Assembly: GCF_036492835.1 (NCBI RefSeq) | Contig: NZ_AP025324.1 | Location: forward strand, 1-54,475 | Length of the DNA stretch: 54,475 bases | Direction of reading: 5' to 3' | Origin: Fulvitalea axinellae | GTDB taxonomy: Bacteria; Bacteroidota; Bacteroidia; Cytophagales; Cyclobacteriaceae | Part shown: piece after piece, positions 1-54,475 of the stretch | How positions within the stretch are numbered: position 1 is the first letter of the stretch | Layout of the letters: each line of letters begins with the position of its first letter | Made by a program: the position numbers and the translations under genes | Notes under the pieces: model-generated | Seen by the model: the letters and a program-made list of their open reading frames with translations, nothing else | What the model was told of the DNA's origin: nothing | Database searches by the model: none

Positions 1-1163
1 AACGACTCCAAAGCCTTCCGGTACTCGTCGATTCTGTCCAGGATAGCCGCCGACACCGGAAAAACAACCCCCGCCCGGGCAAAGCCCATACGGGCCAGGA
101 TATGATGGATCAGGTAACGGTGCAGACGCCCGTTCCCGTCCACGAACGGATGGACGAACACAAAACCGAAAGCCACACAAGAGGCCACCAAAACCGGATC
201 CATTTCCGAAGATTCCAGTTTCCGGTAAGCGCCCAAAATGCCCTCCGTCAAATCCGCCACGTCTTTCCACGACGCCGAAATATGTTCCGGAATAGGCTCG
301 CCCGTATCCCGGTCATGCTCCCCCACAAAACCGCCGATATCCCGGAGCCCCATCTTCGTAAAACGGGAACTCTCGATCACCAACTGTTGCAGGCGCAACA
401 ACTCGTCGATATCCAGTGCCCGCCCTCCGGCCTGGCCTATCGCCCGTCCCCAGCGCACCGCCCGGTTATTTTCCGGACGCTCGCCCTCAATCGTAAACGA
501 CGCCTTCGAGTCCTTCAGCAACAAAAACGCCGACGCCCGTTGCAATACGTCCTTATGTACCGAATAAAGAAAATCCTCCTGCCTGTCCCGCAAACACTCA
601 GAGACGAAACCCTCCAGCGCCGGAGTCCGGAATACAAGGGGACAAAATTCCCGCGTTCCCGGCAAATTGTTCTCTATCCTGTGCCTGGCCGACCGCTCCC
701 CGCGCCCCAAAGCGTACTGCAGCTTTCCGTCCACCAAAAACACCGTATTGCCCCTCCCCAAATCCGGAAGATCCAACAAATCGCCCGTCAGCCACTCGTA
801 CAAAAACCAAATCCTCCGGCTGTACTGGCCGCTCGGCTCTTCGCTCACCAAATCCCGTATCCGGTCGGGCCCCACAGCCCCGAAAAGCTTCCGGAAGAAC
901 AAAAGGTTGATCCCCTCATACTTCAGCGCGAACACCAAATGCCGGTACAGGCTGTCTTCCGGCTCATACCTCGCCGAAAAGACAAGCCAGTCACCCGTCT
1001 CATATTTCCTGTGCCGCTCACTCACTAACGCCAAGCGTCCCGGCATAGGAACCCTCAGTCCCAAACCGTCGATCAGTGCCCCGTACCCCACAACCTTACC
1101 CTTTTCAGGAACCGTCCGTCCGTGAAAAACACGTACTTCCCGTGAAAAACGATTACTTTCCAT
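1..1163 (-). CDS. fic: Fic-domain AMP-transferase, N-terminal 388 residues (gene continues at 54475..54100 across the circle junction)
   Basis: Fic-family protein that would transfer AMP (or another NMP) from a nucleotide to a target hydroxyl. The ATG at 1163 opens an uninterrupted frame to base 1. The catalytic loop HPFVDGNGR starts at His338, and an inhibitory-helix motif SFTIEG (S222, E226, G227) fits the class II rule S/T-xxx-E-G, in which the enzyme is held off by its own N-terminal helix. The last codon is split: bases 2 and 1 join 54475 to give TTT (Phe), and the frame continues as SHPLLDF into the right end of the window. A 70-bp leader shared with the second fic gene lies about 60 bp upstream. 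The HPFx(D/E)GNGR signature makes the family certain; the target is unknown. Confidence 0.93.
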   Translation of the reverse strand, partial: MESNRFSREVRVFHGRTVPEKGKVVGYGALIDGLGLRVPMPGRLALVSERHRKYETGDWLVFSARYEPEDSLYRHLVFALKYEGINLLFFRKLFGAVGPDRIRDLVSEEPSGQYSRRIWFLYEWLTGDLLDLPDLGRGNTVFLVDGKLQYALGRGERSARHRIENNLPGTREFCPLVFRTPALEGFVSECLRDRQEDFLYSVHKDVLQRASAFLLLKDSKASFTIEGERPENNRAVRWGRAIGQAGGRALDIDELLRLQQLVIESSRFTKMGLRDIGGFVGEHDRDTGEPIPEHISASWKDVADLTEGILGAYRKLESSEMDPVLVASCVAFGFVFVHPFVDGNGRLHRYLIHHILARMGFARAGVVFPVSAAILDRIDEYRKALES

Positions 1164-1222
1164 GCGTTCAAATTAAAAACAATTACACAACCGTAACAGT
1201 AATCGCCGTTGAAAAATCAAAC

Positions 1223-1292
1223 AAAAAAATAACCCGAGACGATAACCGCCCCGGGCCCCAACCAAACCAACACCACGTTCAGTACAGATTCC
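1223..1292 (-). promoter_or_regulatory. Duplicated fic leader with terminator/attenuator-like hairpin, copy 1
   Basis: On the minus strand, ten paired positions (1255..1233, including G-T wobbles) close a 3-nt loop and are followed by a run of seven T (1229..1223), about 60 nt before the fic start. Nearly the same 70 bp lie before the other fic gene. It could end transcription from upstream genes or attenuate fic. Confidence 0.6.
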
Positions 1293-1338
1293 AAATTCCC
1301 AAGAATACAAAACCGCCGCCACCGGGCTCCAACGTCCA

Positions 1339-1830
1339 AGGGCCATCGGCCCGACAGACAATAACCCGGCCTACAGGGCCGGTAAACGTACAGACACGGG
1401 CATGCCCTGTCTCACACAAGAATGGTCAAACAAAAACAGATCGGAAAAACAAGAATTGAAACATTCCTAAAAAACCACGTAGCGAAACCCACCCCGCCGA
1501 AAAACAAACGAAAAAGACAACTTAGCGGAGCGGTCTCATTCTCGCAAATAAAAACAGGCAAAAGAGAATAATAAAACGCCACGGGAACGTCCGGAAACCA
1601 GAGCTATTATCCACTCCTCCGTCGCTCCAACCGAGCGATAGCGAGCTCACGAACACATTTACAAAAAAAACACAAGTGAGTAAACAGCCCCGGCCACCGG
1701 CCGAATGTAAAAGCTCCTTTCTTCTCTTTTTTTCCCTTTTTTTCTGTTCTTTCCGGGGAAAGTCTTTGTTGAAATGAAAACCATCAAACGCAAAAAATCC
1801 GGCATGCTCAACAAGTCGGGTTTTCCATTT
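1339..1830. repeat. Long duplicated block, left copy (partner 53317..53703)
   Basis: This spacer block matches 53317..53703 over almost its whole length, including a palindrome, the motif GCGAAACCC, and a pyrimidine-rich tract followed by TTTCCGGGG. The left copy carries two extra segments of roughly 50 bp (about 1508-1565 and 1629-1681) that are absent from the right copy. No gene is apparent inside it. Confidence 0.85.
1387..1428. repeat. CATGCC palindrome, copy 1
   Basis: Self-complementary core ACGGGCATGCCCTGT within CGTACAGAC...GTCTCACAC, followed by AATGGTCAA. It lies inside the long duplicated block. Confidence 0.85.
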
Positions 1831-1916
1831 ATATTTTATTGATACACTTGCGTTACGGCTAAATGGCCGGCTTATATATTTGTGTTAGGGGGGATACTTA
1901 AAGTTTTTTCTTGTAC

Positions 1917-2951
1917 TTATTTTCTTCGTAAAATATCATTATTTATATCTATCATAAACAACCTTCCAAAGGTATTGTAAATCAGTTTTAATCTTTTTTC
2001 GTGTTCAAGCGGGCGCCAGTTTTTACCATTATCATAACTTATCCAAGAAATTTTCTTTCCTGTTAGTTTCTTCTCTCTAACAGTTACGATATAATATTCC
2101 CTGTCTAGGAAAACATTTTCAACCCAACTCGTATTATCAGGAAGCCTAAACTTTTCTCTCAAGATCATTTCTTCTTTTTGTAAAGAATAAATTTTCAATT
2201 TATTACCGTCTATAATTATATGAAGGTTTTTCTCTTTACTAATAGGTTTTAAATAACTAAAGCTATTACCGTCAATGTTTATTAGCTCTTGTATCGAATT
2301 ATTCTGAGTATCAAAAAGTAACAACTTACCATCTTTATAATTAAAGGATTTAAAGCCCTTACATAAGATTCTGTTATTTGCAGTACGCAATAAAAAAAAG
2401 CTTTTAAACCCTTTTTTTAATGTATTTATACTACTCCATGTTTGCCCTCTATTAAGCGACTCAAATGTTTGCCCAGTACCTTTTAGATTTCCTTCGACAA
2501 ATAAAGAGTTTTCCATCAAAATAAAATTTCTCATACCGCCCTCTAAAGGTGTTCTTATTTCATTCCATATCTCTCCTAAGTTGTGACTTATGAAGAATTT
2601 AGACCTTAAAGTGTTCTCTTCAAAGTCATATTGGACAAATCCAATATCATTACCTTTTACACTGACAAATTGAGTCGTATTATTATTGCTTTCAAATAAA
2701 TAAGTTTTTTCTAGATCACCTTCACTTAAGGTATTCATTCTTATAATTTTAAATCCTCCTGCAATAGCAGGGGAATGAGAATACGTTAATATATATCCAT
2801 TAGATACTGAATCTATTTGACAATAATCAATAGGTTTTCCTGTATTAACAATTTCTGTCCATTCCATCTTTACAGGATTACTATCTATATTGCTAGAACA
2901 GCTAATGATGGTCGCTAGTATCAATAAAATCACCCAAGTATGAAGTCTCAT
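1917..2951 (-). CDS. Lipoprotein with Asp-box (BNR) repeats
   Basis: The 344-aa product starts with a lipoprotein signal: a hydrophobic stretch (residues 6-16) and ISCSS, with Cys18 as the likely lipidated residue. The body carries three Asp-box-like motifs, SHNLGEIW, SLNRGQTW and SYDNGKNW, matching the S-x-D-x-G-x-x-W signature of beta-propeller sialidase/YCF48-like folds, where the motif is structural and not catalytic. No enzyme active site is recognisable. It is expected to be attached to the outer or inner membrane. The gene is more AT-rich than its dprA neighbour, which suggests separate acquisition. Function unknown. Confidence 0.8.
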   Translation of the reverse strand: MRLHTWVILLILATIISCSSNIDSNPVKMEWTEIVNTGKPIDYCQIDSVSNGYILTYSHSPAIAGGFKIIRMNTLSEGDLEKTYLFESNNNTTQFVSVKGNDIGFVQYDFEENTLRSKFFISHNLGEIWNEIRTPLEGGMRNFILMENSLFVEGNLKGTGQTFESLNRGQTWSSINTLKKGFKSFFLLRTANNRILCKGFKSFNYKDGKLLLFDTQNNSIQELINIDGNSFSYLKPISKEKNLHIIIDGNKLKIYSLQKEEMILREKFRLPDNTSWVENVFLDREYYIVTVREKKLTGKKISWISYDNGKNWRPLEHEKRLKLIYNTFGRLFMIDINNDILRRK

Positions 2952-3058
2952 AATTATTCATCATCTTTTTTATATGCTCTAAATTCACGAAGCCCGTCTC
3001 CTCATCGGATTTCTGTCCCTGGAACCCATACCTATCAACACATTACCAAATACCCTCC

Positions 3059-3811
3059 TCAAAAAATCTCCATCTGCCCGCCAACCTTCCTCCGGGCCCG
3101 ACCCCAAGCCAAAACTTCAGCCACAAACTCCATTACCGACCGCTCCGAATCCAGCCCGTGCCAACCCCTGTCCATCAAAATACGGTTTCCCGCCACGGCT
3201 TCCAAATCAACATCATTCACGAACTCCGGCAAAAAATGGCTCGCCAGACAAGCCCCCGGCCTGCCGTACCGCTCCGCGAACTTGGCCGTATGCATCGTCC
3301 CGCCCTTGGCTCCCGACTCAATCACGAAAACCCCGTGACTCAGCCCCGCCTGAATCCTGTTGCGCGCCACAAACCTAGACCTGTCGGGCCCCGTACCCGG
3401 CGGATACTCGCTGACCCAAGCCCCTCCGGCACGCAAAATATTCTCCGCCAACTTGCGGTTCCCGTCCGGATAAACCTTGTCCAAGCCCGTAGCCATCACC
3501 GCCACCGAAGGCCTGCCGCAACGGACCGAAGCCAGATGGCCCACTGTATCGCAACCCAGCGCCAAACCGCTGACCGTCACAAAACCCTCTCGCTTCACAA
3601 AATACTCCGACACGATCCTGTCCCCCGCCCGGCGCCCGTGACCGCTCAGCCTCCTGCTGCCGACAACGGCCACAGCCGGCCCCGATTCCAGACAAGACAA
3701 ATCCCCCCTGAAATACAAAACCCCGGGCGCCGACTTTCCCAAATCCCGCAAAGCCAAAGGATATTCCGGATCGTCAATCCCAACACGCTCTATAGGAAAA
3801 TCACTCAACAT
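3059..3811 (-). CDS. dprA: DprA/Smf-like DNA-processing protein
   Basis: The 250-aa protein is built around the Rossmann-like DprA fold. Signature segments appear in order: VAVVGSRRLSGHG (residues 47-59), SGLALGCDTVGH (81-92), GLDKVYPDGNR (109-119), and RNRIQAGLSHGVFVIESGAKGG (from 150), the last being the most conserved DprA stretch. Chromosomal DprA loads RecA on incoming single-stranded DNA during transformation. This version lacks the usual C-terminal winged helix and is near the minimum length, so it may be a plasmid-borne Smf-like protein with another role, perhaps in defence. No comEA or comEC partner is present. Start chosen at the first ATG, just after an AT-rich leader. Confidence 0.85.
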   Translation of the reverse strand: MLSDFPIERVGIDDPEYPLALRDLGKSAPGVLYFRGDLSCLESGPAVAVVGSRRLSGHGRRAGDRIVSEYFVKREGFVTVSGLALGCDTVGHLASVRCGRPSVAVMATGLDKVYPDGNRKLAENILRAGGAWVSEYPPGTGPDRSRFVARNRIQAGLSHGVFVIESGAKGGTMHTAKFAERYGRPGACLASHFLPEFVNDVDLEAVAGNRILMDRGWHGLDSERSVMEFVAEVLAWGRARRKVGGQMEIF

Positions 3812-3908
3812 AAACCCTTAAAAAACAACCACTTACCCATACATTATAAACGAAAATCACCCACCCTATGTTATTGAATAACAGCTATTTACAGCCTGTA
3901 TTTAAAAA

Positions 3909-3950
3909 CGTAGAGACACGGGCATGCCCTGTCTCACATGCGAATGGTCA
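3909..3950. repeat. CATGCC palindrome, copy 2
   Basis: Full-length copy CGTAGAGAC-ACGGGCATGCCCTGT-CTCAC followed by ATGCGAATGGTCA. Downstream to about 4055 runs a degenerate third version of the long duplicated block, with TAGCGAAACCCA in common. Confidence 0.85.
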
Positions 3951-4077
3951 AAAACAAACGAACCCACCCCAAGGACATTAACACCTCAAAAAAACGTATA
4001 GCGAAACCCATCCAAAACATGAAAAAACAGATGCGATTCACATCGGATTTTCCATACTGATACAACCCTTATTTATA

Positions 4078-4464
4078 TCACTTATAGACATCAGCACAAT
4101 CTACATGACGAAATATGTTATCGTTTAAATATTTGCTTAGATCGAAATCCACAGGAAAGGGAGCGTTAACATCAACTCCATGTATTAAAACATTATATCG
4201 CGGGTCTTTTACGCTATAGCCAATATAAAATCTTTTCCCTTCTGGTAAAGCGGAAGGGTAATGGCCTTTGAATCTTTTTTCTCCTACTTTATATATAAAA
4301 ACACCAGTATTTCCTCCTCTTCCCGTATTTCTATTCTTAAGAGTAACGGCTTTCGTCACTTCATATTCATCCATAAAACCAGAACGATAATATTGTGTAA
4401 ATAAAGTTCCCAACCCAAGTATTATCAATAATATCCAACCAGACCGATTCCAAAAATTTTTCAT
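4078..4464 (-). CDS. Small membrane-anchored protein of unknown function
   Basis: A 128-aa protein with one N-terminal hydrophobic segment (residues 10-24, WILLIILGLGTLFTQY), probably an uncleaved anchor, then a polar domain of about 100 residues. The tail has two Cys-free beta-rich stretches and ends HVDCADVYK. The hydrophobic start, AT-rich codon use unlike the fic and dprA neighbours, and isolated position suggest a recently acquired cassette. I do not recognise the family. It may be a periplasm-facing accessory protein. Confidence 0.65.
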   Translation of the reverse strand: MKNFWNRSGWILLIILGLGTLFTQYYRSGFMDEYEVTKAVTLKNRNTGRGGNTGVFIYKVGEKRFKGHYPSALPEGKRFYIGYSVKDPRYNVLIHGVDVNAPFPVDFDLSKYLNDNIFRHVDCADVYK

Positions 4465-4645
4465 ACAATGTATTATAAAACCTTCTTAAAAAATGAAGAG
4501 ACTCATTGATCATTAATGACTCTAGCTTCCTAACTTCCCTATTAATTGCCTCTCACCAGATTGAGTATTCACTTGAACAAAACTCCCCTTGTTTTATTCG
4601 TATCATAGGCCCGACCTATTATTGACTCCACCGCATTACAAAAAC

Positions 4646-5725
4646 CTAAACCCCAAGCCTAAACTTCTTATTCCGCTTAAAATCAGTGACCTCTACCAAA
4701 GCCCCCAGCTCCACAAGAGCCATGATATCCCTTCTCGCCGAATCCTTCGACGTCTTCGTCATCCCGCACCACCGCTCGGTAGTGATCACCGCGTCAAAAT
4801 CATCGCCCAGCAATTTGTCGATCACCTTCCGTTGCCTGCCGTTAAACCCGTAAGCCTTATACCTCGCCCAAAACTTGTCCCGCTTCAGCAACGAGTCCAG
4901 CCTGTCGTTCGAAAGCCTGATCGCCCCCGAAATCGACTCGATAAACCAAACCAAAAAATCCGTGACATCCATATGCCCTTTCGAGTGAAACTCCAATTGG
5001 GCGTAATACTCCCGCTTGTGCTTCGCGATATAATGCGACAGCCCAACCGTCCTCAACGACGACTCGAACTCCCTGGCCAACGTCCGGTCGACGATAGCCC
5101 GGCCTATCCGCCCGTTACCGTCCCCGAACGGATGTATAATCTCAAACCACAGATGCGCGATCCCCGCCTTGATAAACGCCGGCATACTCGCCGAATTGAA
5201 CCACATCATAAACCCGTTCATCTCGGACCTGATCCTGTCCACCGGAGGCCCCATATACACAACCTTGCCTCCCGAAGCCCGGATCACCATCCGTTCGTCC
5301 GTAAACGCCCCGACCGGCATACCCGGGTCGTCCAGATTCCCGTTCGCGAACAAAGTCCTGTGCCAGCGGAACAGCGTCGAATTGCTCAACGGCGCCCCGG
5401 GATCACTGACCGAATCCATCAAAATCTCGACATACCCGTCACTGGCGTGCACACTCTTGGCGCTCCCCAGCCCCATCGATTTCCGGATAGAGTCCCGGAC
5501 ATCCTCACGGTCCAGCGAGTCGCCCTCAATCCTCGCCGAATACACGATCTCGTCCGTCATCACGCCCACCACAGCCTCGTTCCTCACGTCGATGCCGGCG
5601 TCCCTAAACCGCCCGATGATCTCCCCGTGCAACCTCGACGCCTCCAGCAAAGGCCCCTGCAACCGCTCCGAACTATATGTGAAATTCGGATAATCGTCAT
5701 GATTATACTTGAATAACTCCTCCAT
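4646..5725 (-). CDS. fic: Fic-domain protein with C-terminal winged helix (class II)
   Basis: A 359-aa Fic-family AMP-transferase. The catalytic loop HPFGDGNGR begins at His198, and the inhibitory motif SARIEG (S63, E67, G68) marks an N-terminal self-inhibited enzyme. The last 70 residues (RQRKVIDKLLGDD to the end) look like a winged helix of the kind common in DNA-binding Fic proteins. The frame stays open 47 codons further upstream, but that part is the duplicated leader, so the ATG at 5725 (MEELFKYNHDD) is preferred. A palindrome CGCAA-ATA-TTGCG sits directly before this ATG and could be the operator through which the winged helix represses its own gene. It is a separate lineage from the other fic gene here. 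Confidence 0.93.
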   Translation of the reverse strand: MEELFKYNHDDYPNFTYSSERLQGPLLEASRLHGEIIGRFRDAGIDVRNEAVVGVMTDEIVYSARIEGDSLDREDVRDSIRKSMGLGSAKSVHASDGYVEILMDSVSDPGAPLSNSTLFRWHRTLFANGNLDDPGMPVGAFTDERMVIRASGGKVVYMGPPVDRIRSEMNGFMMWFNSASMPAFIKAGIAHLWFEIIHPFGDGNGRIGRAIVDRTLAREFESSLRTVGLSHYIAKHKREYYAQLEFHSKGHMDVTDFLVWFIESISGAIRLSNDRLDSLLKRDKFWARYKAYGFNGRQRKVIDKLLGDDFDAVITTERWCGMTKTSKDSARRDIMALVELGALVEVTDFKRNKKFRLGV

Positions 5726-5728
5726 AAA

Positions 5729-5741
5729 CGCAAATATTGCG
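5729..5741. promoter_or_regulatory. Candidate fic operator palindrome
   Basis: CGCAA and TTGCG arms with a 3-nt ATA spacer, ending three bases before the fic ATG. Placement over the ribosome entry region fits autoregulation by the winged helix. Binding is inferred. Confidence 0.4.
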
Positions 5742-5788
5742 CATATAAAAACGGGGGCAAAATTTATAAGATCATTTTTTGCGCCTAT

Positions 5789-5860
5789 AAAAAAATAACC
5801 CGAGACGATAATCGCCCCGGGCCCCAACCAAACCAACACCACGTTCAGTACAGATTCCAA
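5789..5860 (-). promoter_or_regulatory. Duplicated fic leader with terminator/attenuator-like hairpin, copy 2
   Basis: Hairpin at 5821..5799 (minus strand) with 3-nt loop and a T-run at 5795..5789, 64 nt before the fic start. The flanking 40 bp (ACGTTCAGTACAGATTCCAA on the plus strand) match copy 1. Confidence 0.6.
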
Positions 5861-5880
5861 TCTCAAAACTCACAAAGCTG

Positions 5881-5934
5881 TCGCCGGGCTCTAGCCCGGT
5901 GACCACCCCTACCGGCAGGTTCTTACCTGCCCCA
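5881..5934. repeat. Two-hairpin element, copy 1
   Basis: First hairpin CCGGGCTCTAGCCCGG, spacer TGACCACCCCTA, second hairpin GGCAGGTTCTTACCTGCC. A CATGCC palindrome follows 27 bp later. Confidence 0.8.
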
Positions 5935-5961
5935 AGCGGATGGTAACACAACAATGATCAA

Positions 5962-6003
5962 CGTAGAGACACGGGCATGCCCTGTCTCACACGTGAATGG
6001 TCA
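5962..6003. repeat. CATGCC palindrome, copy 3
   Basis: CGTAGAGAC-ACGGGCATGCCCTGT-CTCACACGTGAATGGTCA, nearly identical to copy 2. Confidence 0.85.
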
Positions 6004-6093
6004 CCAAGGCTCCGCCCCATACTTGTAACCCTCCGGAATAATACCCTTTACTCTGTACGCTTTACCAGCGAAGCGATTTACTAGCGCGTAGCG

Positions 6094-6849
6094 CTAAACC
6101 GCCGAATGATACCCCCTCAACTGTAGCGCGTTAAACGCCCCGTTGCGCAAAGGATACATCATCCCGTTGACTTCCTGCAGAAACTCAATTCCAACCAAGG
6201 CCAACGTATGCGCCGAAAGCGCCTTGTCATAAGCCGTCACAAGAGAAACAGCCTGCGCCGTCCCCTCCTTGACCCCGAATTCCGAACTCACCGCGAACGC
6301 CGACTTAAGCTTACCCTCGCCAAAATCCAGCGAAGCCACGGCCGACCGTACCCGGAAATGCGTAGCCCCCGCCGGCGCCACCACATCAGTGACCGGCACG
6401 ACCGAAGCCGAAACCGTCAACTCCTCCGCCGTGTCGTCAAACCCCAGCGACACCTCGGAAAACAACGTGGAGTCCAGCCCCGCCTTCCCGTTAAACTCAA
6501 ACCCGGTAACCAAAGCCAAATCCCCGTCCGACACGGTACGCTCACCGCGCCCGTTCGTCGTGTCCGCCTGCAACACCTTCATCAGTCGCTGCGTCAGCCT
6601 TGCCGCCGAGGATCCCGTAGGCGCCCCGGCCAAAGAATTTCGGAAAGCCGTCCTGATTAGCTTGCCCTGGCGCCCCGCCTCGGCGAATTCCGCCTGGTTC
6701 TCCCGCGTCCTGGCGAACGCCGGATCAGTCCTCATACGCTCCGCGCTGACACCGCCAGCCTCGCGCACCAAATACTCCCCGTTCTGACGGTAAAACGACA
6801 TCCCGCCGATCTTACCCTGAATCTTGATAATTCCCTTCTGTCTAGCCAT
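6094..6849 (-). CDS. Conserved Bacteroidota protein of unknown function
   Basis: A 251-aa protein opening MARQKGIIKIQGKIGGMSFYRQ and continuing through YLVREAGGVSAER and DPAFARTRENQAEF. That N-terminus is typical of a family found many times in Bacteroidota genomes, including mobile ones. No signal peptide, membrane segment or catalytic motif is visible. The C-terminal two thirds are beta-rich (many alternating V/T/S stretches). From memory the family often occurs near phage or plasmid genes, but its role is unknown to me. The codon use is GC-rich, like the plasmid backbone. Confidence 0.8.
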   Translation of the reverse strand: MARQKGIIKIQGKIGGMSFYRQNGEYLVREAGGVSAERMRTDPAFARTRENQAEFAEAGRQGKLIRTAFRNSLAGAPTGSSAARLTQRLMKVLQADTTNGRGERTVSDGDLALVTGFEFNGKAGLDSTLFSEVSLGFDDTAEELTVSASVVPVTDVVAPAGATHFRVRSAVASLDFGEGKLKSAFAVSSEFGVKEGTAQAVSLVTAYDKALSAHTLALVGIEFLQEVNGMMYPLRNGAFNALQLRGYHSAV

Positions 6850-6928
6850 AAAACCAACAAATTAACGTACAACAACACGGCCCAACACCGCAACAAATAC
6901 CATTTTTATGGAGGCCGTTTCAAGCTTC

Positions 6929-6957
6929 CAACTTAGCGTAGCGTTCTCATGAACACC
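6929..6957. repeat. AGCGTAGCG mini-repeat
   Basis: ACTTAGCGTAGCGTTCTCATGAACAC. Related sequences lie at 7178-7204 and in the two extra segments of the left long duplicated block (about 1512 and 1632). Confidence 0.55.
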
Positions 6958-6982
6958 TTTGGAAATAAAATAACGGCAGTGA

Positions 6983-7023
6983 ATAACCTGGTGACCAACC
7001 ATACCGGCAGGTTCCTATCCGCC
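6983..7023. repeat. Two-hairpin element, partial
   Basis: Only the spacer (CCTGGTGACCAACC) and a degenerate second hairpin GGCAGGTTCCTATCCGCC remain. Confidence 0.5.
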
Positions 7024-7080
7024 CACACGAGAATTTTCCATTCTAGCATTCCCGATACAGCTTCCATTCCCCTCACTAAT

Positions 7081-7152
7081 CTCAGGCCTTTATTTTTCTT
7101 CCATAACCGCAATGCTTTTGGATGGAAGAAAAATTTGTAGCCGTATTTAGAA
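7081..7152. repeat. 72-bp hairpin repeat, copy 1 (partner 24507..24578)
   Basis: TTTTTCTTCCAT (7093-7104) pairs with ATGGAAGAAAAA (7132-7143) around a 27-nt loop. The whole 72 bp recur almost unchanged between umuD and umuC. Confidence 0.75.
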
Positions 7153-7177
7153 GGATTTTTGCTTCATTTTGATCCTT

Positions 7178-7204
7178 CAACTAGCGTAGCGATCTCATGA
7201 ACAC
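7178..7204. repeat. AGCGTAGCG mini-repeat, second copy
   Basis: CTAGCGTAGCGATCTCATGAACAC, 240 bp from the copy at 6929. Confidence 0.5.
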
Positions 7205-7300
7205 GCTTAAGAATACAGAAAGGGTGAATAAAAGAAGACCCTGGCCAAAGAAAAGACGTAATCATAAGGTCTCGGAACTACCCATCCACGATCCAAGAAC

Positions 7301-7516
7301 TCACTTCCTATCCTCCAGCGCCCCGACCCTCTCCCGGAGCTCCCGCTCCGAAGCCGCCATGCGCTCCTCTATCCGCCCCACCAAACCGCGGATGCCGTGA
7401 AGCTCCCCCGTCAACCGACGGATATCCCGAACCAACTCCCTAAGAAAGAACCCCGCCACCGGCGCCATACCCACTCCGATCCATTCTCGCAAAGCCTCAA
7501 GAACCTCCTTTTCCAT
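7301..7516 (-). CDS. Small coiled-coil protein
   Basis: A 71-aa product. Residues 11-25 (WIGVGMAPVAGFFLR) are hydrophobic enough for a short membrane or amphipathic segment. The C-terminal half (RRLTGELHGIRGLVGRIEE and on to the end) has the leucine/charge spacing of a coiled coil. The arrangement resembles small phage-type XhlA/holin-associated proteins in layout only. Codon use agrees with the backbone and there is an AT-rich leader. It may also be a fortuitous frame, so confidence is moderate. Confidence 0.5.
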   Translation of the reverse strand: MEKEVLEALREWIGVGMAPVAGFFLRELVRDIRRLTGELHGIRGLVGRIEERMAASERELRERVGALEDRK

Positions 7517-7841
7517 AACCCGTCATTTTCTTACATCCCGATTTTATACAATCTATAAAGGTGCCTCTCCCCACGGCACTAAAGGCATTCCCCCAGTGTT
7601 CCAGCACTTATCCACAGCCCTGAAGCCGCCAGACAACCCTCGAAAATCCTTCGAAATCGCCCTTTATTTTACATAAGAGAGCTTATAGGTCAATAAATAC
7701 TAAGGTATATAGCCCAAATCTCCCTAACCTCCGTATTATATACCCAGAACTGACCGCAATGGCCAACACCCCCTTCCCGATACGGCCATAATTACCGATA
7801 AGACCGATTTTATCGGTAAAATACTAATACAAAACACGAAA
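7517..7841. other. Spacer with a perfect DnaA box and a candidate operator
   Basis: TTATCCACA at 7608-7616 matches the bacterial DnaA-box consensus exactly. At 7792-7819, TTACCGATAA and TTATCGGTAA form perfect 10-bp arms with an 8-nt loop, 22 bp before the next start codon. No gene is apparent. Confidence 0.5.
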
Positions 7842-8042
7842 ATGAGCAAAACGGAACGAATCACCATCTGTCCCAAAGACATTCAGCGAATCACCGGAAA
7901 ATCCGAGAGCGGCGCCCGGAAAGAACTGGGAAAGATCAAAAAACAGCTGGGCAAACAGCCCCACCAATACCTGACCATAAGGGAATTCTGCCACTACACA
8001 GGCCTCGATGAAAACCAAGTACTCCTCATAATAGGGCCCTAA
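7842..8042 (+). CDS. Small HTH-like protein conserved in Bacteroidota
   Basis: A 66-aa protein with the pattern ERITICPKDIQRITGKSES, then GKIKKQLGKQPHQYLTIREF, then a final CHYTGLDENQV segment. This matches a small family I know from many Bacteroidota genomes, in which a helix-turn-helix-like segment (DIQRITGKSESGARKELGKI) is followed by a second short helical unit. It is probably cytosolic and DNA-binding, but no function has been shown that I know of. The 10-bp inverted repeat just upstream would suit autoregulation. It is convergent with parB. Confidence 0.75.
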   Translation: MSKTERITICPKDIQRITGKSESGARKELGKIKKQLGKQPHQYLTIREFCHYTGLDENQVLLIIGP

Positions 8043-8148
8043 AAAAATGCCCTGAGCCTATTATCTATCGGCGACACCAACACACAACAGCCCCAGAGCA
8101 AACCAATCTGCGGACACTATAATAATAGTACTCCGATTATTACTCCAT

Positions 8149-9015
8149 TTATACCTTCCGAAGGTCGACTTTCTCTAAGAAAGAAACTCCTTGACTAAAC
8201 TCTTCCAGTGAAACCTTTCCTGAACGGCCCCAACGTTCCACCTTTCCAGCCCTAACCCTAACCATCTCGCGCCTACCTTCAGATTCAATAAGCCATACCC
8301 CAGCAGTCACCTTCGCTCCAGGTTTCGCTTCGGCTTTAACCACCTTAGTAGCCGGTGCTTGCCCCCGGCCCAGCTTGGCCAAGTCTCCTTTCTTCGCTTT
8401 CTTTTCTCCTTTCAGAATCTGCTCACGCTCCTCTTCTGGCAAAACCTTTAGTCCACGCGCCACAGCGATATCATTCTTCACCGTCCGTTCACTCCTTCCG
8501 GTTTCCTTCGCTATCACCTGATACGCATTTTGCCTCTCGTTATTTTCAATGGGCAAATTTTGCCCATTGGTTTTCGTACGTCGGTCACCACCACGCCCTT
8601 GCTTTATCAAGTCATACTTTTCTTCAATCAACACCGCCCGCTGAAGATCAGTTAAGTTTCTCCTTCCCAGCTGGTTGTCAATCATCCAAGCTCTTACATC
8701 TTCGATGTTGCCGAAGTCTCCGACCTTCACATGCCAGCGTACTTCCTCACGACCAAGTTCCTCTACACACCGGTAACGGTTATGCCCGTCCACTATTACA
8801 TAGTCTTCGCCACATTCCCAAAGCAATATTGGTTCTCGAACCCCTTCCTTCCGGACATTATCCAACAACTGCAAATACTCCTCGTCACGCAACGGCGGTA
8901 TCAGGCTCCGCAACTCCTCCAAAACTTTAATCTTTGACTTTATGGCTTGCGTAGCTCCCAGCTCTTCACCACGGTTACGCTTATGCCTTATTACGCTCCC
9001 GAACTTCTTAGCCAC
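8149..9015 (-). CDS. parB: ParB-like partition protein
   Basis: A 288-aa partition protein that should bind parS and spread or slide on DNA as a CTP-dependent clamp. The N-terminal ParB/Srx domain spans about residues 40-110, with DGHNRYRCVEELG as the nucleotide-binding box. WMIDNQLGRRNLTDLQRAVLI leads into the HTH region (about 150-195, ending KETGRSERTVKNDIAVARGL). A basic linker (190-235) precedes a short C-terminal domain. It overlaps parA by 8 bp and is translated after it. The gene body itself contains a 23-bp palindrome (8547-8569) that I take as a candidate parS. Confidence 0.93.
   Translation of the reverse strand: MAKKFGSVIRHKRNRGEELGATQAIKSKIKVLEELRSLIPPLRDEEYLQLLDNVRKEGVREPILLWECGEDYVIVDGHNRYRCVEELGREEVRWHVKVGDFGNIEDVRAWMIDNQLGRRNLTDLQRAVLIEEKYDLIKQGRGGDRRTKTNGQNLPIENNERQNAYQVIAKETGRSERTVKNDIAVARGLKVLPEEEREQILKGEKKAKKGDLAKLGRGQAPATKVVKAEAKPGAKVTAGVWLIESEGRREMVRVRAGKVERWGRSGKVSLEEFSQGVSFLEKVDLRKV
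8547..8569. promoter_or_regulatory. Candidate parS site inside parB
   Basis: Perfect 11-bp arms around one central T, core GGGCAAATTTTGCCC. The 14-bp core GGGCAAATTTTGCC recurs in the palindrome upstream of parA. A parS inside parB has precedent in Bacillus subtilis spo0J. Confidence 0.65.
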
Positions 9016-9754
9016 GGCGCACCTCCTCCGCTAAAGACCGATAATCCGTTGCGCCTCTTGACTTAGCGTCATAACTAAACACGTCCTGTCGTTGCGACGA
9101 ACTTTCCTGAAGCGTAACGTTTCTTCGGATCTCGGTATTAAAAATATCCAAATCCTCAAAACTAGATCTCACTTCTTCCCGGATATGTTTTTGGATAGCC
9201 AATCTGCCGTCCACCATCGTAAATACAAGGCCTTCCACCTCCAAAGAATCATTGATCTCCTCCCGTATATCCTCGATTACGTTCAGTATTCTTTCCAGCC
9301 CGTTAGATGCATAATAAGTCGGTTCCACAGGTATTAAAACCGAATCTGATGACACTATTGCGTTTTGGCTCAAAATATTCAACGAGGGCGGACAATCTAT
9401 CAAAATATAATCGTAGCTGTCCCGGATAGGGCGCAAAGCCTTCCTTAACTTTGCAAACCCCGTAATCTCATTTGCCAAGGATGTTTCCGCATCCACCAAC
9501 TCCAGTCCCGAAGGAGCCAAACACAGGTTTTCGCAAACCAATTCTTCTGGTAATTTACCACCTTCAACCAATGCATCAACAACTTGTCTATCAGGATTTT
9601 CAATTCCAAAAGTTTGGGAAAGGTTACCTTGTGGGTCAATGTCCACCAATAACACCTTCTCGCCCGCAAGACTCAGGGCCTTGCCCAAATTAGCCGTTGT
9701 AGTCGTCTTGCCTACTCCTCCCTTATGGTTTACGATTGCTATTACTTTTCCCAT
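9008..9754 (-). CDS. parA: ParA-type partition ATPase
   Basis: A 248-aa Walker-type ATPase that drives plasmid segregation by dynamic, ATP-dependent binding to the nucleoid. The deviant Walker A motif KGGVGKTT lies at residues 11-18, with both signature lysines (K11 and K16). LLVDIDPQGN (about 35-44) is the A' motif and YILIDCPPSLN the Walker B region. There is no N-terminal HTH, so it is the short (type Ib/chromosomal-like) form and is unlikely to repress its own promoter directly. A good Bacteroidota promoter lies 72-100 bp upstream. Confidence 0.95.
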   Translation of the reverse strand: MGKVIAIVNHKGGVGKTTTTANLGKALSLAGEKVLLVDIDPQGNLSQTFGIENPDRQVVDALVEGGKLPEELVCENLCLAPSGLELVDAETSLANEITGFAKLRKALRPIRDSYDYILIDCPPSLNILSQNAIVSSDSVLIPVEPTYYASNGLERILNVIEDIREEINDSLEVEGLVFTMVDGRLAIQKHIREEVRSSFEDLDIFNTEIRRNVTLQESSSQRQDVFSYDAKSRGATDYRSLAEEVRRG

Positions 9755-9825
9755 ATCATTATATTTTGAAAAAGATTCTTCCGGAGCTTTGTCCTCGGCG
9801 GTAGCCTTAAAAAAGCGAATCTAAT

Positions 9826-9856
9826 CAAAGATATAAATCACCCCCTTCATTCCAAG
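9826..9856 (-). promoter_or_regulatory. Promoter of parA-parB
   Basis: On the minus strand, TTG(G) at 9855..9852, then 18-19 nt, then TATCTTTG at 9833..9826. This fits the Bacteroidota consensus TTTG-N19-TAnnTTTG. Confidence 0.6.
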
Positions 9857-9912
9857 CGGATGTTAGGTAAAACAGTTTTATTTACTTTAAAAAATGTAGT
9901 CAATTTTATAGG

Positions 9913-9951
9913 TGAAAAATCAAAGGGCAAATTTTGCCTTTTGATTTTTCA
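9913..9951. promoter_or_regulatory. Candidate parS palindrome upstream of parA
   Basis: 19-bp arms with one G-T mismatch around a central T (9932). The inner core GGGCAAATTTTGCC is identical to the core of the palindrome inside parB. It lies about 60 bp upstream of the parA promoter. A terminator is less likely because no gene points into it. Confidence 0.65.
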
Positions 9952-10225
9952 TTCCCCCAATAGCCCATAGGTTCTTAAACTTTTATCACTGTTTATTTTG
10001 TTAAAATTGAAATATATTCATTTATGATTATCTTACATAAATACAAAAAATCATACTTTTGAAAAATATTTAGTCGCCTGTTCGCTTTAAAGGAAAAAGG
10101 GAAAAAGTAGGTATTGATTTGAACATTACATTTCGCATACTAACTTTTGTCAAGTGCCTAGATTTTTCACAAAATCAGCAATAAAAATACTCTTATACTT
10201 TTGAAAAAAAGTGAAAAAAAGCAAC

Positions 10226-10241
10226 GCGCGCATGTGCGCGC
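10226..10241. repeat. GC hairpin in the AT-rich origin
   Basis: GCGCGCA and TGCGCGC, 7-bp arms with a 2-nt loop, stand out in a region that is otherwise about 70 percent AT (9960-10320). It could be a structural element of the origin. Confidence 0.5.
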
Positions 10242-10324
10242 AACGTTGTTTTCTTTGTTTTATATTGTTTTAATGTTTTAGGGACTTGTAACCTACTGTA
10301 CCATAGCTCATTACAAAGGTTAAG

Positions 10325-10546
10325 ATACCCTTTTATGACGCGAACCATACCCTTTTATGACGCGAACCATACCCTAAAATGACGTCAACTGTCCCTTTTA
10401 TGACGCCATCACCAATGAATTATTAATTTACGGCAACTTAACTACCGTAAAACTTCTGTTGAGATACCCTTTTATGACGTAACACTTGCCTTTTGACGTC
10501 ATTTTAGGGACATTCATTTAGGTTTTGCGTCAATTTAGGGTATCTC
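10325..10546. other. Plasmid origin (oriV) with iterons
   Basis: Iterons of type ATACCCTTTTATGACGCG begin at 10325, 10347, 10369 and 10391, an exact 22-bp period (two helical turns). A fifth is at 10464. Inverted copies lie at 10494-10510 and 10526-10543. GAGATACCCT (10461-10470) and AGGGTATCTC (10537-10546) form a perfect inverted pair, the second ending one base before the rep ATG. That is the arrangement of an operator at which an iteron initiator represses its own gene. An AT-rich stretch (9960-10320) adjoins the iterons. Confidence 0.85.
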
Positions 10547-10547
10547 A

Positions 10548-11741
10548 ATGGACAACAACGGACAAATCGACAGCCAACAGCTATTCGATTACAAGATCAC
10601 GAAGTCGAACAAGCTAATCAATCACCGGTCGTCATTCTCGATCGTGCAGCAAAGGGCGATTACCTTGGCGATTGCCCAGATCCAGCCCGAAGACCACGAC
10701 CTCAAGCGCTACAGGATCAGTATCCGCGATGTGGCCGGAATCAAAAAAGGCGAAAGGGTAGGGGGATCGGTCTACAAGCATGTACGCGAGCAGATCATGC
10801 AGCTCACCAAAACCTCCATAGACCATATCAACAATCCCGACGACCCCCAAAGCGGGTTCAAGTCAACCTCATTCATCGAAGAGGTTGAGAAGCACGACGG
10901 CAAGGATTATGTGACCATCGAGTTTTCCCAAAAAGCCAAACCTCTGCTCCTGAATCTCAAAGAGCGCTTTACCACCTATGCGCTCCGCTACGTTCTTGAT
11001 TTCGAGCACTCCTACACGCTCAGGCTCTACGAGCTCTGCAAACAGTACGAGCGTATCGGTAAAAGACGAATTTCCATCGAGTATTTCAGGGAGCTTCTTA
11101 ACCTCACAACGAAATATCCCGGTTTCGGTAAACTCCGGACCAAGGTCATAGACCCTGCTGTCAAGGAAATCAATAGCTTATCCGATATGAGAGTCAGCTA
11201 TGAGCCTATTAGGCAGGGAAGGGCCTTTACCGATATTGTTTTCAGTATCCGCCCAGTTGAAGAAATCAAGACTAATGCGGTTCAAAACAAGGGGGGGGAA
11301 GGCGTCTCGGTTCGAAAAACTAAAAAAGCGAAAGTTAGAACCAAGAAGGCCAATAAATCGAAAACCGAAGAGGCCAAGGTCCAGCCCAAACCCCCGGCCT
11401 TGGAATTCTCTTGGGACGTAGGCCCCGAAACCCAACCAACCGAAGAGGAACTTCGCCAAAAGTACCTCGCCGACTACGAACGCTACTACCAGGAGGTCCG
11501 TACCGACTACCTCCGTCGCGCCACCCGCGAACAGAAAAACGCCTTTCAGGCCCACGTCCACGAAAACGGCACCATTCCCGAGCGAAATTGCCTAGAACGG
11601 TTAGTGTCAGGCGAAGCCGACCGCACCGACTGGAACATGTTCGCCACCTTCGTCATCCGCACCCAAGGCGCCGACCAAGACCGCCGTTACCTGGACCCGC
11701 AAGCCTATGTCCAAGACCGTCTGGAGGAACATAACCGATAG
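10548..11741 (+). CDS. Rep_3-family replication initiator
   Basis: A 397-aa initiator of the RepB/Rep_3 superfamily, which binds iterons as a monomer to open the origin and its operator as a dimer. The N-terminal winged helix begins YKITKSNKLINHRSSFSIVQQR. The second winged helix includes SYTLRLYELCKQYERIGKR and YFRELLNLTTKYPGFGKLR (about residues 165-205), the classic Rep_3 signature. The last 150 residues, after SIRPVEE, are a charged linker (KKAKVRTKKANKSK) and a helical tail that most relatives lack. The iterons directly upstream support the assignment. The start codon follows the inverted operator. Confidence 0.93.
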   Translation: MDNNGQIDSQQLFDYKITKSNKLINHRSSFSIVQQRAITLAIAQIQPEDHDLKRYRISIRDVAGIKKGERVGGSVYKHVREQIMQLTKTSIDHINNPDDPQSGFKSTSFIEEVEKHDGKDYVTIEFSQKAKPLLLNLKERFTTYALRYVLDFEHSYTLRLYELCKQYERIGKRRISIEYFRELLNLTTKYPGFGKLRTKVIDPAVKEINSLSDMRVSYEPIRQGRAFTDIVFSIRPVEEIKTNAVQNKGGEGVSVRKTKKAKVRTKKANKSKTEEAKVQPKPPALEFSWDVGPETQPTEEELRQKYLADYERYYQEVRTDYLRRATREQKNAFQAHVHENGTIPERNCLERLVSGEADRTDWNMFATFVIRTQGADQDRRYLDPQAYVQDRLEEHNR

Positions 11742-12430
11742 CCGTTCCGGAAAAACCTGATTGGGAAATCCGTTTACGCATATGGGATTCTGATGTGCGG
11801 AACCCAAGACCACATCCAAAATCTCGCCACAATCCCACAAACGCCCCGTAAACGCGTCCAAATCAGAAAAACGGACAAAACCTTGCCGGTACCGCAAAAA
11901 CGCGACAGCGCCCGCAAAAACCATAAACCTGAACCGACCGCCCCAAACATTCCAAACCCACTCACCGTTACGCCCGACAAAACCGACCCGAAAAGCCGGC
12001 TCTCACATGCGCGTATACGCGTGCGGACCTGATCAGATCCAGATCAGCTGGGTTAAGCCCTTGGGGCTAACTTAACCCAGCGATCGACAGATCAATGGTC
12101 CCCGGCGTCCGTAAGGGTCCGCCAAACGCTCCGGACCCGGTCTGATTGGCGAAAAAACGGAAATCATCAGAAACGCCCTTATTTAGCGTTTAAACTCCCA
12201 AACCATACGGAGATTCATTTTTTCGAAACAAAGCCGCTCACGCCCCTTAAAAAACGTTCTGGAAGCCGGCAAAACAAAACAGTCCATCCTCGCCAAGGCA
12301 AAACCGGAAAAAATCCGCTGAAGCCCAAGCCGTAATAAAAGAGAAATAAACGCCGAAACTGGCCGTAAATAACCACGGATTCACCCCCGAACCGCCTAAT
12401 ATCAAATGACCCGAAACACATAAAACTCGC
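11742..12430. other. Gene-free spacer with nested palindromes
   Basis: CGCGTATACGCG (12010-12021) is a perfect 12-bp palindrome. GCTGGGTTAAG (12047-12057) and CTTAACCCAGC (12071-12081) are perfect 11-bp arms enclosing a smaller GCCC/GGGC stem. CAGATCA-type sequences flank both sides. It could be a recombination site or terminator for rep. The remaining sequence holds no convincing gene. Confidence 0.5.
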
Positions 12431-12630
12431 ACACCTAATGACACTATCAAATAACTGATATACAGTGGTATATAGACGATTCAACCCAAAAACCACACTA
12501 TCAATCCCAAAAAACAGAACATAGCATAGCCTCAAACAACGATCCTGTCAAATGACACCGTCAACTACCTATAATACAGAGATATAGAGGTCCCATTTCA
12601 GCCCCATGAATAGTCCCAAAAAGACGGCTA

Positions 12631-12670
12631 ATGTAGAGACATGGCATGCCTTGTCTCACATGCGAATGGT
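12631..12670. repeat. CATGCC palindrome, copy 4
   Basis: TGTAGAGACATGGCATGCCT-TGTCTCACATGCGAATGGT; the first of a tandem pair inside the TGACAC array. Confidence 0.8.
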
Positions 12671-12807
12671 AAAGCCCATCAATCAAAAAACAGAACATAG
12701 CATAGCCTCAAACAACGGCCCTGTCAAATGACACCTACAAGTACCTATAATACAGAGACATAAAGGTGTCATTCCAGCCTCGTGAATAGTCCCAAAAAGA
12801 CAGTAAA

Positions 12808-12847
12808 CGTAGAGACATGGCATGCCTTGTCTCACATGCGAATGGTA
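12808..12847. repeat. CATGCC palindrome, copy 5
   Basis: Duplicate of copy 4, 177 bp downstream, carried along by the tandem duplication. Confidence 0.8.
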
Positions 12848-12870
12848 AAACACATCAATACAAAAAACAA

Positions 12871-12903
12871 AGGATGGCATGCCTTGTCCAACATGCGGAT
12901 GAC
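12871..12903. repeat. CATGCC palindrome, copy 6 (degenerate)
   Basis: GGATGGCATGCCTTGTCCAACATGCGGATGA; the GTAGAGAC head is lost. Confidence 0.6.
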
Positions 12904-13081
12904 CCTCATCAAATGACACTCTCAAATCTCTGAAAACCAACACAATACAAGTGTCATATCAACCCCGATACTCACAAAGTGTAGGGACCGTCCCCGCTCC
13001 AAAAATGATCTTCTGACACCTTCAACTCGCTGAATAACAACAAAATAACAGTCTCAATTCCCGTTCATGAAAACCGAAAAA

Positions 13082-13207
13082 ATATAACTGACAGTAAAGG
13101 CTAACATATAAAAACACCATCAAAATTAGATATAACATATAGAATCAAAAAATAAGGATAATTTTAACAATTGCACATACAATATTATCCAACTATGTCA
13201 GTTATAT
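13082..13207. promoter_or_regulatory. Long-range inverted repeat before the two-HTH gene
   Basis: ATATAACTGACA (13082-13093) and TGTCAGTTATAT (13196-13207) are perfect 12-bp inverted repeats 102 bp apart. They contain the TGACA unit of the upstream array and could allow looping by its binding protein. Confidence 0.5.
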
Positions 13208-13311
13208 TGTCAAATAGTTATTTTTATATTTATCATCGCAAAACGTTTCAAAACCGGATTCACCGACCGGAACCGGACGTTATCGGCCCCAAGAAACCCA
13301 AAACAAACAGC

Positions 13312-15108
13312 ATGCGACTAACCCCGCAAGTCTACTTACAAAACGCCGTTACGCTCCTCCCCGTCCTTGCGGGCGACAAAGACTCGCCCATGCGCAGGAT
13401 CGTCCACGCCCTAACTGACAGCGACGCCCCAACCCGCACCGTAACACGCTTCGCCAAAGACGCCGGATCCACTCCCAAAACGGTCCTGAAATACCTCGGG
13501 ATACTTCGGTCGCAAGGCGTCAAATTCCTCGAAACAGAGTCCGGTTCTGTTCCTCGCCTACCTCAGTTGAAAGACATGCAATTGTCATACAGTCAAAGTG
13601 TTATAGGTGTCACAAACGTCGCTTGCAATCACCTTTCGGCGCACTGCCAAAACGCCCATGCCCTGACCTTGGCGCTCCGCTCTCCTCAAGGATCGTCCCT
13701 GCGCAAAGTCGCCTCGGTCCTCCTCACCGAATCTCCCGCCAAACTGTACCGATTGGTCGGGCTTACGGGCCTCTCCCGCTCCACTTTTTTTAGGTGTCTC
13801 GCCAAGCTCAAAAGCCTCGGTTTCCGCTTCCTGCCGGCGCCTTACCGAGGCGCTCCCGTAGCTTTCGCCCTAAAACCCGGAATTCCCGCCGATACGGCCA
13901 AAAGCTACCCGACTGTCCGGGCCCTAAAGCTGGCCCTGAGCCATATCGGCGTCAATCCGGACACCGAAACCCTGACAAAACTACATACCGGATACCGTCA
14001 CAAAAAGGATTACGAACCCGCTTCGGCAACCGATTTGGCCACCAAAATCAAAAGGGACCACTACTCCAAAACCACGGAAGAGCCGACCGTCAAAACCGCC
14101 GGAAAAAGCCCCCTAAACCCGGAAAAATTCCTGCCCAAAAATTTCGTCGAACACTTCGAATCCCCGTCCGAATGGCCCGCCGGGGAACTCCGCCCGGAAC
14201 AGCAAATCATGGACTTGGCCGATAGACCCGAACAGATAAAAAAGGACATCCTGACCACCGGTCATTCCGTTCTTGCGCAACATGCCGAATTCATCGCTTC
14301 CCGGATCCTCGTCTGGTGCCTGCGCAACAAATGCGCCCGGCCCGTCAGCAGGGAAAAATTCGTCAAGGAAATGATCGCCCAAGACATTCGTCAGGGCCTC
14401 TACGCCAAGCTCGTATCCGTCCAAACAGAAGACTGGGAACAAGCTGAAATCGCTACAGAAAAGGACATTTCCGATGGCAAAAACAATACATCCAAACCCC
14501 GGAATTCCCGCGCCCATACCCGGGAGGAGATCGCCGCAGTCTTCAAATCCAAAGGAATCGACAATCCCGAATACACCGAAACGATCCTGAAAGCCAGCGC
14601 CAACGCCGCCAAAAAAGGAAAACCCATCCGGAACCTCAACAAATACATCGCGACCTTCCTGAGAAACGGAAACGAAAACCCGGGAAAACAAACGCAAATT
14701 CCTACTGCGCAAACAGTTATAAATGTCAATGCTCCTAATACCTATATCACGACAAACCCGCATTACGAAACGGAGTCCAGTAAACATAGTACGAATGCCA
14801 TACCAACCGAAAAACAAACCGAAAACGGAACACAAAACACTGACCAGAAATCTATTCCGAGTGTCAACAATACCCCCGTCAACACCGAATATATAGCCCA
14901 AGATCCGACCCAAGTCGCCAGCCAACTGATCAACATGATAAACAGAAACACCCAAGCCGTTCAGGACGCCATCGGCGCCATAACGGCCCTGGCACCCGGG
15001 CTGACCCAAACACAGAACGCCTCCGCCACTGCGGGTTCCCGGACAACCTCCCGCCCCAAAAGCGCCATCCCCCAAGGCTGGACCGTCCACCGTCGCCGTG
15101 ATCCATAA
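13312..15108 (+). CDS. Plasmid protein with two winged-HTH-like segments
   Basis: From the ATG at 13312 the product is 598 aa; an in-frame ATG at 13171 would add 47 AT-coded residues that overlap the inverted repeat, so I prefer the later start. Two HTH-like segments are visible: TRTVTRFAKDAGSTPKTVLK (about residue 38) and SPAKLYRLVGLTGLSRSTFF (about residue 138), each followed by LxSxGxxFL as in a wing. The middle (250-400) is helical and charged. The C-terminal 200 residues are Asn/Thr/Gln-rich and probably disordered. I do not recognise the family. Position just after the TGACAC array suggests it binds that array, as a regulator or a second replication or partition factor. Confidence 0.75.
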   Translation: MRLTPQVYLQNAVTLLPVLAGDKDSPMRRIVHALTDSDAPTRTVTRFAKDAGSTPKTVLKYLGILRSQGVKFLETESGSVPRLPQLKDMQLSYSQSVIGVTNVACNHLSAHCQNAHALTLALRSPQGSSLRKVASVLLTESPAKLYRLVGLTGLSRSTFFRCLAKLKSLGFRFLPAPYRGAPVAFALKPGIPADTAKSYPTVRALKLALSHIGVNPDTETLTKLHTGYRHKKDYEPASATDLATKIKRDHYSKTTEEPTVKTAGKSPLNPEKFLPKNFVEHFESPSEWPAGELRPEQQIMDLADRPEQIKKDILTTGHSVLAQHAEFIASRILVWCLRNKCARPVSREKFVKEMIAQDIRQGLYAKLVSVQTEDWEQAEIATEKDISDGKNNTSKPRNSRAHTREEIAAVFKSKGIDNPEYTETILKASANAAKKGKPIRNLNKYIATFLRNGNENPGKQTQIPTAQTVINVNAPNTYITTNPHYETESSKHSTNAIPTEKQTENGTQNTDQKSIPSVNNTPVNTEYIAQDPTQVASQLINMINRNTQAVQDAIGAITALAPGLTQTQNASATAGSRTTSRPKSAIPQGWTVHRRRDP

Positions 15109-15111
15109 AAG

Positions 15112-15137
15112 CGTAGAGACACGGGCATGCCCTGTCT
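15112..15137. repeat. CATGCC palindrome, copy 7
   Basis: CGTAGAGACACGGGCATGCC-CTGTCT, 4 bp after the stop codon of the two-HTH gene; the usual AATGGTCA tail is missing. Confidence 0.75.
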
Positions 15138-15207
15138 TCCTCTTAATTTCGGGAACAAATCCCTGAAAAATGTATATATTAGCGTACGTTATTTTTCCTG
15201 AAACACT

Positions 15208-17241
15208 ATGAAATTTTTTGAACGATCACTGCTCCTTCTTGCGCTTTTGGTGCTTGTTATTCATCTGGTTTTCTTTGGCGTCAAAAAATCGCCTTTCGTA
15301 TTTGCGACGGTTCCGTTGTCGCTCGCTTACTTTTTTGGCGGTTACTGGATACTTCGTGACAAGAAAGACAAAAAGTCAATATTCCCCGCCCTATGCGGGC
15401 CCGTTATCGCTTCCGGGCTCGTTGCCTTGCCGTTTAATTTTCTTTCCATTGCGCTTAATGTACCAAATTTCCGTATAGTTCTTTTGGCAAATTTTGCGTT
15501 GGCCATAGCCATGGTCGCTTTCCTGCTGATCAACCGAAATACGGCCAACAATACCCGGACACTGAAGAAAATATGCTGGAGATCCTGTTTGGTTGCGTTG
15601 CCCGGGGCCTTTTTTCTTTTCGTTCCTCACACAGGAGAAACATATTGGAGAACCGTATATATTTTCCTGCAAAATCATGAGAGACTGGCCGCCAATATAC
15701 GGATGGTTGACAATGGAAAAGCCGCTAAAGAACTATTGGCCGACAAACGCTATGAGGAGGCGTTAGAGTGTATCGAACAAGCGACAAAGAGCGGACACAC
15801 ATGGCGTAACCTAATCCATTACGAGTATCCGGACGCTCTTACTCCCCAAGAGTGGCAAGCCGAAGCCAGAAAAATCCTTCGAGACGAATATAGAGCGCAT
15901 CCGAACAGGGGATCATTAAGGATTATGGGGGGCTGTTACGAGGTTCAATATGACGTATACCGCCAATACGGTGATTCCCTCTACAGAAAGAAGGCCTTTG
16001 GAAAAGCCCTTAACTTATATATCAAAGCCTATAAGACATATGTCGAGTTTGACGATTGGAAGGTGGGCAAGTCTTACGTCTTGGCCAAGATTGCCACTTG
16101 TTATGATTTGGCAAATGGCCCGGAAAGGTACAGGGAAAGTCTTTACTCCAAGGCCTTGGACACACATATGCGGGAAAAAGGGAAAATTGGCGCCGATGCC
16201 GCGTGGATATTCTTCGATAGGGCCAGGGCAAAAACCAAAAATAGGAAAAGGTTTGCGGAGGCGGAAGCCGATATTCTAAAGGCCTTAGCATTGCTGCGAA
16301 AGGACGGAGATCCGGAGACGTATTCAAAATTCTATGACGGTTATATACATCACCTGTGCTACAATTATATGTTGAGGTATGAAATACATAACCTAGGGCA
16401 TGTAATACAGGAACTGGAACGTAAAGGGGAAAATGGTAAGTTCAAGGCTAATGCGATTTGGTTCCTCAAAGGAATGAAAAACTATATGCAGGACGATTTT
16501 ATCGCGGCCAACAAATGTTTTTCACACTATATAAGTGGAGCTAATGACCTAAATAAAATGGGGTCCCTATTAGCTCTGGTTGGACGGGCCCGTTCGGAAT
16601 ATATTCTGGGGGACTATAAAGCTTCGGAAATCGCTTCCAGAGAGCTGATGAAAAAGATAAAAGAGGTTTCCAAAGTCCAAGGGGTCCCTTCAAAGCTTTT
16701 GGAGATGATCGCCCGTACTCTGTTGGCCGACGTTCAGCTAAAGCAGGAAAAAATAGAAGAGGCCGAAAAGAGCTATCGTAAGGCCGTTGAGATCTATCCA
16801 TTTAAAGACAACTCGCAAGAGGCTTCAAATCTTCGAGCCTTTATAGGGTTAGCGCATATTGACCTCGCTCGTGGCCAGAGAACCCGCTCATTGGAGCGCT
16901 TAGATTCCATTTCCAAGCGTTTGGCCAACGATAAGGGATTTCCCATGGTCAGGGAATCTTACAGTGTTGTCGCCAAAATATACGAAGAAGCCAAAGAGTA
17001 TGACAAAGCCACAAAACTGTACGCGGATGCAATGAGGAACCGGCCTCCTCAAGACAAACTCACCGAAGCGTCTTTCTACGCCGGAATGGCGCGTATATTA
17101 TACGCTAAGGGAGATTATCGGGAAGTGGAAGCCCTTTCAAGCGGAGCCTTGTCCATTTACAAAGAGATACTGCCTCCCGATCATCCCGATTTGTTATCGA
17201 CACAGCGGTTTCTGGATAAAATAGCCCGGGACAAACCCTAA
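15208..17241 (+). CDS. Membrane-anchored TPR protein
   Basis: A 677-aa protein. The first 140 residues hold five hydrophobic segments (about 6-24, 30-48, 58-80, 88-107 and 123-140; for example LLLLALLVLVIHLVFF), placing the N-terminus in the inner membrane. From about residue 160 to the end it consists of tetratricopeptide-type helical pairs (KRYEEALECIEQA, KAFGKALNLYIKAYK, EKIEEAEKSYRKAVEIYP, KEYDKATKLYADAM, GDYREVEALSSGALSIYK). TPR arrays scaffold protein complexes. No enzymatic domain is visible. It faces the decayed fic fragment and a second TPR gene; no operon partner is evident. Confidence 0.85.
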   Translation: MKFFERSLLLLALLVLVIHLVFFGVKKSPFVFATVPLSLAYFFGGYWILRDKKDKKSIFPALCGPVIASGLVALPFNFLSIALNVPNFRIVLLANFALAIAMVAFLLINRNTANNTRTLKKICWRSCLVALPGAFFLFVPHTGETYWRTVYIFLQNHERLAANIRMVDNGKAAKELLADKRYEEALECIEQATKSGHTWRNLIHYEYPDALTPQEWQAEARKILRDEYRAHPNRGSLRIMGGCYEVQYDVYRQYGDSLYRKKAFGKALNLYIKAYKTYVEFDDWKVGKSYVLAKIATCYDLANGPERYRESLYSKALDTHMREKGKIGADAAWIFFDRARAKTKNRKRFAEAEADILKALALLRKDGDPETYSKFYDGYIHHLCYNYMLRYEIHNLGHVIQELERKGENGKFKANAIWFLKGMKNYMQDDFIAANKCFSHYISGANDLNKMGSLLALVGRARSEYILGDYKASEIASRELMKKIKEVSKVQGVPSKLLEMIARTLLADVQLKQEKIEEAEKSYRKAVEIYPFKDNSQEASNLRAFIGLAHIDLARGQRTRSLERLDSISKRLANDKGFPMVRESYSVVAKIYEEAKEYDKATKLYADAMRNRPPQDKLTEASFYAGMARILYAKGDYREVEALSSGALSIYKEILPPDHPDLLSTQRFLDKIARDKP

Positions 17242-17270
17242 TCGTAAGTTTGCCCAAACCAGAAAAATAA

Positions 17271-17297
17271 CGTAGAGACATGGCATGCCATGTCTCC
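17271..17297. repeat. CATGCC palindrome, copy 8
   Basis: A perfect palindrome here: GACATGGCATGCCATGTC, lying between two convergent genes, where it may also act as a terminator. Confidence 0.8.
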
Positions 17298-17308
17298 CTC
17301 TCAAATAG

Positions 17309-17530
17309 TCAATACCCGAAAGCCCCACCTTCCGTCAAGGTTCTTACCAGCATCAGGTTGATATAATAATTCGACTTGCCCTGCGTGCGTTTCCCCAAAA
17401 CTCCGTCCTTGGCCAAAGTGTTCAGGTACGACGAAGCCGTGGGCCTGCTCACCCCCAGTTCCCGCTCCAGAAACTCGATCTTGGTATAAGGGTGCTTGAA
17501 CAAATGGTTCAGGAACTCGTGGCTGTACTG
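17309..17530 (-). pseudogene. C-terminal fragment of a Fic-family protein
   Basis: About 73 codons reading QYSHEFLNHLFKHPYTKIEF, ELGVSRPTASSYLNTLAKDG and KRTQGKSNYYIN. This is the winged-helix tail typical of longer Fic proteins (SxxxLxxLFxHPYTKIEFL). A stop codon (TAA at 17533..17531) sits directly before it and the Fic core is absent. The 3' end of the 1118-aa TPR gene abuts it at 17569, which suggests that the acquisition of the TPR operon deleted the rest. It is not closely similar to the tail of either intact fic gene here. Confidence 0.75.
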
Positions 17531-17568
17531 TTAACCGCTCCCATAAAATATCCCGAGATAAAGAGGTT

Positions 17569-20500
17569 TTAGTTTTGGTGGGTTTGATATGTTTCTTCAT
17601 CATATTCCGCATGATCGAGCGGATTTTCTTGTTTCGCATCCACTCCCCAATAGATGAAAATTTTATTTCCGATTAGTTTCTGTATCTCTGAATAACTTGG
17701 ATGATAATCCTGATCCGCCCACAGATAAAGCTTTTCGGATATACGCCAGTCCAGATTAGAATCGCCGGTTAGCATAACTTTCAGAACCGCAAGTTGAAAC
17801 GCCGTATCGTTCTCCCATACTTTGACCTTCTCCCCAAATTTGAAATACTTGTCAAAACACGAGAAGTCCCCAATTCCTTCCGTTATCCAATCATACACCC
17901 TGCATTCGTCACTGTCAAATCCGTGCCGTACCGAATCCTCCAGATACTCGAAGAGCAATCGCCTTCCGTCTGCTGGACTCAATTCGGTGTCTGGTGTACA
18001 CTCAAAACGTAAACTTCGGACAGCTTCATTGCCTGTATATAATCGCAGAACATACCGGGGCGTTTCTTTTTCGGGAGCTTTCAGGCCACCGAGGCGCTGA
18101 TATATCGGAAACGTACGGACATCCATGCGGAACAATCCGTATTCATCCGGATACCGGACAGTTTTTCGATAGATAGACTCAGCCACCAAATCAAGCGTAA
18201 AAGCGCTCGATATGCGTTCCTGTGCCGATATTCTCGATAACAGCTTCTGACTTAGTTTGGGTGACGGTTTACCCCGAACCAACCGAATACTTAGATCAAA
18301 GATATTGTTTCGGCGTAATCCTTCGCTCAAACGCCTAAGGGCCACTAAATCTTTTTCTCCCTTATAGACTTGCGTAAATAACCAAGCCACCAAACGGTTG
18401 GCTCCGCAATAGTCAAGCTTCTTGCTAATATACAGTTTTCCGATAACCGGAATAATACCCCAAGGTGAAGCCCCTTTTTCCCAATTGGCTATTTTCTGGG
18501 CGATAAAGAGCTCGAGCTTTTCCCGGCGTTCCCGCAACGTCACGGGCCCCATAGTCTTAGGGTGAACTTCGGGAGCCCCGTCCATAGTTAACTCTTTGGG
18601 CTCGGGCACTCTCGTAAGCAATTTTAGGTATTCGGTTTCATAAGCGTTATCAGGCCCGTCTTCCGAAAGGTCATCTCCTGTACGGACAACCCAAGGCAGT
18701 ACTTTGCCAGTATGACGAAGGGTCCGGACATTTTCCAATACTACTTTGGTATATAGTTCATTCAGCTTTCTTTCGGATAGCTCATTTAATACCTGATAAA
18801 GGGTTTCGGTGGAAAAGTTACCGACTTCGACGCTCTTTTCTAACGCTATTATGCTCTCAGTGTCTTTGTCAAGCGCTTGTAAGGCTTTGCTCCGGAAGTA
18901 GTGGAAATCCCCGTTCTCAGCATCAGTACTCAGTGCGTTATCGAAATCGTCTAACACTCTTTCTAGGTCTTTCGCTAATGCCGTTTTTGTCCGTCCGGCT
19001 CCCAAAAAACCGCGTCCCGTCTTATCTCCCAAATCAATGGCCTTTCTAAAACTTTCAGAAGCTTTAACATACTCGTCCGCTCCGTAAAGCGCTTCGCCCA
19101 AAAGTATATGCGATTCCGGATCTTCGGAAAAAGTGGTGGCCAGCTGTCCGTAACAACGTATCGCTTTTTCAAATTGCCCCAATGAAAGATACAGATTCCC
19201 TAAGACAATGATTTGGCTCTTAATAAGCTGATTTTCTTCGGCGCTGTCTTGCCCCTTAGTAGGTTGGTGGAGATGTCGATCATTCAGCATACGGATAGCG
19301 AAATCGTAATCTCTGTACCCTATTAGTATACGGCCCTGCCAAATCGAGGCTTGTCGGGCCCAATGTGGCATCTTTTCGTGTGCCAGTTCGAACAGCCCTT
19401 CGTCCAGAAATATGTTGATGGCAGACGAAAGGACTTCTTCGTTTTCCTTGGTTGCGGGATCTTCCATCGCTTCGGTGATGTCCGTCAGGGCTTCGGCCCT
19501 TTTTCCAATCCTAAAGAAGGCTTGGGCTCTATCCGAAAGGATTTCTGGAATATTTTCTTTTCTTGGCCGTGGTGTCAGTCGCTTCGCTTCCGTATAAGCG
19601 TCAATGGCTTTTTCATACTTGCCCGCCAAAACCAGAAGTGCCCCGAGTTTATGAAAATAAACGTCATCCCCATTGGGCTTAAAATGATCCTTTCTCAAAT
19701 TATCGATCGCAGCGTCGTAATTGCCCAATGCTTTATGACAGAGGCTACGATGATAATAATATTCTTCATTGTTGGGGTCATGTGTCAACGCCTCGTCTAA
19801 AAGCCTAAGACTCGTCGTATAGTCCTTGGCCTTAAAGGCTTCCTTCCAATTATCGTAACGAATCGGTGCTTTCCCGTCTCCGCTTAAGGCCTTATCAGTG
19901 TCTTCCAAGTAGGACTGGGCTTCCGGAAACGTCCCTTTCATCCGGATAGCGGTCTCCAAATCCGTCTTCGCCCGAGCAAAATCATTCGCTTTATATTGGC
20001 TTACCCCTCTTTCGTAATATGGATCGGGACGTTCGGGATCCATTTCTATCGCCCTGTCCAAGTCCTCGATAGATTCGGTCAGCATCCCTCTTGAACGATG
20101 CCAAATACCTCTCACTTCATAAGCTTCGGCGGTAGGGTTAGGCATTTCAAAGGCCTTGTCCAACCATTTACTGAAGAGAATAGGATTTCCTAAATGATAA
20201 TATAAACGGGCTTTCTGAACGTATAAATGGGCATTAAACTGCCAATCGGGAATTCTATTGAACTTGGCTTCCGCTTCCGGAAAGCGTTTCAGGGCTAACA
20301 GCATATCGCCTTCGTGCAGATAGACACTCCTGGGGCTTGAGCATTTTTTTGCTAAAGCCAGTATGTCATCGGCCAACGCTCCTTCAAAATCGCCCATATA
20401 ACCTTTGGATTGGGCGCGGATCCTGTAATATTCCCCTGTCTCCTTCTCTTCCAGGGCTTTGTCCATAAGCTCCAAGGCTTCCGAATACTTCTTATGGCCG

Positions 20501-20925
20501 TTAAGATATTCCCCTAAACCTTGGTAAGCGTACTTTCTCCATATACAATCATCAGAACTTAATGCGTACTCAAAATAAGTCACGGCTTTTTCGGGTCGCT
20601 TCTCCACCATATGTATATAGATCCCGAACAGGCAATGTATATTACCGTCCTTTGGATGACTTTCCAATACGCCTTCCAAAAGTTCACGCCCCTTTACAGG
20701 ATCCCCCGATTTTGAAACAAAAAAGCCAAGGCATATTGTATCCATTGGATCCCCGCTTTTCCGCGCCCGTTTTGATATCCACGCTTTCGCCTTTTCGAAT
20801 ACTTTTGTTTTGGGATCTGTAACAGCCAAATTCAATAGCGTCATTAGTCCCTTCTCTTCTTTTCCTACAAGGTAATGGTAACGTGCAAAGCCATAAGAAA
20901 TATGATGAATAATCTCGGTAAGCAT
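17569..20925 (-). CDS. Large TPR protein with uncharacterised C-terminal domain
   Basis: A 1118-aa protein with no signal peptide, so probably cytosolic. Residues 1 to about 700 are tetratricopeptide units with canonical spacing; clear ones include RGMLTESIEDLDRAIEMDPE, KDYTTSLRLLDEALTHDPNN, GNYDAAIDNLRKD, GKYEKAIDAYTEAKRL, GQFEKAIRCYGQLATTF and DEYVKASESFRKAIDLG. From about 760 the sequence becomes a mixed alpha/beta region ending TYQTHQN, where I recognise no domain. A small membrane protein lies 19 bp upstream on the same strand and is probably co-transcribed. The TPR half likely binds a partner, and the C-terminal part is the place to look for function. Confidence 0.88.
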   Translation of the reverse strand: MLTEIIHHISYGFARYHYLVGKEEKGLMTLLNLAVTDPKTKVFEKAKAWISKRARKSGDPMDTICLGFFVSKSGDPVKGRELLEGVLESHPKDGNIHCLFGIYIHMVEKRPEKAVTYFEYALSSDDCIWRKYAYQGLGEYLNGHKKYSEALELMDKALEEKETGEYYRIRAQSKGYMGDFEGALADDILALAKKCSSPRSVYLHEGDMLLALKRFPEAEAKFNRIPDWQFNAHLYVQKARLYYHLGNPILFSKWLDKAFEMPNPTAEAYEVRGIWHRSRGMLTESIEDLDRAIEMDPERPDPYYERGVSQYKANDFARAKTDLETAIRMKGTFPEAQSYLEDTDKALSGDGKAPIRYDNWKEAFKAKDYTTSLRLLDEALTHDPNNEEYYYHRSLCHKALGNYDAAIDNLRKDHFKPNGDDVYFHKLGALLVLAGKYEKAIDAYTEAKRLTPRPRKENIPEILSDRAQAFFRIGKRAEALTDITEAMEDPATKENEEVLSSAINIFLDEGLFELAHEKMPHWARQASIWQGRILIGYRDYDFAIRMLNDRHLHQPTKGQDSAEENQLIKSQIIVLGNLYLSLGQFEKAIRCYGQLATTFSEDPESHILLGEALYGADEYVKASESFRKAIDLGDKTGRGFLGAGRTKTALAKDLERVLDDFDNALSTDAENGDFHYFRSKALQALDKDTESIIALEKSVEVGNFSTETLYQVLNELSERKLNELYTKVVLENVRTLRHTGKVLPWVVRTGDDLSEDGPDNAYETEYLKLLTRVPEPKELTMDGAPEVHPKTMGPVTLRERREKLELFIAQKIANWEKGASPWGIIPVIGKLYISKKLDYCGANRLVAWLFTQVYKGEKDLVALRRLSEGLRRNNIFDLSIRLVRGKPSPKLSQKLLSRISAQERISSAFTLDLVAESIYRKTVRYPDEYGLFRMDVRTFPIYQRLGGLKAPEKETPRYVLRLYTGNEAVRSLRFECTPDTELSPADGRRLLFEYLEDSVRHGFDSDECRVYDWITEGIGDFSCFDKYFKFGEKVKVWENDTAFQLAVLKVMLTGDSNLDWRISEKLYLWADQDYHPSYSEIQKLIGNKIFIYWGVDAKQENPLDHAEYDEETYQTHQN

Positions 20926-20944
20926 ATGTATAGATTAAAAATCC

Positions 20945-21130
20945 TTATCGAACACCCATGAAAGCCATAAAAAGAACGATAAATACCAACACATTAAACA
21001 ATAAATATATAAACACAAATACAACAAATCGCACTATATGCTTGAATAACTTATCTTGGCTTATATAAAAACATATGTATTTTGGAGACTTTATGCTTCT
21101 CCAAAGATGGTCATCGTAGAGATATGACAT
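20945..21130 (-). CDS. Small single-pass membrane protein
   Basis: A 61-aa product from the ATG at 21130 (MSYLYDDHLWRS). Residues 33-58 are one long hydrophobic helix (VRFVVFVFIYLLFNVLVFIV), leaving a basic cytoplasmic N-terminus of about 30 residues. An in-frame start 51 bp upstream is possible but less likely. It lies 19 bp before the large TPR gene in the same direction, so the two are probably one operon with this protein as a membrane anchor or effector. Confidence 0.55.
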   Translation of the reverse strand: MSYLYDDHLWRSIKSPKYICFYISQDKLFKHIVRFVVFVFIYLLFNVLVFIVLFMAFMGVR

Positions 21131-21214
21131 TTTCCATCTCCCGATTATCGGACACATCCCACGGTCAAAACCAAAAAACACCTATCTTGCCGATCGACCA
21201 ACCACTTTTTGATT

Positions 21215-21631
21215 ATGTGCTCAACTGTTTACTTGGGGGCAGACCATCCCCTTCCCGAAATCGATTGGAACCCCGAAAAGCCCGGATTGCATATAAGCGA
21301 ACTGGATTCCCCAGAAGATATTGAGCATGCACAAGGGATTCTCCATCTCCCGTACCTATATCAGATAGGCTCTTTTATGGGATGTTCCTGCGGACTGGCT
21401 TACGCCGATTTCCTAAATGAGGATCATGACCAGGAACGAAGGGCCGATGTCAAGGACCTACTCTCTTATCTAAAAGAAAACGTTAAGGATAAGCAACTTA
21501 AGGTCATATCCTTATCCATGGATAAATTTCCCGATGAATATCCCCTAGGGGATTTTTTTATCCCCGACACACCGCCAGAAAACGAGTTCTTTCTTCCCGA
21601 AGACCGGATCCTGAACCTGATCCAGCCATAA
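21215..21631 (+). CDS. Conserved small protein with a GCSCG motif
   Basis: A 138-aa product from MCSTVYLGADHPLPEIDWN. The N-terminal MCSTxYLxxDxxLPxIxW pattern and the later IGSFMGCSCGLAY segment resemble a family of small Bacteroidota proteins that I have seen annotated only as hypothetical. The paired cysteines (GCSCG) could bind metal. It is the first of three same-strand genes (21215-22972) with short gaps. The size, acidity and clustering are those of immunity proteins against polymorphic toxins, but no toxin gene is adjacent. Confidence 0.7.
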   Translation: MCSTVYLGADHPLPEIDWNPEKPGLHISELDSPEDIEHAQGILHLPYLYQIGSFMGCSCGLAYADFLNEDHDQERRADVKDLLSYLKENVKDKQLKVISLSMDKFPDEYPLGDFFIPDTPPENEFFLPEDRILNLIQP

Positions 21632-21708
21632 ATGACCAATGAAATGGACATCTAAGCAGATTTTACAGCACTCGCAACCACTGATTTCCTGAAAAATCCT
21701 TCTCCGAT

Positions 21709-22416
21709 ATGTCAGAAATTTTCGATAACCCCGCCCGCCCGGTTACAACGGTCACAACCCCTCTCAGCGAAGCCCAACTGATAGAGCTTATAACCCGCGA
21801 AGGCGAATGCTACCTGAAAACACCGGGACATCATTATACCGACGCCTTTATTGACAGGATCGACGAACAGTTTCCCGCCCTTGCCATCAATCAGATAAAT
21901 TATCTGAACTTGTTAATGGTAAGCCCCTGCGTACACGTCGATGAAGTGATACGGCTGAAAAAAGAAATCCTTTCCGCACTTTCGGATTTCCACCGTACCG
22001 CCCATAAGTTAATGTACCGGCTTTGTGATCAATACAACCTCGAACCCGGTAACCAACCCCATGTACACCAACTCAAGAGAAACAGCCACAAGCAAAGGGG
22101 CCCGTTAGGTACCGATTGGACTTTTTTTCTTCACGGGACATCCTGTGCCTTCGAAAACAAAATCACCGGTCAGTTTCTGGACGTTAAGATTTGCCACAAA
22201 ACTCAGTACGGAGTCATTGACAATTACTTTCTCAGACGATTTATAGAGACTACCCCAACCCACGACAAAGTGTCAAAGCTCATAGCGGGCAAGTCCCAGA
22301 ATATGCATAAGATCCTGAGTACATTCAAAAGAATGGGATACCTAATTGAAGAGGTTGACGCTTTCGGCAATTACCAACTTCTGTATCTAACAGAGAAGAG
22401 CGATTACGCCCTTTGA
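21709..22416 (+). CDS. DUF6896-like small protein
   Basis: A 235-aa cytosolic protein. The C-terminal half, with WTFFLHGTSCAFENKITGQF followed by LDVKICHKTQYGVIDNYFL, resembles the DUF6896 pattern of F-x-HG-x-x-C-x-F-x-N-x-x-TGQ-x-x-DV. The N-terminal half is helical (EAQLIELITREGECYL). DUF6896 proteins are generally linked with toxin-immunity loci; that link is from memory and not tested here. Codon use is in line with neighbours on both sides. Confidence 0.65.
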   Translation: MSEIFDNPARPVTTVTTPLSEAQLIELITREGECYLKTPGHHYTDAFIDRIDEQFPALAINQINYLNLLMVSPCVHVDEVIRLKKEILSALSDFHRTAHKLMYRLCDQYNLEPGNQPHVHQLKRNSHKQRGPLGTDWTFFLHGTSCAFENKITGQFLDVKICHKTQYGVIDNYFLRRFIETTPTHDKVSKLIAGKSQNMHKILSTFKRMGYLIEEVDAFGNYQLLYLTEKSDYAL

Positions 22417-22450
22417 ATTTAAATGACAGCCATTTCCAAGACCTGTTTTT

Positions 22451-22972
22451 ATGATGTTGTTTTTCGATTTTGAGATTAAGGACAAAGACATAAAACGCCT
22501 TATTTCAAGTTATTTGGCCATATCTGATCACACTGTATTCAATATGGCTGAACTGTTTGATCGTTATTATCTATCAGATTATCTGCTTACTTACCATTGT
22601 GATTCGGAGTATATGATTGAACAAAAAATGCCTCTTCCGGAAAACAAACAGGTTGTCTATGAAAAGCAACCGTACGGAGCCAAAGGTTTCTTTATGGCCT
22701 TGAATCTCGATATAGAACATAAAACTAAGGACACTATAAAATTAGCCCGTTATTTTGCCCAGAACCTGAATGTTTCTGTCGTCATAGACGATAATTCAAT
22801 GAGCTGTAATACATGGCACCTTATCGAGCCTGACGGGAAACTATATGCAGTTTCTTGCGACTCCGACATATGGTTTTCCAATCATTGGGATGATGAGGAC
22901 GGAGAGCCTATTGCGCCCTGCATGAATATCGAAACCAAAAAATTGATAGATACATACCCCTTATCAAAATAG
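22451..22972 (+). CDS. Small acidic protein, possible immunity protein
   Basis: A 173-aa product, acidic (pattern NHWDDEDGEPIAP near the C-terminus), without signal peptide or membrane segment. Two Cys pairs (SMSCNTW, AVSCDSD) are present. Its arrangement as the third gene of a run of small cytosolic proteins suggests an immunity-type role. No family is recognised. It is convergent with umuC, with only 5 bp between the stop codons. Confidence 0.65.
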   Translation: MMLFFDFEIKDKDIKRLISSYLAISDHTVFNMAELFDRYYLSDYLLTYHCDSEYMIEQKMPLPENKQVVYEKQPYGAKGFFMALNLDIEHKTKDTIKLARYFAQNLNVSVVIDDNSMSCNTWHLIEPDGKLYAVSCDSDIWFSNHWDDEDGEPIAPCMNIETKKLIDTYPLSK

Positions 22973-22977
22973 AATTT

Positions 22978-24249
22978 TCACGGCAGGTTCCGCCCTCCCC
23001 CAACCTCAACCAACTCCTCCCACCTCGTGCTGAACCGCCTCGAAAGCCTCTCCTGCCGGTGGCTCCAGCCACGGCCCGGCCCCTGCGATCCCAGCTTCAC
23101 CGTCCCCGCCCCGAACTTCCCGTTCAGCCGGTCCGTCGCCAGCGACAGCGCCGCGTGCCTCTCCCGGTCCACCTTGTCGAACAGGTCGCCCGTCACCTCG
23201 TTTTTCGGCACTAGACCGCCGGCTATCACGCCCGCCTTCTTATACCGGACCCCTTCCCTGTGGATCCGCTCCGCCGCCCGCATCGCGTAACCCGCCAGCT
23301 CCAGATCGCTGTCCGAAGGCACGGGCAACGGCACCGTCAGCTGGTCCGAACAATGCGGAATATCTGTCCTGAACCGGTTCGTCATCAGCAGCACCGTCAG
23401 CGTCGACGCGCAACAGCCCTCCTCCCGGACCTTCGCCCCGCACATCGACACAAACGCTGACAAAGCCTCCTTCAGCTTCCCCAGCCCCTCGATATCCGAC
23501 CCGAACGACCTCGACACGCACACCGACTTCTTCCTCGGCCTCACCAGCTCCAGACTCAGGCAAGCCTCCCCCGCCAGTTCCCGCTGCGTCCGCAGCCCCA
23601 CCACCGACATATGCTTCCTGACCCACGCCGACGGCATCTCCGAAAATTCCAGCGCCGTCCTCACGCCCTGCCTGCCCAGCTTCTTGCTCAGCCTTCCGCC
23701 TATGCCCCAAACCCCGTCCACGGGCGTCATCTCCAGCGCCCGGCGCTCCTTCTCCGCGGTATCGATTACACACACGCCCCGCAAGCGCCCGTGTCGCTTC
23801 GCTATCCTGTTCGCCACCTTCGCCAACGTCTTCGTGCGCCCGACCCCGACACATACCGGCAAACCCAGCTCCAGCCCCACAACCTCCCGGATCCGGTACC
23901 CGTACTCCTTCAGCCCCTCCATGCCCGAAAGGTCCAAAAACGCCTCGTCGATGGAGTAAACCTCGACTCCCGGCGAAAACCTGCCCAAAACGTTCATCAC
24001 CCTCGCCGACATATCCCCGTAAAGCGTATAATTCGAAGAGAACACCCGTACCCCGTACCGTTTCACCGCCTCCTTCATCTTAAAAATAGGCGCCCCCATC
24101 CCGATCCCGCAAGCCTTCGCCTCCGCCGACCGCGCCACCACACAACCGTCATTGTTCGAAAGCACGACCACCGGCACACCCCGGAGCCCCGGATCAAAAA
24201 CCCGCTCGCACGACACATAAAAACTGTTACAGTCCACCAAAGCATACAT
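22978..24249 (-). CDS. umuC: UmuC-type Y-family DNA polymerase
   Basis: A 423-aa translesion polymerase subunit (Pol V). The palm carries the metal-binding residues in [19 protein letters not shown] (Asp6) and [13 protein letters not shown] (Asp101, Glu102). [14 protein letters not shown] starts the little-finger region, and the C-terminus ends with the usual UmuC DUF4113-like segment ([19 protein letters not shown]). The ATG at 24249 fits the family start [10 protein letters not shown]; a TTG two codons upstream is not needed. With umuD it should make the SOS mutasome. An unusual 455-bp gap separates it from umuD. Confidence 0.95.
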
Positions 24250-24336
24250 AACCAAAACAGTTACCTATCAATCATAACGTAATATACTATCCATAAACAA
24301 ACAACAACCCTCCGCCATCCCCTTGCCGTCCCCTGC

Positions 24337-24390
24337 CATCGGAAGGCTCCCGCCTTGTGACCAAACAAACTGGCAGGTTCCGACCTGCCA
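24337..24390. repeat. Two-hairpin element, copy 2
   Basis: First hairpin GGAAGGCTCCCGCCTTG (imperfect), spacer TGACCAAACAAACT, second hairpin GGCAGGTTCCGACCTGCC. Lies between umuD and umuC. Confidence 0.75.
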
Positions 24391-24418
24391 CTGCGCATGT
24401 CCACCCAAAACCGATCCC

Positions 24419-24459
24419 CGTACAGACAGGGCATGCCCTGTCTCACACCCGAATGGTAA
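24419..24459. repeat. CATGCC palindrome, copy 9
   Basis: CGTACAGACAGGGCATGCCC-TGTCTCACACCCGAATGGTAA. The core GACAGGGCATGCCCTGTC is a perfect palindrome. Confidence 0.85.
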
Positions 24460-24506
24460 ACCCAGATATTGATTGTCATTCCAACCAGCGTTCCCCAAAA
24501 CTAACT

Positions 24507-24578
24507 TCAGGCCTTTATTTTTCTTCCATAACCGCAATGCTTTTGGATGGAAGAAAAATTTGTAGCCGTATTTAAAAG
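24507..24578. repeat. 72-bp hairpin repeat, copy 2
   Basis: Same orientation and nearly identical to 7081-7152. A frame of 134 codons crosses this gap on the minus strand but consists of repeat sequence. Confidence 0.75.
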
Positions 24579-24704
24579 ATTTTTTGGTTACTTTTTCATC
24601 TGAAAAAGTGACACCGGAGCTAGTTATAAGTAAGCTGTTTATGGTTTCGGGATATCGTCTTTTAAATGCCAATAATTATCGAGACGCATGGACAGAACCG
24701 ACAA

Positions 24705-25163
24705 TTATTTCCTCCTCTGAATAGTATAAGTAACAACCCCCCAAACCATAAAATCATCCCCTGCGCCAACCTCGATATCCGGAAACTCAGGATTCGCCGC
24801 CAACAACCGAACCTTGCCCCCCCGCCTGGAAAACCGCTTCAGCGTAAACTCCCCGTTCACGCAGCAGACAGCCAAATCGCCCTCGCGCGGCCTCATCGAC
24901 CGGTCCACTACCAAAACGTCCCCGTCATGGATATTCGCGCCCGACATCGACTCCCCGCGCACACGAGCGAAAAACGTCGCCTCCCTGTTGCCCACAAGCT
25001 CCCGGTTCAGGTCGATCACGCCTTCCAGATAATCTTCCGCCGGCGACGGAAACCCCGCCGTCACGGGAAACATCACCAACGGAACGCCCCCTAATCCCGC
25101 GTTCTCCGGCACATACAAAGCCAACGGTCCAGCCATAACGACAATATTTTTAGACAAATCCAT
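24705..25163 (-). CDS. umuD: UmuD-type S24 self-cleaving protein
   Basis: A 152-aa LexA-fold serine peptidase without a DNA-binding domain. RecA filaments trigger cleavage to UmuD', which joins UmuC. The scissile Ala36-Gly37 lies in FPVTAGFPSPAEDYLE, the nucleophile Ser72 in RGESMSGANIHDGD, and the general-base Lys109 in NGEFTLKRF. MDLSKNIVV (25163) is the chosen start; an ATG nine codons later would also give a normal length. At 25268-25283 TTTTCC-TTCC-GGAAAA is a candidate control site upstream. I see no E. coli-type LexA box. Confidence 0.93.
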   Translation of the reverse strand: MDLSKNIVVMAGPLALYVPENAGLGGVPLVMFPVTAGFPSPAEDYLEGVIDLNRELVGNREATFFARVRGESMSGANIHDGDVLVVDRSMRPREGDLAVCCVNGEFTLKRFSRRGGKVRLLAANPEFPDIEVGAGDDFMVWGVVTYTIQRRK

Positions 25164-25783
25164 TAACACGACCAAACCCCATTCGGTCCGGAACATAGCC
25201 ATAACCCGCTTTAACACAACCAAGAACCTCTCCCGATATTCCCCTTTCGCCAATAAATGTAGAATTATTTTCCTTCCGGAAAAATCAATTCGGCTACATA
25301 ATTTATACATGCTAAAAAACATAACACAAACCGTGTAGATAGTCTCTGCTTCCCTACGGATAATCAACGTACAAACGCGGGCATGCCCTGTCTCTCCACA
25401 TAAGTACATCCAGTAAAATAGGTTATGTTTCGGGAGAGGAATGTTTGAAGGGGTAACCTTTTGGTTTATTTGGTTTTATATTGTCTTCGAGCAGTCTCTT
25501 TACGCTTTACTATTTACTTTGTACTAACTTATATGGTAACACCTGACTGGCCGCAACCCAACAAAAACAGAAACCTCCATGGACCAAAACCATATCTTTC
25601 CTAAATTCGCCCAGCCCGGAGATTTTTAGAAAAAACGGACATCCCCACGCCGGAACGCCGATTTTTCCATTAAAACGACAACCGACACCATACGGAAAAA
25701 GCTTGTCCACCCTCTCCGGACAACCCAAAGTAAAGACCCAGTACTCTTTACGCTTTACTCTTTACTAAGTACTAAGTAAGCAA
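25164..25783. other. Spacer with paired AGTA-rich direct repeats before hsdM
   Basis: CTCTTTACGCTTTACT occurs at about 25496 and again at 25747, about 250 bp apart, each followed by a TTTACT/GTACTAA-rich stretch of heptad type. The second copy ends directly at the hsdM start. Between them I see no convincing gene. Confidence 0.5.
25368..25395. repeat. CATGCC palindrome, copy 10
   Basis: CGTACAAACGCGGGCATGCC-CTGTCTCT; left arm partly decayed. Confidence 0.7.
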
Positions 25784-27391
25784 ATGTCTGAAGACCAAAA
25801 GAACCAGCTCAAGACGAAGCTCTGGAAGATAGCCAATACCCTGCGCGGCAACATGAACGCCGACGAATTCCGCGACTACATCCTCGGATTCATATTCTAT
25901 AAATACCTCTCCGAAAAAATGGAGATCTACGCCGACCGCATTCTGCAGCCCGACGGCGTGAAATTCCTCGACATACCCGGAATGCCCGAGGCCGAAGACT
26001 ATTACGAAGCCATCAGGGAAGCCACCGTCGACAAGCTCGGATACTTCCTCCGACCCGAAGAGCTCTTCGCGCAGATAGCCGAACGCGGAAACGGCAAGGA
26101 CGAGGAACACCCCAACTTCATCCTCGACGACCTCGCCCGCATCCTCGACAACATACAGCGCTCCACCATGGGCACCGAGTCCGAAGACGATTTCGACCAC
26201 CTCTTCGAAGACATGGACCTCTCCAGCACCAAGCTCGGACGCACGCCCGACGACCGCAACAAGCTCATCGCCAAAGTGCTCTTCCACCTCGACCGCATCG
26301 ACTTCAAGCTCCACGACAGCGAGATCGACGTCCTCGGCGACGCCTACGAATACCTTATCGGGGAGTTCGCCAGCGGCGCCGGCAAAAAAGCGGGCGAATT
26401 TTATACCCCCCAAGAAGTCAGCACCGTGCTCGCCAAGCTCGTCACGACGGGCAAGACCCGCCTCCGTTCGGTATACGACCCCACCTGCGGCTCCGGATCC
26501 CTCCTCCTGCGCGTGTCCAAACAGCTTGAAAGGACCGATCCCGAAACCGGCGAGATAATCAGGAACGTAGGCTCCTTCACCGGCCAGGAACTCAACCGAA
26601 CCACCTACAACCTGGCGCGCATGAACATGATCCTGCACGACGTCCACTACCGCGACTTCGACATACGGCAGGAAGACACCCTCGAACGCCCGCAGCATAT
26701 CGACGAGCGCTTCGAGGCCATCGTGGCCAACCCGCCCTTCTCGGCCAACTGGTCCGCCAATCCCCTATTCGCCAACGATGACCGCTTCAGCGCCTACGGC
26801 AAGCTCGCTCCCAAATCCAAGGCCGACTTCGCCTTCGTGCAGCACATGATCCACCACCTCGACGAGGACGGAACCATGGCCATCGTACTCCCCCACGGCG
26901 TGCTCTTTCGCGGCGCGGCCGAAGGGCATATCCGCCGTTACCTCATCGAGGACCGCAATTACCTCGACGCCGTGATAGGACTGCCCGCGAACATTTTCTA
27001 CGGCACCTCCATCCCCACCTGCATACTCGTTTTCAAAAAATGCCGCGAGGCCGGCGACAACGTCATATTCATCGACGCCAGCCAACACTTCGAAAAGAAA
27101 AAGACGCAGAACTACCTCCGCGCCGAGGACATCCAACGCATGGTGGATACCTACGCTTCCCGCGCCCCGGAAGACAAATACAGCCACGCCGCCACGCTGG
27201 AGGAAATCGAAGAGAACGACTACAACCTCAACATTCCCCGCTACGTCGACACCTTCGAGGAAGAGGAACCCGTGGACCTGCAGGCCGTAACCGAACAGCT
27301 CCGCAACCTCGAAAACGACATGTCCCAAACCGACGGCCAAATCGACGCCTTCTGCCAAGAATTGGGAATCGAAAACCCCTTCCGATCATGA
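25784..27391 (+). CDS. hsdM: Type I restriction-modification methyltransferase subunit
   Basis: A 535-aa N6-adenine methyltransferase. The N-terminal HsdM helical domain starts KTKLWKIANTLRGNMNADEF and contains FIFYKYLSEKME. The SAM motif VYDPTCGSGSLLL has Asp232, and the catalytic NPPF motif (NPPFSANW) begins at Asn316. It works with HsdS and HsdR as the M2S methylase and the R2M2S nuclease. The layout of domains and the partner HsdR suggest the EcoR124 (type IC) group. The stop codon overlaps the hsdS ATG (ATGA), so the pair is translationally coupled. Confidence 0.96.
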   Translation: MSEDQKNQLKTKLWKIANTLRGNMNADEFRDYILGFIFYKYLSEKMEIYADRILQPDGVKFLDIPGMPEAEDYYEAIREATVDKLGYFLRPEELFAQIAERGNGKDEEHPNFILDDLARILDNIQRSTMGTESEDDFDHLFEDMDLSSTKLGRTPDDRNKLIAKVLFHLDRIDFKLHDSEIDVLGDAYEYLIGEFASGAGKKAGEFYTPQEVSTVLAKLVTTGKTRLRSVYDPTCGSGSLLLRVSKQLERTDPETGEIIRNVGSFTGQELNRTTYNLARMNMILHDVHYRDFDIRQEDTLERPQHIDERFEAIVANPPFSANWSANPLFANDDRFSAYGKLAPKSKADFAFVQHMIHHLDEDGTMAIVLPHGVLFRGAAEGHIRRYLIEDRNYLDAVIGLPANIFYGTSIPTCILVFKKCREAGDNVIFIDASQHFEKKKTQNYLRAEDIQRMVDTYASRAPEDKYSHAATLEEIEENDYNLNIPRYVDTFEEEEPVDLQAVTEQLRNLENDMSQTDGQIDAFCQELGIENPFRS

Positions 27392-28539
27392 GCAAGACAG
27401 AAAAGAGAAACGTGCCTGCGCTGAGGTTTCCGGAGTTTCAAGATGAGTGGGTTGAGAGAAGGTTAGAAGATTTATTTATTGAATTTAAAAGTGGCAAAAA
27501 TATAAAAGCCTCGAAAATCAACGATTCTGGTAATTACCCTGTGTACGGAGGAAATGGACTTAGAGGCTATACGGATATATTCTCTCATGATGGGGAATAT
27601 TTTTTAATAGGGCGACAAGGTGCACTTTGTGGAAATATTAATCGATTCTCGGGCAAGGCATTTGTCTCTGAACATGCGATAGCATGTAGATCAAATGATT
27701 TTTCCGACACTGAATGGTTAGCACAACGTTTGGATTATTTCAATCTTAATAGACTATCAGAGTCCTCTGCTCAACCAGGTTTATCCGTACAAAAATTACT
27801 TCGTTTTAAGCTTGTTGTTCCAACGAGATCCGAAGCCACCAAAATAGCCACCTTCCTAACCTCCGTCGACAAAAAAATCGCCCAAGTCCAAGAGAAAAAA
27901 CGCCTCAGCCAAGAATTCAAAAAAGGCATGATGCAGAAACTCTTCTCCCAACAAATCCGCTTCAAAGACGACCAAGGAAACGATTTCCCGGAGTGGGAGG
28001 AGAAAAGATTGGGGGATATCCTAATTGAATATAAGGAAAGGGTTGATGCGAATACCAATTTGCCAATTCTAACATCCTCCAGAAATGGCCTTTATCCACA
28101 AAAGGATTATTTTGCCAATAGAGAATTACAAAATGAGGGAGAATATGGAGTGGTCCCGAAAGGATTTTTTACTTATCGGCATATGAGTGATGATGCCACT
28201 TTTAAGTTTAACATTAATGAATATTGTGAAAGGGGTGCGATAAGCAAAGAATACCCTGTTTTCACAACGAAAGACTATAGCGCAAGATTCCTTTATGAAA
28301 TATTGAACAACGGCTCAGATTTCAAACGTTTTGCATTAACGCAAAAGCAAGGAGGGACAAGAACCCGTTTGTACTTCAAGAATTTGTGTAAAATGGTATT
28401 GAGTCTTCCAATATCTCAGGAAGCCACCAAAATAGCCACCTACCTCACGGCCCTCGACGACAAAATACAAAACCTCGAAAACCAGATCCGGCAGGCCAAA
28501 GCCTTCAAACAGGGCCTCCTCCAGCAAATGTTGGTATAA
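27388..28539 (+). CDS. hsdS: Type I restriction-modification specificity subunit
   Basis: A 383-aa specificity subunit with two target-recognition domains. TRD1 covers about residues 18-150 and TRD2 about 205-340. Each is followed by a matching helical spacer: EATKIATFLTSVDKKIAQ and EATKIATYLTALDDKIQN. The start ATG overlaps the hsdM stop by 4 bp, which fixes it. The two TRD-coding stretches (27,450-27,830 and 28,010-28,420) are clearly AT-richer than the hsdM-like GC-rich spacers, the footprint of TRD exchange by recombination. The DNA target cannot be read from the sequence. Confidence 0.95.
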   Translation: MSKTEKRNVPALRFPEFQDEWVERRLEDLFIEFKSGKNIKASKINDSGNYPVYGGNGLRGYTDIFSHDGEYFLIGRQGALCGNINRFSGKAFVSEHAIACRSNDFSDTEWLAQRLDYFNLNRLSESSAQPGLSVQKLLRFKLVVPTRSEATKIATFLTSVDKKIAQVQEKKRLSQEFKKGMMQKLFSQQIRFKDDQGNDFPEWEEKRLGDILIEYKERVDANTNLPILTSSRNGLYPQKDYFANRELQNEGEYGVVPKGFFTYRHMSDDATFKFNINEYCERGAISKEYPVFTTKDYSARFLYEILNNGSDFKRFALTQKQGGTRTRLYFKNLCKMVLSLPISQEATKIATYLTALDDKIQNLENQIRQAKAFKQGLLQQMLV

Positions 28540-28591
28540 ATTCGTTGAGAAAAATAGGCTTATATGACGGAATAATCTTTTTTCTATAAAA

Positions 28592-29329
28592 ATGCAGGAT
28601 ACAATTATTGCTATTACAAATGTTGTCTCGGGGATCATCATTATCGCCTTTTTTATCTTTCTTATGCGTTCTGTTTATTATTTCTCTTTTCTGAGACGAG
28701 AGAGAAGGCCAGTCAAAGAGGTACGTGTCAAAATAGGAGATAAGCTAAGTGAATTTAGAAGCTTAAGGAATACTCACCAATGTATTGATGAGTCTCTGGA
28801 AAAAAAATATCTAAAGACACTGATAGAATATCAAAAAATATCCGAAAACAATGTTACACCATTATACCGCTTTCAACCATATGCTGAAGCTATAAAAGTG
28901 TTTCTGCAAATGTTGGTCGGCTTCGCAATCGTATTTTTGATATTTGCCGAGCTTTTTTATAAGATGGGTGTCTTTGAATATACTTCACAGACATTTTATC
29001 TTTTCAATGAATCTTGGATTGTAAAATTAGTTACAGATAACTCGGAATTAGAGGATCTTATAAAGCAACCGATGTTAACCACGGTAGCGATTGGACTAGC
29101 CACGGCCACCGGCATCGAACTGGCATATATGCTCTTTACCCCCGGCCCGGATGAAGCCATACAACCCGTTACCATGGGCGTCGCCGCGTTGATTTTGGCC
29201 GAAATTGGCAAACCGGATTTCGAATTTACGATTGACCGCACCTTTTCGGTTGTCCTATTAGCCATGCTAATCCCCATTTTCTTGTGGGTAGAGCATTGGT
29301 TCAAGAATAAAGACGAGAAAAAAGAGTAG
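28592..29329 (+). CDS. Five-segment membrane protein embedded in the Type I locus
   Basis: A 245-aa protein with hydrophobic segments at about 8-28 (VVSGIIIIAFFIFLM), 107-125 (FLQMLVGFAIVFLIFAELF), 166-185, 191-207 and 218-235 (VVLLAMLIPIFLWV). A charged loop of about 80 residues follows the first segment. It shares no motif that I recognise. It sits between hsdS and an ATPase-HNH pair on the same strand, so it may be an effector or an anchor for either. Its stop codon TAG is supplied by the first bases of a palindromic repeat (GTAGAGACAGGG), so the original 3' end may have been longer. Confidence 0.75.
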   Translation: MQDTIIAITNVVSGIIIIAFFIFLMRSVYYFSFLRRERRPVKEVRVKIGDKLSEFRSLRNTHQCIDESLEKKYLKTLIEYQKISENNVTPLYRFQPYAEAIKVFLQMLVGFAIVFLIFAELFYKMGVFEYTSQTFYLFNESWIVKLVTDNSELEDLIKQPMLTTVAIGLATATGIELAYMLFTPGPDEAIQPVTMGVAALILAEIGKPDFEFTIDRTFSVVLLAMLIPIFLWVEHWFKNKDEKKE

Positions 29330-29352
29330 AGACAGGGCATGCCCTGTCTAAC
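29326..29352. repeat. CATGCC palindrome, copy 11 (supplies a stop codon)
   Basis: Perfect core GACAGGGCATGCCCTGTC. The TAG inside its leading GTAG (29327-29329) is the stop codon of the membrane-protein gene. Confidence 0.85.
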
Positions 29353-29391
29353 ACGCCCTGTATAATCATGACGATATCGGATGAATATCAT

Positions 29392-29421
29392 CGTAGGGGC
29401 CTCCTGCGTGTGCGCCCGTTC
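29392..29421. repeat. GTAGGGGC hairpin family, copy 1
   Basis: GTAGGGGCCTCCTGCGTGTG-CGCCCG; related hairpins lie at 31520-31551 and 38832-38862. Confidence 0.6.
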
Positions 29422-29526
29422 CTCTAGGTGGGGCCCCCGCCTTGCCTCCCAAAAACAATTTATCTATCTTCAACGCTTACGCAAATAAACCTTGCGAGTC
29501 ACCTTAAAACACAAGGCACCCAACCC

Positions 29527-30798
29527 ATGAAAATAAACCGCCTGTCCCTGCGGAACTTCAAAGGCTTCGACCAACGTTCCTTCGACTTCCATCCCAGCGT
29601 AAACGTCCTGATCGGAGACAACGGAACCGGTAAATCCTCCGTCCTCGACGCAGCCGCCTTCATGCTCGGCACATTCTTCATCGGCGTGGACGGCATTCCT
29701 ACATACGCCCTCAAAAACAGGGACAAAAGGCGCCTGATGGTAGACCGGAACAGCCTTGAGACGCAACTGCCGCTGAGCCTGGAGATAGAACACGAGATTG
29801 ACGGCGAAACCCTCGCCTGGCACCGCGACACCAACAGGGCTTCGGGAAATTCCACCACCTACGCCTCGGCCCGGGAGCTGGTTCGTAAGGCCCGGGAGCT
29901 TACGCAAGCCGTACGCGACGGCGACCGCGCTGACCTCCCCCTGATCGCATACTACGGCACCGAAAGGCTTTCCGAAGAGAAGAAAAGCAGAAAAAGCGGA
30001 AACAAAAAAAACGACGGTGGCTCTCGTCTCGAAGGCTATCGCGACGCCCTCGACCCACGCGCGATGAAAGAAAGGTTCATGGCCTGGTTCCGCGACGCAG
30101 AAACCGCCCGACTGCAGGATCTGCAGGACGAAACCCAAAGCCAGGACCTCTTGCTCTACCAAGCCTTCGTGGCTGTCTTGGGGGCTACGCTTCCCGATTG
30201 GGAAAATATCCATTACAATTTCAAAAGGAAGGATATCGTCGGAAAGGCTGGCGACGAGTGGAAAGAGTTCGAAAGCCTCAGCGCCGGATACAAAAGCATG
30301 GTCCGCCTCTGCGCCGACATCGCCTACAGGGCCATACGCCTCAATCCCCATCTCGGGGCCGAAGCGGTAACCGCAACCAAAGGAGTCGTCCTCGTCGACG
30401 AGATTGACATGCACCTGCATCCCAAATGGCAACGCGTGGTCGTCGATCGCCTCCAAACCGCCTTCCCGAACATACAGTTTCTGCTCACAACCCATTCGCC
30501 TTTCATAGTCCAGTCACTGAAAGCCGATGAGCTAATCAACCTCGACGACAACCGTATAGATGACGATCCCGACTCCCGGACGCTGGAGGACAACGCTCTT
30601 TTCATGGGGGTCGAAAGCGCCCACAGCGCCGAATTCGAGGAAAAACGACAGGTCAGTTATGATTTCTTCAAACTTCTCGAAGGGGAGGACAGTCCCGAAA
30701 ACAGGGCGCAGATAGACCTCCTGATAGAAAGGACCACGGACCCCGTATTCCGGGCCAAACTGGAAATCGAACGCCTCATCAAATTCGGAAAAGCATGA
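29527..30798 (+). CDS. PtuA-like (Septu) AAA/ABC-type ATPase
   Basis: A 423-aa ATPase of the SMC/OLD-like AAA class. Walker A GDNGTGKSS spans residues 30-38, the signature-like SLSAGYKSM starts at 250, Walker B is VVLVDEIDMHLHP with Asp291 and Glu292, and the H-loop LTTHSPFIVQS has His323. MKINRLSLRNFKGFDQ is the typical start, so I reject an upstream frame extension of 33 codons. It overlaps the HNH gene by 4 bp (ATGA). ATPase plus a small HNH protein is the Septu (PtuAB) antiphage layout; in that system the ATPase is thought to sense and gate the nuclease. The same pair also appears beside retrons, but no reverse transcriptase is here. Confidence 0.85.
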   Translation: MKINRLSLRNFKGFDQRSFDFHPSVNVLIGDNGTGKSSVLDAAAFMLGTFFIGVDGIPTYALKNRDKRRLMVDRNSLETQLPLSLEIEHEIDGETLAWHRDTNRASGNSTTYASARELVRKARELTQAVRDGDRADLPLIAYYGTERLSEEKKSRKSGNKKNDGGSRLEGYRDALDPRAMKERFMAWFRDAETARLQDLQDETQSQDLLLYQAFVAVLGATLPDWENIHYNFKRKDIVGKAGDEWKEFESLSAGYKSMVRLCADIAYRAIRLNPHLGAEAVTATKGVVLVDEIDMHLHPKWQRVVVDRLQTAFPNIQFLLTTHSPFIVQSLKADELINLDDNRIDDDPDSRTLEDNALFMGVESAHSAEFEEKRQVSYDFFKLLEGEDSPENRAQIDLLIERTTDPVFRAKLEIERLIKFGKA

Positions 30799-31496
30799 GA
30801 CCGGTAAACAGGGGCCCACGCCCCCTCGACAACGAAGGAAACCCGAGGCAATTCGAAAAATACAAGCGCGCTTTCCGTTATCTGATCGATCGCATTGGCA
30901 GCTATTGTTCCTATTGCGAAAGACGCCTTGCCTCGAACTTGGCCGTGGAACACGTCCAGCCCAAAACGCCGGTGCCGGCTCTCGAACTCGAATGGGACAA
31001 CTTCTTGCTCGGATGCGTCAACTGCAATTCCACCAAAGGGGATACCGTACCCACCATGGCCAACTACCCTTGGCCCGACAGCGAAAACTCTTTTCGCTAT
31101 TACGACTGCGACGCCGAAGGACGAGTCATACCCAAAGAGGGCCTAAACCCCCAAGACAGGCTGAAAGCTGAAAAGATGATCAGGCTTACCGGGCTGGACA
31201 AGACACAACCGGAAGAAGGGACTTCCGATTGGGAAGAAGCCTCCGATCGTAGGCAGGAACAGCGTATTAAGTCCCTGATGGAGTCCGAAGAGAAACGGAT
31301 CGCTTATGAACAGATGCCCTCCGAAGTCCGTCCCCATTTTATTTCTTTTCTGGTCACTATCGTCGAAGCCGACGGCTTCTGGTCCGTCTGGATGCGCGCT
31401 TTCCAAGACTTTCCCGAAGTCCAACAAGCCCTAATCCAAGCCCTACCCGGTACCACCGCCCAACATTTCCAAACCGCGGACACCGATACCCCTTAA
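30795..31496 (+). CDS. PtuB-like (Septu) HNH nuclease
   Basis: A 233-aa HNH endonuclease. The zinc-supported HNH core is visible: SYCSYCERRLASNLAVEHVQ with Cys38, Cys41 and the catalytic-region His53, then FLLGCVNCNSTKGD with Cys74, Cys77 and Asn78. This arrangement matches the TIGR02646-type HNH proteins that accompany AAA ATPases. The C-terminal 100 residues are helical and acidic. It is translationally coupled to the ATPase and probably cleaves nucleic acid when the ATPase is triggered. Confidence 0.85.
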   Translation: MRPVNRGPRPLDNEGNPRQFEKYKRAFRYLIDRIGSYCSYCERRLASNLAVEHVQPKTPVPALELEWDNFLLGCVNCNSTKGDTVPTMANYPWPDSENSFRYYDCDAEGRVIPKEGLNPQDRLKAEKMIRLTGLDKTQPEEGTSDWEEASDRRQEQRIKSLMESEEKRIAYEQMPSEVRPHFISFLVTIVEADGFWSVWMRAFQDFPEVQQALIQALPGTTAQHFQTADTDTP

Positions 31497-31519
31497 AACA
31501 CCAGCCTCCCCAATAGTCA

Positions 31520-31551
31520 CGTAGGGGCGCACCTGCGCGCGCGCCCGTTCC
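31520..31551. repeat. GTAGGGGC hairpin family, copy 2
   Basis: CGTAGGGGCGCACCTGCGCG-CGCGCCCG; self-complementary GGGGCGC/GCGCCC. Confidence 0.65.
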
Positions 31552-31573
31552 CCAAAATAGCCTGAAAGGCTTA

Positions 31574-31610
31574 CATTCACCAGCCTGGGGCATCGCCCTA
31601 GGTCCACGTC
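31574..31610. repeat. CCTAGGGC hairpin family, copy 1
   Basis: CCTGGGGCATCGCCCTAGG hairpin with flanks ATTCACCAG and TCCACG; the partner is at 37845-37880. Confidence 0.65.
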
Positions 31611-31880
31611 CCATCCCCACAACACCTTTAAATCTATATTTTTTGATTTAAAAACACTTAATAATCAAATAAACAAAGACCTTAAAATACATTCCCCTTC
31701 ATTCTTTCCTATTTATATCATACCCCTTATCTTTAGGTCATATTTTTCGGTCGCGCTATTTACCATTTCGGCGCGTGACGATCTTACGGCGACAGGATAA
31801 CAGGGCTTAATCAGCCCGACACCCGCCCTTAGTTTTAGGGGCCTTGTGTTTTCATCCGTTATTTTCGGCGTTACTTACCG

Positions 31881-31934
31881 CCGTCGCCGGGTTCTTACCC
31901 GGTAACGGACATCACCTCCGGGTTCCTACCCGGA
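31881..31934. repeat. Two-hairpin element, copy 3
   Basis: GCCGGGTTCTTACCCGG, spacer TAACGGACATCACCT, then CCGGGTTCCTACCCGG. Confidence 0.8.
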
Positions 31935-32037
31935 CCGCGCCAAGGATATCGCCATTCGCCCGATTTTTAACCGGTGACCGATTTTTTCAGACCTCAAAAC
32001 CAAGGAAATGCAGACCTTGCCCCCGGATACGCCCGTC

Positions 32038-34944
32038 ATGACGGAAAACAAAAAATCAGGCTACCAATCCGAAGCCGTGCTCGAAAACAAGCTAATCCAA
32101 AAGCTTGTCGAAATGGGCTACAAGCCCGCCAACCTCCCCGACGAACGCGCCCTGATCCAAAACCTGAGAACGCAACTCGAAGCCCACAACAAGACAAGCT
32201 TCTCCGACACCGAATTTGCGCAAATCCAGAACACCCTCGCCAAAGGCTCCTCCGTATTCGAAAAGTCGAAAGCCCTCCGCACCAAGCAGGAATACGTTCG
32301 CGACGACGGCACCACGGCCTACTACCATTTCCTCGATACCGACCATTGGTGCCGTAACCGCTTTCAGGTCGTCCAGCAGGTGACCATGGAAGGCAAATAC
32401 AAAAACCGCTACGACGTCACCCTGCTCATCAACGGGCTTCCCCTCGTCCAGATCGAACTCAAGCGCCGGGGCCTAGAGCTCAAGGAGGCTTTCAACCAGA
32501 CCGGCCGTTACCAAAAACACTCCTACGGAGCGGGAATGGGCCTGTTCCAGTATATCCAGATATTCGTCATCTCAAACGGCGTCAACACCAAGTACTACGC
32601 CAACAACCGCAAGCAGTCTTTCAAGCAGACTTTCTTCTGGTCCGACAAGGAAAACCAACCCAAAAAAGAACTTCTCGACGACTTCACTCCAGCCTTCCTC
32701 GAACCTTGCCACCTGGCCAAGATGGTATGCAAATACATCGTCCTCAACCAGACCGACAAGATTCTCATGGTGCTCCGCCCCTATCAATATTACGCGGTGG
32801 AGGCCATCGTCGACAAAGTCAAGAACAGTAATAAAAACGGATATATCTGGCACACCACCGGTTCGGGCAAGACCCTCACCTCCTTCAAGGCTAGCCAGAT
32901 AATCCGCGACATGCCCGAGGTCGACAAAGTGGTCTTCGTCGTCGACCGTCGCGACCTCGACTACCAGACCATCAGGGAGTTCGACGCCTTCTCCCCCGGT
33001 TGCGTAGAGGCCAATGAGCGCACAAGGGATCTCGTCGACAAATTCGGCGACGACACCAAACTCATCGTCACCACCCTGCAAAAGCTCAACAACGCCGTCA
33101 CCCGCCGATACAAAAACCGCATGGAGGCCAGGGCCTCCCAATCTGTCGTCTTCATCTTCGACGAATGCCACCGCTCCCAGTTCGGCGACACCCACAAGAC
33201 CATCTGCGAATTCTTCCCCAAACACCAGATGTTCGGTTTTACCGGTACGCCCATTTTCGCGGAAAATGCCGCCAAAAACAGGCTCGGCAAGCGTACAACC
33301 AAAGACCTCTTCGGCGAAGCCCTGCACAAATACGTCATCACCGATGCTATCCGCGACGAAAATGTCCTCCGCTTCTCCGTCGAATATATCGGACGATACC
33401 GCAAAAAATCCAGCGCCACGCTTCTCGATATCGAAGTAGAGGATATCGACCGCAAGGAGCTGATGGACTCGCCCAAGCGCCTCGAAAAAATCGTAGACTA
33501 CATCATCGCTAACCACCCCCGCAAAACATACGGCTCAAACGCCGTCGCAAGGCTCCAGCCTTGTGACTCTTCTGCCAGCAAGGCTCCAGCCTTGCCCCAA
33601 ACAAAAAACCAAAAACCGAATTTCACGGGCATGTTTTGCGTCAGCAACGTCGAGACGCTCATCAAATACTACGAATTCTTCCAAGAGAAAAAGAACCAAG
33701 GCCTGCACAAGCTCACCATAGGGACCATTTTCAGCTATCAGCCCAACGAGGCCGACCAAGACGCCGACGGATATTTCGACAATGAGGAAGTAACGCCGCA
33801 TTCCCGCGAAAAGCTCGACGAGTTCATAGGCCATTACAACAGCCGCTTCAACACCAAGTACAGCACCAAGGATCCGGAGACTTTCCAGAACTATTACAAA
33901 GACCTCTCGAAGCGCGTAAAAAACAGGGAAATAGACATCCTGCTGGTCGTTAACATGTTCCTGACCGGATTCGACTCCAAACCACTCAACACGCTCTACG
34001 TCGACAAAAACCTCAAACACCACGGCCTCATCCAAGCCTATTCCCGGACAAACCGGATCTTGAACGAGAAAAAATCGCAGGGCAACATCGTCGTATTCCG
34101 AAACCTCAAGGAAGCCACCGACAAGGCCATTACCCTCTTCAGCAACAAGGACGCCGTTGAAGAGATCCTCATGGAGCCCTTCGAAAACTATCTGGACTAT
34201 TTCGAAGAGGCCTACCGCAAGCTCCTGTCTATCGCACCCACCGTAGACGCCGTGGACCGGCTCCCTTCCGAAAAGGAGGAACTGGATTTCATCCAGGCTT
34301 TCCGCAAGCTCATGAGGCTCAAAAACACCATGCGGACCTTTGCCGAATTCGAATGGGAACAACTCGCCATGGACGAACAGACCTTCGAAGACTATAAGAG
34401 CAAGTACCTGGACCTCTACGACAAGGCCCGTCAGCCCAAAGAGAAAGTGTCCGTCCTTGATGACGTCGACTTCGAGCTCGAACTCATCCACCGAGATCAG
34501 ATCAACGTGGCTTACATACTCCGCCTCCTGGCTGAACTCAAGAACGAGCCCCAAGGCGAATCCGAAGAAAAGAAAAAAGCAATCCTCGACCTCATTGGAG
34601 GCGAAGCCACCCTCCGAAGCAAACGCGAGCTCATCGAGAAATTCATCGAAGAGAACCTCCCCCAAATCCGCGACACCGACACCATCCCCGACGAGTTCGA
34701 CGTCTTCTGGGAAAAAGAGACCCAGGAAGCCCTCACCCGCATGATCGACGGAGAAGGCCTGTCACGCCCCAAAACCGTCCAGAAAATCAAAGAATACCTC
34801 CATACCCCAAAAACCATCCAGCAACACGAAGCCCTCGACATGCTACAGAAACAACCCTCCATCCTCCTCCGCAAAAAAATAGGCCAACAAATCATCAACG
34901 CCTTCAACACCTTCTTCGAAACCTTCATCCACAACACCCCCTAA
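32038..34944 (+). CDS. hsdR: Type I restriction endonuclease subunit
   Basis: A 968-aa motor-nuclease subunit that translocates and cuts unmethylated DNA. The PD-(D/E)xK nuclease shows Asp126 in YDVTLLING and Glu140/Lys142 in QIELKRRG. The helicase shows Walker A TGSGKT (Lys278), DECH at 375-378 and FGFTGTPIF. Start chosen as MTENKKSGYQSE, which matches relatives; an ATG 30 bp upstream is possible. Uniquely, residues about 502-520 (AVARLQPCDSSASKAPALPQ) are encoded by a two-hairpin repeat inserted in frame, just before the conserved NFTGMFCVSNVETLIKYYE. It is separated from hsdMS by three unrelated genes but lies in the same direction. Confidence 0.95.
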   Translation: MTENKKSGYQSEAVLENKLIQKLVEMGYKPANLPDERALIQNLRTQLEAHNKTSFSDTEFAQIQNTLAKGSSVFEKSKALRTKQEYVRDDGTTAYYHFLDTDHWCRNRFQVVQQVTMEGKYKNRYDVTLLINGLPLVQIELKRRGLELKEAFNQTGRYQKHSYGAGMGLFQYIQIFVISNGVNTKYYANNRKQSFKQTFFWSDKENQPKKELLDDFTPAFLEPCHLAKMVCKYIVLNQTDKILMVLRPYQYYAVEAIVDKVKNSNKNGYIWHTTGSGKTLTSFKASQIIRDMPEVDKVVFVVDRRDLDYQTIREFDAFSPGCVEANERTRDLVDKFGDDTKLIVTTLQKLNNAVTRRYKNRMEARASQSVVFIFDECHRSQFGDTHKTICEFFPKHQMFGFTGTPIFAENAAKNRLGKRTTKDLFGEALHKYVITDAIRDENVLRFSVEYIGRYRKKSSATLLDIEVEDIDRKELMDSPKRLEKIVDYIIANHPRKTYGSNAVARLQPCDSSASKAPALPQTKNQKPNFTGMFCVSNVETLIKYYEFFQEKKNQGLHKLTIGTIFSYQPNEADQDADGYFDNEEVTPHSREKLDEFIGHYNSRFNTKYSTKDPETFQNYYKDLSKRVKNREIDILLVVNMFLTGFDSKPLNTLYVDKNLKHHGLIQAYSRTNRILNEKKSQGNIVVFRNLKEATDKAITLFSNKDAVEEILMEPFENYLDYFEEAYRKLLSIAPTVDAVDRLPSEKEELDFIQAFRKLMRLKNTMRTFAEFEWEQLAMDEQTFEDYKSKYLDLYDKARQPKEKVSVLDDVDFELELIHRDQINVAYILRLLAELKNEPQGESEEKKKAILDLIGGEATLRSKRELIEKFIEENLPQIRDTDTIPDEFDVFWEKETQEALTRMIDGEGLSRPKTVQKIKEYLHTPKTIQQHEALDMLQKQPSILLRKKIGQQIINAFNTFFETFIHNTP
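33542..33597. repeat. Two-hairpin element, copy 4, in frame inside hsdR
   Basis: CAAGGCTCCAGCCTTG occurs at 33548-33563 and identically at 33579-33594, with a 15-nt spacer starting TGAC. This is the same architecture as the intergenic copies. The frame stays open through it. Confidence 0.85.
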
Positions 34945-34957
34945 AACCGTCCCGTCC

Positions 34958-34998
34958 CGTAGAGGCATGGCATGCCTTGTCTCACACGAGGATGGTCA
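34958..34998. repeat. CATGCC palindrome, copy 12
   Basis: CGTAGAGGCATGGCATGCCT-TGTCTCACACGAGGATGGTC, 14 bp after the hsdR stop. Confidence 0.8.
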
Positions 34999-35012
34999 GA
35001 CGCCAACAAACA

Positions 35013-35067
35013 CCGTCGCCGGGTTCCTACCCGGTGATCACCCAAACTGCAAGGTTCCGACCTTGCC
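35013..35067. repeat. Two-hairpin element, copy 5
   Basis: CCGGGTTCCTACCCGG, spacer TGATCACCCAAACTG, then CAAGGTTCCGACCTTG. This is the cleanest copy. Confidence 0.85.
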
Positions 35068-35120
35068 TTTTAAAATAGAAGATTTACACCTACCACAATC
35101 ACTCTTTTACCTTCAGTCTC

Positions 35121-37694
35121 ATGTCACAGTCAAGGACCCAAATATCACAGGAAGAATTTATACAAGAATTAAAAGGTGCAAAATCAGAGCAACGGGAGGC
35201 TAAGTTTTCAAGCAGAATATTTGATTTTGTATTTCCACTTGGATCAGTTTTTAGTGAAGAGCATGTTCAAAACAAACGATTAGAAAAAAGAATAGAAATA
35301 CCGATTTCATTCGAAAACTGCGAGTTTAAGAAAGAGTGGGATGTATCAAGAGTGAAGTTCGAAGAGGAAGTAAATATTACACACTCTGTATTTTGTAAGA
35401 CAGCTAACTTCTCCAAGACAACATTCGAGAAGAAAGCTGATTTTAACAATTCCGAGTTTCAAGGCGACACTTCCTTTCACGAAATCAAGGTTAAAAAAGA
35501 AGCTTCATTTGAGTCCGTAAAATTTGGGATAGAAGAAGAGAAAGAGCAAACCAAACTAATATTTGGAGATTCGATCATCCAAACAACCGTGTTACAAAAC
35601 ACTTCTTTTAAGAAGGCTGAATTTTATTCAATGTCAAATTTTGAAGGAGTCTGTTTTATAGGTAACACTAGCTTCGAAAACAGTGAATTCTATAATCAGG
35701 TAATATTTGATCAAAGTATGTTCTCAAAAGATAAGGAGAACAGTCAAAACTATTTGAAATTCGATAATGCTACATTTTTCAAGAATGTGAGTCTCAAAGG
35801 GCTTTCGTGCCATTTAGTGGCTTTTTTCACCAATACTGATATCCATGAAAAATTTGACTTATCTCCATTGATAAGAGAAAGTGATAATCCTGAACGTGAA
35901 GATGATTATGAAAAAGTTACAGAGTTTCATCAGAATATAATATTCAAACCGAAAGAAGTAAAGAAGCCTAAAAGCCTCTTAATAAAAGAAGTCTCATTTC
36001 ATGAAAAATTGGATCTGGATTTACCTGTCCCCACCATTAAACTGATTTCTTGCAACTTTGGTAGTCTGAGTGGTATAGCAAAAAGCATCATTCGGACCCC
36101 CCAATCATTTGAGGAATGTTTTTTCGATAAAGACATCGAAGTTAAAAACGTAGATATCACTGAGGGCATCCTTTTTGAAGATTGGATTTTTAAAAAGACA
36201 GTTAAGTTTCCTGATCTAAAATACGAGAAAGGAATATCGTTCTCCAACTGTGAATTCAATGAAAATGTCACGGTAGATCCTAAAACCGAAAAAACGGAGT
36301 TTCTGGGGAAATTCGAAATACTAAATTCCGAAATCGGTGGAAACTTGGCGCTCCAAGGTTCCACCTTCCACCAACCCGCCGACTTCTCCAACAGTAAATT
36401 CAAACAGAATGTAACCTTCTATCAAGAAAAAGATAAAGAACACGGTATTTCCGAATGCATAGTAACCTTTAATAAGAAGGTTGATTTCGAAAATACAACC
36501 TTCGAAGGAAAAGCCATTTTCTGGAAAACCGAATTCAATGAGACCAATTTCGAAAATACCAAATTTCAGAAATTAGCAGACTTCTGGAAAGCTATTTTCC
36601 ATTCAAAAATGGAATTCAATAAGACTGATTTCAAAGAAAAAATTGTCTTTTCCTTCACCGAATTCAAGCAAGATGTTTCTTTTCTATACTCCAAGATTGA
36701 AGACCGTTTAATCATGGAGGAAACAAAGTTCGGTGCCGGATTAGACTTCTCTAGAGCTTTAATACAGGGGGATATTTCCTTTTTCAATTTTGAACCAAAA
36801 TTTACTTCGAAATCAAAAATAGGGCCTCGGTATCAACGTGAAACCTATCGAATTATTAAAAATGAACTGATTACCCAGAATAATAAAATCGACGCCACCA
36901 AATTCCATAAACTGGAAATGGAGGCATATTCAAAAGAGTTGAAGCTTAAGCCCCCGATGGATTTTCAGAAGTATGGTAGAGATGCAATAGAGCGGGTTCA
37001 ACACTTATTAATACGGTTTAAACGTAAGTATACAATTGTTGCCATAGCATTATTTAATGTATCTATATTATTGTTCGCTTCATTTATTTACGCTCCATCA
37101 TACGTTGTATTTTTAGTCCCTCTTGGTGCTATATATCTTACGCTATTGATTTGGAGTTTATTTTATAGAAAATATTCAATAACGAACATGGCAGAAATAA
37201 CCTTCGGTTATTTTGTATTTAAGCTTAAGAACTTTCGATACAAATTTGGTGATCAATCTATAAATTCGTTAAATCGACTTTCCAATTTACACGGCTTATC
37301 TTGGGTAAGGGCTTTAGTTTTTACTGTATCCATTATTATAGGTCTTTTTTCGGGTCTACTTTACTTTGGATTGGAAATAAATGCAAAGAGTGAGCACCCT
37401 TGGTCATATAAGCCAGCCACTTCTTGGTCAAATTTTTCCTACGAGGCCACAAAAAACAGCATTAGTGACGCCATGCGCCCACTAGCCCAGTTCGCAATCC
37501 CAACTCACAGAGCCAAATTCCTTAAAGACGATATCGACGCCATAATCTATGAAGGACAAACACTTCCCACAGACGCAGATCGAGACAAAAACTACAACCA
37601 CTGGTTCTACATAATCGACTTCCTATCCAGAATCTTCATCGGATACGGCATCTACCAATTCATCGCGGCCTTCCGAAAATTCAACAAAGGATAG
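35121..37694 (+). CDS. Membrane-anchored pentapeptide-repeat protein (long form)
   Basis: An 857-aa protein. Residues about 60-590 hold many A(N/D)FxxxxF-type pentapeptide units (for example KTANFSKTTFEKKADFNNSE and ADFWKAIFHSKMEFNKTDF), which fold as a right-handed quadrilateral beta-helix. A YRIIKNELITQNNKID segment links to a membrane part with two helices at about 642-690 and one at 733-755, ending FYIIDFLSRIFIGYGIYQFI. The same C-terminal module ends the shorter paralogue at 41065. AT-rich codon use contrasts with hsdR. Pentapeptide helices can mimic DNA or bind proteins. Here the module is tied to the membrane next to nuclease genes, so a sensing or anchoring role in defence is my inference. 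Confidence 0.85.
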   Translation: MSQSRTQISQEEFIQELKGAKSEQREAKFSSRIFDFVFPLGSVFSEEHVQNKRLEKRIEIPISFENCEFKKEWDVSRVKFEEEVNITHSVFCKTANFSKTTFEKKADFNNSEFQGDTSFHEIKVKKEASFESVKFGIEEEKEQTKLIFGDSIIQTTVLQNTSFKKAEFYSMSNFEGVCFIGNTSFENSEFYNQVIFDQSMFSKDKENSQNYLKFDNATFFKNVSLKGLSCHLVAFFTNTDIHEKFDLSPLIRESDNPEREDDYEKVTEFHQNIIFKPKEVKKPKSLLIKEVSFHEKLDLDLPVPTIKLISCNFGSLSGIAKSIIRTPQSFEECFFDKDIEVKNVDITEGILFEDWIFKKTVKFPDLKYEKGISFSNCEFNENVTVDPKTEKTEFLGKFEILNSEIGGNLALQGSTFHQPADFSNSKFKQNVTFYQEKDKEHGISECIVTFNKKVDFENTTFEGKAIFWKTEFNETNFENTKFQKLADFWKAIFHSKMEFNKTDFKEKIVFSFTEFKQDVSFLYSKIEDRLIMEETKFGAGLDFSRALIQGDISFFNFEPKFTSKSKIGPRYQRETYRIIKNELITQNNKIDATKFHKLEMEAYSKELKLKPPMDFQKYGRDAIERVQHLLIRFKRKYTIVAIALFNVSILLFASFIYAPSYVVFLVPLGAIYLTLLIWSLFYRKYSITNMAEITFGYFVFKLKNFRYKFGDQSINSLNRLSNLHGLSWVRALVFTVSIIIGLFSGLLYFGLEINAKSEHPWSYKPATSWSNFSYEATKNSISDAMRPLAQFAIPTHRAKFLKDDIDAIIYEGQTLPTDADRDKNYNHWFYIIDFLSRIFIGYGIYQFIAAFRKFNKG

Positions 37695-37726
37695 ATCATA
37701 CCCAATAACGCTATAAGTTACCCATG

Positions 37727-37752
37727 GTAGAGACAGGCCATGCCCTGTCTCC
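37727..37752. repeat. CATGCC palindrome, copy 13
   Basis: GTAGAGACAGGCCATGCCCT-GTCTCC, with one change in the core. Confidence 0.75.
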
Positions 37753-37773
37753 CGTTCCAATGACAAACCAACC

Positions 37774-37830
37774 GCCATCGCCTGGTTCCTACCCGGTGAC
37801 CACAAAACCTCCGGCTTCCTAGTCGGACGG
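37774..37830. repeat. Two-hairpin element, copy 6
   Basis: GCCTGGTTCCTACCCGG, spacer TGACCACAAAACCT, CCGGCTTCCTAGTCGG (partly decayed). Confidence 0.7.
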
Positions 37831-37844
37831 GCCGAAGGTCCGAA

Positions 37845-37880
37845 ATTCATTAGCCTAGGGCATTGCCCTAGGTCCACTCC
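37845..37880. repeat. CCTAGGGC hairpin family, copy 2
   Basis: CCTAGGGCATTGCCCTAGG hairpin between ATTCATTAG and TCCACT. Confidence 0.65.
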
Positions 37881-37934
37881 AATTTTAACATTCCAACGAC
37901 CTAATACCTGATACCCCATACTTAATACCCAACC

Positions 37935-38822
37935 ATGAAAAAATTCCCAAAAACCATAAAACTCTTCCTAATCGACGGCGAAGCCGACGGACGCATGACC
38001 GGAGAACTCTCCAACTGGACCGGCAAAGCCCTCCGCATCCCCCGTATCCTCGTCAAAGAATCCTACGACCGCCCCGAACTCCAAAACCCCGGCGTATATT
38101 TCCTCTTCGGAAAAGACGAAGACCAGCGCGACCTCGTCTACATCGGCGAAGCCGAAACCATCATCCAGCGCCTGCGCCAGCACCTCGACAAAAAAGAATT
38201 CTGGACCGAAGCACTAATCTTCATCAGCAAAGACGAAAACCTCAACAAGGCCCACGTCAAGTACCTGGAACACCGCCTCCACCAAACCGCCCGGAAAGCC
38301 GGCCGGCACCGGCTGGAAAACGCCACGGTGCCCGCCAAAACCTCCATCTCCGAAGCCGAACAGGCCGAGATGGAAGAATTCATCGAAAACCTCAAGCTCC
38401 TCACCGCCGCCATAGGGCACAGGGTATTCGAACCCCTAAGCCCGAAGACAACGGCCAAACAAAAAAAATCCGAACTCTTCCGCGTCAAAAACTCCCGTGG
38501 TGCCGACGCCACCGGAACACCCACCCCAAAAGGCTTCGCCGTACACAAAGACAGCCTCATGGCCACAGACCCCGTACCGTCCATGAGCGCCGGATTCCGG
38601 GCCACACGCCAAAAACTCCTCGACGACAACACCGTAATCCTGGACCAAGACGGCAACCTCCGCTTCCGCAAAGACCACGAATTCACCAGCCCCTCCACGG
38701 CCGCCGCCGTTCTGTTGGGCCGCAACGCAAACGGCCTAATCGAATGGAAACGCCCCGACGGCACCACCCTAAAACAATTCGAATCCGGCCCAACCGAAAT
38801 GCCTGAACCGGTGATAGTTTAA
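37935..38822 (+). CDS. GIY-YIG nuclease-domain protein with DUF4357
   Basis: A 295-aa protein. The GIY-YIG domain spans about residues 50-140, with GVYFLFG at 53 and VYIGEAETIIQRLRQHL at 68, giving the Tyr and Arg positions expected of the fold, and YLEHRLHQTAR with the conserved Glu. The C-terminal 75 residues (from about 220; GFRATRQKLLDDNTVILDQDG through SPSTAAAVLLGRNANGLIEW) match DUF4357, whose partner is often a GIY-YIG domain in restriction-like loci. Codon use is GC-rich, unlike the pentapeptide genes on either side. Confidence 0.88.
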   Translation: MKKFPKTIKLFLIDGEADGRMTGELSNWTGKALRIPRILVKESYDRPELQNPGVYFLFGKDEDQRDLVYIGEAETIIQRLRQHLDKKEFWTEALIFISKDENLNKAHVKYLEHRLHQTARKAGRHRLENATVPAKTSISEAEQAEMEEFIENLKLLTAAIGHRVFEPLSPKTTAKQKKSELFRVKNSRGADATGTPTPKGFAVHKDSLMATDPVPSMSAGFRATRQKLLDDNTVILDQDGNLRFRKDHEFTSPSTAAAVLLGRNANGLIEWKRPDGTTLKQFESGPTEMPEPVIV

Positions 38823-39204
38823 ATTCGATCAACATAGGGGCACTCACATAGGAGTGCCCGCCATTCAAAAAATATCCCATCACCTTTTTAACACTCCATC
38901 ATTCTTTGTAATGTTTATAAATATACTGATATTTAAAGCTATCCATACTTTTGAATACCTTGGAAAAGGCCAGTATTTTTAATTTCTACCGAATGATTAA
39001 AGAACACGAATCCTTGACCTGGACGAGGGACAAAACTTTGAAAAAATCAATAGCTATCTTAATCGCCCCAATTACCTTCATATTTTGAGTGTGGGCAGTA
39101 AAGGCCTATCACATCCAAAAAATCGACACCGACTATTTTGAGGAATAAATCTTATCCTGACTCCCCCGATAACCACCCACCCCTAACCTTTTACCCTTTT
39201 TATT
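38823..39204. other. Spacer with a hairpin and a possible gene remnant
   Basis: After the hairpin at 38832, TACTTTTG at 38946-38953 fits a Bacteroidota -7 box. An ATG at 38993 gives a 31-aa frame (MIKEHESLTWTRDKTLKK...), and another frame stays open for about 44 codons. Neither is convincing. It could be leader for the following gene. Confidence 0.35.
38832..38862. repeat. GTAGGGGC hairpin family, copy 3
   Basis: CATAGGGGCACTCACATAGG-AGTGCCCGCC; arms GGGCACT/AGTGCCC. Confidence 0.65.
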
Positions 39205-40893
39205 ATGGAAGCCAAAAGCACCATCAGAAAAATGCTAGCGGGCAACGAAATAAAAGTCCCCGATTACCAAAGAGCCTATTCTTGGGACACGCCTCAACCG
39301 GGAGTAAAGTCAAGGAAACGCACCCATACCGATGTTTTCCTCAAAGATCTTGAGGAACATTACAATACAGCCTCAGAGTCCCAAACAACCTACTATCTGG
39401 GACATTTCCTGTTTGAGAAAAATGGCGATACATTTTATATCATAGACGGCCAACAACGTCTAACCACGGTCACCATCTTTCTGTCAGCCTTGTTTGAAAG
39501 GCTAGATGAAATAAAATGTTTTTCGACCGAAAATTCGGAAGACTATATACTCCGAAAAGATACGATATGCTTTTCCACTGTTCAATATGACAATATTTTC
39601 TTCAAGGACTATGTTATTCATAAAAGTAGACTTGATACCGACGGCCTCGAGACCGAATCTGCCCGTAGAATAGCTCAAGCTTTCGATTATTTCAGGTCCG
39701 AGCTTAAAGATAAAAGCAAGGAACAATTAATCGGTCTTTTACGAATAGTTTCGGAAGCCACCTGCACTACCCACACTGTGGCTAACGAGACAGAAGCGAT
39801 ACAAATGTTCATATTCCAGAACAATCGTGGAAAACGCCCTTCAAACCTGGAAGTGATCAAAGCCCAATTTATGTACGCTGTACGCCTTCGTGCCAACGGT
39901 GACTCCGATGCGAAGATTCAAAATATCCGCCAACGTTTCGAAGATATCTACAAAGCCATTTCCCATATCGAAGGTTACATTAGCGAAGATGATGTCCTTC
40001 TTTATACATTCAGGGTATACGTGAATTCGTTATGGGAAGACAATCCCGTCGGAAAAGTCATGGCGGAGCTTAAAAAAGATTCCGCACTCATTTTTGTAGA
40101 GAACTTTACTCTGGCCCTACACCAATCCTTCGGAAGACTCAAAAATTTCTTTTCTGTGGAGGAGAAGAGGTCTATTGCTGCCCATTCGCTGATCACCTTG
40201 GGCAATTATGCTACAGCTATACCATTTGTTATAAAGGCGGGCTTGTTCAACTTGGCTCAAGATAAAAAAGATCAATTATACAAATCGCTTGAAGACCTAG
40301 CCTTGCGACATTCCATTATCGGAACCAGAGGAAAGATCACTCGACGAATTAATGATGAATTCCAAGGATTCTCAAACGAACACATTGACATTACCCCTAT
40401 TCTAGATCAAATAGAACGACTCAAGGTTTCAAAAGAATATTGGTTAAGCCATTGGAACAACACGGCGCTCGAAAACGCCCTTAAAGGGAACGTACATATT
40501 CCTGCTGCCAGATTTATTCTCTGGAAATATGAAAATCATCTGATCAGTCAAGGGAAAGGTTACGCCCCAAAACGTTTCGATGATATACAAAAGCCCGAAC
40601 TTGAGCATATAGCACCCAAAACAGAACCCAAAGAACCCAGGCATGGCTATGGGCGCTATACCGAAAGGTTTAAGAACGAATACCTGAATAATCTTGGAAA
40701 CTACCTGCTAGTTTCCAAATCCCATAATTGCCAAGTAGGTAATGTTCCCTTTTCGAAAAAACATGAGACGTACGTCCACCTCCGCCAACAACAAGAAATC
40801 CGGGACATGGTTCCCGATGCCAAACGGTGGTCCAAAAACGAAATAGGGCAACGTCAAAAGAAGTTATCTGACTTTGTTCTGCAGAATTTTTAA
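39205..40893 (+). CDS. DUF262-DUF1524 (GmrSD-like) restriction protein
   Basis: A 562-aa protein. The N-terminal DUF262 domain shows KVPDYQRAYSWD and the ParB-like nucleotide motif IDGQQRLTTV (Asp81). The C-terminal DUF1524 domain shows LEHIAPKTEP (His468) and NEYLNNLGNYLLVSKSHN followed by GNVPFSKK, the HNH-like nuclease half. GmrSD from phage-resistant E. coli cuts modified (for example glucosylated) DNA, and single-chain fusions like this are a common form. The conserved residues look intact. It lies between two pentapeptide-repeat membrane proteins and after the GIY-YIG gene, all in one direction. Confidence 0.9.
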   Translation: MEAKSTIRKMLAGNEIKVPDYQRAYSWDTPQPGVKSRKRTHTDVFLKDLEEHYNTASESQTTYYLGHFLFEKNGDTFYIIDGQQRLTTVTIFLSALFERLDEIKCFSTENSEDYILRKDTICFSTVQYDNIFFKDYVIHKSRLDTDGLETESARRIAQAFDYFRSELKDKSKEQLIGLLRIVSEATCTTHTVANETEAIQMFIFQNNRGKRPSNLEVIKAQFMYAVRLRANGDSDAKIQNIRQRFEDIYKAISHIEGYISEDDVLLYTFRVYVNSLWEDNPVGKVMAELKKDSALIFVENFTLALHQSFGRLKNFFSVEEKRSIAAHSLITLGNYATAIPFVIKAGLFNLAQDKKDQLYKSLEDLALRHSIIGTRGKITRRINDEFQGFSNEHIDITPILDQIERLKVSKEYWLSHWNNTALENALKGNVHIPAARFILWKYENHLISQGKGYAPKRFDDIQKPELEHIAPKTEPKEPRHGYGRYTERFKNEYLNNLGNYLLVSKSHNCQVGNVPFSKKHETYVHLRQQQEIRDMVPDAKRWSKNEIGQRQKKLSDFVLQNF

Positions 40894-40908
40894 ACCTTTA
40901 TTCTCCCG

Positions 40909-40942
40909 GAGCCGGCATACTCTTGTCGGCTCGACTTCTTTT
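40909..40942 (+). terminator. Terminator after the DUF262-DUF1524 gene
   Basis: GAGCCGGCA (40909-40917) pairs with TGTCGGCTC (40924-40932) with one wobble, followed by GACTTCTTTTT. Confidence 0.7.
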
Positions 40943-41064
40943 TACACGGAACGGTATTCTAAAAAATACGGGAAAGACTTACTGTTCTACACAGTAGAAT
41001 TAATAGGGCATAACTTCTAAATTACGTTTATCGATAACGACACTTTGTATCCAATTCACATAAT

Positions 41065-42777
41065 ATGGACACAATAACCCATTCTACCCCAATAACCACC
41101 GCCAAACAGCTACTTGATGAATGTTGGAACGAAGGAATCCTGTATGTCGAAAACCGGGAAATTCAAGTAACAAGCTTATTTGATCGTTCTACGCGGGAGT
41201 ACTCTTATAGTATCCGCAGCATCACTTTCCGGAATTGCATTTTTAAGAAAGAGATTGCTATGAATGCCTTTTTTCTGGGCCAGAACACTTTAGAAACCCC
41301 TATAGACTTCGGAATGTCTGTTTTTGAGGAAAAGGTAAAATTCAACACTGAGCACCTAATAGGCAAATTTAACTGTATATTCAAAAACGACACAAGCTTG
41401 GTAAGCGGTAAATTCTCTGCGAATCATATAGACCTGTCTGATGCGAAATTTAATGGAGAAGTAATAATAGCAACTCCTGATAAAGCTAACTCTGAATCTA
41501 TTATAGAAATACGAGGAGGTTCTTTCTCCCGATTTCCAAGGTTTGATATCAAACGTTTACTTTTTGATTTTTCAGGAACCAAAACATCAAAGACCAGATT
41601 CATTGGAGAGATGAATATTCCTGTCGGTACCGAAATTAAGAATAAATGGTCTTTTAGAGATTGCTTATTTGAGTGTAAAGTTATACTTGACGATGTCGTC
41701 TTCCACAGCGGCTTATCTTTTCAAAATACCCTATTCGAATCAGGTGCCAGCTTCAAGGGCACACGATTCGAAAATGGAAAGTTTGATTTCCAGGGTGTGA
41801 CTTTTGGCAATCAAAATGAGATGTCTGAAGCCGTTTTCGATAATGCCATATTCAATTCGACTGTGGAAAAGAAAACGATGAGCGGGAATGGGTTTTCGAC
41901 AGATAAATCAACAGAATACATAGCCAAAGCCCACTTCCAAAACGCCAATTTTTATAGCGAAACTACTTTCGAAAACACGACGTTCAAAGATCTGGCGGAC
42001 TTTTCCGGTGCCACCTTCCACCGTCCGCAAACCTTCCTCAAAACCGACCTACAAGGGACCACTATCTTATCCCGGGCCCGTTTCAAAGAAAACCTCCTCT
42101 TCACCTACGCCAAAATAGAGGGTAACGCCATATTTCGCCATACCCTATTCGACAAGGGCTTGGATCTCGCCTTGGCCAACATCACGGGAAAGCTCTCTTT
42201 CTTCAAAACAGAAATAAACACTTTCCCTTCCCAGCATCTCAAAGAAAAAACAGCTTACGACAATGCCGTAGAACAGCAATCGGTAATTCCCTACGAAAAC
42301 CAGCGAGAGACCTTCCGAATCATCAAAGACACACTTTACAGCCAAAACAACCGAATCGAAGGTCTCAGATTCCGTCGCTTGGAGTTAAAGGCCTTTGAAG
42401 GCGAATTGCAACAGGAAAAATGGTCCAACCCCGACAAGTTTATTAATTGCCTCAATGGACTCAGTAACAAACACGGACAAGATTGGATACGCTCAGCTTG
42501 GATCACATTAGCTCTGATACTCTCTTTCTACTGCCTTCTATTCGTTGGGATTGATTGGCCCTACCATTGGGACTGGTCCGGCGAAGCGAACGAAAAAGCC
42601 CTGACTCATTTTATACGCCACTTGGCCCAGTTCGCCCTACCAACCCACAAGATTACCTTTATGGAACAGTACAATCCCACGCCCGCCTTCTACATTATTG
42701 ATTTCCTCGCCAGAATATTTATTGGCTATGGTATCTACCAAACTGTCGCCGCCTTCCGTAAATTCGGAAAGAACTAG
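41065..42777 (+). CDS. Membrane-anchored pentapeptide-repeat protein (short form)
   Basis: A 570-aa paralogue of the 857-aa protein. Pentapeptide-type units run from about residue 50 to 400 (FQNTLFESGASFKGTRFENG, ADFSGATFHRPQTF, LSRARFKENLLFTYAKIEG). It then shares FRIIKDTLYSQNNRIEG, the GLSNKHGQDWIRSAW linker, one membrane helix (ITLALILSFYCLLFVGI), the RHLAQFALPTHK motif and the final FYIIDFLARIFIGYGIYQ. It lacks the extra two-helix unit and the long N-terminal repeats of the other. The shared C-terminal module indicates duplication with divergence of the helix face. Confidence 0.85.
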   Translation: MDTITHSTPITTAKQLLDECWNEGILYVENREIQVTSLFDRSTREYSYSIRSITFRNCIFKKEIAMNAFFLGQNTLETPIDFGMSVFEEKVKFNTEHLIGKFNCIFKNDTSLVSGKFSANHIDLSDAKFNGEVIIATPDKANSESIIEIRGGSFSRFPRFDIKRLLFDFSGTKTSKTRFIGEMNIPVGTEIKNKWSFRDCLFECKVILDDVVFHSGLSFQNTLFESGASFKGTRFENGKFDFQGVTFGNQNEMSEAVFDNAIFNSTVEKKTMSGNGFSTDKSTEYIAKAHFQNANFYSETTFENTTFKDLADFSGATFHRPQTFLKTDLQGTTILSRARFKENLLFTYAKIEGNAIFRHTLFDKGLDLALANITGKLSFFKTEINTFPSQHLKEKTAYDNAVEQQSVIPYENQRETFRIIKDTLYSQNNRIEGLRFRRLELKAFEGELQQEKWSNPDKFINCLNGLSNKHGQDWIRSAWITLALILSFYCLLFVGIDWPYHWDWSGEANEKALTHFIRHLAQFALPTHKITFMEQYNPTPAFYIIDFLARIFIGYGIYQTVAAFRKFGKN

Positions 42778-42794
42778 ACACAAGATTAAAATAA

Positions 42795-42820
42795 GGAGAG
42801 CCATGGGCATACCCTGTCTC
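42795..42820. repeat. CATGCC palindrome, copy 14 (degenerate)
   Basis: GGAGAGCCATGGGCATACCC-TGTCTC. Confidence 0.55.
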
Positions 42821-42982
42821 CCTTATCGGGTAGCCACACTCAGACCTCGGAAAACAATACATTATCAAAGACAAAATGATTGAATAAGGACAAAACACAT
42901 TGATCAAAATCTAAAAAAATAAATGATAATAATCTGTAATTTAACATTATACATATTTTTATTGGTCACAGAAGGAGTTAAA

Positions 42983-43130
42983 ACTATGCACTTCAGTGCA
43001 TCTTGCTTTTAGCTTCTAAAAAGGTTGGCCCCAGCATGAAACGAGTTTAGGTTTCTCTAAAGATAAGCTTTATACGAAGCGACTTTTAGTCGCTGTCAAA
43101 ACTATGGACTTTTAGTCCATAGTGGTTTAT
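42983..43130. mobile_element. Possible IS200/IS605-type non-autonomous relic
   Basis: ATGCACTTCAGTGCAT near 42986, AGCGACTTTTAGTCGCT near 43080 and ACTATGGACTTTTAGTCCAT near 43104 are hairpins of the sort that mark ends of IS200/IS605 elements. Both outer ones are preceded by AAAACTATG. No transposase is inside. Confidence 0.4.
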
Positions 43131-43281
43131 TTTCTTATTTATTCCAGTAAATTAATCCTATCATTAGGAAAAGGACACCTTACCGTCACCTCTCCTATTG
43201 ATGATTTTTTAAGGGATACCCATATTTCTCCCTATTCAGTAATTCCTGATACATATCAAACATCCCAAAACTTGATCGTAT

Positions 43282-43761
43282 ATGGAATACCTACGAATTC
43301 TCTTTACCCTTCTGTTCGTCACGCTTGGCGTACTGGCCAAAGCGCAAACGGCCAACCCCGCCAGCGGAGGCGGAGAAGCCTCCGGCTCCGGCGGTTCGGC
43401 AAGCTATACTGTAGGACTTGTCTCATACCAGTTCGTTATCGGACCTACCGTAAGCGTTACCGAAGGCGTACAACAGCCCTATGAGGTTCTGGAATCATCA
43501 AAAAATAAGTGTACAGTAATCCTATATCCAAACCCTACTCCCGATGTCTTCAAGCTTGATATCATAGGTGATTTTAACGAGAAAAAGGTTGAACTAAGAT
43601 TACAAAATCTAAATGGTCAAATTGTACAAATTAGAGACGTGATATTAAACGAGACGTTTGTTCCTATCGTGAAATTACCCGAGTCAGCCTATATTGTGGC
43701 TGTTTATTCAAGTGGGAAAAAGGTATGTGACTCTAAAATTATTATAAAAAATGTAAAATAA
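43282..43761 (+). CDS. Secreted protein with T9SS-type C-terminal sorting domain
   Basis: A 159-aa protein. Residues 1-22 form a Sec signal peptide (RILFTLLFVTLGVLAKAQ). A Gly/Ser-rich stretch (NPASGGGEASGSGGSASY) follows. The last 80 residues match a type A sorting domain: ILYPNPTPDVFKLDI, then LQNLNGQIVQ, and a beta strand at the end (KKVCDSKIIIKNVK). Type IX secretion is confined to the Bacteroidota, so the protein should be exported by host machinery. The passenger portion is tiny, so this may be a remnant of a larger protein or a small surface protein. The next gene overlaps it by one base. Confidence 0.8.
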   Translation: MEYLRILFTLLFVTLGVLAKAQTANPASGGGEASGSGGSASYTVGLVSYQFVIGPTVSVTEGVQQPYEVLESSKNKCTVILYPNPTPDVFKLDIIGDFNEKKVELRLQNLNGQIVQIRDVILNETFVPIVKLPESAYIVAVYSSGKKVCDSKIIIKNVK

Positions 43762-44072
43762 TGAGACAGATATTTTTAGGGCTATTGTCTTTGTTATTTA
43801 TAACGGGTGGATACGCTCAAGTTCCCGAAAAGTTGAGCTATCAGTCCATTATCCGGGATACGCAAGGGCGACTATTGCGAAACACTCAGATAGGTATGCG
43901 GATCAGCATTATCCAATCATCAGCCAACGGCCAATCCATATACACTGAAATACATACACCTACAACCAACACCAACGGTTTGGTGAATGTAGAGATCGGA
44001 ACAGGATCAGGACCACACGACTTTTCGGCGATAAACTGGACCTCAGCCCCATCACCTGGGAAGAATGCCTAA
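43761..44072 (+). CDS. Truncated secreted protein
   Basis: A 103-aa product with a signal peptide (FLGLLSLLFITGGYAQ, residues 4-19), then VPEKLSYQSIIRDTQGRLLR and TPTTNTNGLVNVEIGTG. That N-terminus is typical of a common Bacteroidota secreted family that normally continues for hundreds of residues. The family pattern stops near 44035; beyond it a different frame reads LSPITWEECLKNSPQLNGF to a stop at 44130, apparently the tail of an unrelated gene. The coding region is thus a fusion at a deletion or insertion joint and is likely non-functional. Confidence 0.6.
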   Translation: MRQIFLGLLSLLFITGGYAQVPEKLSYQSIIRDTQGRLLRNTQIGMRISIIQSSANGQSIYTEIHTPTTNTNGLVNVEIGTGSGPHDFSAINWTSAPSPGKNA

Positions 44073-44568
44073 AGAACTCGCCCCAACTCAACGGGTTCTA
44101 TCAAAAATGCTTGATACACAACAAATAGGCCGAATAACACATTTGATACGGGTACTTGTCGCAACACATAAAATGCCAGGCGCAATGGTCACCGACAGCC
44201 TGACAAGAAATATGTTTACGCTTATAGGGACCATGGCGAGGTTCGTTTGCCCTTGACAATACCTTGAAATAAGGATCCCCTTGACCAATACAACAACAAC
44301 CGAAACAAAAGAACGGGAATATTTTTAAACCAAATATTTTTTATGATCTATGTTTGTGGGCAAAAGCTATAGGCGCACAACACTACTAAGATGTACGTTA
44401 TTCTTAAATCTTATTTTTCATTTAGATATATTTTTTAGCAAATCCAATTTTTATTAGGGCCTTGTTCGATTATGAGCCTTTTATAAGACAATTTAATCAA
44501 ATAATAAATTTGATAATCACGTTATTATTTATAATTATTTACATAAAATAAAATAAAACCTAATATTT
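44073..44568. other. Spacer with gene debris
   Basis: The first 60 bp carry the end of a broken reading frame. ACACAACAAATAGGCCG (about 44118) recurs as ACACAACAAATAGGTCG near 46753 on the far side of the next gene. From 44330 the sequence is strongly AT-rich and serves as leader. Confidence 0.45.
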
Positions 44569-46518
44569 ATGATCAAACCAATTAATAATATGGAAAATAC
44601 AATTATTGGAACTCAGAACCTTGCTTTGTTCTTGGAGCAGGCAAAAACATCCATTGACCTGATTTTTGAAATGCCAGCGCCGGAAGCGTGGCAACATTGC
44701 GAGGTCATAGACGCCATGATCGATTATATGCTATTGTCTGGAGATTACTCTCGGGCTGACTATGCGATTAATCATGTTAGGCCTACTTTTGGAATCTCTG
44801 GCTCAGACGATCTGTTGTGGGCGGCCATTGCCGGAATCAAAGCTTTTTACATTTCTGGTGATGTCGGCTATGTGAATTACGCCGACCAGCAATTCAAGGC
44901 CATGATCGATACGTATTGGGATTGTCGTCATGGCGGGGGCGTTTTGTGGCAGGAGGGTAAACCTTACAAGGCATCCATTTCCAATGAGCTGTTCCTTTAT
45001 TTGTTGACTTTAATGTGTCAAGCAAAAGATGACAACAAAGACTATAAGGAATGGATCGAATATTCGTGGGAGTGGATCAAAAAGAAATTGATTAAAGGTA
45101 AGGCACAACCTGAAGGTACTATTCAGGATGGTGTTTATTATAATAAAAATGCAGAAGGAGCCACGTGGACATATAACCAAGGAGTTATCTTGGGAGCTTT
45201 GGCCAACCTTTACTTGATGGAAAAGGACGAAAGTCTGAGAAACGAATATCTGACAGAAGCCAAGAAGATCGCTAATACGATGAAAATACAGGAAGGAGGG
45301 GAATCGGTTAGCAAAATGGTCAATGAACACGGAATCCTTCATGAGATTAAATACCCTAAAATGGATGACCAAAATAGACGAAGCTTTAAGGGGATCTTTA
45401 TGAGGCATTTGGCGTACCTGGCTTCGGTATTGCCGGAAGAGGACCCAGACCGCAAGGGGTATATCGAAATAATAACTAAAAGTGCCATTAAAGTGAGGGA
45501 TAAAGCCAAGGAGTCTGGAGGCAAGATCAACGCCTATTGGTATGATACTGATAGGGTTCCGGTTTACGATACCGCTTCCCAGTCTTCAGGAACCGATCTT
45601 ATGAATGCGATGGTACAGTGCAGGTTAGTGTCTGGAAAGTCAGATTGGTCTTACCAGCGCGTGTTGCCAAATGTCGGAACAGGCACATCCCCTGCAATAT
45701 GCGAGTTTAACGGAAAACTTTACGCTGTCTGGAAAGGTACTGGAGACAATCGCCTATGGTTCGCCTCCATGGATGATCCCAATGGGTCATGGACACCCCA
45801 ACATACTATTTCAAACGCCGAAACTACCGAGAGCCCCGCCTTGGCGGTATTCAACGGAAGGTTGTATTGCGTATTCAAAGGGGTGGGGCGCGACGCCGAA
45901 ATTTCCTATGTATGTAACGATGGGGACGATAATTGGAGTGGCAAAAGGACAGTAAGCGACGGAGGATCCGGCGTAACACCTAGTTTGGCCGTATTCGAAA
46001 ACCGCCTTTATTGCGCTTGGAAAGGGGCTAAGGACAGTAGGTTGTGGTACGCCACCATGGATACTGACGAATCATGGACGGGACAGTATTATATGGGAAA
46101 TGATCCGGTTACGCAGGATTCTCCAGAGCTGACCGTATTAGGCGGTCGCTTGTACTGTTTTTGGAAAGAAAATGAGCGATTGTGTTATCGCTATAAAACA
46201 GAAGGTAGGGATTGGGTCGGCTCTTGGAAAGTTGATAACGTAAAGTTAAGGTCGGTGCCTACCTTTTCGGAATTCGGAGGGCAAGGCCGTGGTGTATATC
46301 GCAACACGGAAGGGAAGATAGGTATGATCACGGTAACAGATTGTGGCGGAAACGAAGAGTTTCATGATGGAAATCTGTTCTTTATGGGAACCTCCAGAAG
46401 GCCTGCGATCGGTATATTCCAAAACCAAACCTATGTTTTCTGGTCTGGAGCTTCTCACCGTGATGCAGATAACATATGTTATATACACACGTCTTTAGAG
46501 AAGAGAATCTCCTTCTAG
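44569..46518 (+). CDS. GH76-like glycosidase with lectin-like beta-propeller
   Basis: A 649-aa protein. Residues about 15-345 resemble GH76 endo-alpha-1,6-mannanases: GSDDLLWAAIAGIKAFYI (catalytic Asp pair in SDD), GGGVLWQEGKPYKASISNELF and ATWTYNQGVILGALANLY. From about 360 six repeats of 40-50 residues follow, each with SPxLxxFNGRLYCxWKG and a WTGxxxxx strand, as in PLL/fucose-lectin propellers. The likely role is binding and cutting alpha-mannan or similar glycans. Oddly, there is no signal peptide (start MIKPINNMENTIIGTQN). An ATG eight codons later does not help, so it may act inside the cell or leave by another route. A hairpin follows the stop. Confidence 0.75.
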   Translation: MIKPINNMENTIIGTQNLALFLEQAKTSIDLIFEMPAPEAWQHCEVIDAMIDYMLLSGDYSRADYAINHVRPTFGISGSDDLLWAAIAGIKAFYISGDVGYVNYADQQFKAMIDTYWDCRHGGGVLWQEGKPYKASISNELFLYLLTLMCQAKDDNKDYKEWIEYSWEWIKKKLIKGKAQPEGTIQDGVYYNKNAEGATWTYNQGVILGALANLYLMEKDESLRNEYLTEAKKIANTMKIQEGGESVSKMVNEHGILHEIKYPKMDDQNRRSFKGIFMRHLAYLASVLPEEDPDRKGYIEIITKSAIKVRDKAKESGGKINAYWYDTDRVPVYDTASQSSGTDLMNAMVQCRLVSGKSDWSYQRVLPNVGTGTSPAICEFNGKLYAVWKGTGDNRLWFASMDDPNGSWTPQHTISNAETTESPALAVFNGRLYCVFKGVGRDAEISYVCNDGDDNWSGKRTVSDGGSGVTPSLAVFENRLYCAWKGAKDSRLWYATMDTDESWTGQYYMGNDPVTQDSPELTVLGGRLYCFWKENERLCYRYKTEGRDWVGSWKVDNVKLRSVPTFSEFGGQGRGVYRNTEGKIGMITVTDCGGNEEFHDGNLFFMGTSRRPAIGIFQNQTYVFWSGASHRDADNICYIHTSLEKRISF

Positions 46519-46542
46519 ATCTTCATATCTTTTTGTTTCTTG

Positions 46543-46575
46543 TAAAGAAGGCGTTCAATTGAAAAGAGCGCCTTC
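46543..46575 (+). terminator. Hairpin after the GH76-like gene
   Basis: AAGAAGGCG and CGCCTTCTT arms (9 bp) around a 15-nt loop, with no long T-run afterwards. Confidence 0.55.
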
Positions 46576-46875
46576 TTCATTCGCTGTATATTAACTAGGG
46601 TAGTAACTACCCAGCATGTGGATAGGGTGGTTTTGCTTTCATTGTTAACGGGAACATGTCTAAAGGACTTCTCTGGTCATCGCAGGTTTCCTAACTCTAA
46701 ACTGGCAAGTTCATACCTATCCCAATCCAAGGTTTCTATAAATGACACCTAAAACACAACAAATAGGTCGCATAATAAGATCTTTACAGCCACTATCATC
46801 CACCGATTCCATCCTTTTCATTATTTACCCTTACCATCTTCAAAAATCCACCGAATACTTGCCTTAAGGATATCG
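46576..46875. other. Gene-free spacer between convergent genes
   Basis: Contains GGGTAGTAACTACCC (palindrome, near 46600), a decayed two-hairpin-like stretch near 46700, and the ACACAACAAATAGGTCG repeat near 46753. Confidence 0.4.
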
Positions 46876-47577
46876 CTATCCCATTGAATTCAATCGTACC
46901 GAGGCTTTTATCAGGGCCATCGCCCGGACTCTGCTGAGGTGAACGTCCTTAGGCTGATGATACTGGTTCTGCGACACCAGCTTTATATAATCATCGCCTT
47001 TATCGGATCGTTGGACAAATTTCACGGAAACATATTCCTCAGAGGCCATTTCTATAGCAATCAGATACATCTCTCCCCAAAACACCTCACTCTCAAAATC
47101 ATGGATTTGTTTATAAGCGACTATATCCCCGCTTTTCAACAGTGGATACATACTGTCACCCGTCACAAATACGGCCCCGTCACATTTTGGCAAGTTTGGG
47201 ATCTTGATAGTGTCTACAATCTCCGCTTGGTTCGGCGACTGAAAAAGGCCGACCAAACCGGCTGTCGCATGAATATTATACAAGGGAATCAACCGCTCTT
47301 CCTTACCGTGGTCGCTGTGCAACAAATAATTGGTCACTTCTTGGGGTTGCGTCGTTTTCGAATACATTTCCCCCTTTCCTGTTATCAGCCAATCAACGCT
47401 TAATTGGGGGAATGATGCGATTATTTTAGTTAAATGAAGGTCACTGACAGCGGCATCCAGCTTGTCTTTATCTAAAAATCCTCGCTTTATTTCAGTTCTT
47501 CTTAAAAAATCAGAGATTTTAATTCCCTCATTTTCAATAAACTTCAATATTCTCGACTTAGTTTTTACTAAATTCAT
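46876..47577 (-). CDS. CI/LexA-like repressor with S24 peptidase domain
   Basis: A 233-aa phage-type repressor. The first 70 residues are an HTH (KSRILKFIENEGIKISDFLR to VDWLITGKGEMY). The C-terminal half is a LexA/UmuD peptidase fold with a possible cleavage site Ala106-Gly107 (NIHATAGLVG), Ser142 in TGDSMYPLLKSGD and Lys186 in EEYVSVKFVQ. Such proteins hold genes silent until RecA-stimulated self-cleavage in SOS. A palindromic operator lies just upstream, against a rightward promoter box. The nearest rightward gene is the beta-helix protein at 47846, which may therefore be SOS-controlled. Confidence 0.88.
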   Translation of the reverse strand: MNLVKTKSRILKFIENEGIKISDFLRRTEIKRGFLDKDKLDAAVSDLHLTKIIASFPQLSVDWLITGKGEMYSKTTQPQEVTNYLLHSDHGKEERLIPLYNIHATAGLVGLFQSPNQAEIVDTIKIPNLPKCDGAVFVTGDSMYPLLKSGDIVAYKQIHDFESEVFWGEMYLIAIEMASEEYVSVKFVQRSDKGDDYIKLVSQNQYHQPKDVHLSRVRAMALIKASVRLNSMG

Positions 47578-47593
47578 CGCTATATTTTTTAAA

Positions 47594-47616
47594 AGCGATA
47601 ATAATCGCTACATTTG
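47594..47616 (+). promoter_or_regulatory. Operator overlapping a rightward promoter
   Basis: AGCGAT-AATA-ATCGCT (47594-47609) is a palindrome, and TACATTTG (47609-47616) fits the -7 consensus TAnnTTTG. A half-site (ATCGCTA) is at 47577-47583. It is probably bound by the adjacent repressor. Confidence 0.5.
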
Positions 47617-47845
47617 CACGGTAATCTCACGGATTCTCAAATAAAATCCTGTATTACATGAAATAAAGGATTTTTAAGTAAAAAACAAAAGCACCTGCAT
47701 GTTGTTTGGCGATAATTATAGATAAAAACTTTCAATAACAGCAATAGACACTCGTTAATTGTCGCCGTTTAGGTCTTGGGGTGCCTAACACTTGGACTTA
47801 TTCCACCCGCAATATTTGATATTATAAACAAATAACTTTTAGCTG

Positions 47846-48907
47846 ATGAACACTCAAGTATCAACGAGCGCTCAGATCCATAGAATCGTGGATTTGACTC
47901 CTGCCACCATCTCCGGTCTTCAACTCTCTGAAGGGGATATTCTGATCAGTCAAGGTTTTCATAATTTTGGAGACTGCCATGAGGTCACGTTCAAGGTATC
48001 TCCAAAACCCCTGAACGGTTCGGATACCGAGCCGGGTGATATTGACTTGGTTGGCAATGACACCCTCTACCTTAAGCTGGTTCACAAAGGAACCAAATGG
48101 GCCTCATGGTTTGGGGGAATGAATACCCCGAAGTCGATAGACGACTTGCCTGACTATATGGGCGAGGGCCCTTTCTTCAATGACTCTCCCGTATTGAAAA
48201 AAGCGATCAGTTCCCTGAAAGAGGGAGAGACCCTTTTTATAGATTCGGGAACCTGGTACATCGGAGAGCCCGTAACATGTGATAATCTCCCTGATAATAT
48301 CAGTATTATTGGTGAGGGTAACTGTAAAATCACAAACAATGAGGTGTACGGAAGGCAATTGTCCTATAACTCAGGCGACAAAACCTCATTCTTAAATCTT
48401 GCCGGGGTTCACGAGACAACAGGCTCCGTCAACCTTGATCTGACCTCCAACTACGATGTCAACAAACAATCCCTGATCAACCACATTACGGGATGGTATC
48501 ACATTACCGCGCCGGCGGAGGGGGATTCTTGCTACACTATAGGTGGTACCAAATTCGTTTGCGGAAATCAGGATACCGCCGAACAAGGTGTCGAGGACGC
48601 TCATAACGCCGGAAAAGGTGTACAGATCTACATTAACTCAAAATTGGAAGTTCCGGCCCAAGATCCGGCTCTCCCTGATTGGGCTATTGAGAAGATTAAC
48701 GGTGTCGGAAGCCACCCGAGAGATTACAATGGATATACTATCAGAGTCAAGCAAGCGAAAGACGGCGAAGACGGTATTCTTTCGCAAATAAACAACGGAG
48801 CCAATATTCTGGTCTTCTCGGACCCCGGAAAATCAGAGCACCCTTTCCGTACACCCGGCGCGCGTGACAAGCAACTCTTCAATTATAATATGCGAATCAA
48901 TAGTTAA
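47846..48907 (+). CDS. N-terminal part of an IS-interrupted beta-helix protein
   Basis: 353 codons, of which the last five (MRINS) come from the inserted element. It has no signal peptide. The segment DSPVLKKAISSLKEGETLFI followed by DSGTWYIGEPV is the entry to a pectate-lyase-like parallel beta-helix, as in phage tail spikes and polysaccharide lyases. Taking out 48890..49878 with one copy of the target duplication joins KQLFNYN to IIKRIEDHK, in frame with the downstream part, for a full protein of 1187 aa. Whether the split halves still work together is unknown. Confidence 0.8.
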   Translation: MNTQVSTSAQIHRIVDLTPATISGLQLSEGDILISQGFHNFGDCHEVTFKVSPKPLNGSDTEPGDIDLVGNDTLYLKLVHKGTKWASWFGGMNTPKSIDDLPDYMGEGPFFNDSPVLKKAISSLKEGETLFIDSGTWYIGEPVTCDNLPDNISIIGEGNCKITNNEVYGRQLSYNSGDKTSFLNLAGVHETTGSVNLDLTSNYDVNKQSLINHITGWYHITAPAEGDSCYTIGGTKFVCGNQDTAEQGVEDAHNAGKGVQIYINSKLEVPAQDPALPDWAIEKINGVGSHPRDYNGYTIRVKQAKDGEDGILSQINNGANILVFSDPGKSEHPFRTPGARDKQLFNYNMRINS

Positions 48908-49878
48908 AATCAACATCAAATGGAGAGTTGAATCCCAGCCTAATCATCAGAGCTGCGCTAAATCTCCCCATAATATGCACGTCTAATCCCCGTGAGGATC
49001 TGACCTTCGAAGCATTTTGGATATCAACTTTCTCTATTATCCAGTTGAATAGGCTTTCGATAGGTTGCCTGACACTGGATACAGCCCTCCCCATTACATT
49101 CCTATAGGCTCTTTCAAAAAAACGTTCCCTATCCGGTTCGCACCTTTTGTCTTTTACCGGACTGAACAGCGTCACATTCTCATCGTTAGCCAAAGAGATG
49201 TTCTCTTCGCCTCCGTATGCCTTGTCAGCGAACAAGTTAGCTCCCTTAAGTTCTCTCACAGCCTCTTTGTATGGATGGGCATCGTGTACGGATGCCGGCG
49301 TAACCTGAAACCATACAGGCAAAGGCAAACAGCCAACTTGGCGCATGCCAATGCAATGAACCTTCACTCCGTGGTAGTACATCGATTTGCTGGAGCAATA
49401 TCCTTTGTTGGCTTGCCATATATGCCCCGAAAAGTTTCGCTTTCCACTGCAAAGGATAACAGGAAACGAGTCCATCATAAAGTCGTTCGAGTGCTCGCAC
49501 GAGGCCATTGCGATTTCTGACAATCGCTCAAGAAACAAGGGGAACACGGCGGACAACCGATTCATCCGGTTATTGAACGCCTGATAGCTCGGGATTTCAG
49601 GAAACCAATCTTTCCAGTACCTCTGGATATACGAATGAATGCCGGTCATTTTATGTTTTTCTTCCTCTATCATCGCAAAGAAATAGCACGTAAGAAGTTC
49701 AACGTCAGTAAAGAAACCATTATGCCCATTTGGGCTGAAACGTTGGCAATACCAGCATAATTCGTTATCATAGCATTCCTGAATGAAACTGTAGAGCCGA
49801 ATAAGTCTTAGGTCGATTTGCATACCGACAAAGATGGCGAAACAGTTTCATTCGTTATTTTTTACCCTTGATTCGCAT
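48890..49878 (-). mobile_element. IS982-like insertion sequence, 989 bp
   Basis: Terminal inverted repeats start ATGCGAATCAA at both ends, perfect for 11 bp and then imperfect. The target duplication is TATAAT (48884-48889 and 49879-49884); if the inner AT is counted as target, it reads ATTATAATAT. It contains one transposase gene. The length fits IS982 elements. Confidence 0.85.
48897..49823 (-). CDS. IS982-like DDE transposase
   Basis: A 308-aa transposase. A DDE core is suggested by DSFPVILC, YHGVKVHCIGM with LPVWFQVTPASVHDAHP, LFADKAYGGEENI, and the final acidic residue in SVRQPIESLFNWIIEK. The IETxFxxI-like ending and a VTPASVHD segment are as in IS982/IS4-superfamily enzymes. The gene nearly fills the element. 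It looks intact, so the copy may still be active. Confidence 0.85.
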   Translation of the reverse strand: MQIDLRLIRLYSFIQECYDNELCWYCQRFSPNGHNGFFTDVELLTCYFFAMIEEEKHKMTGIHSYIQRYWKDWFPEIPSYQAFNNRMNRLSAVFPLFLERLSEIAMASCEHSNDFMMDSFPVILCSGKRNFSGHIWQANKGYCSSKSMYYHGVKVHCIGMRQVGCLPLPVWFQVTPASVHDAHPYKEAVRELKGANLFADKAYGGEENISLANDENVTLFSPVKDKRCEPDRERFFERAYRNVMGRAVSSVRQPIESLFNWIIEKVDIQNASKVRSSRGLDVHIMGRFSAALMIRLGFNSPFDVDFNY

Positions 49879-52404
49879 TATAATATTATAAAAAGAATTG
49901 AGGACCACAAAATTAGGCTCTCATATCCGTTGACCACGAATTATTTCATTGATGCGGCTGATAATCTTAAGATTAACATCTGCCGTTACGCAAAAGGATT
50001 CGAGATCAAGAACATCAAGTTTGTTCTCAGAAATACCGCCACGGAAGACGGGGAAATTATTTTTGCCCAACACCTTCTGAAAATAGAATACTTTGATCAA
50101 CCCCTAATCGAGAGTATTCATGTGGAGCAGGAAAAAAACACGAATATCCATCAAGGACTTTGGCTTCATAAACTCGCCGAACATAGAACAGAGAATTGTA
50201 CGGTCAAAAATACTGGTAAGACCAGCGTGGACAACGGCTGGGGGTATGGTTTTATAGATACGCATACCATCGGAGGCCGTTATTTCAACTGCGGTGGACA
50301 TTCCAATTGGCATGTCTTCGAAGCGGCAGACAGTGTCTATCATTTGACCTACAAATCCTGCTATGCCACAAAACGTAACGAACACCGCAATCCGTCGTAC
50401 GCCCAGCTTTTCTCGTCTCACCAAAGCTGTGACTCCGTAACGATAGAGGATTGCAAAGCGGGAGGGCACCTCGCAATCGAATGGCGGGGCAACAACTTGA
50501 CGATTCTAAACAGTCATATCCATTCCGTACGGACAGCCGGTGGTTCCGGATTCGGTTCCAGCCTTTATCCCCAGCGTTTAAAAATCGTCAATTCGGATGT
50601 TTTCACTTCATTGACCAGTATCAATTTCAATTATATTGAGATTACCAACTCCCGATTGGCGACAGACGGATACCCTAGTGTTTGGTTATATGGAAAAGGG
50701 GTTGTCATCAATAATTCCGAAATCAGAGGTATCCATATTTCAGCCGAAAATTATATCGACATTGCCAATTCCATTTACACTCCTGACCAGAGAGCGAACG
50801 ATAATGAAGGTTGGGCTCTGAAAAAATTACAAAGAACCAGCTCAGGAACATTTTATAGGAATGGAGATCCGATTGGGGACGATATAATCCGCAATAGCCT
50901 TTATTACTACCAATTGGAAGATTTCAAACCCGCCGTAAGGTTAACAAACACGACAATCCACGGAACCCTATCGTTTACCGATTGTAACGTAATAGCCCTT
51001 ACGGGTAATAGCTTCGGAAACCTTTATGCGACACAGTCGGTAATCGATATTCTGGAAAATAATTCTCTTTGCCGCAGAACAGGGTACCCTTCTTCCAGCT
51101 CAAAACACATCCTTCGCAATACGCTTAATAATACCCTAATCAAAAATATGGGAGCGGGAAACAACTTTGAATTGTTTCAGGAGCTTCAAGGGGGAATCGA
51201 ACCAAGAAATGATTTCTCGATACAGAATATCAGTCCCGTACTCCTCGAGCGGGAAAAGACACAAAACGGACTTCTGATATCAAATACAACGGGAATATTC
51301 CAGGAGTCGGTAGATGAAGACCTAAGTAAATATATGATCGGAACCAATGGTTTTACGTTAACCTTTGCTTTAGGGTATACAACAGGAGGGGAGCAACTAT
51401 TCTATAAGCATATTGGTGAGTCCGGCGGTATTTATATTTATTCTGACCGTTTCAGCTCTACATTAAAAGCTCAGATTCTTGGAAAATATCAATCAGAAGA
51501 TTTAGAAGACCTTTTGATTGATACTGGTGTTTATGTCAATGATCCACATACTCGTTATTGGATAACGCTTGACCGTCGAGAAAACGACGCTTCCCTAATG
51601 GTCGCCAGCAACGGTATCATCCTTTCCCATAAAGTGATTGACCTGCCTCAAGATTGTGTCATTGATGCGGAAAATGAGAGATTAACCGTTTTGGGATCAT
51701 TACACGCTAGGAACACGTTTTCTGTACATAATGGAAGCTTCAAGTTCTATAACACAGGGCTGGACTACAAACAGCTAGTGGCGTCTTCCAGAAGCAATGA
51801 GGTGATCTTCCTTGGTTCGGCTTCCTTAGGGTACTCGGAAGGATATAAAGTCGTTAAAACGCTTACACCCTCACAAATATTGGAACAGCTTCCGGATAAT
51901 ATCGCCTCGTATCTGGACGCCCAAATAGTAAACGGGGCATTAGTCTTAAAAAAGAAAGTGGGAAGTAATAAAAATTACGCTATTCTTAACTTAGGCCTCG
52001 ACCAAATGGAAGAGCTAAAAAGGGCCAGCTTCATTAAGTTGAACATAAGCGCAAAATACAGCCAAGATTCGGGAAGTATCGGTTTCAAAGGGGTACATTC
52101 CTATGGAGGAGGTGATTCCTCAGGAATAGCACTAACCGATATAGTTAAACAGTATTCAGGAACGGTATTTAAAAACGGGCACCTAGATTGGAATGGCCAT
52201 ATTGGGGTATCCTTTGAATCTGATCAAAGCGAAATCAATATCGACTCAATCGAGATAAAGTCAATAGGATGCGTTTTGCAACCGTATTTTGACGAAGAAT
52301 CCCAAGAACTCTATAACCATGCGGGAACGGTCAGAAAACCGATGTGGAAGGACAGTCGCTACCGGAACGAATATCCGCACTCCAACGGTACCGAAATCAA
52401 GTAA
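49834..52404 (+). CDS. C-terminal part of the IS-interrupted beta-helix protein
   Basis: 856 codons as read from an ATG inside the insertion sequence; native sequence begins near YNIIKRIEDHKIRLSYPL. Residues about 60-420 are beta-helix coils with Asn ladders (FEIKNIKFVLRNT, DSVTIEDCKAGGHL, NLTILNSHIHSVRT, IEITNSRLATDGYPSVWLYG, VVINNSEIRGIHI). The later part (from about 480) resembles a concanavalin-like jelly roll (NGFTLTFALGYTTGG, TRYWITLDRRENDASLMVAS). Carbohydrate binding or cleavage is the likely role. A good terminator follows directly. Confidence 0.8.
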   Translation: MAKQFHSLFFTLDSHYNIIKRIEDHKIRLSYPLTTNYFIDAADNLKINICRYAKGFEIKNIKFVLRNTATEDGEIIFAQHLLKIEYFDQPLIESIHVEQEKNTNIHQGLWLHKLAEHRTENCTVKNTGKTSVDNGWGYGFIDTHTIGGRYFNCGGHSNWHVFEAADSVYHLTYKSCYATKRNEHRNPSYAQLFSSHQSCDSVTIEDCKAGGHLAIEWRGNNLTILNSHIHSVRTAGGSGFGSSLYPQRLKIVNSDVFTSLTSINFNYIEITNSRLATDGYPSVWLYGKGVVINNSEIRGIHISAENYIDIANSIYTPDQRANDNEGWALKKLQRTSSGTFYRNGDPIGDDIIRNSLYYYQLEDFKPAVRLTNTTIHGTLSFTDCNVIALTGNSFGNLYATQSVIDILENNSLCRRTGYPSSSSKHILRNTLNNTLIKNMGAGNNFELFQELQGGIEPRNDFSIQNISPVLLEREKTQNGLLISNTTGIFQESVDEDLSKYMIGTNGFTLTFALGYTTGGEQLFYKHIGESGGIYIYSDRFSSTLKAQILGKYQSEDLEDLLIDTGVYVNDPHTRYWITLDRRENDASLMVASNGIILSHKVIDLPQDCVIDAENERLTVLGSLHARNTFSVHNGSFKFYNTGLDYKQLVASSRSNEVIFLGSASLGYSEGYKVVKTLTPSQILEQLPDNIASYLDAQIVNGALVLKKKVGSNKNYAILNLGLDQMEELKRASFIKLNISAKYSQDSGSIGFKGVHSYGGGDSSGIALTDIVKQYSGTVFKNGHLDWNGHIGVSFESDQSEINIDSIEIKSIGCVLQPYFDEESQELYNHAGTVRKPMWKDSRYRNEYPHSNGTEIK

Positions 52405-52410
52405 CACCAA

Positions 52411-52439
52411 AAAAAGCGTCAGAAAGTCTGGCGCTTTTT
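52411..52439 (+). terminator. Rho-independent terminator
   Basis: AAAAAGCGTCAGA pairs with TCTGGCGCTTTTT with one wobble around a 3-nt loop; the stem itself ends in five T, 6 bp after the beta-helix stop. Confidence 0.85.
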
Positions 52440-52490
52440 CCTTTCAATACCCAATAAAACAAAGCGATTATAGACACCCCAAACGCACAT

Positions 52491-52526
52491 AAATGGGCTT
52501 GCCCTGTCTCACATGCGAATGGTAAA
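52491..52526. repeat. CATGCC palindrome, copy 15 (degenerate)
   Basis: AAATGGGCTTGCCCTGTCTC-ACATGCGAATGGTAA; left arm lost. Confidence 0.65.
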
Positions 52527-52659
52527 ACAACCAAAATCCGATCACAATCCCGAAACAAACCACACCCCAAAACCCAAAACCAACCGTCTCCAAAAAAACA
52601 GCGACACCCCACGTCCCGTATCCCACAATTCCCCTAGTTGAGACAACAGGCCCATCGGT

Positions 52660-53316
52660 GTTCGTCGTCAAGCCCGGAGCGGCAATCGCGCCGGCTCGCC
52701 TTCCCAGCCTCCTTTCCTAACGTCACTCCGGCAGGCAAGCCGCCCTACGGGTATCGCTCCACTGCGGTGGCCAATCCCAAAAAATACGCGTAGGCCATAT
52801 CAAGCGCCGCCCGCCTCAGCCCCGGAAAAACCGGGCCATCGCCGGGCTCCAGCCTGGTGATACACCCTACATCCAGGTCCCGACCTGGCCACCTCCGTTC
52901 CGCTCCAAGCCGTCACGCTTCCCGCTTTCCGGTCCCTCCTCCTCACGGCGCTTCCCCCTGTTCCGTCGGCCAGTCGGCATTGCGTTCCCTTGCCCTTCCG
53001 CTCCTGCTGTCGCTGCAGGCCGGTCACTCCATACCGCCCCGCCTCTGGCCCAGCCAGCGCCAGAGTTAGGCTCGCCTGCGTAGTCGGTCAGGCATCGGCG
53101 ACTTTAACAAAAAGCCTCCGGCAGGTAGGTCACCTCGTGTTTGTCCGTTCCTCCGCAATACTTCGGAAACGGACAAACAAGGCCGGCCACGCCCTGCGCA
53201 AGCTCCGGGCTCTTCGGCCGCCACCCTCCCTCCGCTCGCAGGCGGCTCGCGCGGCTGACGCCGCCAAGGGCCTTCGCAAAAGCGAAGCCCGTCCGCATCC
53301 CCGACCACCACCCCAA
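52660..53316. other. GC-rich structured region without a convincing gene
   Basis: About 650 bp, markedly GC-richer than the flanks. TTTGTCCGTT (near 53138) pairs with AACGGACAAA (near 53168), and CTTCGC/GCGAAG and GGGCC/GGCCC stems occur near 53275 and 53320. Frames of up to 189 codons are Arg/Pro/Ala-rich with no known motif and cross the repeats. It could encode a structured RNA or be decayed sequence. Confidence 0.4.
52838..52891. repeat. Two-hairpin element, copy 7
   Basis: GCCGGGCTCCAGCCTGG, spacer TGATACACCCTACAT, CCAGGTCCCGACCTGG. Confidence 0.75.
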
Positions 53317-53703
53317 AAGGGCCATAGGCCCGAAAGACAATACCCCGGCCTACGGGGCCGGGAAACGTACAGACACGGGCATGCCCTGTCTCACACGCAG
53401 ATGGTCAAACAGAAACAGATCGGAAAAACAAGAATTGAAACATCCCTAAAAAACCGCATAGCGAAACCCGCCCCGCCGAAAAACAAACGAAAAAGAGCAG
53501 AAAACGCCACGGGAACGTCCGGAAACCGGAGCTATTATCCGCTCCTCCGTCGCTCCTAACAGCCCCGGCCACCGGCCGAATCTAAAGGCTCCTTTCTTCT
53601 CTTTTTTTTCCTTTTTTTTCTCTTCTTTCCGGGGATAGTCTTTGTTGAAAAGAAAACCACCTAAACGCAAAAAATCCGGTATGCTCAACAAGCCGGATCT
53701 TCT
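53317..53703. repeat. Long duplicated block, right copy
   Basis: Partner of 1339-1830, without the two extra segments of that copy. Contains GGGCCATAGGCCC, a CATGCC palindrome, GCGAAACCC and the T-rich tract followed by CTTTCCGGGG. Confidence 0.85.
53366..53408. repeat. CATGCC palindrome, copy 16
   Basis: CGTACAGACACGGGCATGCC-CTGTCTCACACGCAGATGGTCA, the counterpart of copy 1. Confidence 0.85.
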
Positions 53704-53732
53704 ATTCCTTACATCATGGCTAACTTTATAGA

Positions 53733-54020
53733 TTATTTAGTGTCGGTGACAAACTCATATAATAGGTCTAATAGATCCGACTTTGCTTTCTCTTCATCAT
53801 CTTTAGAAATCACAGTAAGTACATAACTAGACCAATGCACAGAAAAATGATTGTTGCACTTTAATCGTAACCAATCTTGAAATTGATTAGATATATCATA
53901 TCCGTCTCTATGCAATAAAGCATTTTGATATCCCATAATGAATGCGACTAAGCTAGTGTAGGTATTGTCCAATACGTACATTCTTGGCCTATTTTTTAGT
54001 TCGCCTATTATCTGTTTCAT
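53733..54020 (-). CDS. Small conserved protein with RPRMY motif
   Basis: A 95-aa cytosolic protein starting MKQIIGELKNRPRMYVLDN. The KxRPxMYxxxxxxxxLxxFxxGY pattern continues (SLVAFIMGYQNAL), and FQDWLRLK follows. This matches a family of small proteins that I have seen beside toxin and defence genes, without a proven function. It lies 79 bp downstream of the fic gene on the same strand and may be co-transcribed; a role as antitoxin or immunity protein for Fic is a guess. AT-rich codon use differs from that of fic. Confidence 0.65.
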   Translation of the reverse strand: MKQIIGELKNRPRMYVLDNTYTSLVAFIMGYQNALLHRDGYDISNQFQDWLRLKCNNHFSVHWSSYVLTVISKDDEEKAKSDLLDLLYEFVTDTK

Positions 54021-54099
54021 TTATCTCACTGCGTTTGAAACCCCGTATTCAAATGGATTTTGATATTCCTCAATAGGTATCCCTTTAGACCCTATCATT

Positions 54100-54475
54100 C
54101 TACTCCAAAAACACCTCCCCAAATTTCCGCTCGATGGCCAAAACCTCCCCCTCGTCCAAAGCCGAAAACTCCTTCGTCCTCGCCCGCTTGGACAAACGTC
54201 CGCCGTTCTGTTCCAGAAAACGGACCAGCGTCGCCACCGTCTTGTCCGGCATCTCGAACTCACGGTCGAGAAACGCCTTCATCTCGTCATAACAACGCAG
54301 GTAACGCACCTCTCTCGGCACCACCTCCAGCACCGTATCCCTCACGCAACGGTACAGAAACTCAGCCTGCGGCGTCGCGTCATAATACCGGTAATAGTCG
54401 GCCGTATCGTTCAGCACTTCCACGTTATGGTCCTCCGTGCTCCGCCACTCCACAAAATCCAGAAGCGGATGCGAA
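54100..54475 (-). CDS. fic: Fic-domain AMP-transferase, C-terminal 124 residues (continues from base 1)
   Basis: This is the 3' part of the gene that starts at 1163. After the split Phe codon it reads SHPLLDFVEWRSTEDHN, then YRYYDATPQAEFLYRCVRDT, and ends with a helical tail (PDKTVATLVRFLEQNGGRLS to FGEVFLE). The EYRKALESFSHPLLDF joint is a normal Fic sequence (xxLExFSxPLL after the catalytic loop), which confirms that the two window ends are contiguous. A GTG at 54453 is inside the gene and not a start. Full length is 512 aa. Confidence 0.92.
   Translation of the reverse strand, partial: SHPLLDFVEWRSTEDHNVEVLNDTADYYRYYDATPQAEFLYRCVRDTVLEVVPREVRYLRCYDEMKAFLDREFEMPDKTVATLVRFLEQNGGRLSKRARTKEFSALDEGEVLAIERKFGEVFLE

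Follow-up and report, generated by a model that had tools for sequence, protein, structure and literature searches.

REPINs are inverted REP doublets, and IS200/IS605 elements such as IS608 have miniature derivatives. RAYT transposases of subclass 2.6, described in Bacteroidetes, carry NH[LIV]H, WQ and YIH[QN]NP motifs with a median HuH-to-Y distance of 82, and their atypical flanking structures are without GTAG, according to the available part of the published account (PMC6006769). The same account describes REPs in frame inside transposase genes (Quentin et al. 2018) and places the action of IS608 on the lagging-strand template. TnpA-REP and IS608 enzymes act strand-specifically on folded single strands in which stem mismatches matter, as stated in the accessible text of PMC8266576. 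Excerpts of a survey across several species report REPs inside genes, many of them DNA repair and helicase genes, with over half of the intragenic REPs being dimers or groups that encode 20–30 residues (Di Nocera et al. 2013, PMC3733652). In Pseudomonas fluorescens SBW25, REP arrays are oppositely oriented on the two sides of the chromosome (PMC3116915, in the text available). How REPs spread is not settled in the accessible portions of two of these accounts (PMC8266576, PMC3733652).

Here we analyse a window of 54,475 nucleotides that starts at base 1 of contig C11 in a marine-type Bacteroidota genome (7,394,227 bases, 15 contigs). The presence of Rep3 and ParA-type genes indicates that the window is probably a plasmid; among plasmid records, the closest counterparts of its Rep3 protein come from Aureibacter and Persicobacter. 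The genome harbours some 75 copies of a 57-bp two-hairpin element, eight of them within the window and one of these inside hsdR. Literature on hsdR palindromic insertions, in-frame palindromic repeats, Bacteroidetes REP/RAYT systems and strand bias, represented mostly by titles and abstracts, yielded no report of this element.

A palindromic repeat is translated within hsdR

Downstream of ORFs resembling HsdM and HsdS lies a gene for the R subunit of a type I restriction enzyme, with the following features:

32008–34944, plus strand: hsdR, type I restriction R subunit of EcoR124 type (Pfam HSDR_N, SWI2_SNF2, T1R_D3-like and EcoR124_C; PDB 2w00, E 1.4e-175; motifs intact)
33541–33621, plus strand: 81-bp segment (27 codons) missing in relatives, in its most parsimonious placement, which may slide by a few codons
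33541–33597, plus strand: two-hairpin element of 57 bp inside hsdR (covariance model, 72.6 bits; gap-free alignment of 58 copies; single-stranded DNA fold, z -4.16)
33548–33563, plus strand: core palindrome of hairpin 1, CAAGGCTCCAGCCTTG (exact 16-mer match)
33579–33594, plus strand: core palindrome of hairpin 2, CAAGGCTCCAGCCTTG (exact 16-mer match)

The two exact 16-mers lie 31 bp apart, start to start, just as a preliminary description of this DNA had recorded. Its statement that the repeat leaves the reading frame unbroken holds as well: the ORF is open throughout (978 aa), and residues 512–531 read AVARLQPCDSSASKAPALPQ. Allowing up to three mismatches, the 16-mer has seven matches on both strands of the window, a tally in which both hsdR sites are counted once per strand; the shuffled mean is 0.28, and none of 100 shuffles reached seven. 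The pair of 16-mers is thus real, but the conserved unit at this site extends beyond them to the full 57 bp.

With its nuclease, motor and C-terminal domains and their intact motifs, the protein belongs to the EcoR124-type HsdR subunits. In the stretches for the nuclease, Walker A, DECH, TGTP and motif VI, the key residues equal those of three relatives compared and fall in invariant columns of 23 proteins. This conservation makes it plausible, as far as sequence can tell, that the enzyme is intact.

We then compared the protein with relatives drawn from 58 other genomes, none of the same genus (10 matched), and from GTDB contigs (48 loci). The 69 loci yielded 60 with a blastp match, 55 with an ORF longer than 600 aa and, with the window's own protein excluded, 51 distinct proteins that were aligned. 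The gap foreseen in the preliminary description is present in every one: all 51 are without the 27-residue segment that follows KTY in the window protein. Where the window HsdR has 29 residues, 49 relatives have two and the remaining two have seven; EcoR124I aligned across the site with 22 residues fewer. Unrelated sequence of the same length in close homologues, which would have spoken against an insertion, was looked for and did not occur, the nearest relatives being only ~60–65% identical to the window protein. The added length had been put at about 20 residues; an extra segment there is, and it measures 27 residues, with its left edge inferred from the alignment of KTYGSN with KTHNRD. Of its 81 bp, 57 bp are the element; the remaining 24 nt form an A/C-rich stretch beyond it, for which the element does not account. 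The motif CAAAC occurs on both sides of the hsdR copy, which may be chance.

The segment sits between the Pfam matches SWI2_SNF2 (residues 259–483) and T1R_D3-like (538–699), a position that could suit an adaptive insertion tuning the motor subunit and kept by selection. We regard such a role as very improbable, since the segment is a generic repeat sequence that encodes a different peptide in another gene and has no equivalent in the 51 relatives. The insertion is instead most likely neutral for restriction. Three properties would have made it tolerable: its length is divisible by three, it is read in an open frame, and the loop differs in length from one relative to another.

Copies are dispersed through the genome

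A search pattern derived from three copies, the one in hsdR and two intergenic ones, identified 28 genome sites, of which 18 match exactly and 10 have a single mismatch; the reversed-pattern control gave 0 matches. A first covariance model, built from 27 copies, returned at least 73 genome matches at E ≤ 1 (150 of 2875 candidates scored). A second, built from 58 gap-free copies, returned at least 76 at E ≤ 0.01 (150 of 1427 candidates scored), and 67 matches are common to the two lists. Both totals are lower bounds because only 150 candidates were scored per search. The hsdR repeat shares its architecture with elements elsewhere in the window, as had been proposed for an intergenic one; examples are those at 24335, 35012, 5877 and 52835. 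The window copies outside hsdR are:

5877–5933, plus strand: element copy, 72.0 bits
6914–7025, plus strand: weak copy with a long internal insertion, 28.1 bits (E 7.3e-5) with model 1 and 26.6 bits with model 2
24335–24391, plus strand: element copy, 67.1 bits
31880–31936, plus strand: element copy upstream of hsdR, 49.9 bits with model 1 and 58.7 bits with model 2
35012–35068, plus strand: element copy downstream of hsdR, 69.2 bits
37774–37829, plus strand: weak or partial copy, 25.7 bits with model 1 and 39.5 bits with model 2
52835–52891, plus strand: element copy, 68.6 bits

Among the 73 matches listed, 54 fall between crude ORFs, 17 inside crude ORFs (several of them doubtful) and 2 at edges. 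The element is therefore a REP in the broad sense, that is, a short palindromic repeat dispersed in many copies that are mostly intergenic. Together with the clean gap in HsdR relatives, these genome-wide copies support the earlier proposal that the hsdR repeat belongs to a dispersed, inserting family. Of the same 73 matches, 37 lie on the six small contigs C8–C13, which total ~378 kb provided that the window reaches the end of C11, and the 4.87-Mb contig C1 carries 27; 19 readable 20-kb samples of C1 contained none. The element was likewise not found in the stretches of three Aureibacter and Persicobacter plasmids that we searched (150 kb).

The element has paired stems and defined edges

Each element consists of GCC, a stem 1 of 10 bp (foot GTCG/TGAC), a 10-nt linker and a stem 2 of 7 bp, and the 31-bp spacing is fixed in most copies. 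Across the 58 gap-free copies, 96.9% of 986 cells are paired, compared with 73.9% after shuffling. Both sides have changed at 14 of the 17 stem pairs, with 199 such cells against 50.3. All five measures of pairing and covariation exceed the shuffles (0/500 each) and slid controls are far lower, in a sample that leans towards structure through the selection of copies by pattern and model. With the initial set of 27 copies, none of the 500 shuffles matched three of these measures, while 30 and 27 shuffles matched the remaining two. The cleanest evidence for covariation comes from changes at pairs 4–27 and 5–26, which the first pattern left free on the 5' side.

Pair 7–24 at the foot of stem 1 is nearly always a wobble (G.U in 53, U.G in 2, G-C in 2 and A-U in 1 of the 58 copies), a constancy that is partly built in because the first pattern included its T. 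Not built in by that pattern is the U.G foot GTTTC/GGAAC, which was found by the model and recurs in a genome of another genus. When the hsdR copy is folded as single-stranded DNA, its model strand gives precisely the two hairpins of the unit (z as above); its complementary strand folds about equally well but differently (-16.7 versus -16.2 kcal/mol).

The boundaries of the element were assessed in 38 non-redundant copies among the 57 of full length. The left edge is sharp (2.35 bits at position 1) and the right edge softer (0.87 bits at position 55, 0.31–0.36 at 56–57), and the flanks hold at most 0.35 bits in the 30 columns on either side. Beyond A- and C-rich flanks, we found no target rule at the insertion sites. 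Direct repeats at the edges do not exceed chance: 5-mers occur in 2 of 38 copies against 0.55 expected, a count reached by 23 of 200 shuffles, and repeats of 6 nt or longer in 0 of 38.

These edges bear on a rival origin of the copies, either as MITE-like elements mobilised by a DDE transposase or through recombination among plasmids, in place of a single-strand mechanism. The concentration of matches on the small contigs would fit such a process, as would the HTH_38-domain genes that carry or adjoin some copies. Moreover, 19 of the 57 full-length copies, dropped from the non-redundant set, have flanks similar to those of another copy, so that some copies did spread with their surroundings. 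The 38 others have unrelated flanks, however, and the terminal inverted repeats and target-site duplications that define a MITE are lacking: terminal inverted identity is low (mean 0.33) and edge direct repeats stand at the chance level. The strand bias described below further argues against this explanation, which we judge unlikely.

Orientation mostly follows the replication strand

In 68 of the 73 matches listed, the model strand lies on the strand of negative GC skew, that is, the C-rich strand. Restricting the analysis to non-redundant full-length copies of the first search, 36 of 38 lie on the C-rich replication strand (binomial p 5e-9, treating copies as independent). On C1, where samples show positive skew at 0.1–2.5 Mb and negative skew at 2.74–4.66 Mb, the minus strand carries 17 of the 20 copies in the positive part, and the plus strand 5 of the 7 in the negative part. 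Contigs C9–C13 hold 33 copies, and within each of these contigs every copy has the same orientation. Of the five exceptions among the 73 matches, three belong to inverted pairs (~80 bp apart). The nine matches that model 2 alone found were placed by contig side; two fit the bias, six do not (four of them inverted-pair partners) and one is unplaceable. Among matches in other genomes, 9 of 14 have the same skew sign. The strand claim is drawn solely from GC skew because dnaA does not lie at a skew switch in this genome.

Gene direction does not explain this bias, since copies in unidirectional gaps, as defined with a crude ORF caller, run 20 with and 15 against the genes; the 17 copies inside crude ORFs divide into 9 in the same and 8 in the opposite direction. 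This comparison is informative for another account of the element, in which it is a structured motif at the RNA level (a terminator, stabiliser or riboregulator) selected in transcripts, with the hsdR copy as a by-product. The conserved G-U wobble and the covariation are what such a motif would display, and copies are commoner in convergent (15) than divergent (4) gaps by the same crude ORF calls, a trend also published for REPs in the accessible part of PMC3733652. Orientation, in contrast, mostly follows the replication strand (36/38) and not transcription. In addition, a search of window positions 24000–36000 against Rfam gave four matches, all below gathering scores and none on the element. 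We therefore consider an RNA-level origin improbable.

A RAYT gene is flanked by the element in another genus

A candidate enzyme emerged from a genome of another genus in the same family (G002), in which one locus (L178) encodes a 182-aa RAYT (NCBIfam NF047646 REP_Tyr_transpos, 92.9 bits, cut-off 80). Element copies lie at 1571–1627 and 2314–2370 on the RAYT strand and at 1501–1557 on the other strand. They are situated 4 nt past the RAYT stop codon and 133 nt before its start, with the third, in the opposite orientation, adjoining the first. The copy just past the gene has T opposite T at the stem-foot wobble pair. A RAYT flanked by elements, the arrangement of a REPtron, was found at this locus only. 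Its motifs read NHVH, WQ and YIHRNP (R for Q or N), and the HuH-to-Y distance is 84; by motifs and spacing, this RAYT appears close to subclass 2.6.

Two further genera (G437 and G126) carry a variant form of the same stem foot. In all, 4 of 197 sampled genomes of the family have element matches, our own included, with 28 candidates scored per genome. A strict zero-mismatch pattern had found none in 290 other genomes of the order; it was too strict, because the covariance model later found the element in three other genera.

Within our genome, a G002-like RAYT was absent from the loci fetched around element copies. For PF01797 the cut-off is 23 bits, and the G002 RAYT itself reaches only 22.7; a whole-genome search with this family retrieved a single Y1_Tnp gene. 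This gene was considered as the mobiliser and rejected: it belongs to another type, and the 60-nt inverted repeats on its flanks are unlike the model (best 1.9 bits). The sequence GGGACGATNTCCC, searched in the course of that test, was present in 1 of 184 loci.

Taken together, these observations suggest that the element is probably a non-autonomous REP-type mobile unit that is moved as single-stranded DNA by a RAYT, and that the hsdR copy arose by insertion. Neither an empty allele nor a transposition event was observed. A RAYT, as a HuH tyrosine transposase near the Bacteroidota subclass 2.6, would recognise the element as a folded single strand that replication forks expose, and would paste copies at the forks. 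One copy would have landed in the HsdR loop that precedes the T1R_D3-like (second motor) domain. Both the strand bias and the wobble are in keeping with strand-specific action on folded single strands. The strand trace, being independent of gene direction, also fits single-strand, fork-coupled spread of REPs.

Relation to described repeat systems

Because in-frame REPs are already known and unpaired GTAG or CGTC tags are lacking here, we file the element as a variant of the REP kind that would work like a RAYT-moved REP, a membership supported at one locus of another genus. The foot is mostly GTCG or ATCG, paired with TGAC or TGAT, and does not constitute a GTAG tag. C-GTC is present, but its GTC is base-paired to GAC, and pairs 4–27, 5–26 and 6–25 show compensatory changes.

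The REP/RAYT system of subclass 2.6, compared by the available published description (PMC6006769), resembles ours in its short dispersed hairpins, mostly extragenic and without GTAG, in the stem irregularity and in a flanked RAYT, here that of G002. The 57-bp double hairpin, the 31-bp spacing of most copies and the wobble foot set our element apart. CGTC-tagged REPs, including Rickettsia RPE-4 and RPE-6, share with it the 5' C-GTC, Bacteroidetes among their phyla, intragenic copies of 20–30 residues and inverted pairs, as far as the accessible text of PMC3733652 describes them. They differ in that our GTC is paired and not an unpaired tag, and in that our two hairpins form one unit in direct order. 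This direct order also distinguishes the element from a REPIN.

Rickettsia palindromic elements (RPE), found in a different phylum, provide the likeness of a palindromic repeat translated in frame in conserved genes. The preliminary description had named Rickettsia as the setting in which such insertion is known; it extends beyond that genus, given the REPs reported within genes of several species in the available text of PMC3733652.

With IS200/IS605 elements such as IS608, the element shares a hairpin near each end, a single-strand, lagging-strand logic and strand-specific recognition; its model strand is the C-rich strand. We found no IS with ends matching the element. The opposite orientation of copies on opposite sides of the chromosome parallels the SBW25 REP arrays, as described in the accessible part of Bertels and Rainey (2011, PMC3116915).

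The element also enters a phage structural gene

In-frame insertion into conserved genes, as known for RPE, was found in hsdR and in a portal/Mu-F fusion gene. The latter (Pfam Portal_Mu + Phage_Mu_F) carries the element between its two domains, in a reading frame that differs from that used in hsdR. The fusion occurs twice in the genome, on C1 and C2, in versions that are 96% identical. A viral homologue of 50% identity is without ~43 residues at the element site, in a comparison for which 20 loci were tried and only 2 distinct proteins had one open piece of at least 500 aa. The further ORFs that run across copies, among them frames that are likely spurious, were left out of the count of coding insertions.

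We tentatively propose, as a possibility somewhat short of even, that the 57-bp double hairpin represents a distinct REP class in this family. Its foot wobble would tell a subclass 2.6-like RAYT which strand to read, and the unit would insert mostly one way relative to replication forks, entering genes, phage structural proteins and HsdR as ready-made linkers. A defined unit, a candidate enzyme and inserts in a restriction motor and a phage protein open the mechanism to test, and with it the tolerance of translated repeats.

Although its length of 57 bp is divisible by three, the element shows no striking design for coding, because its copies average 3.57 open frames, compared with 3.23 after letter shuffling. 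Among the 58 copies, frame +2 is open in 53, -1 in 46, -3 in 43, +1 in 40, -2 in 18 and +3 in 7.

Sequence context and arrangement of the element

The pentanucleotide CAAAC immediately abuts both ends of the 57-bp element in hsdR, and this pairing is possibly a duplication or a product of chance. A second palindrome family, of the GTAGAGACA-GGGCATGCCC-TGTCTC type, lies downstream of several element copies on the small contigs. One element copy in the window sits between UmuC-like and UmuD-like genes (IMS and Peptidase_S24), and a GmrSD-type gene is also present.

Window 33536-33540 and 33598-33602: CAAAC abutting the hsdR element
Window 24430-24450 and 34957-34985: second palindrome family
Window 22978-24255, 24705-25409 and 39205-40893: UmuC/UmuD-like pair and GmrSD-type gene

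On the chromosome, copies at four loci (L124, L125, L126 and L136) form inverted pairs spaced ~80 bp apart, an arrangement resembling REP dimers. The element occurs in antisense frame, with diverged arms, at nearly identical positions within three small HTH_38-domain ORFs that are related to one another (L072, L073 and L134). In another genus (G437; L185 and L187), the hairpin 1 loop is some 25 nt longer.

Y1_Tnp genes

We found a single Y1_Tnp gene in the genome, whose protein has a Y---Q--HH motif resembling that of published subclass 1.2. The gene is bordered on both sides by 60-nt inverted repeats, each containing two palindromes; members of subclass 1.2 are described as mostly devoid of structures of this kind. 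In three other Bacteroidota contigs, a gene for a relative of this protein (32-34% identity) lies ≤5 kb from hsdR.

L092 1409-2014 (G000 C1:3266358): sole Y1_Tnp gene found in the genome
L065 3975-4409: Y1 protein relative near hsdR
L038 261-701: Y1 protein relative near hsdR
L042 3660-4100: Y1 protein relative near hsdR
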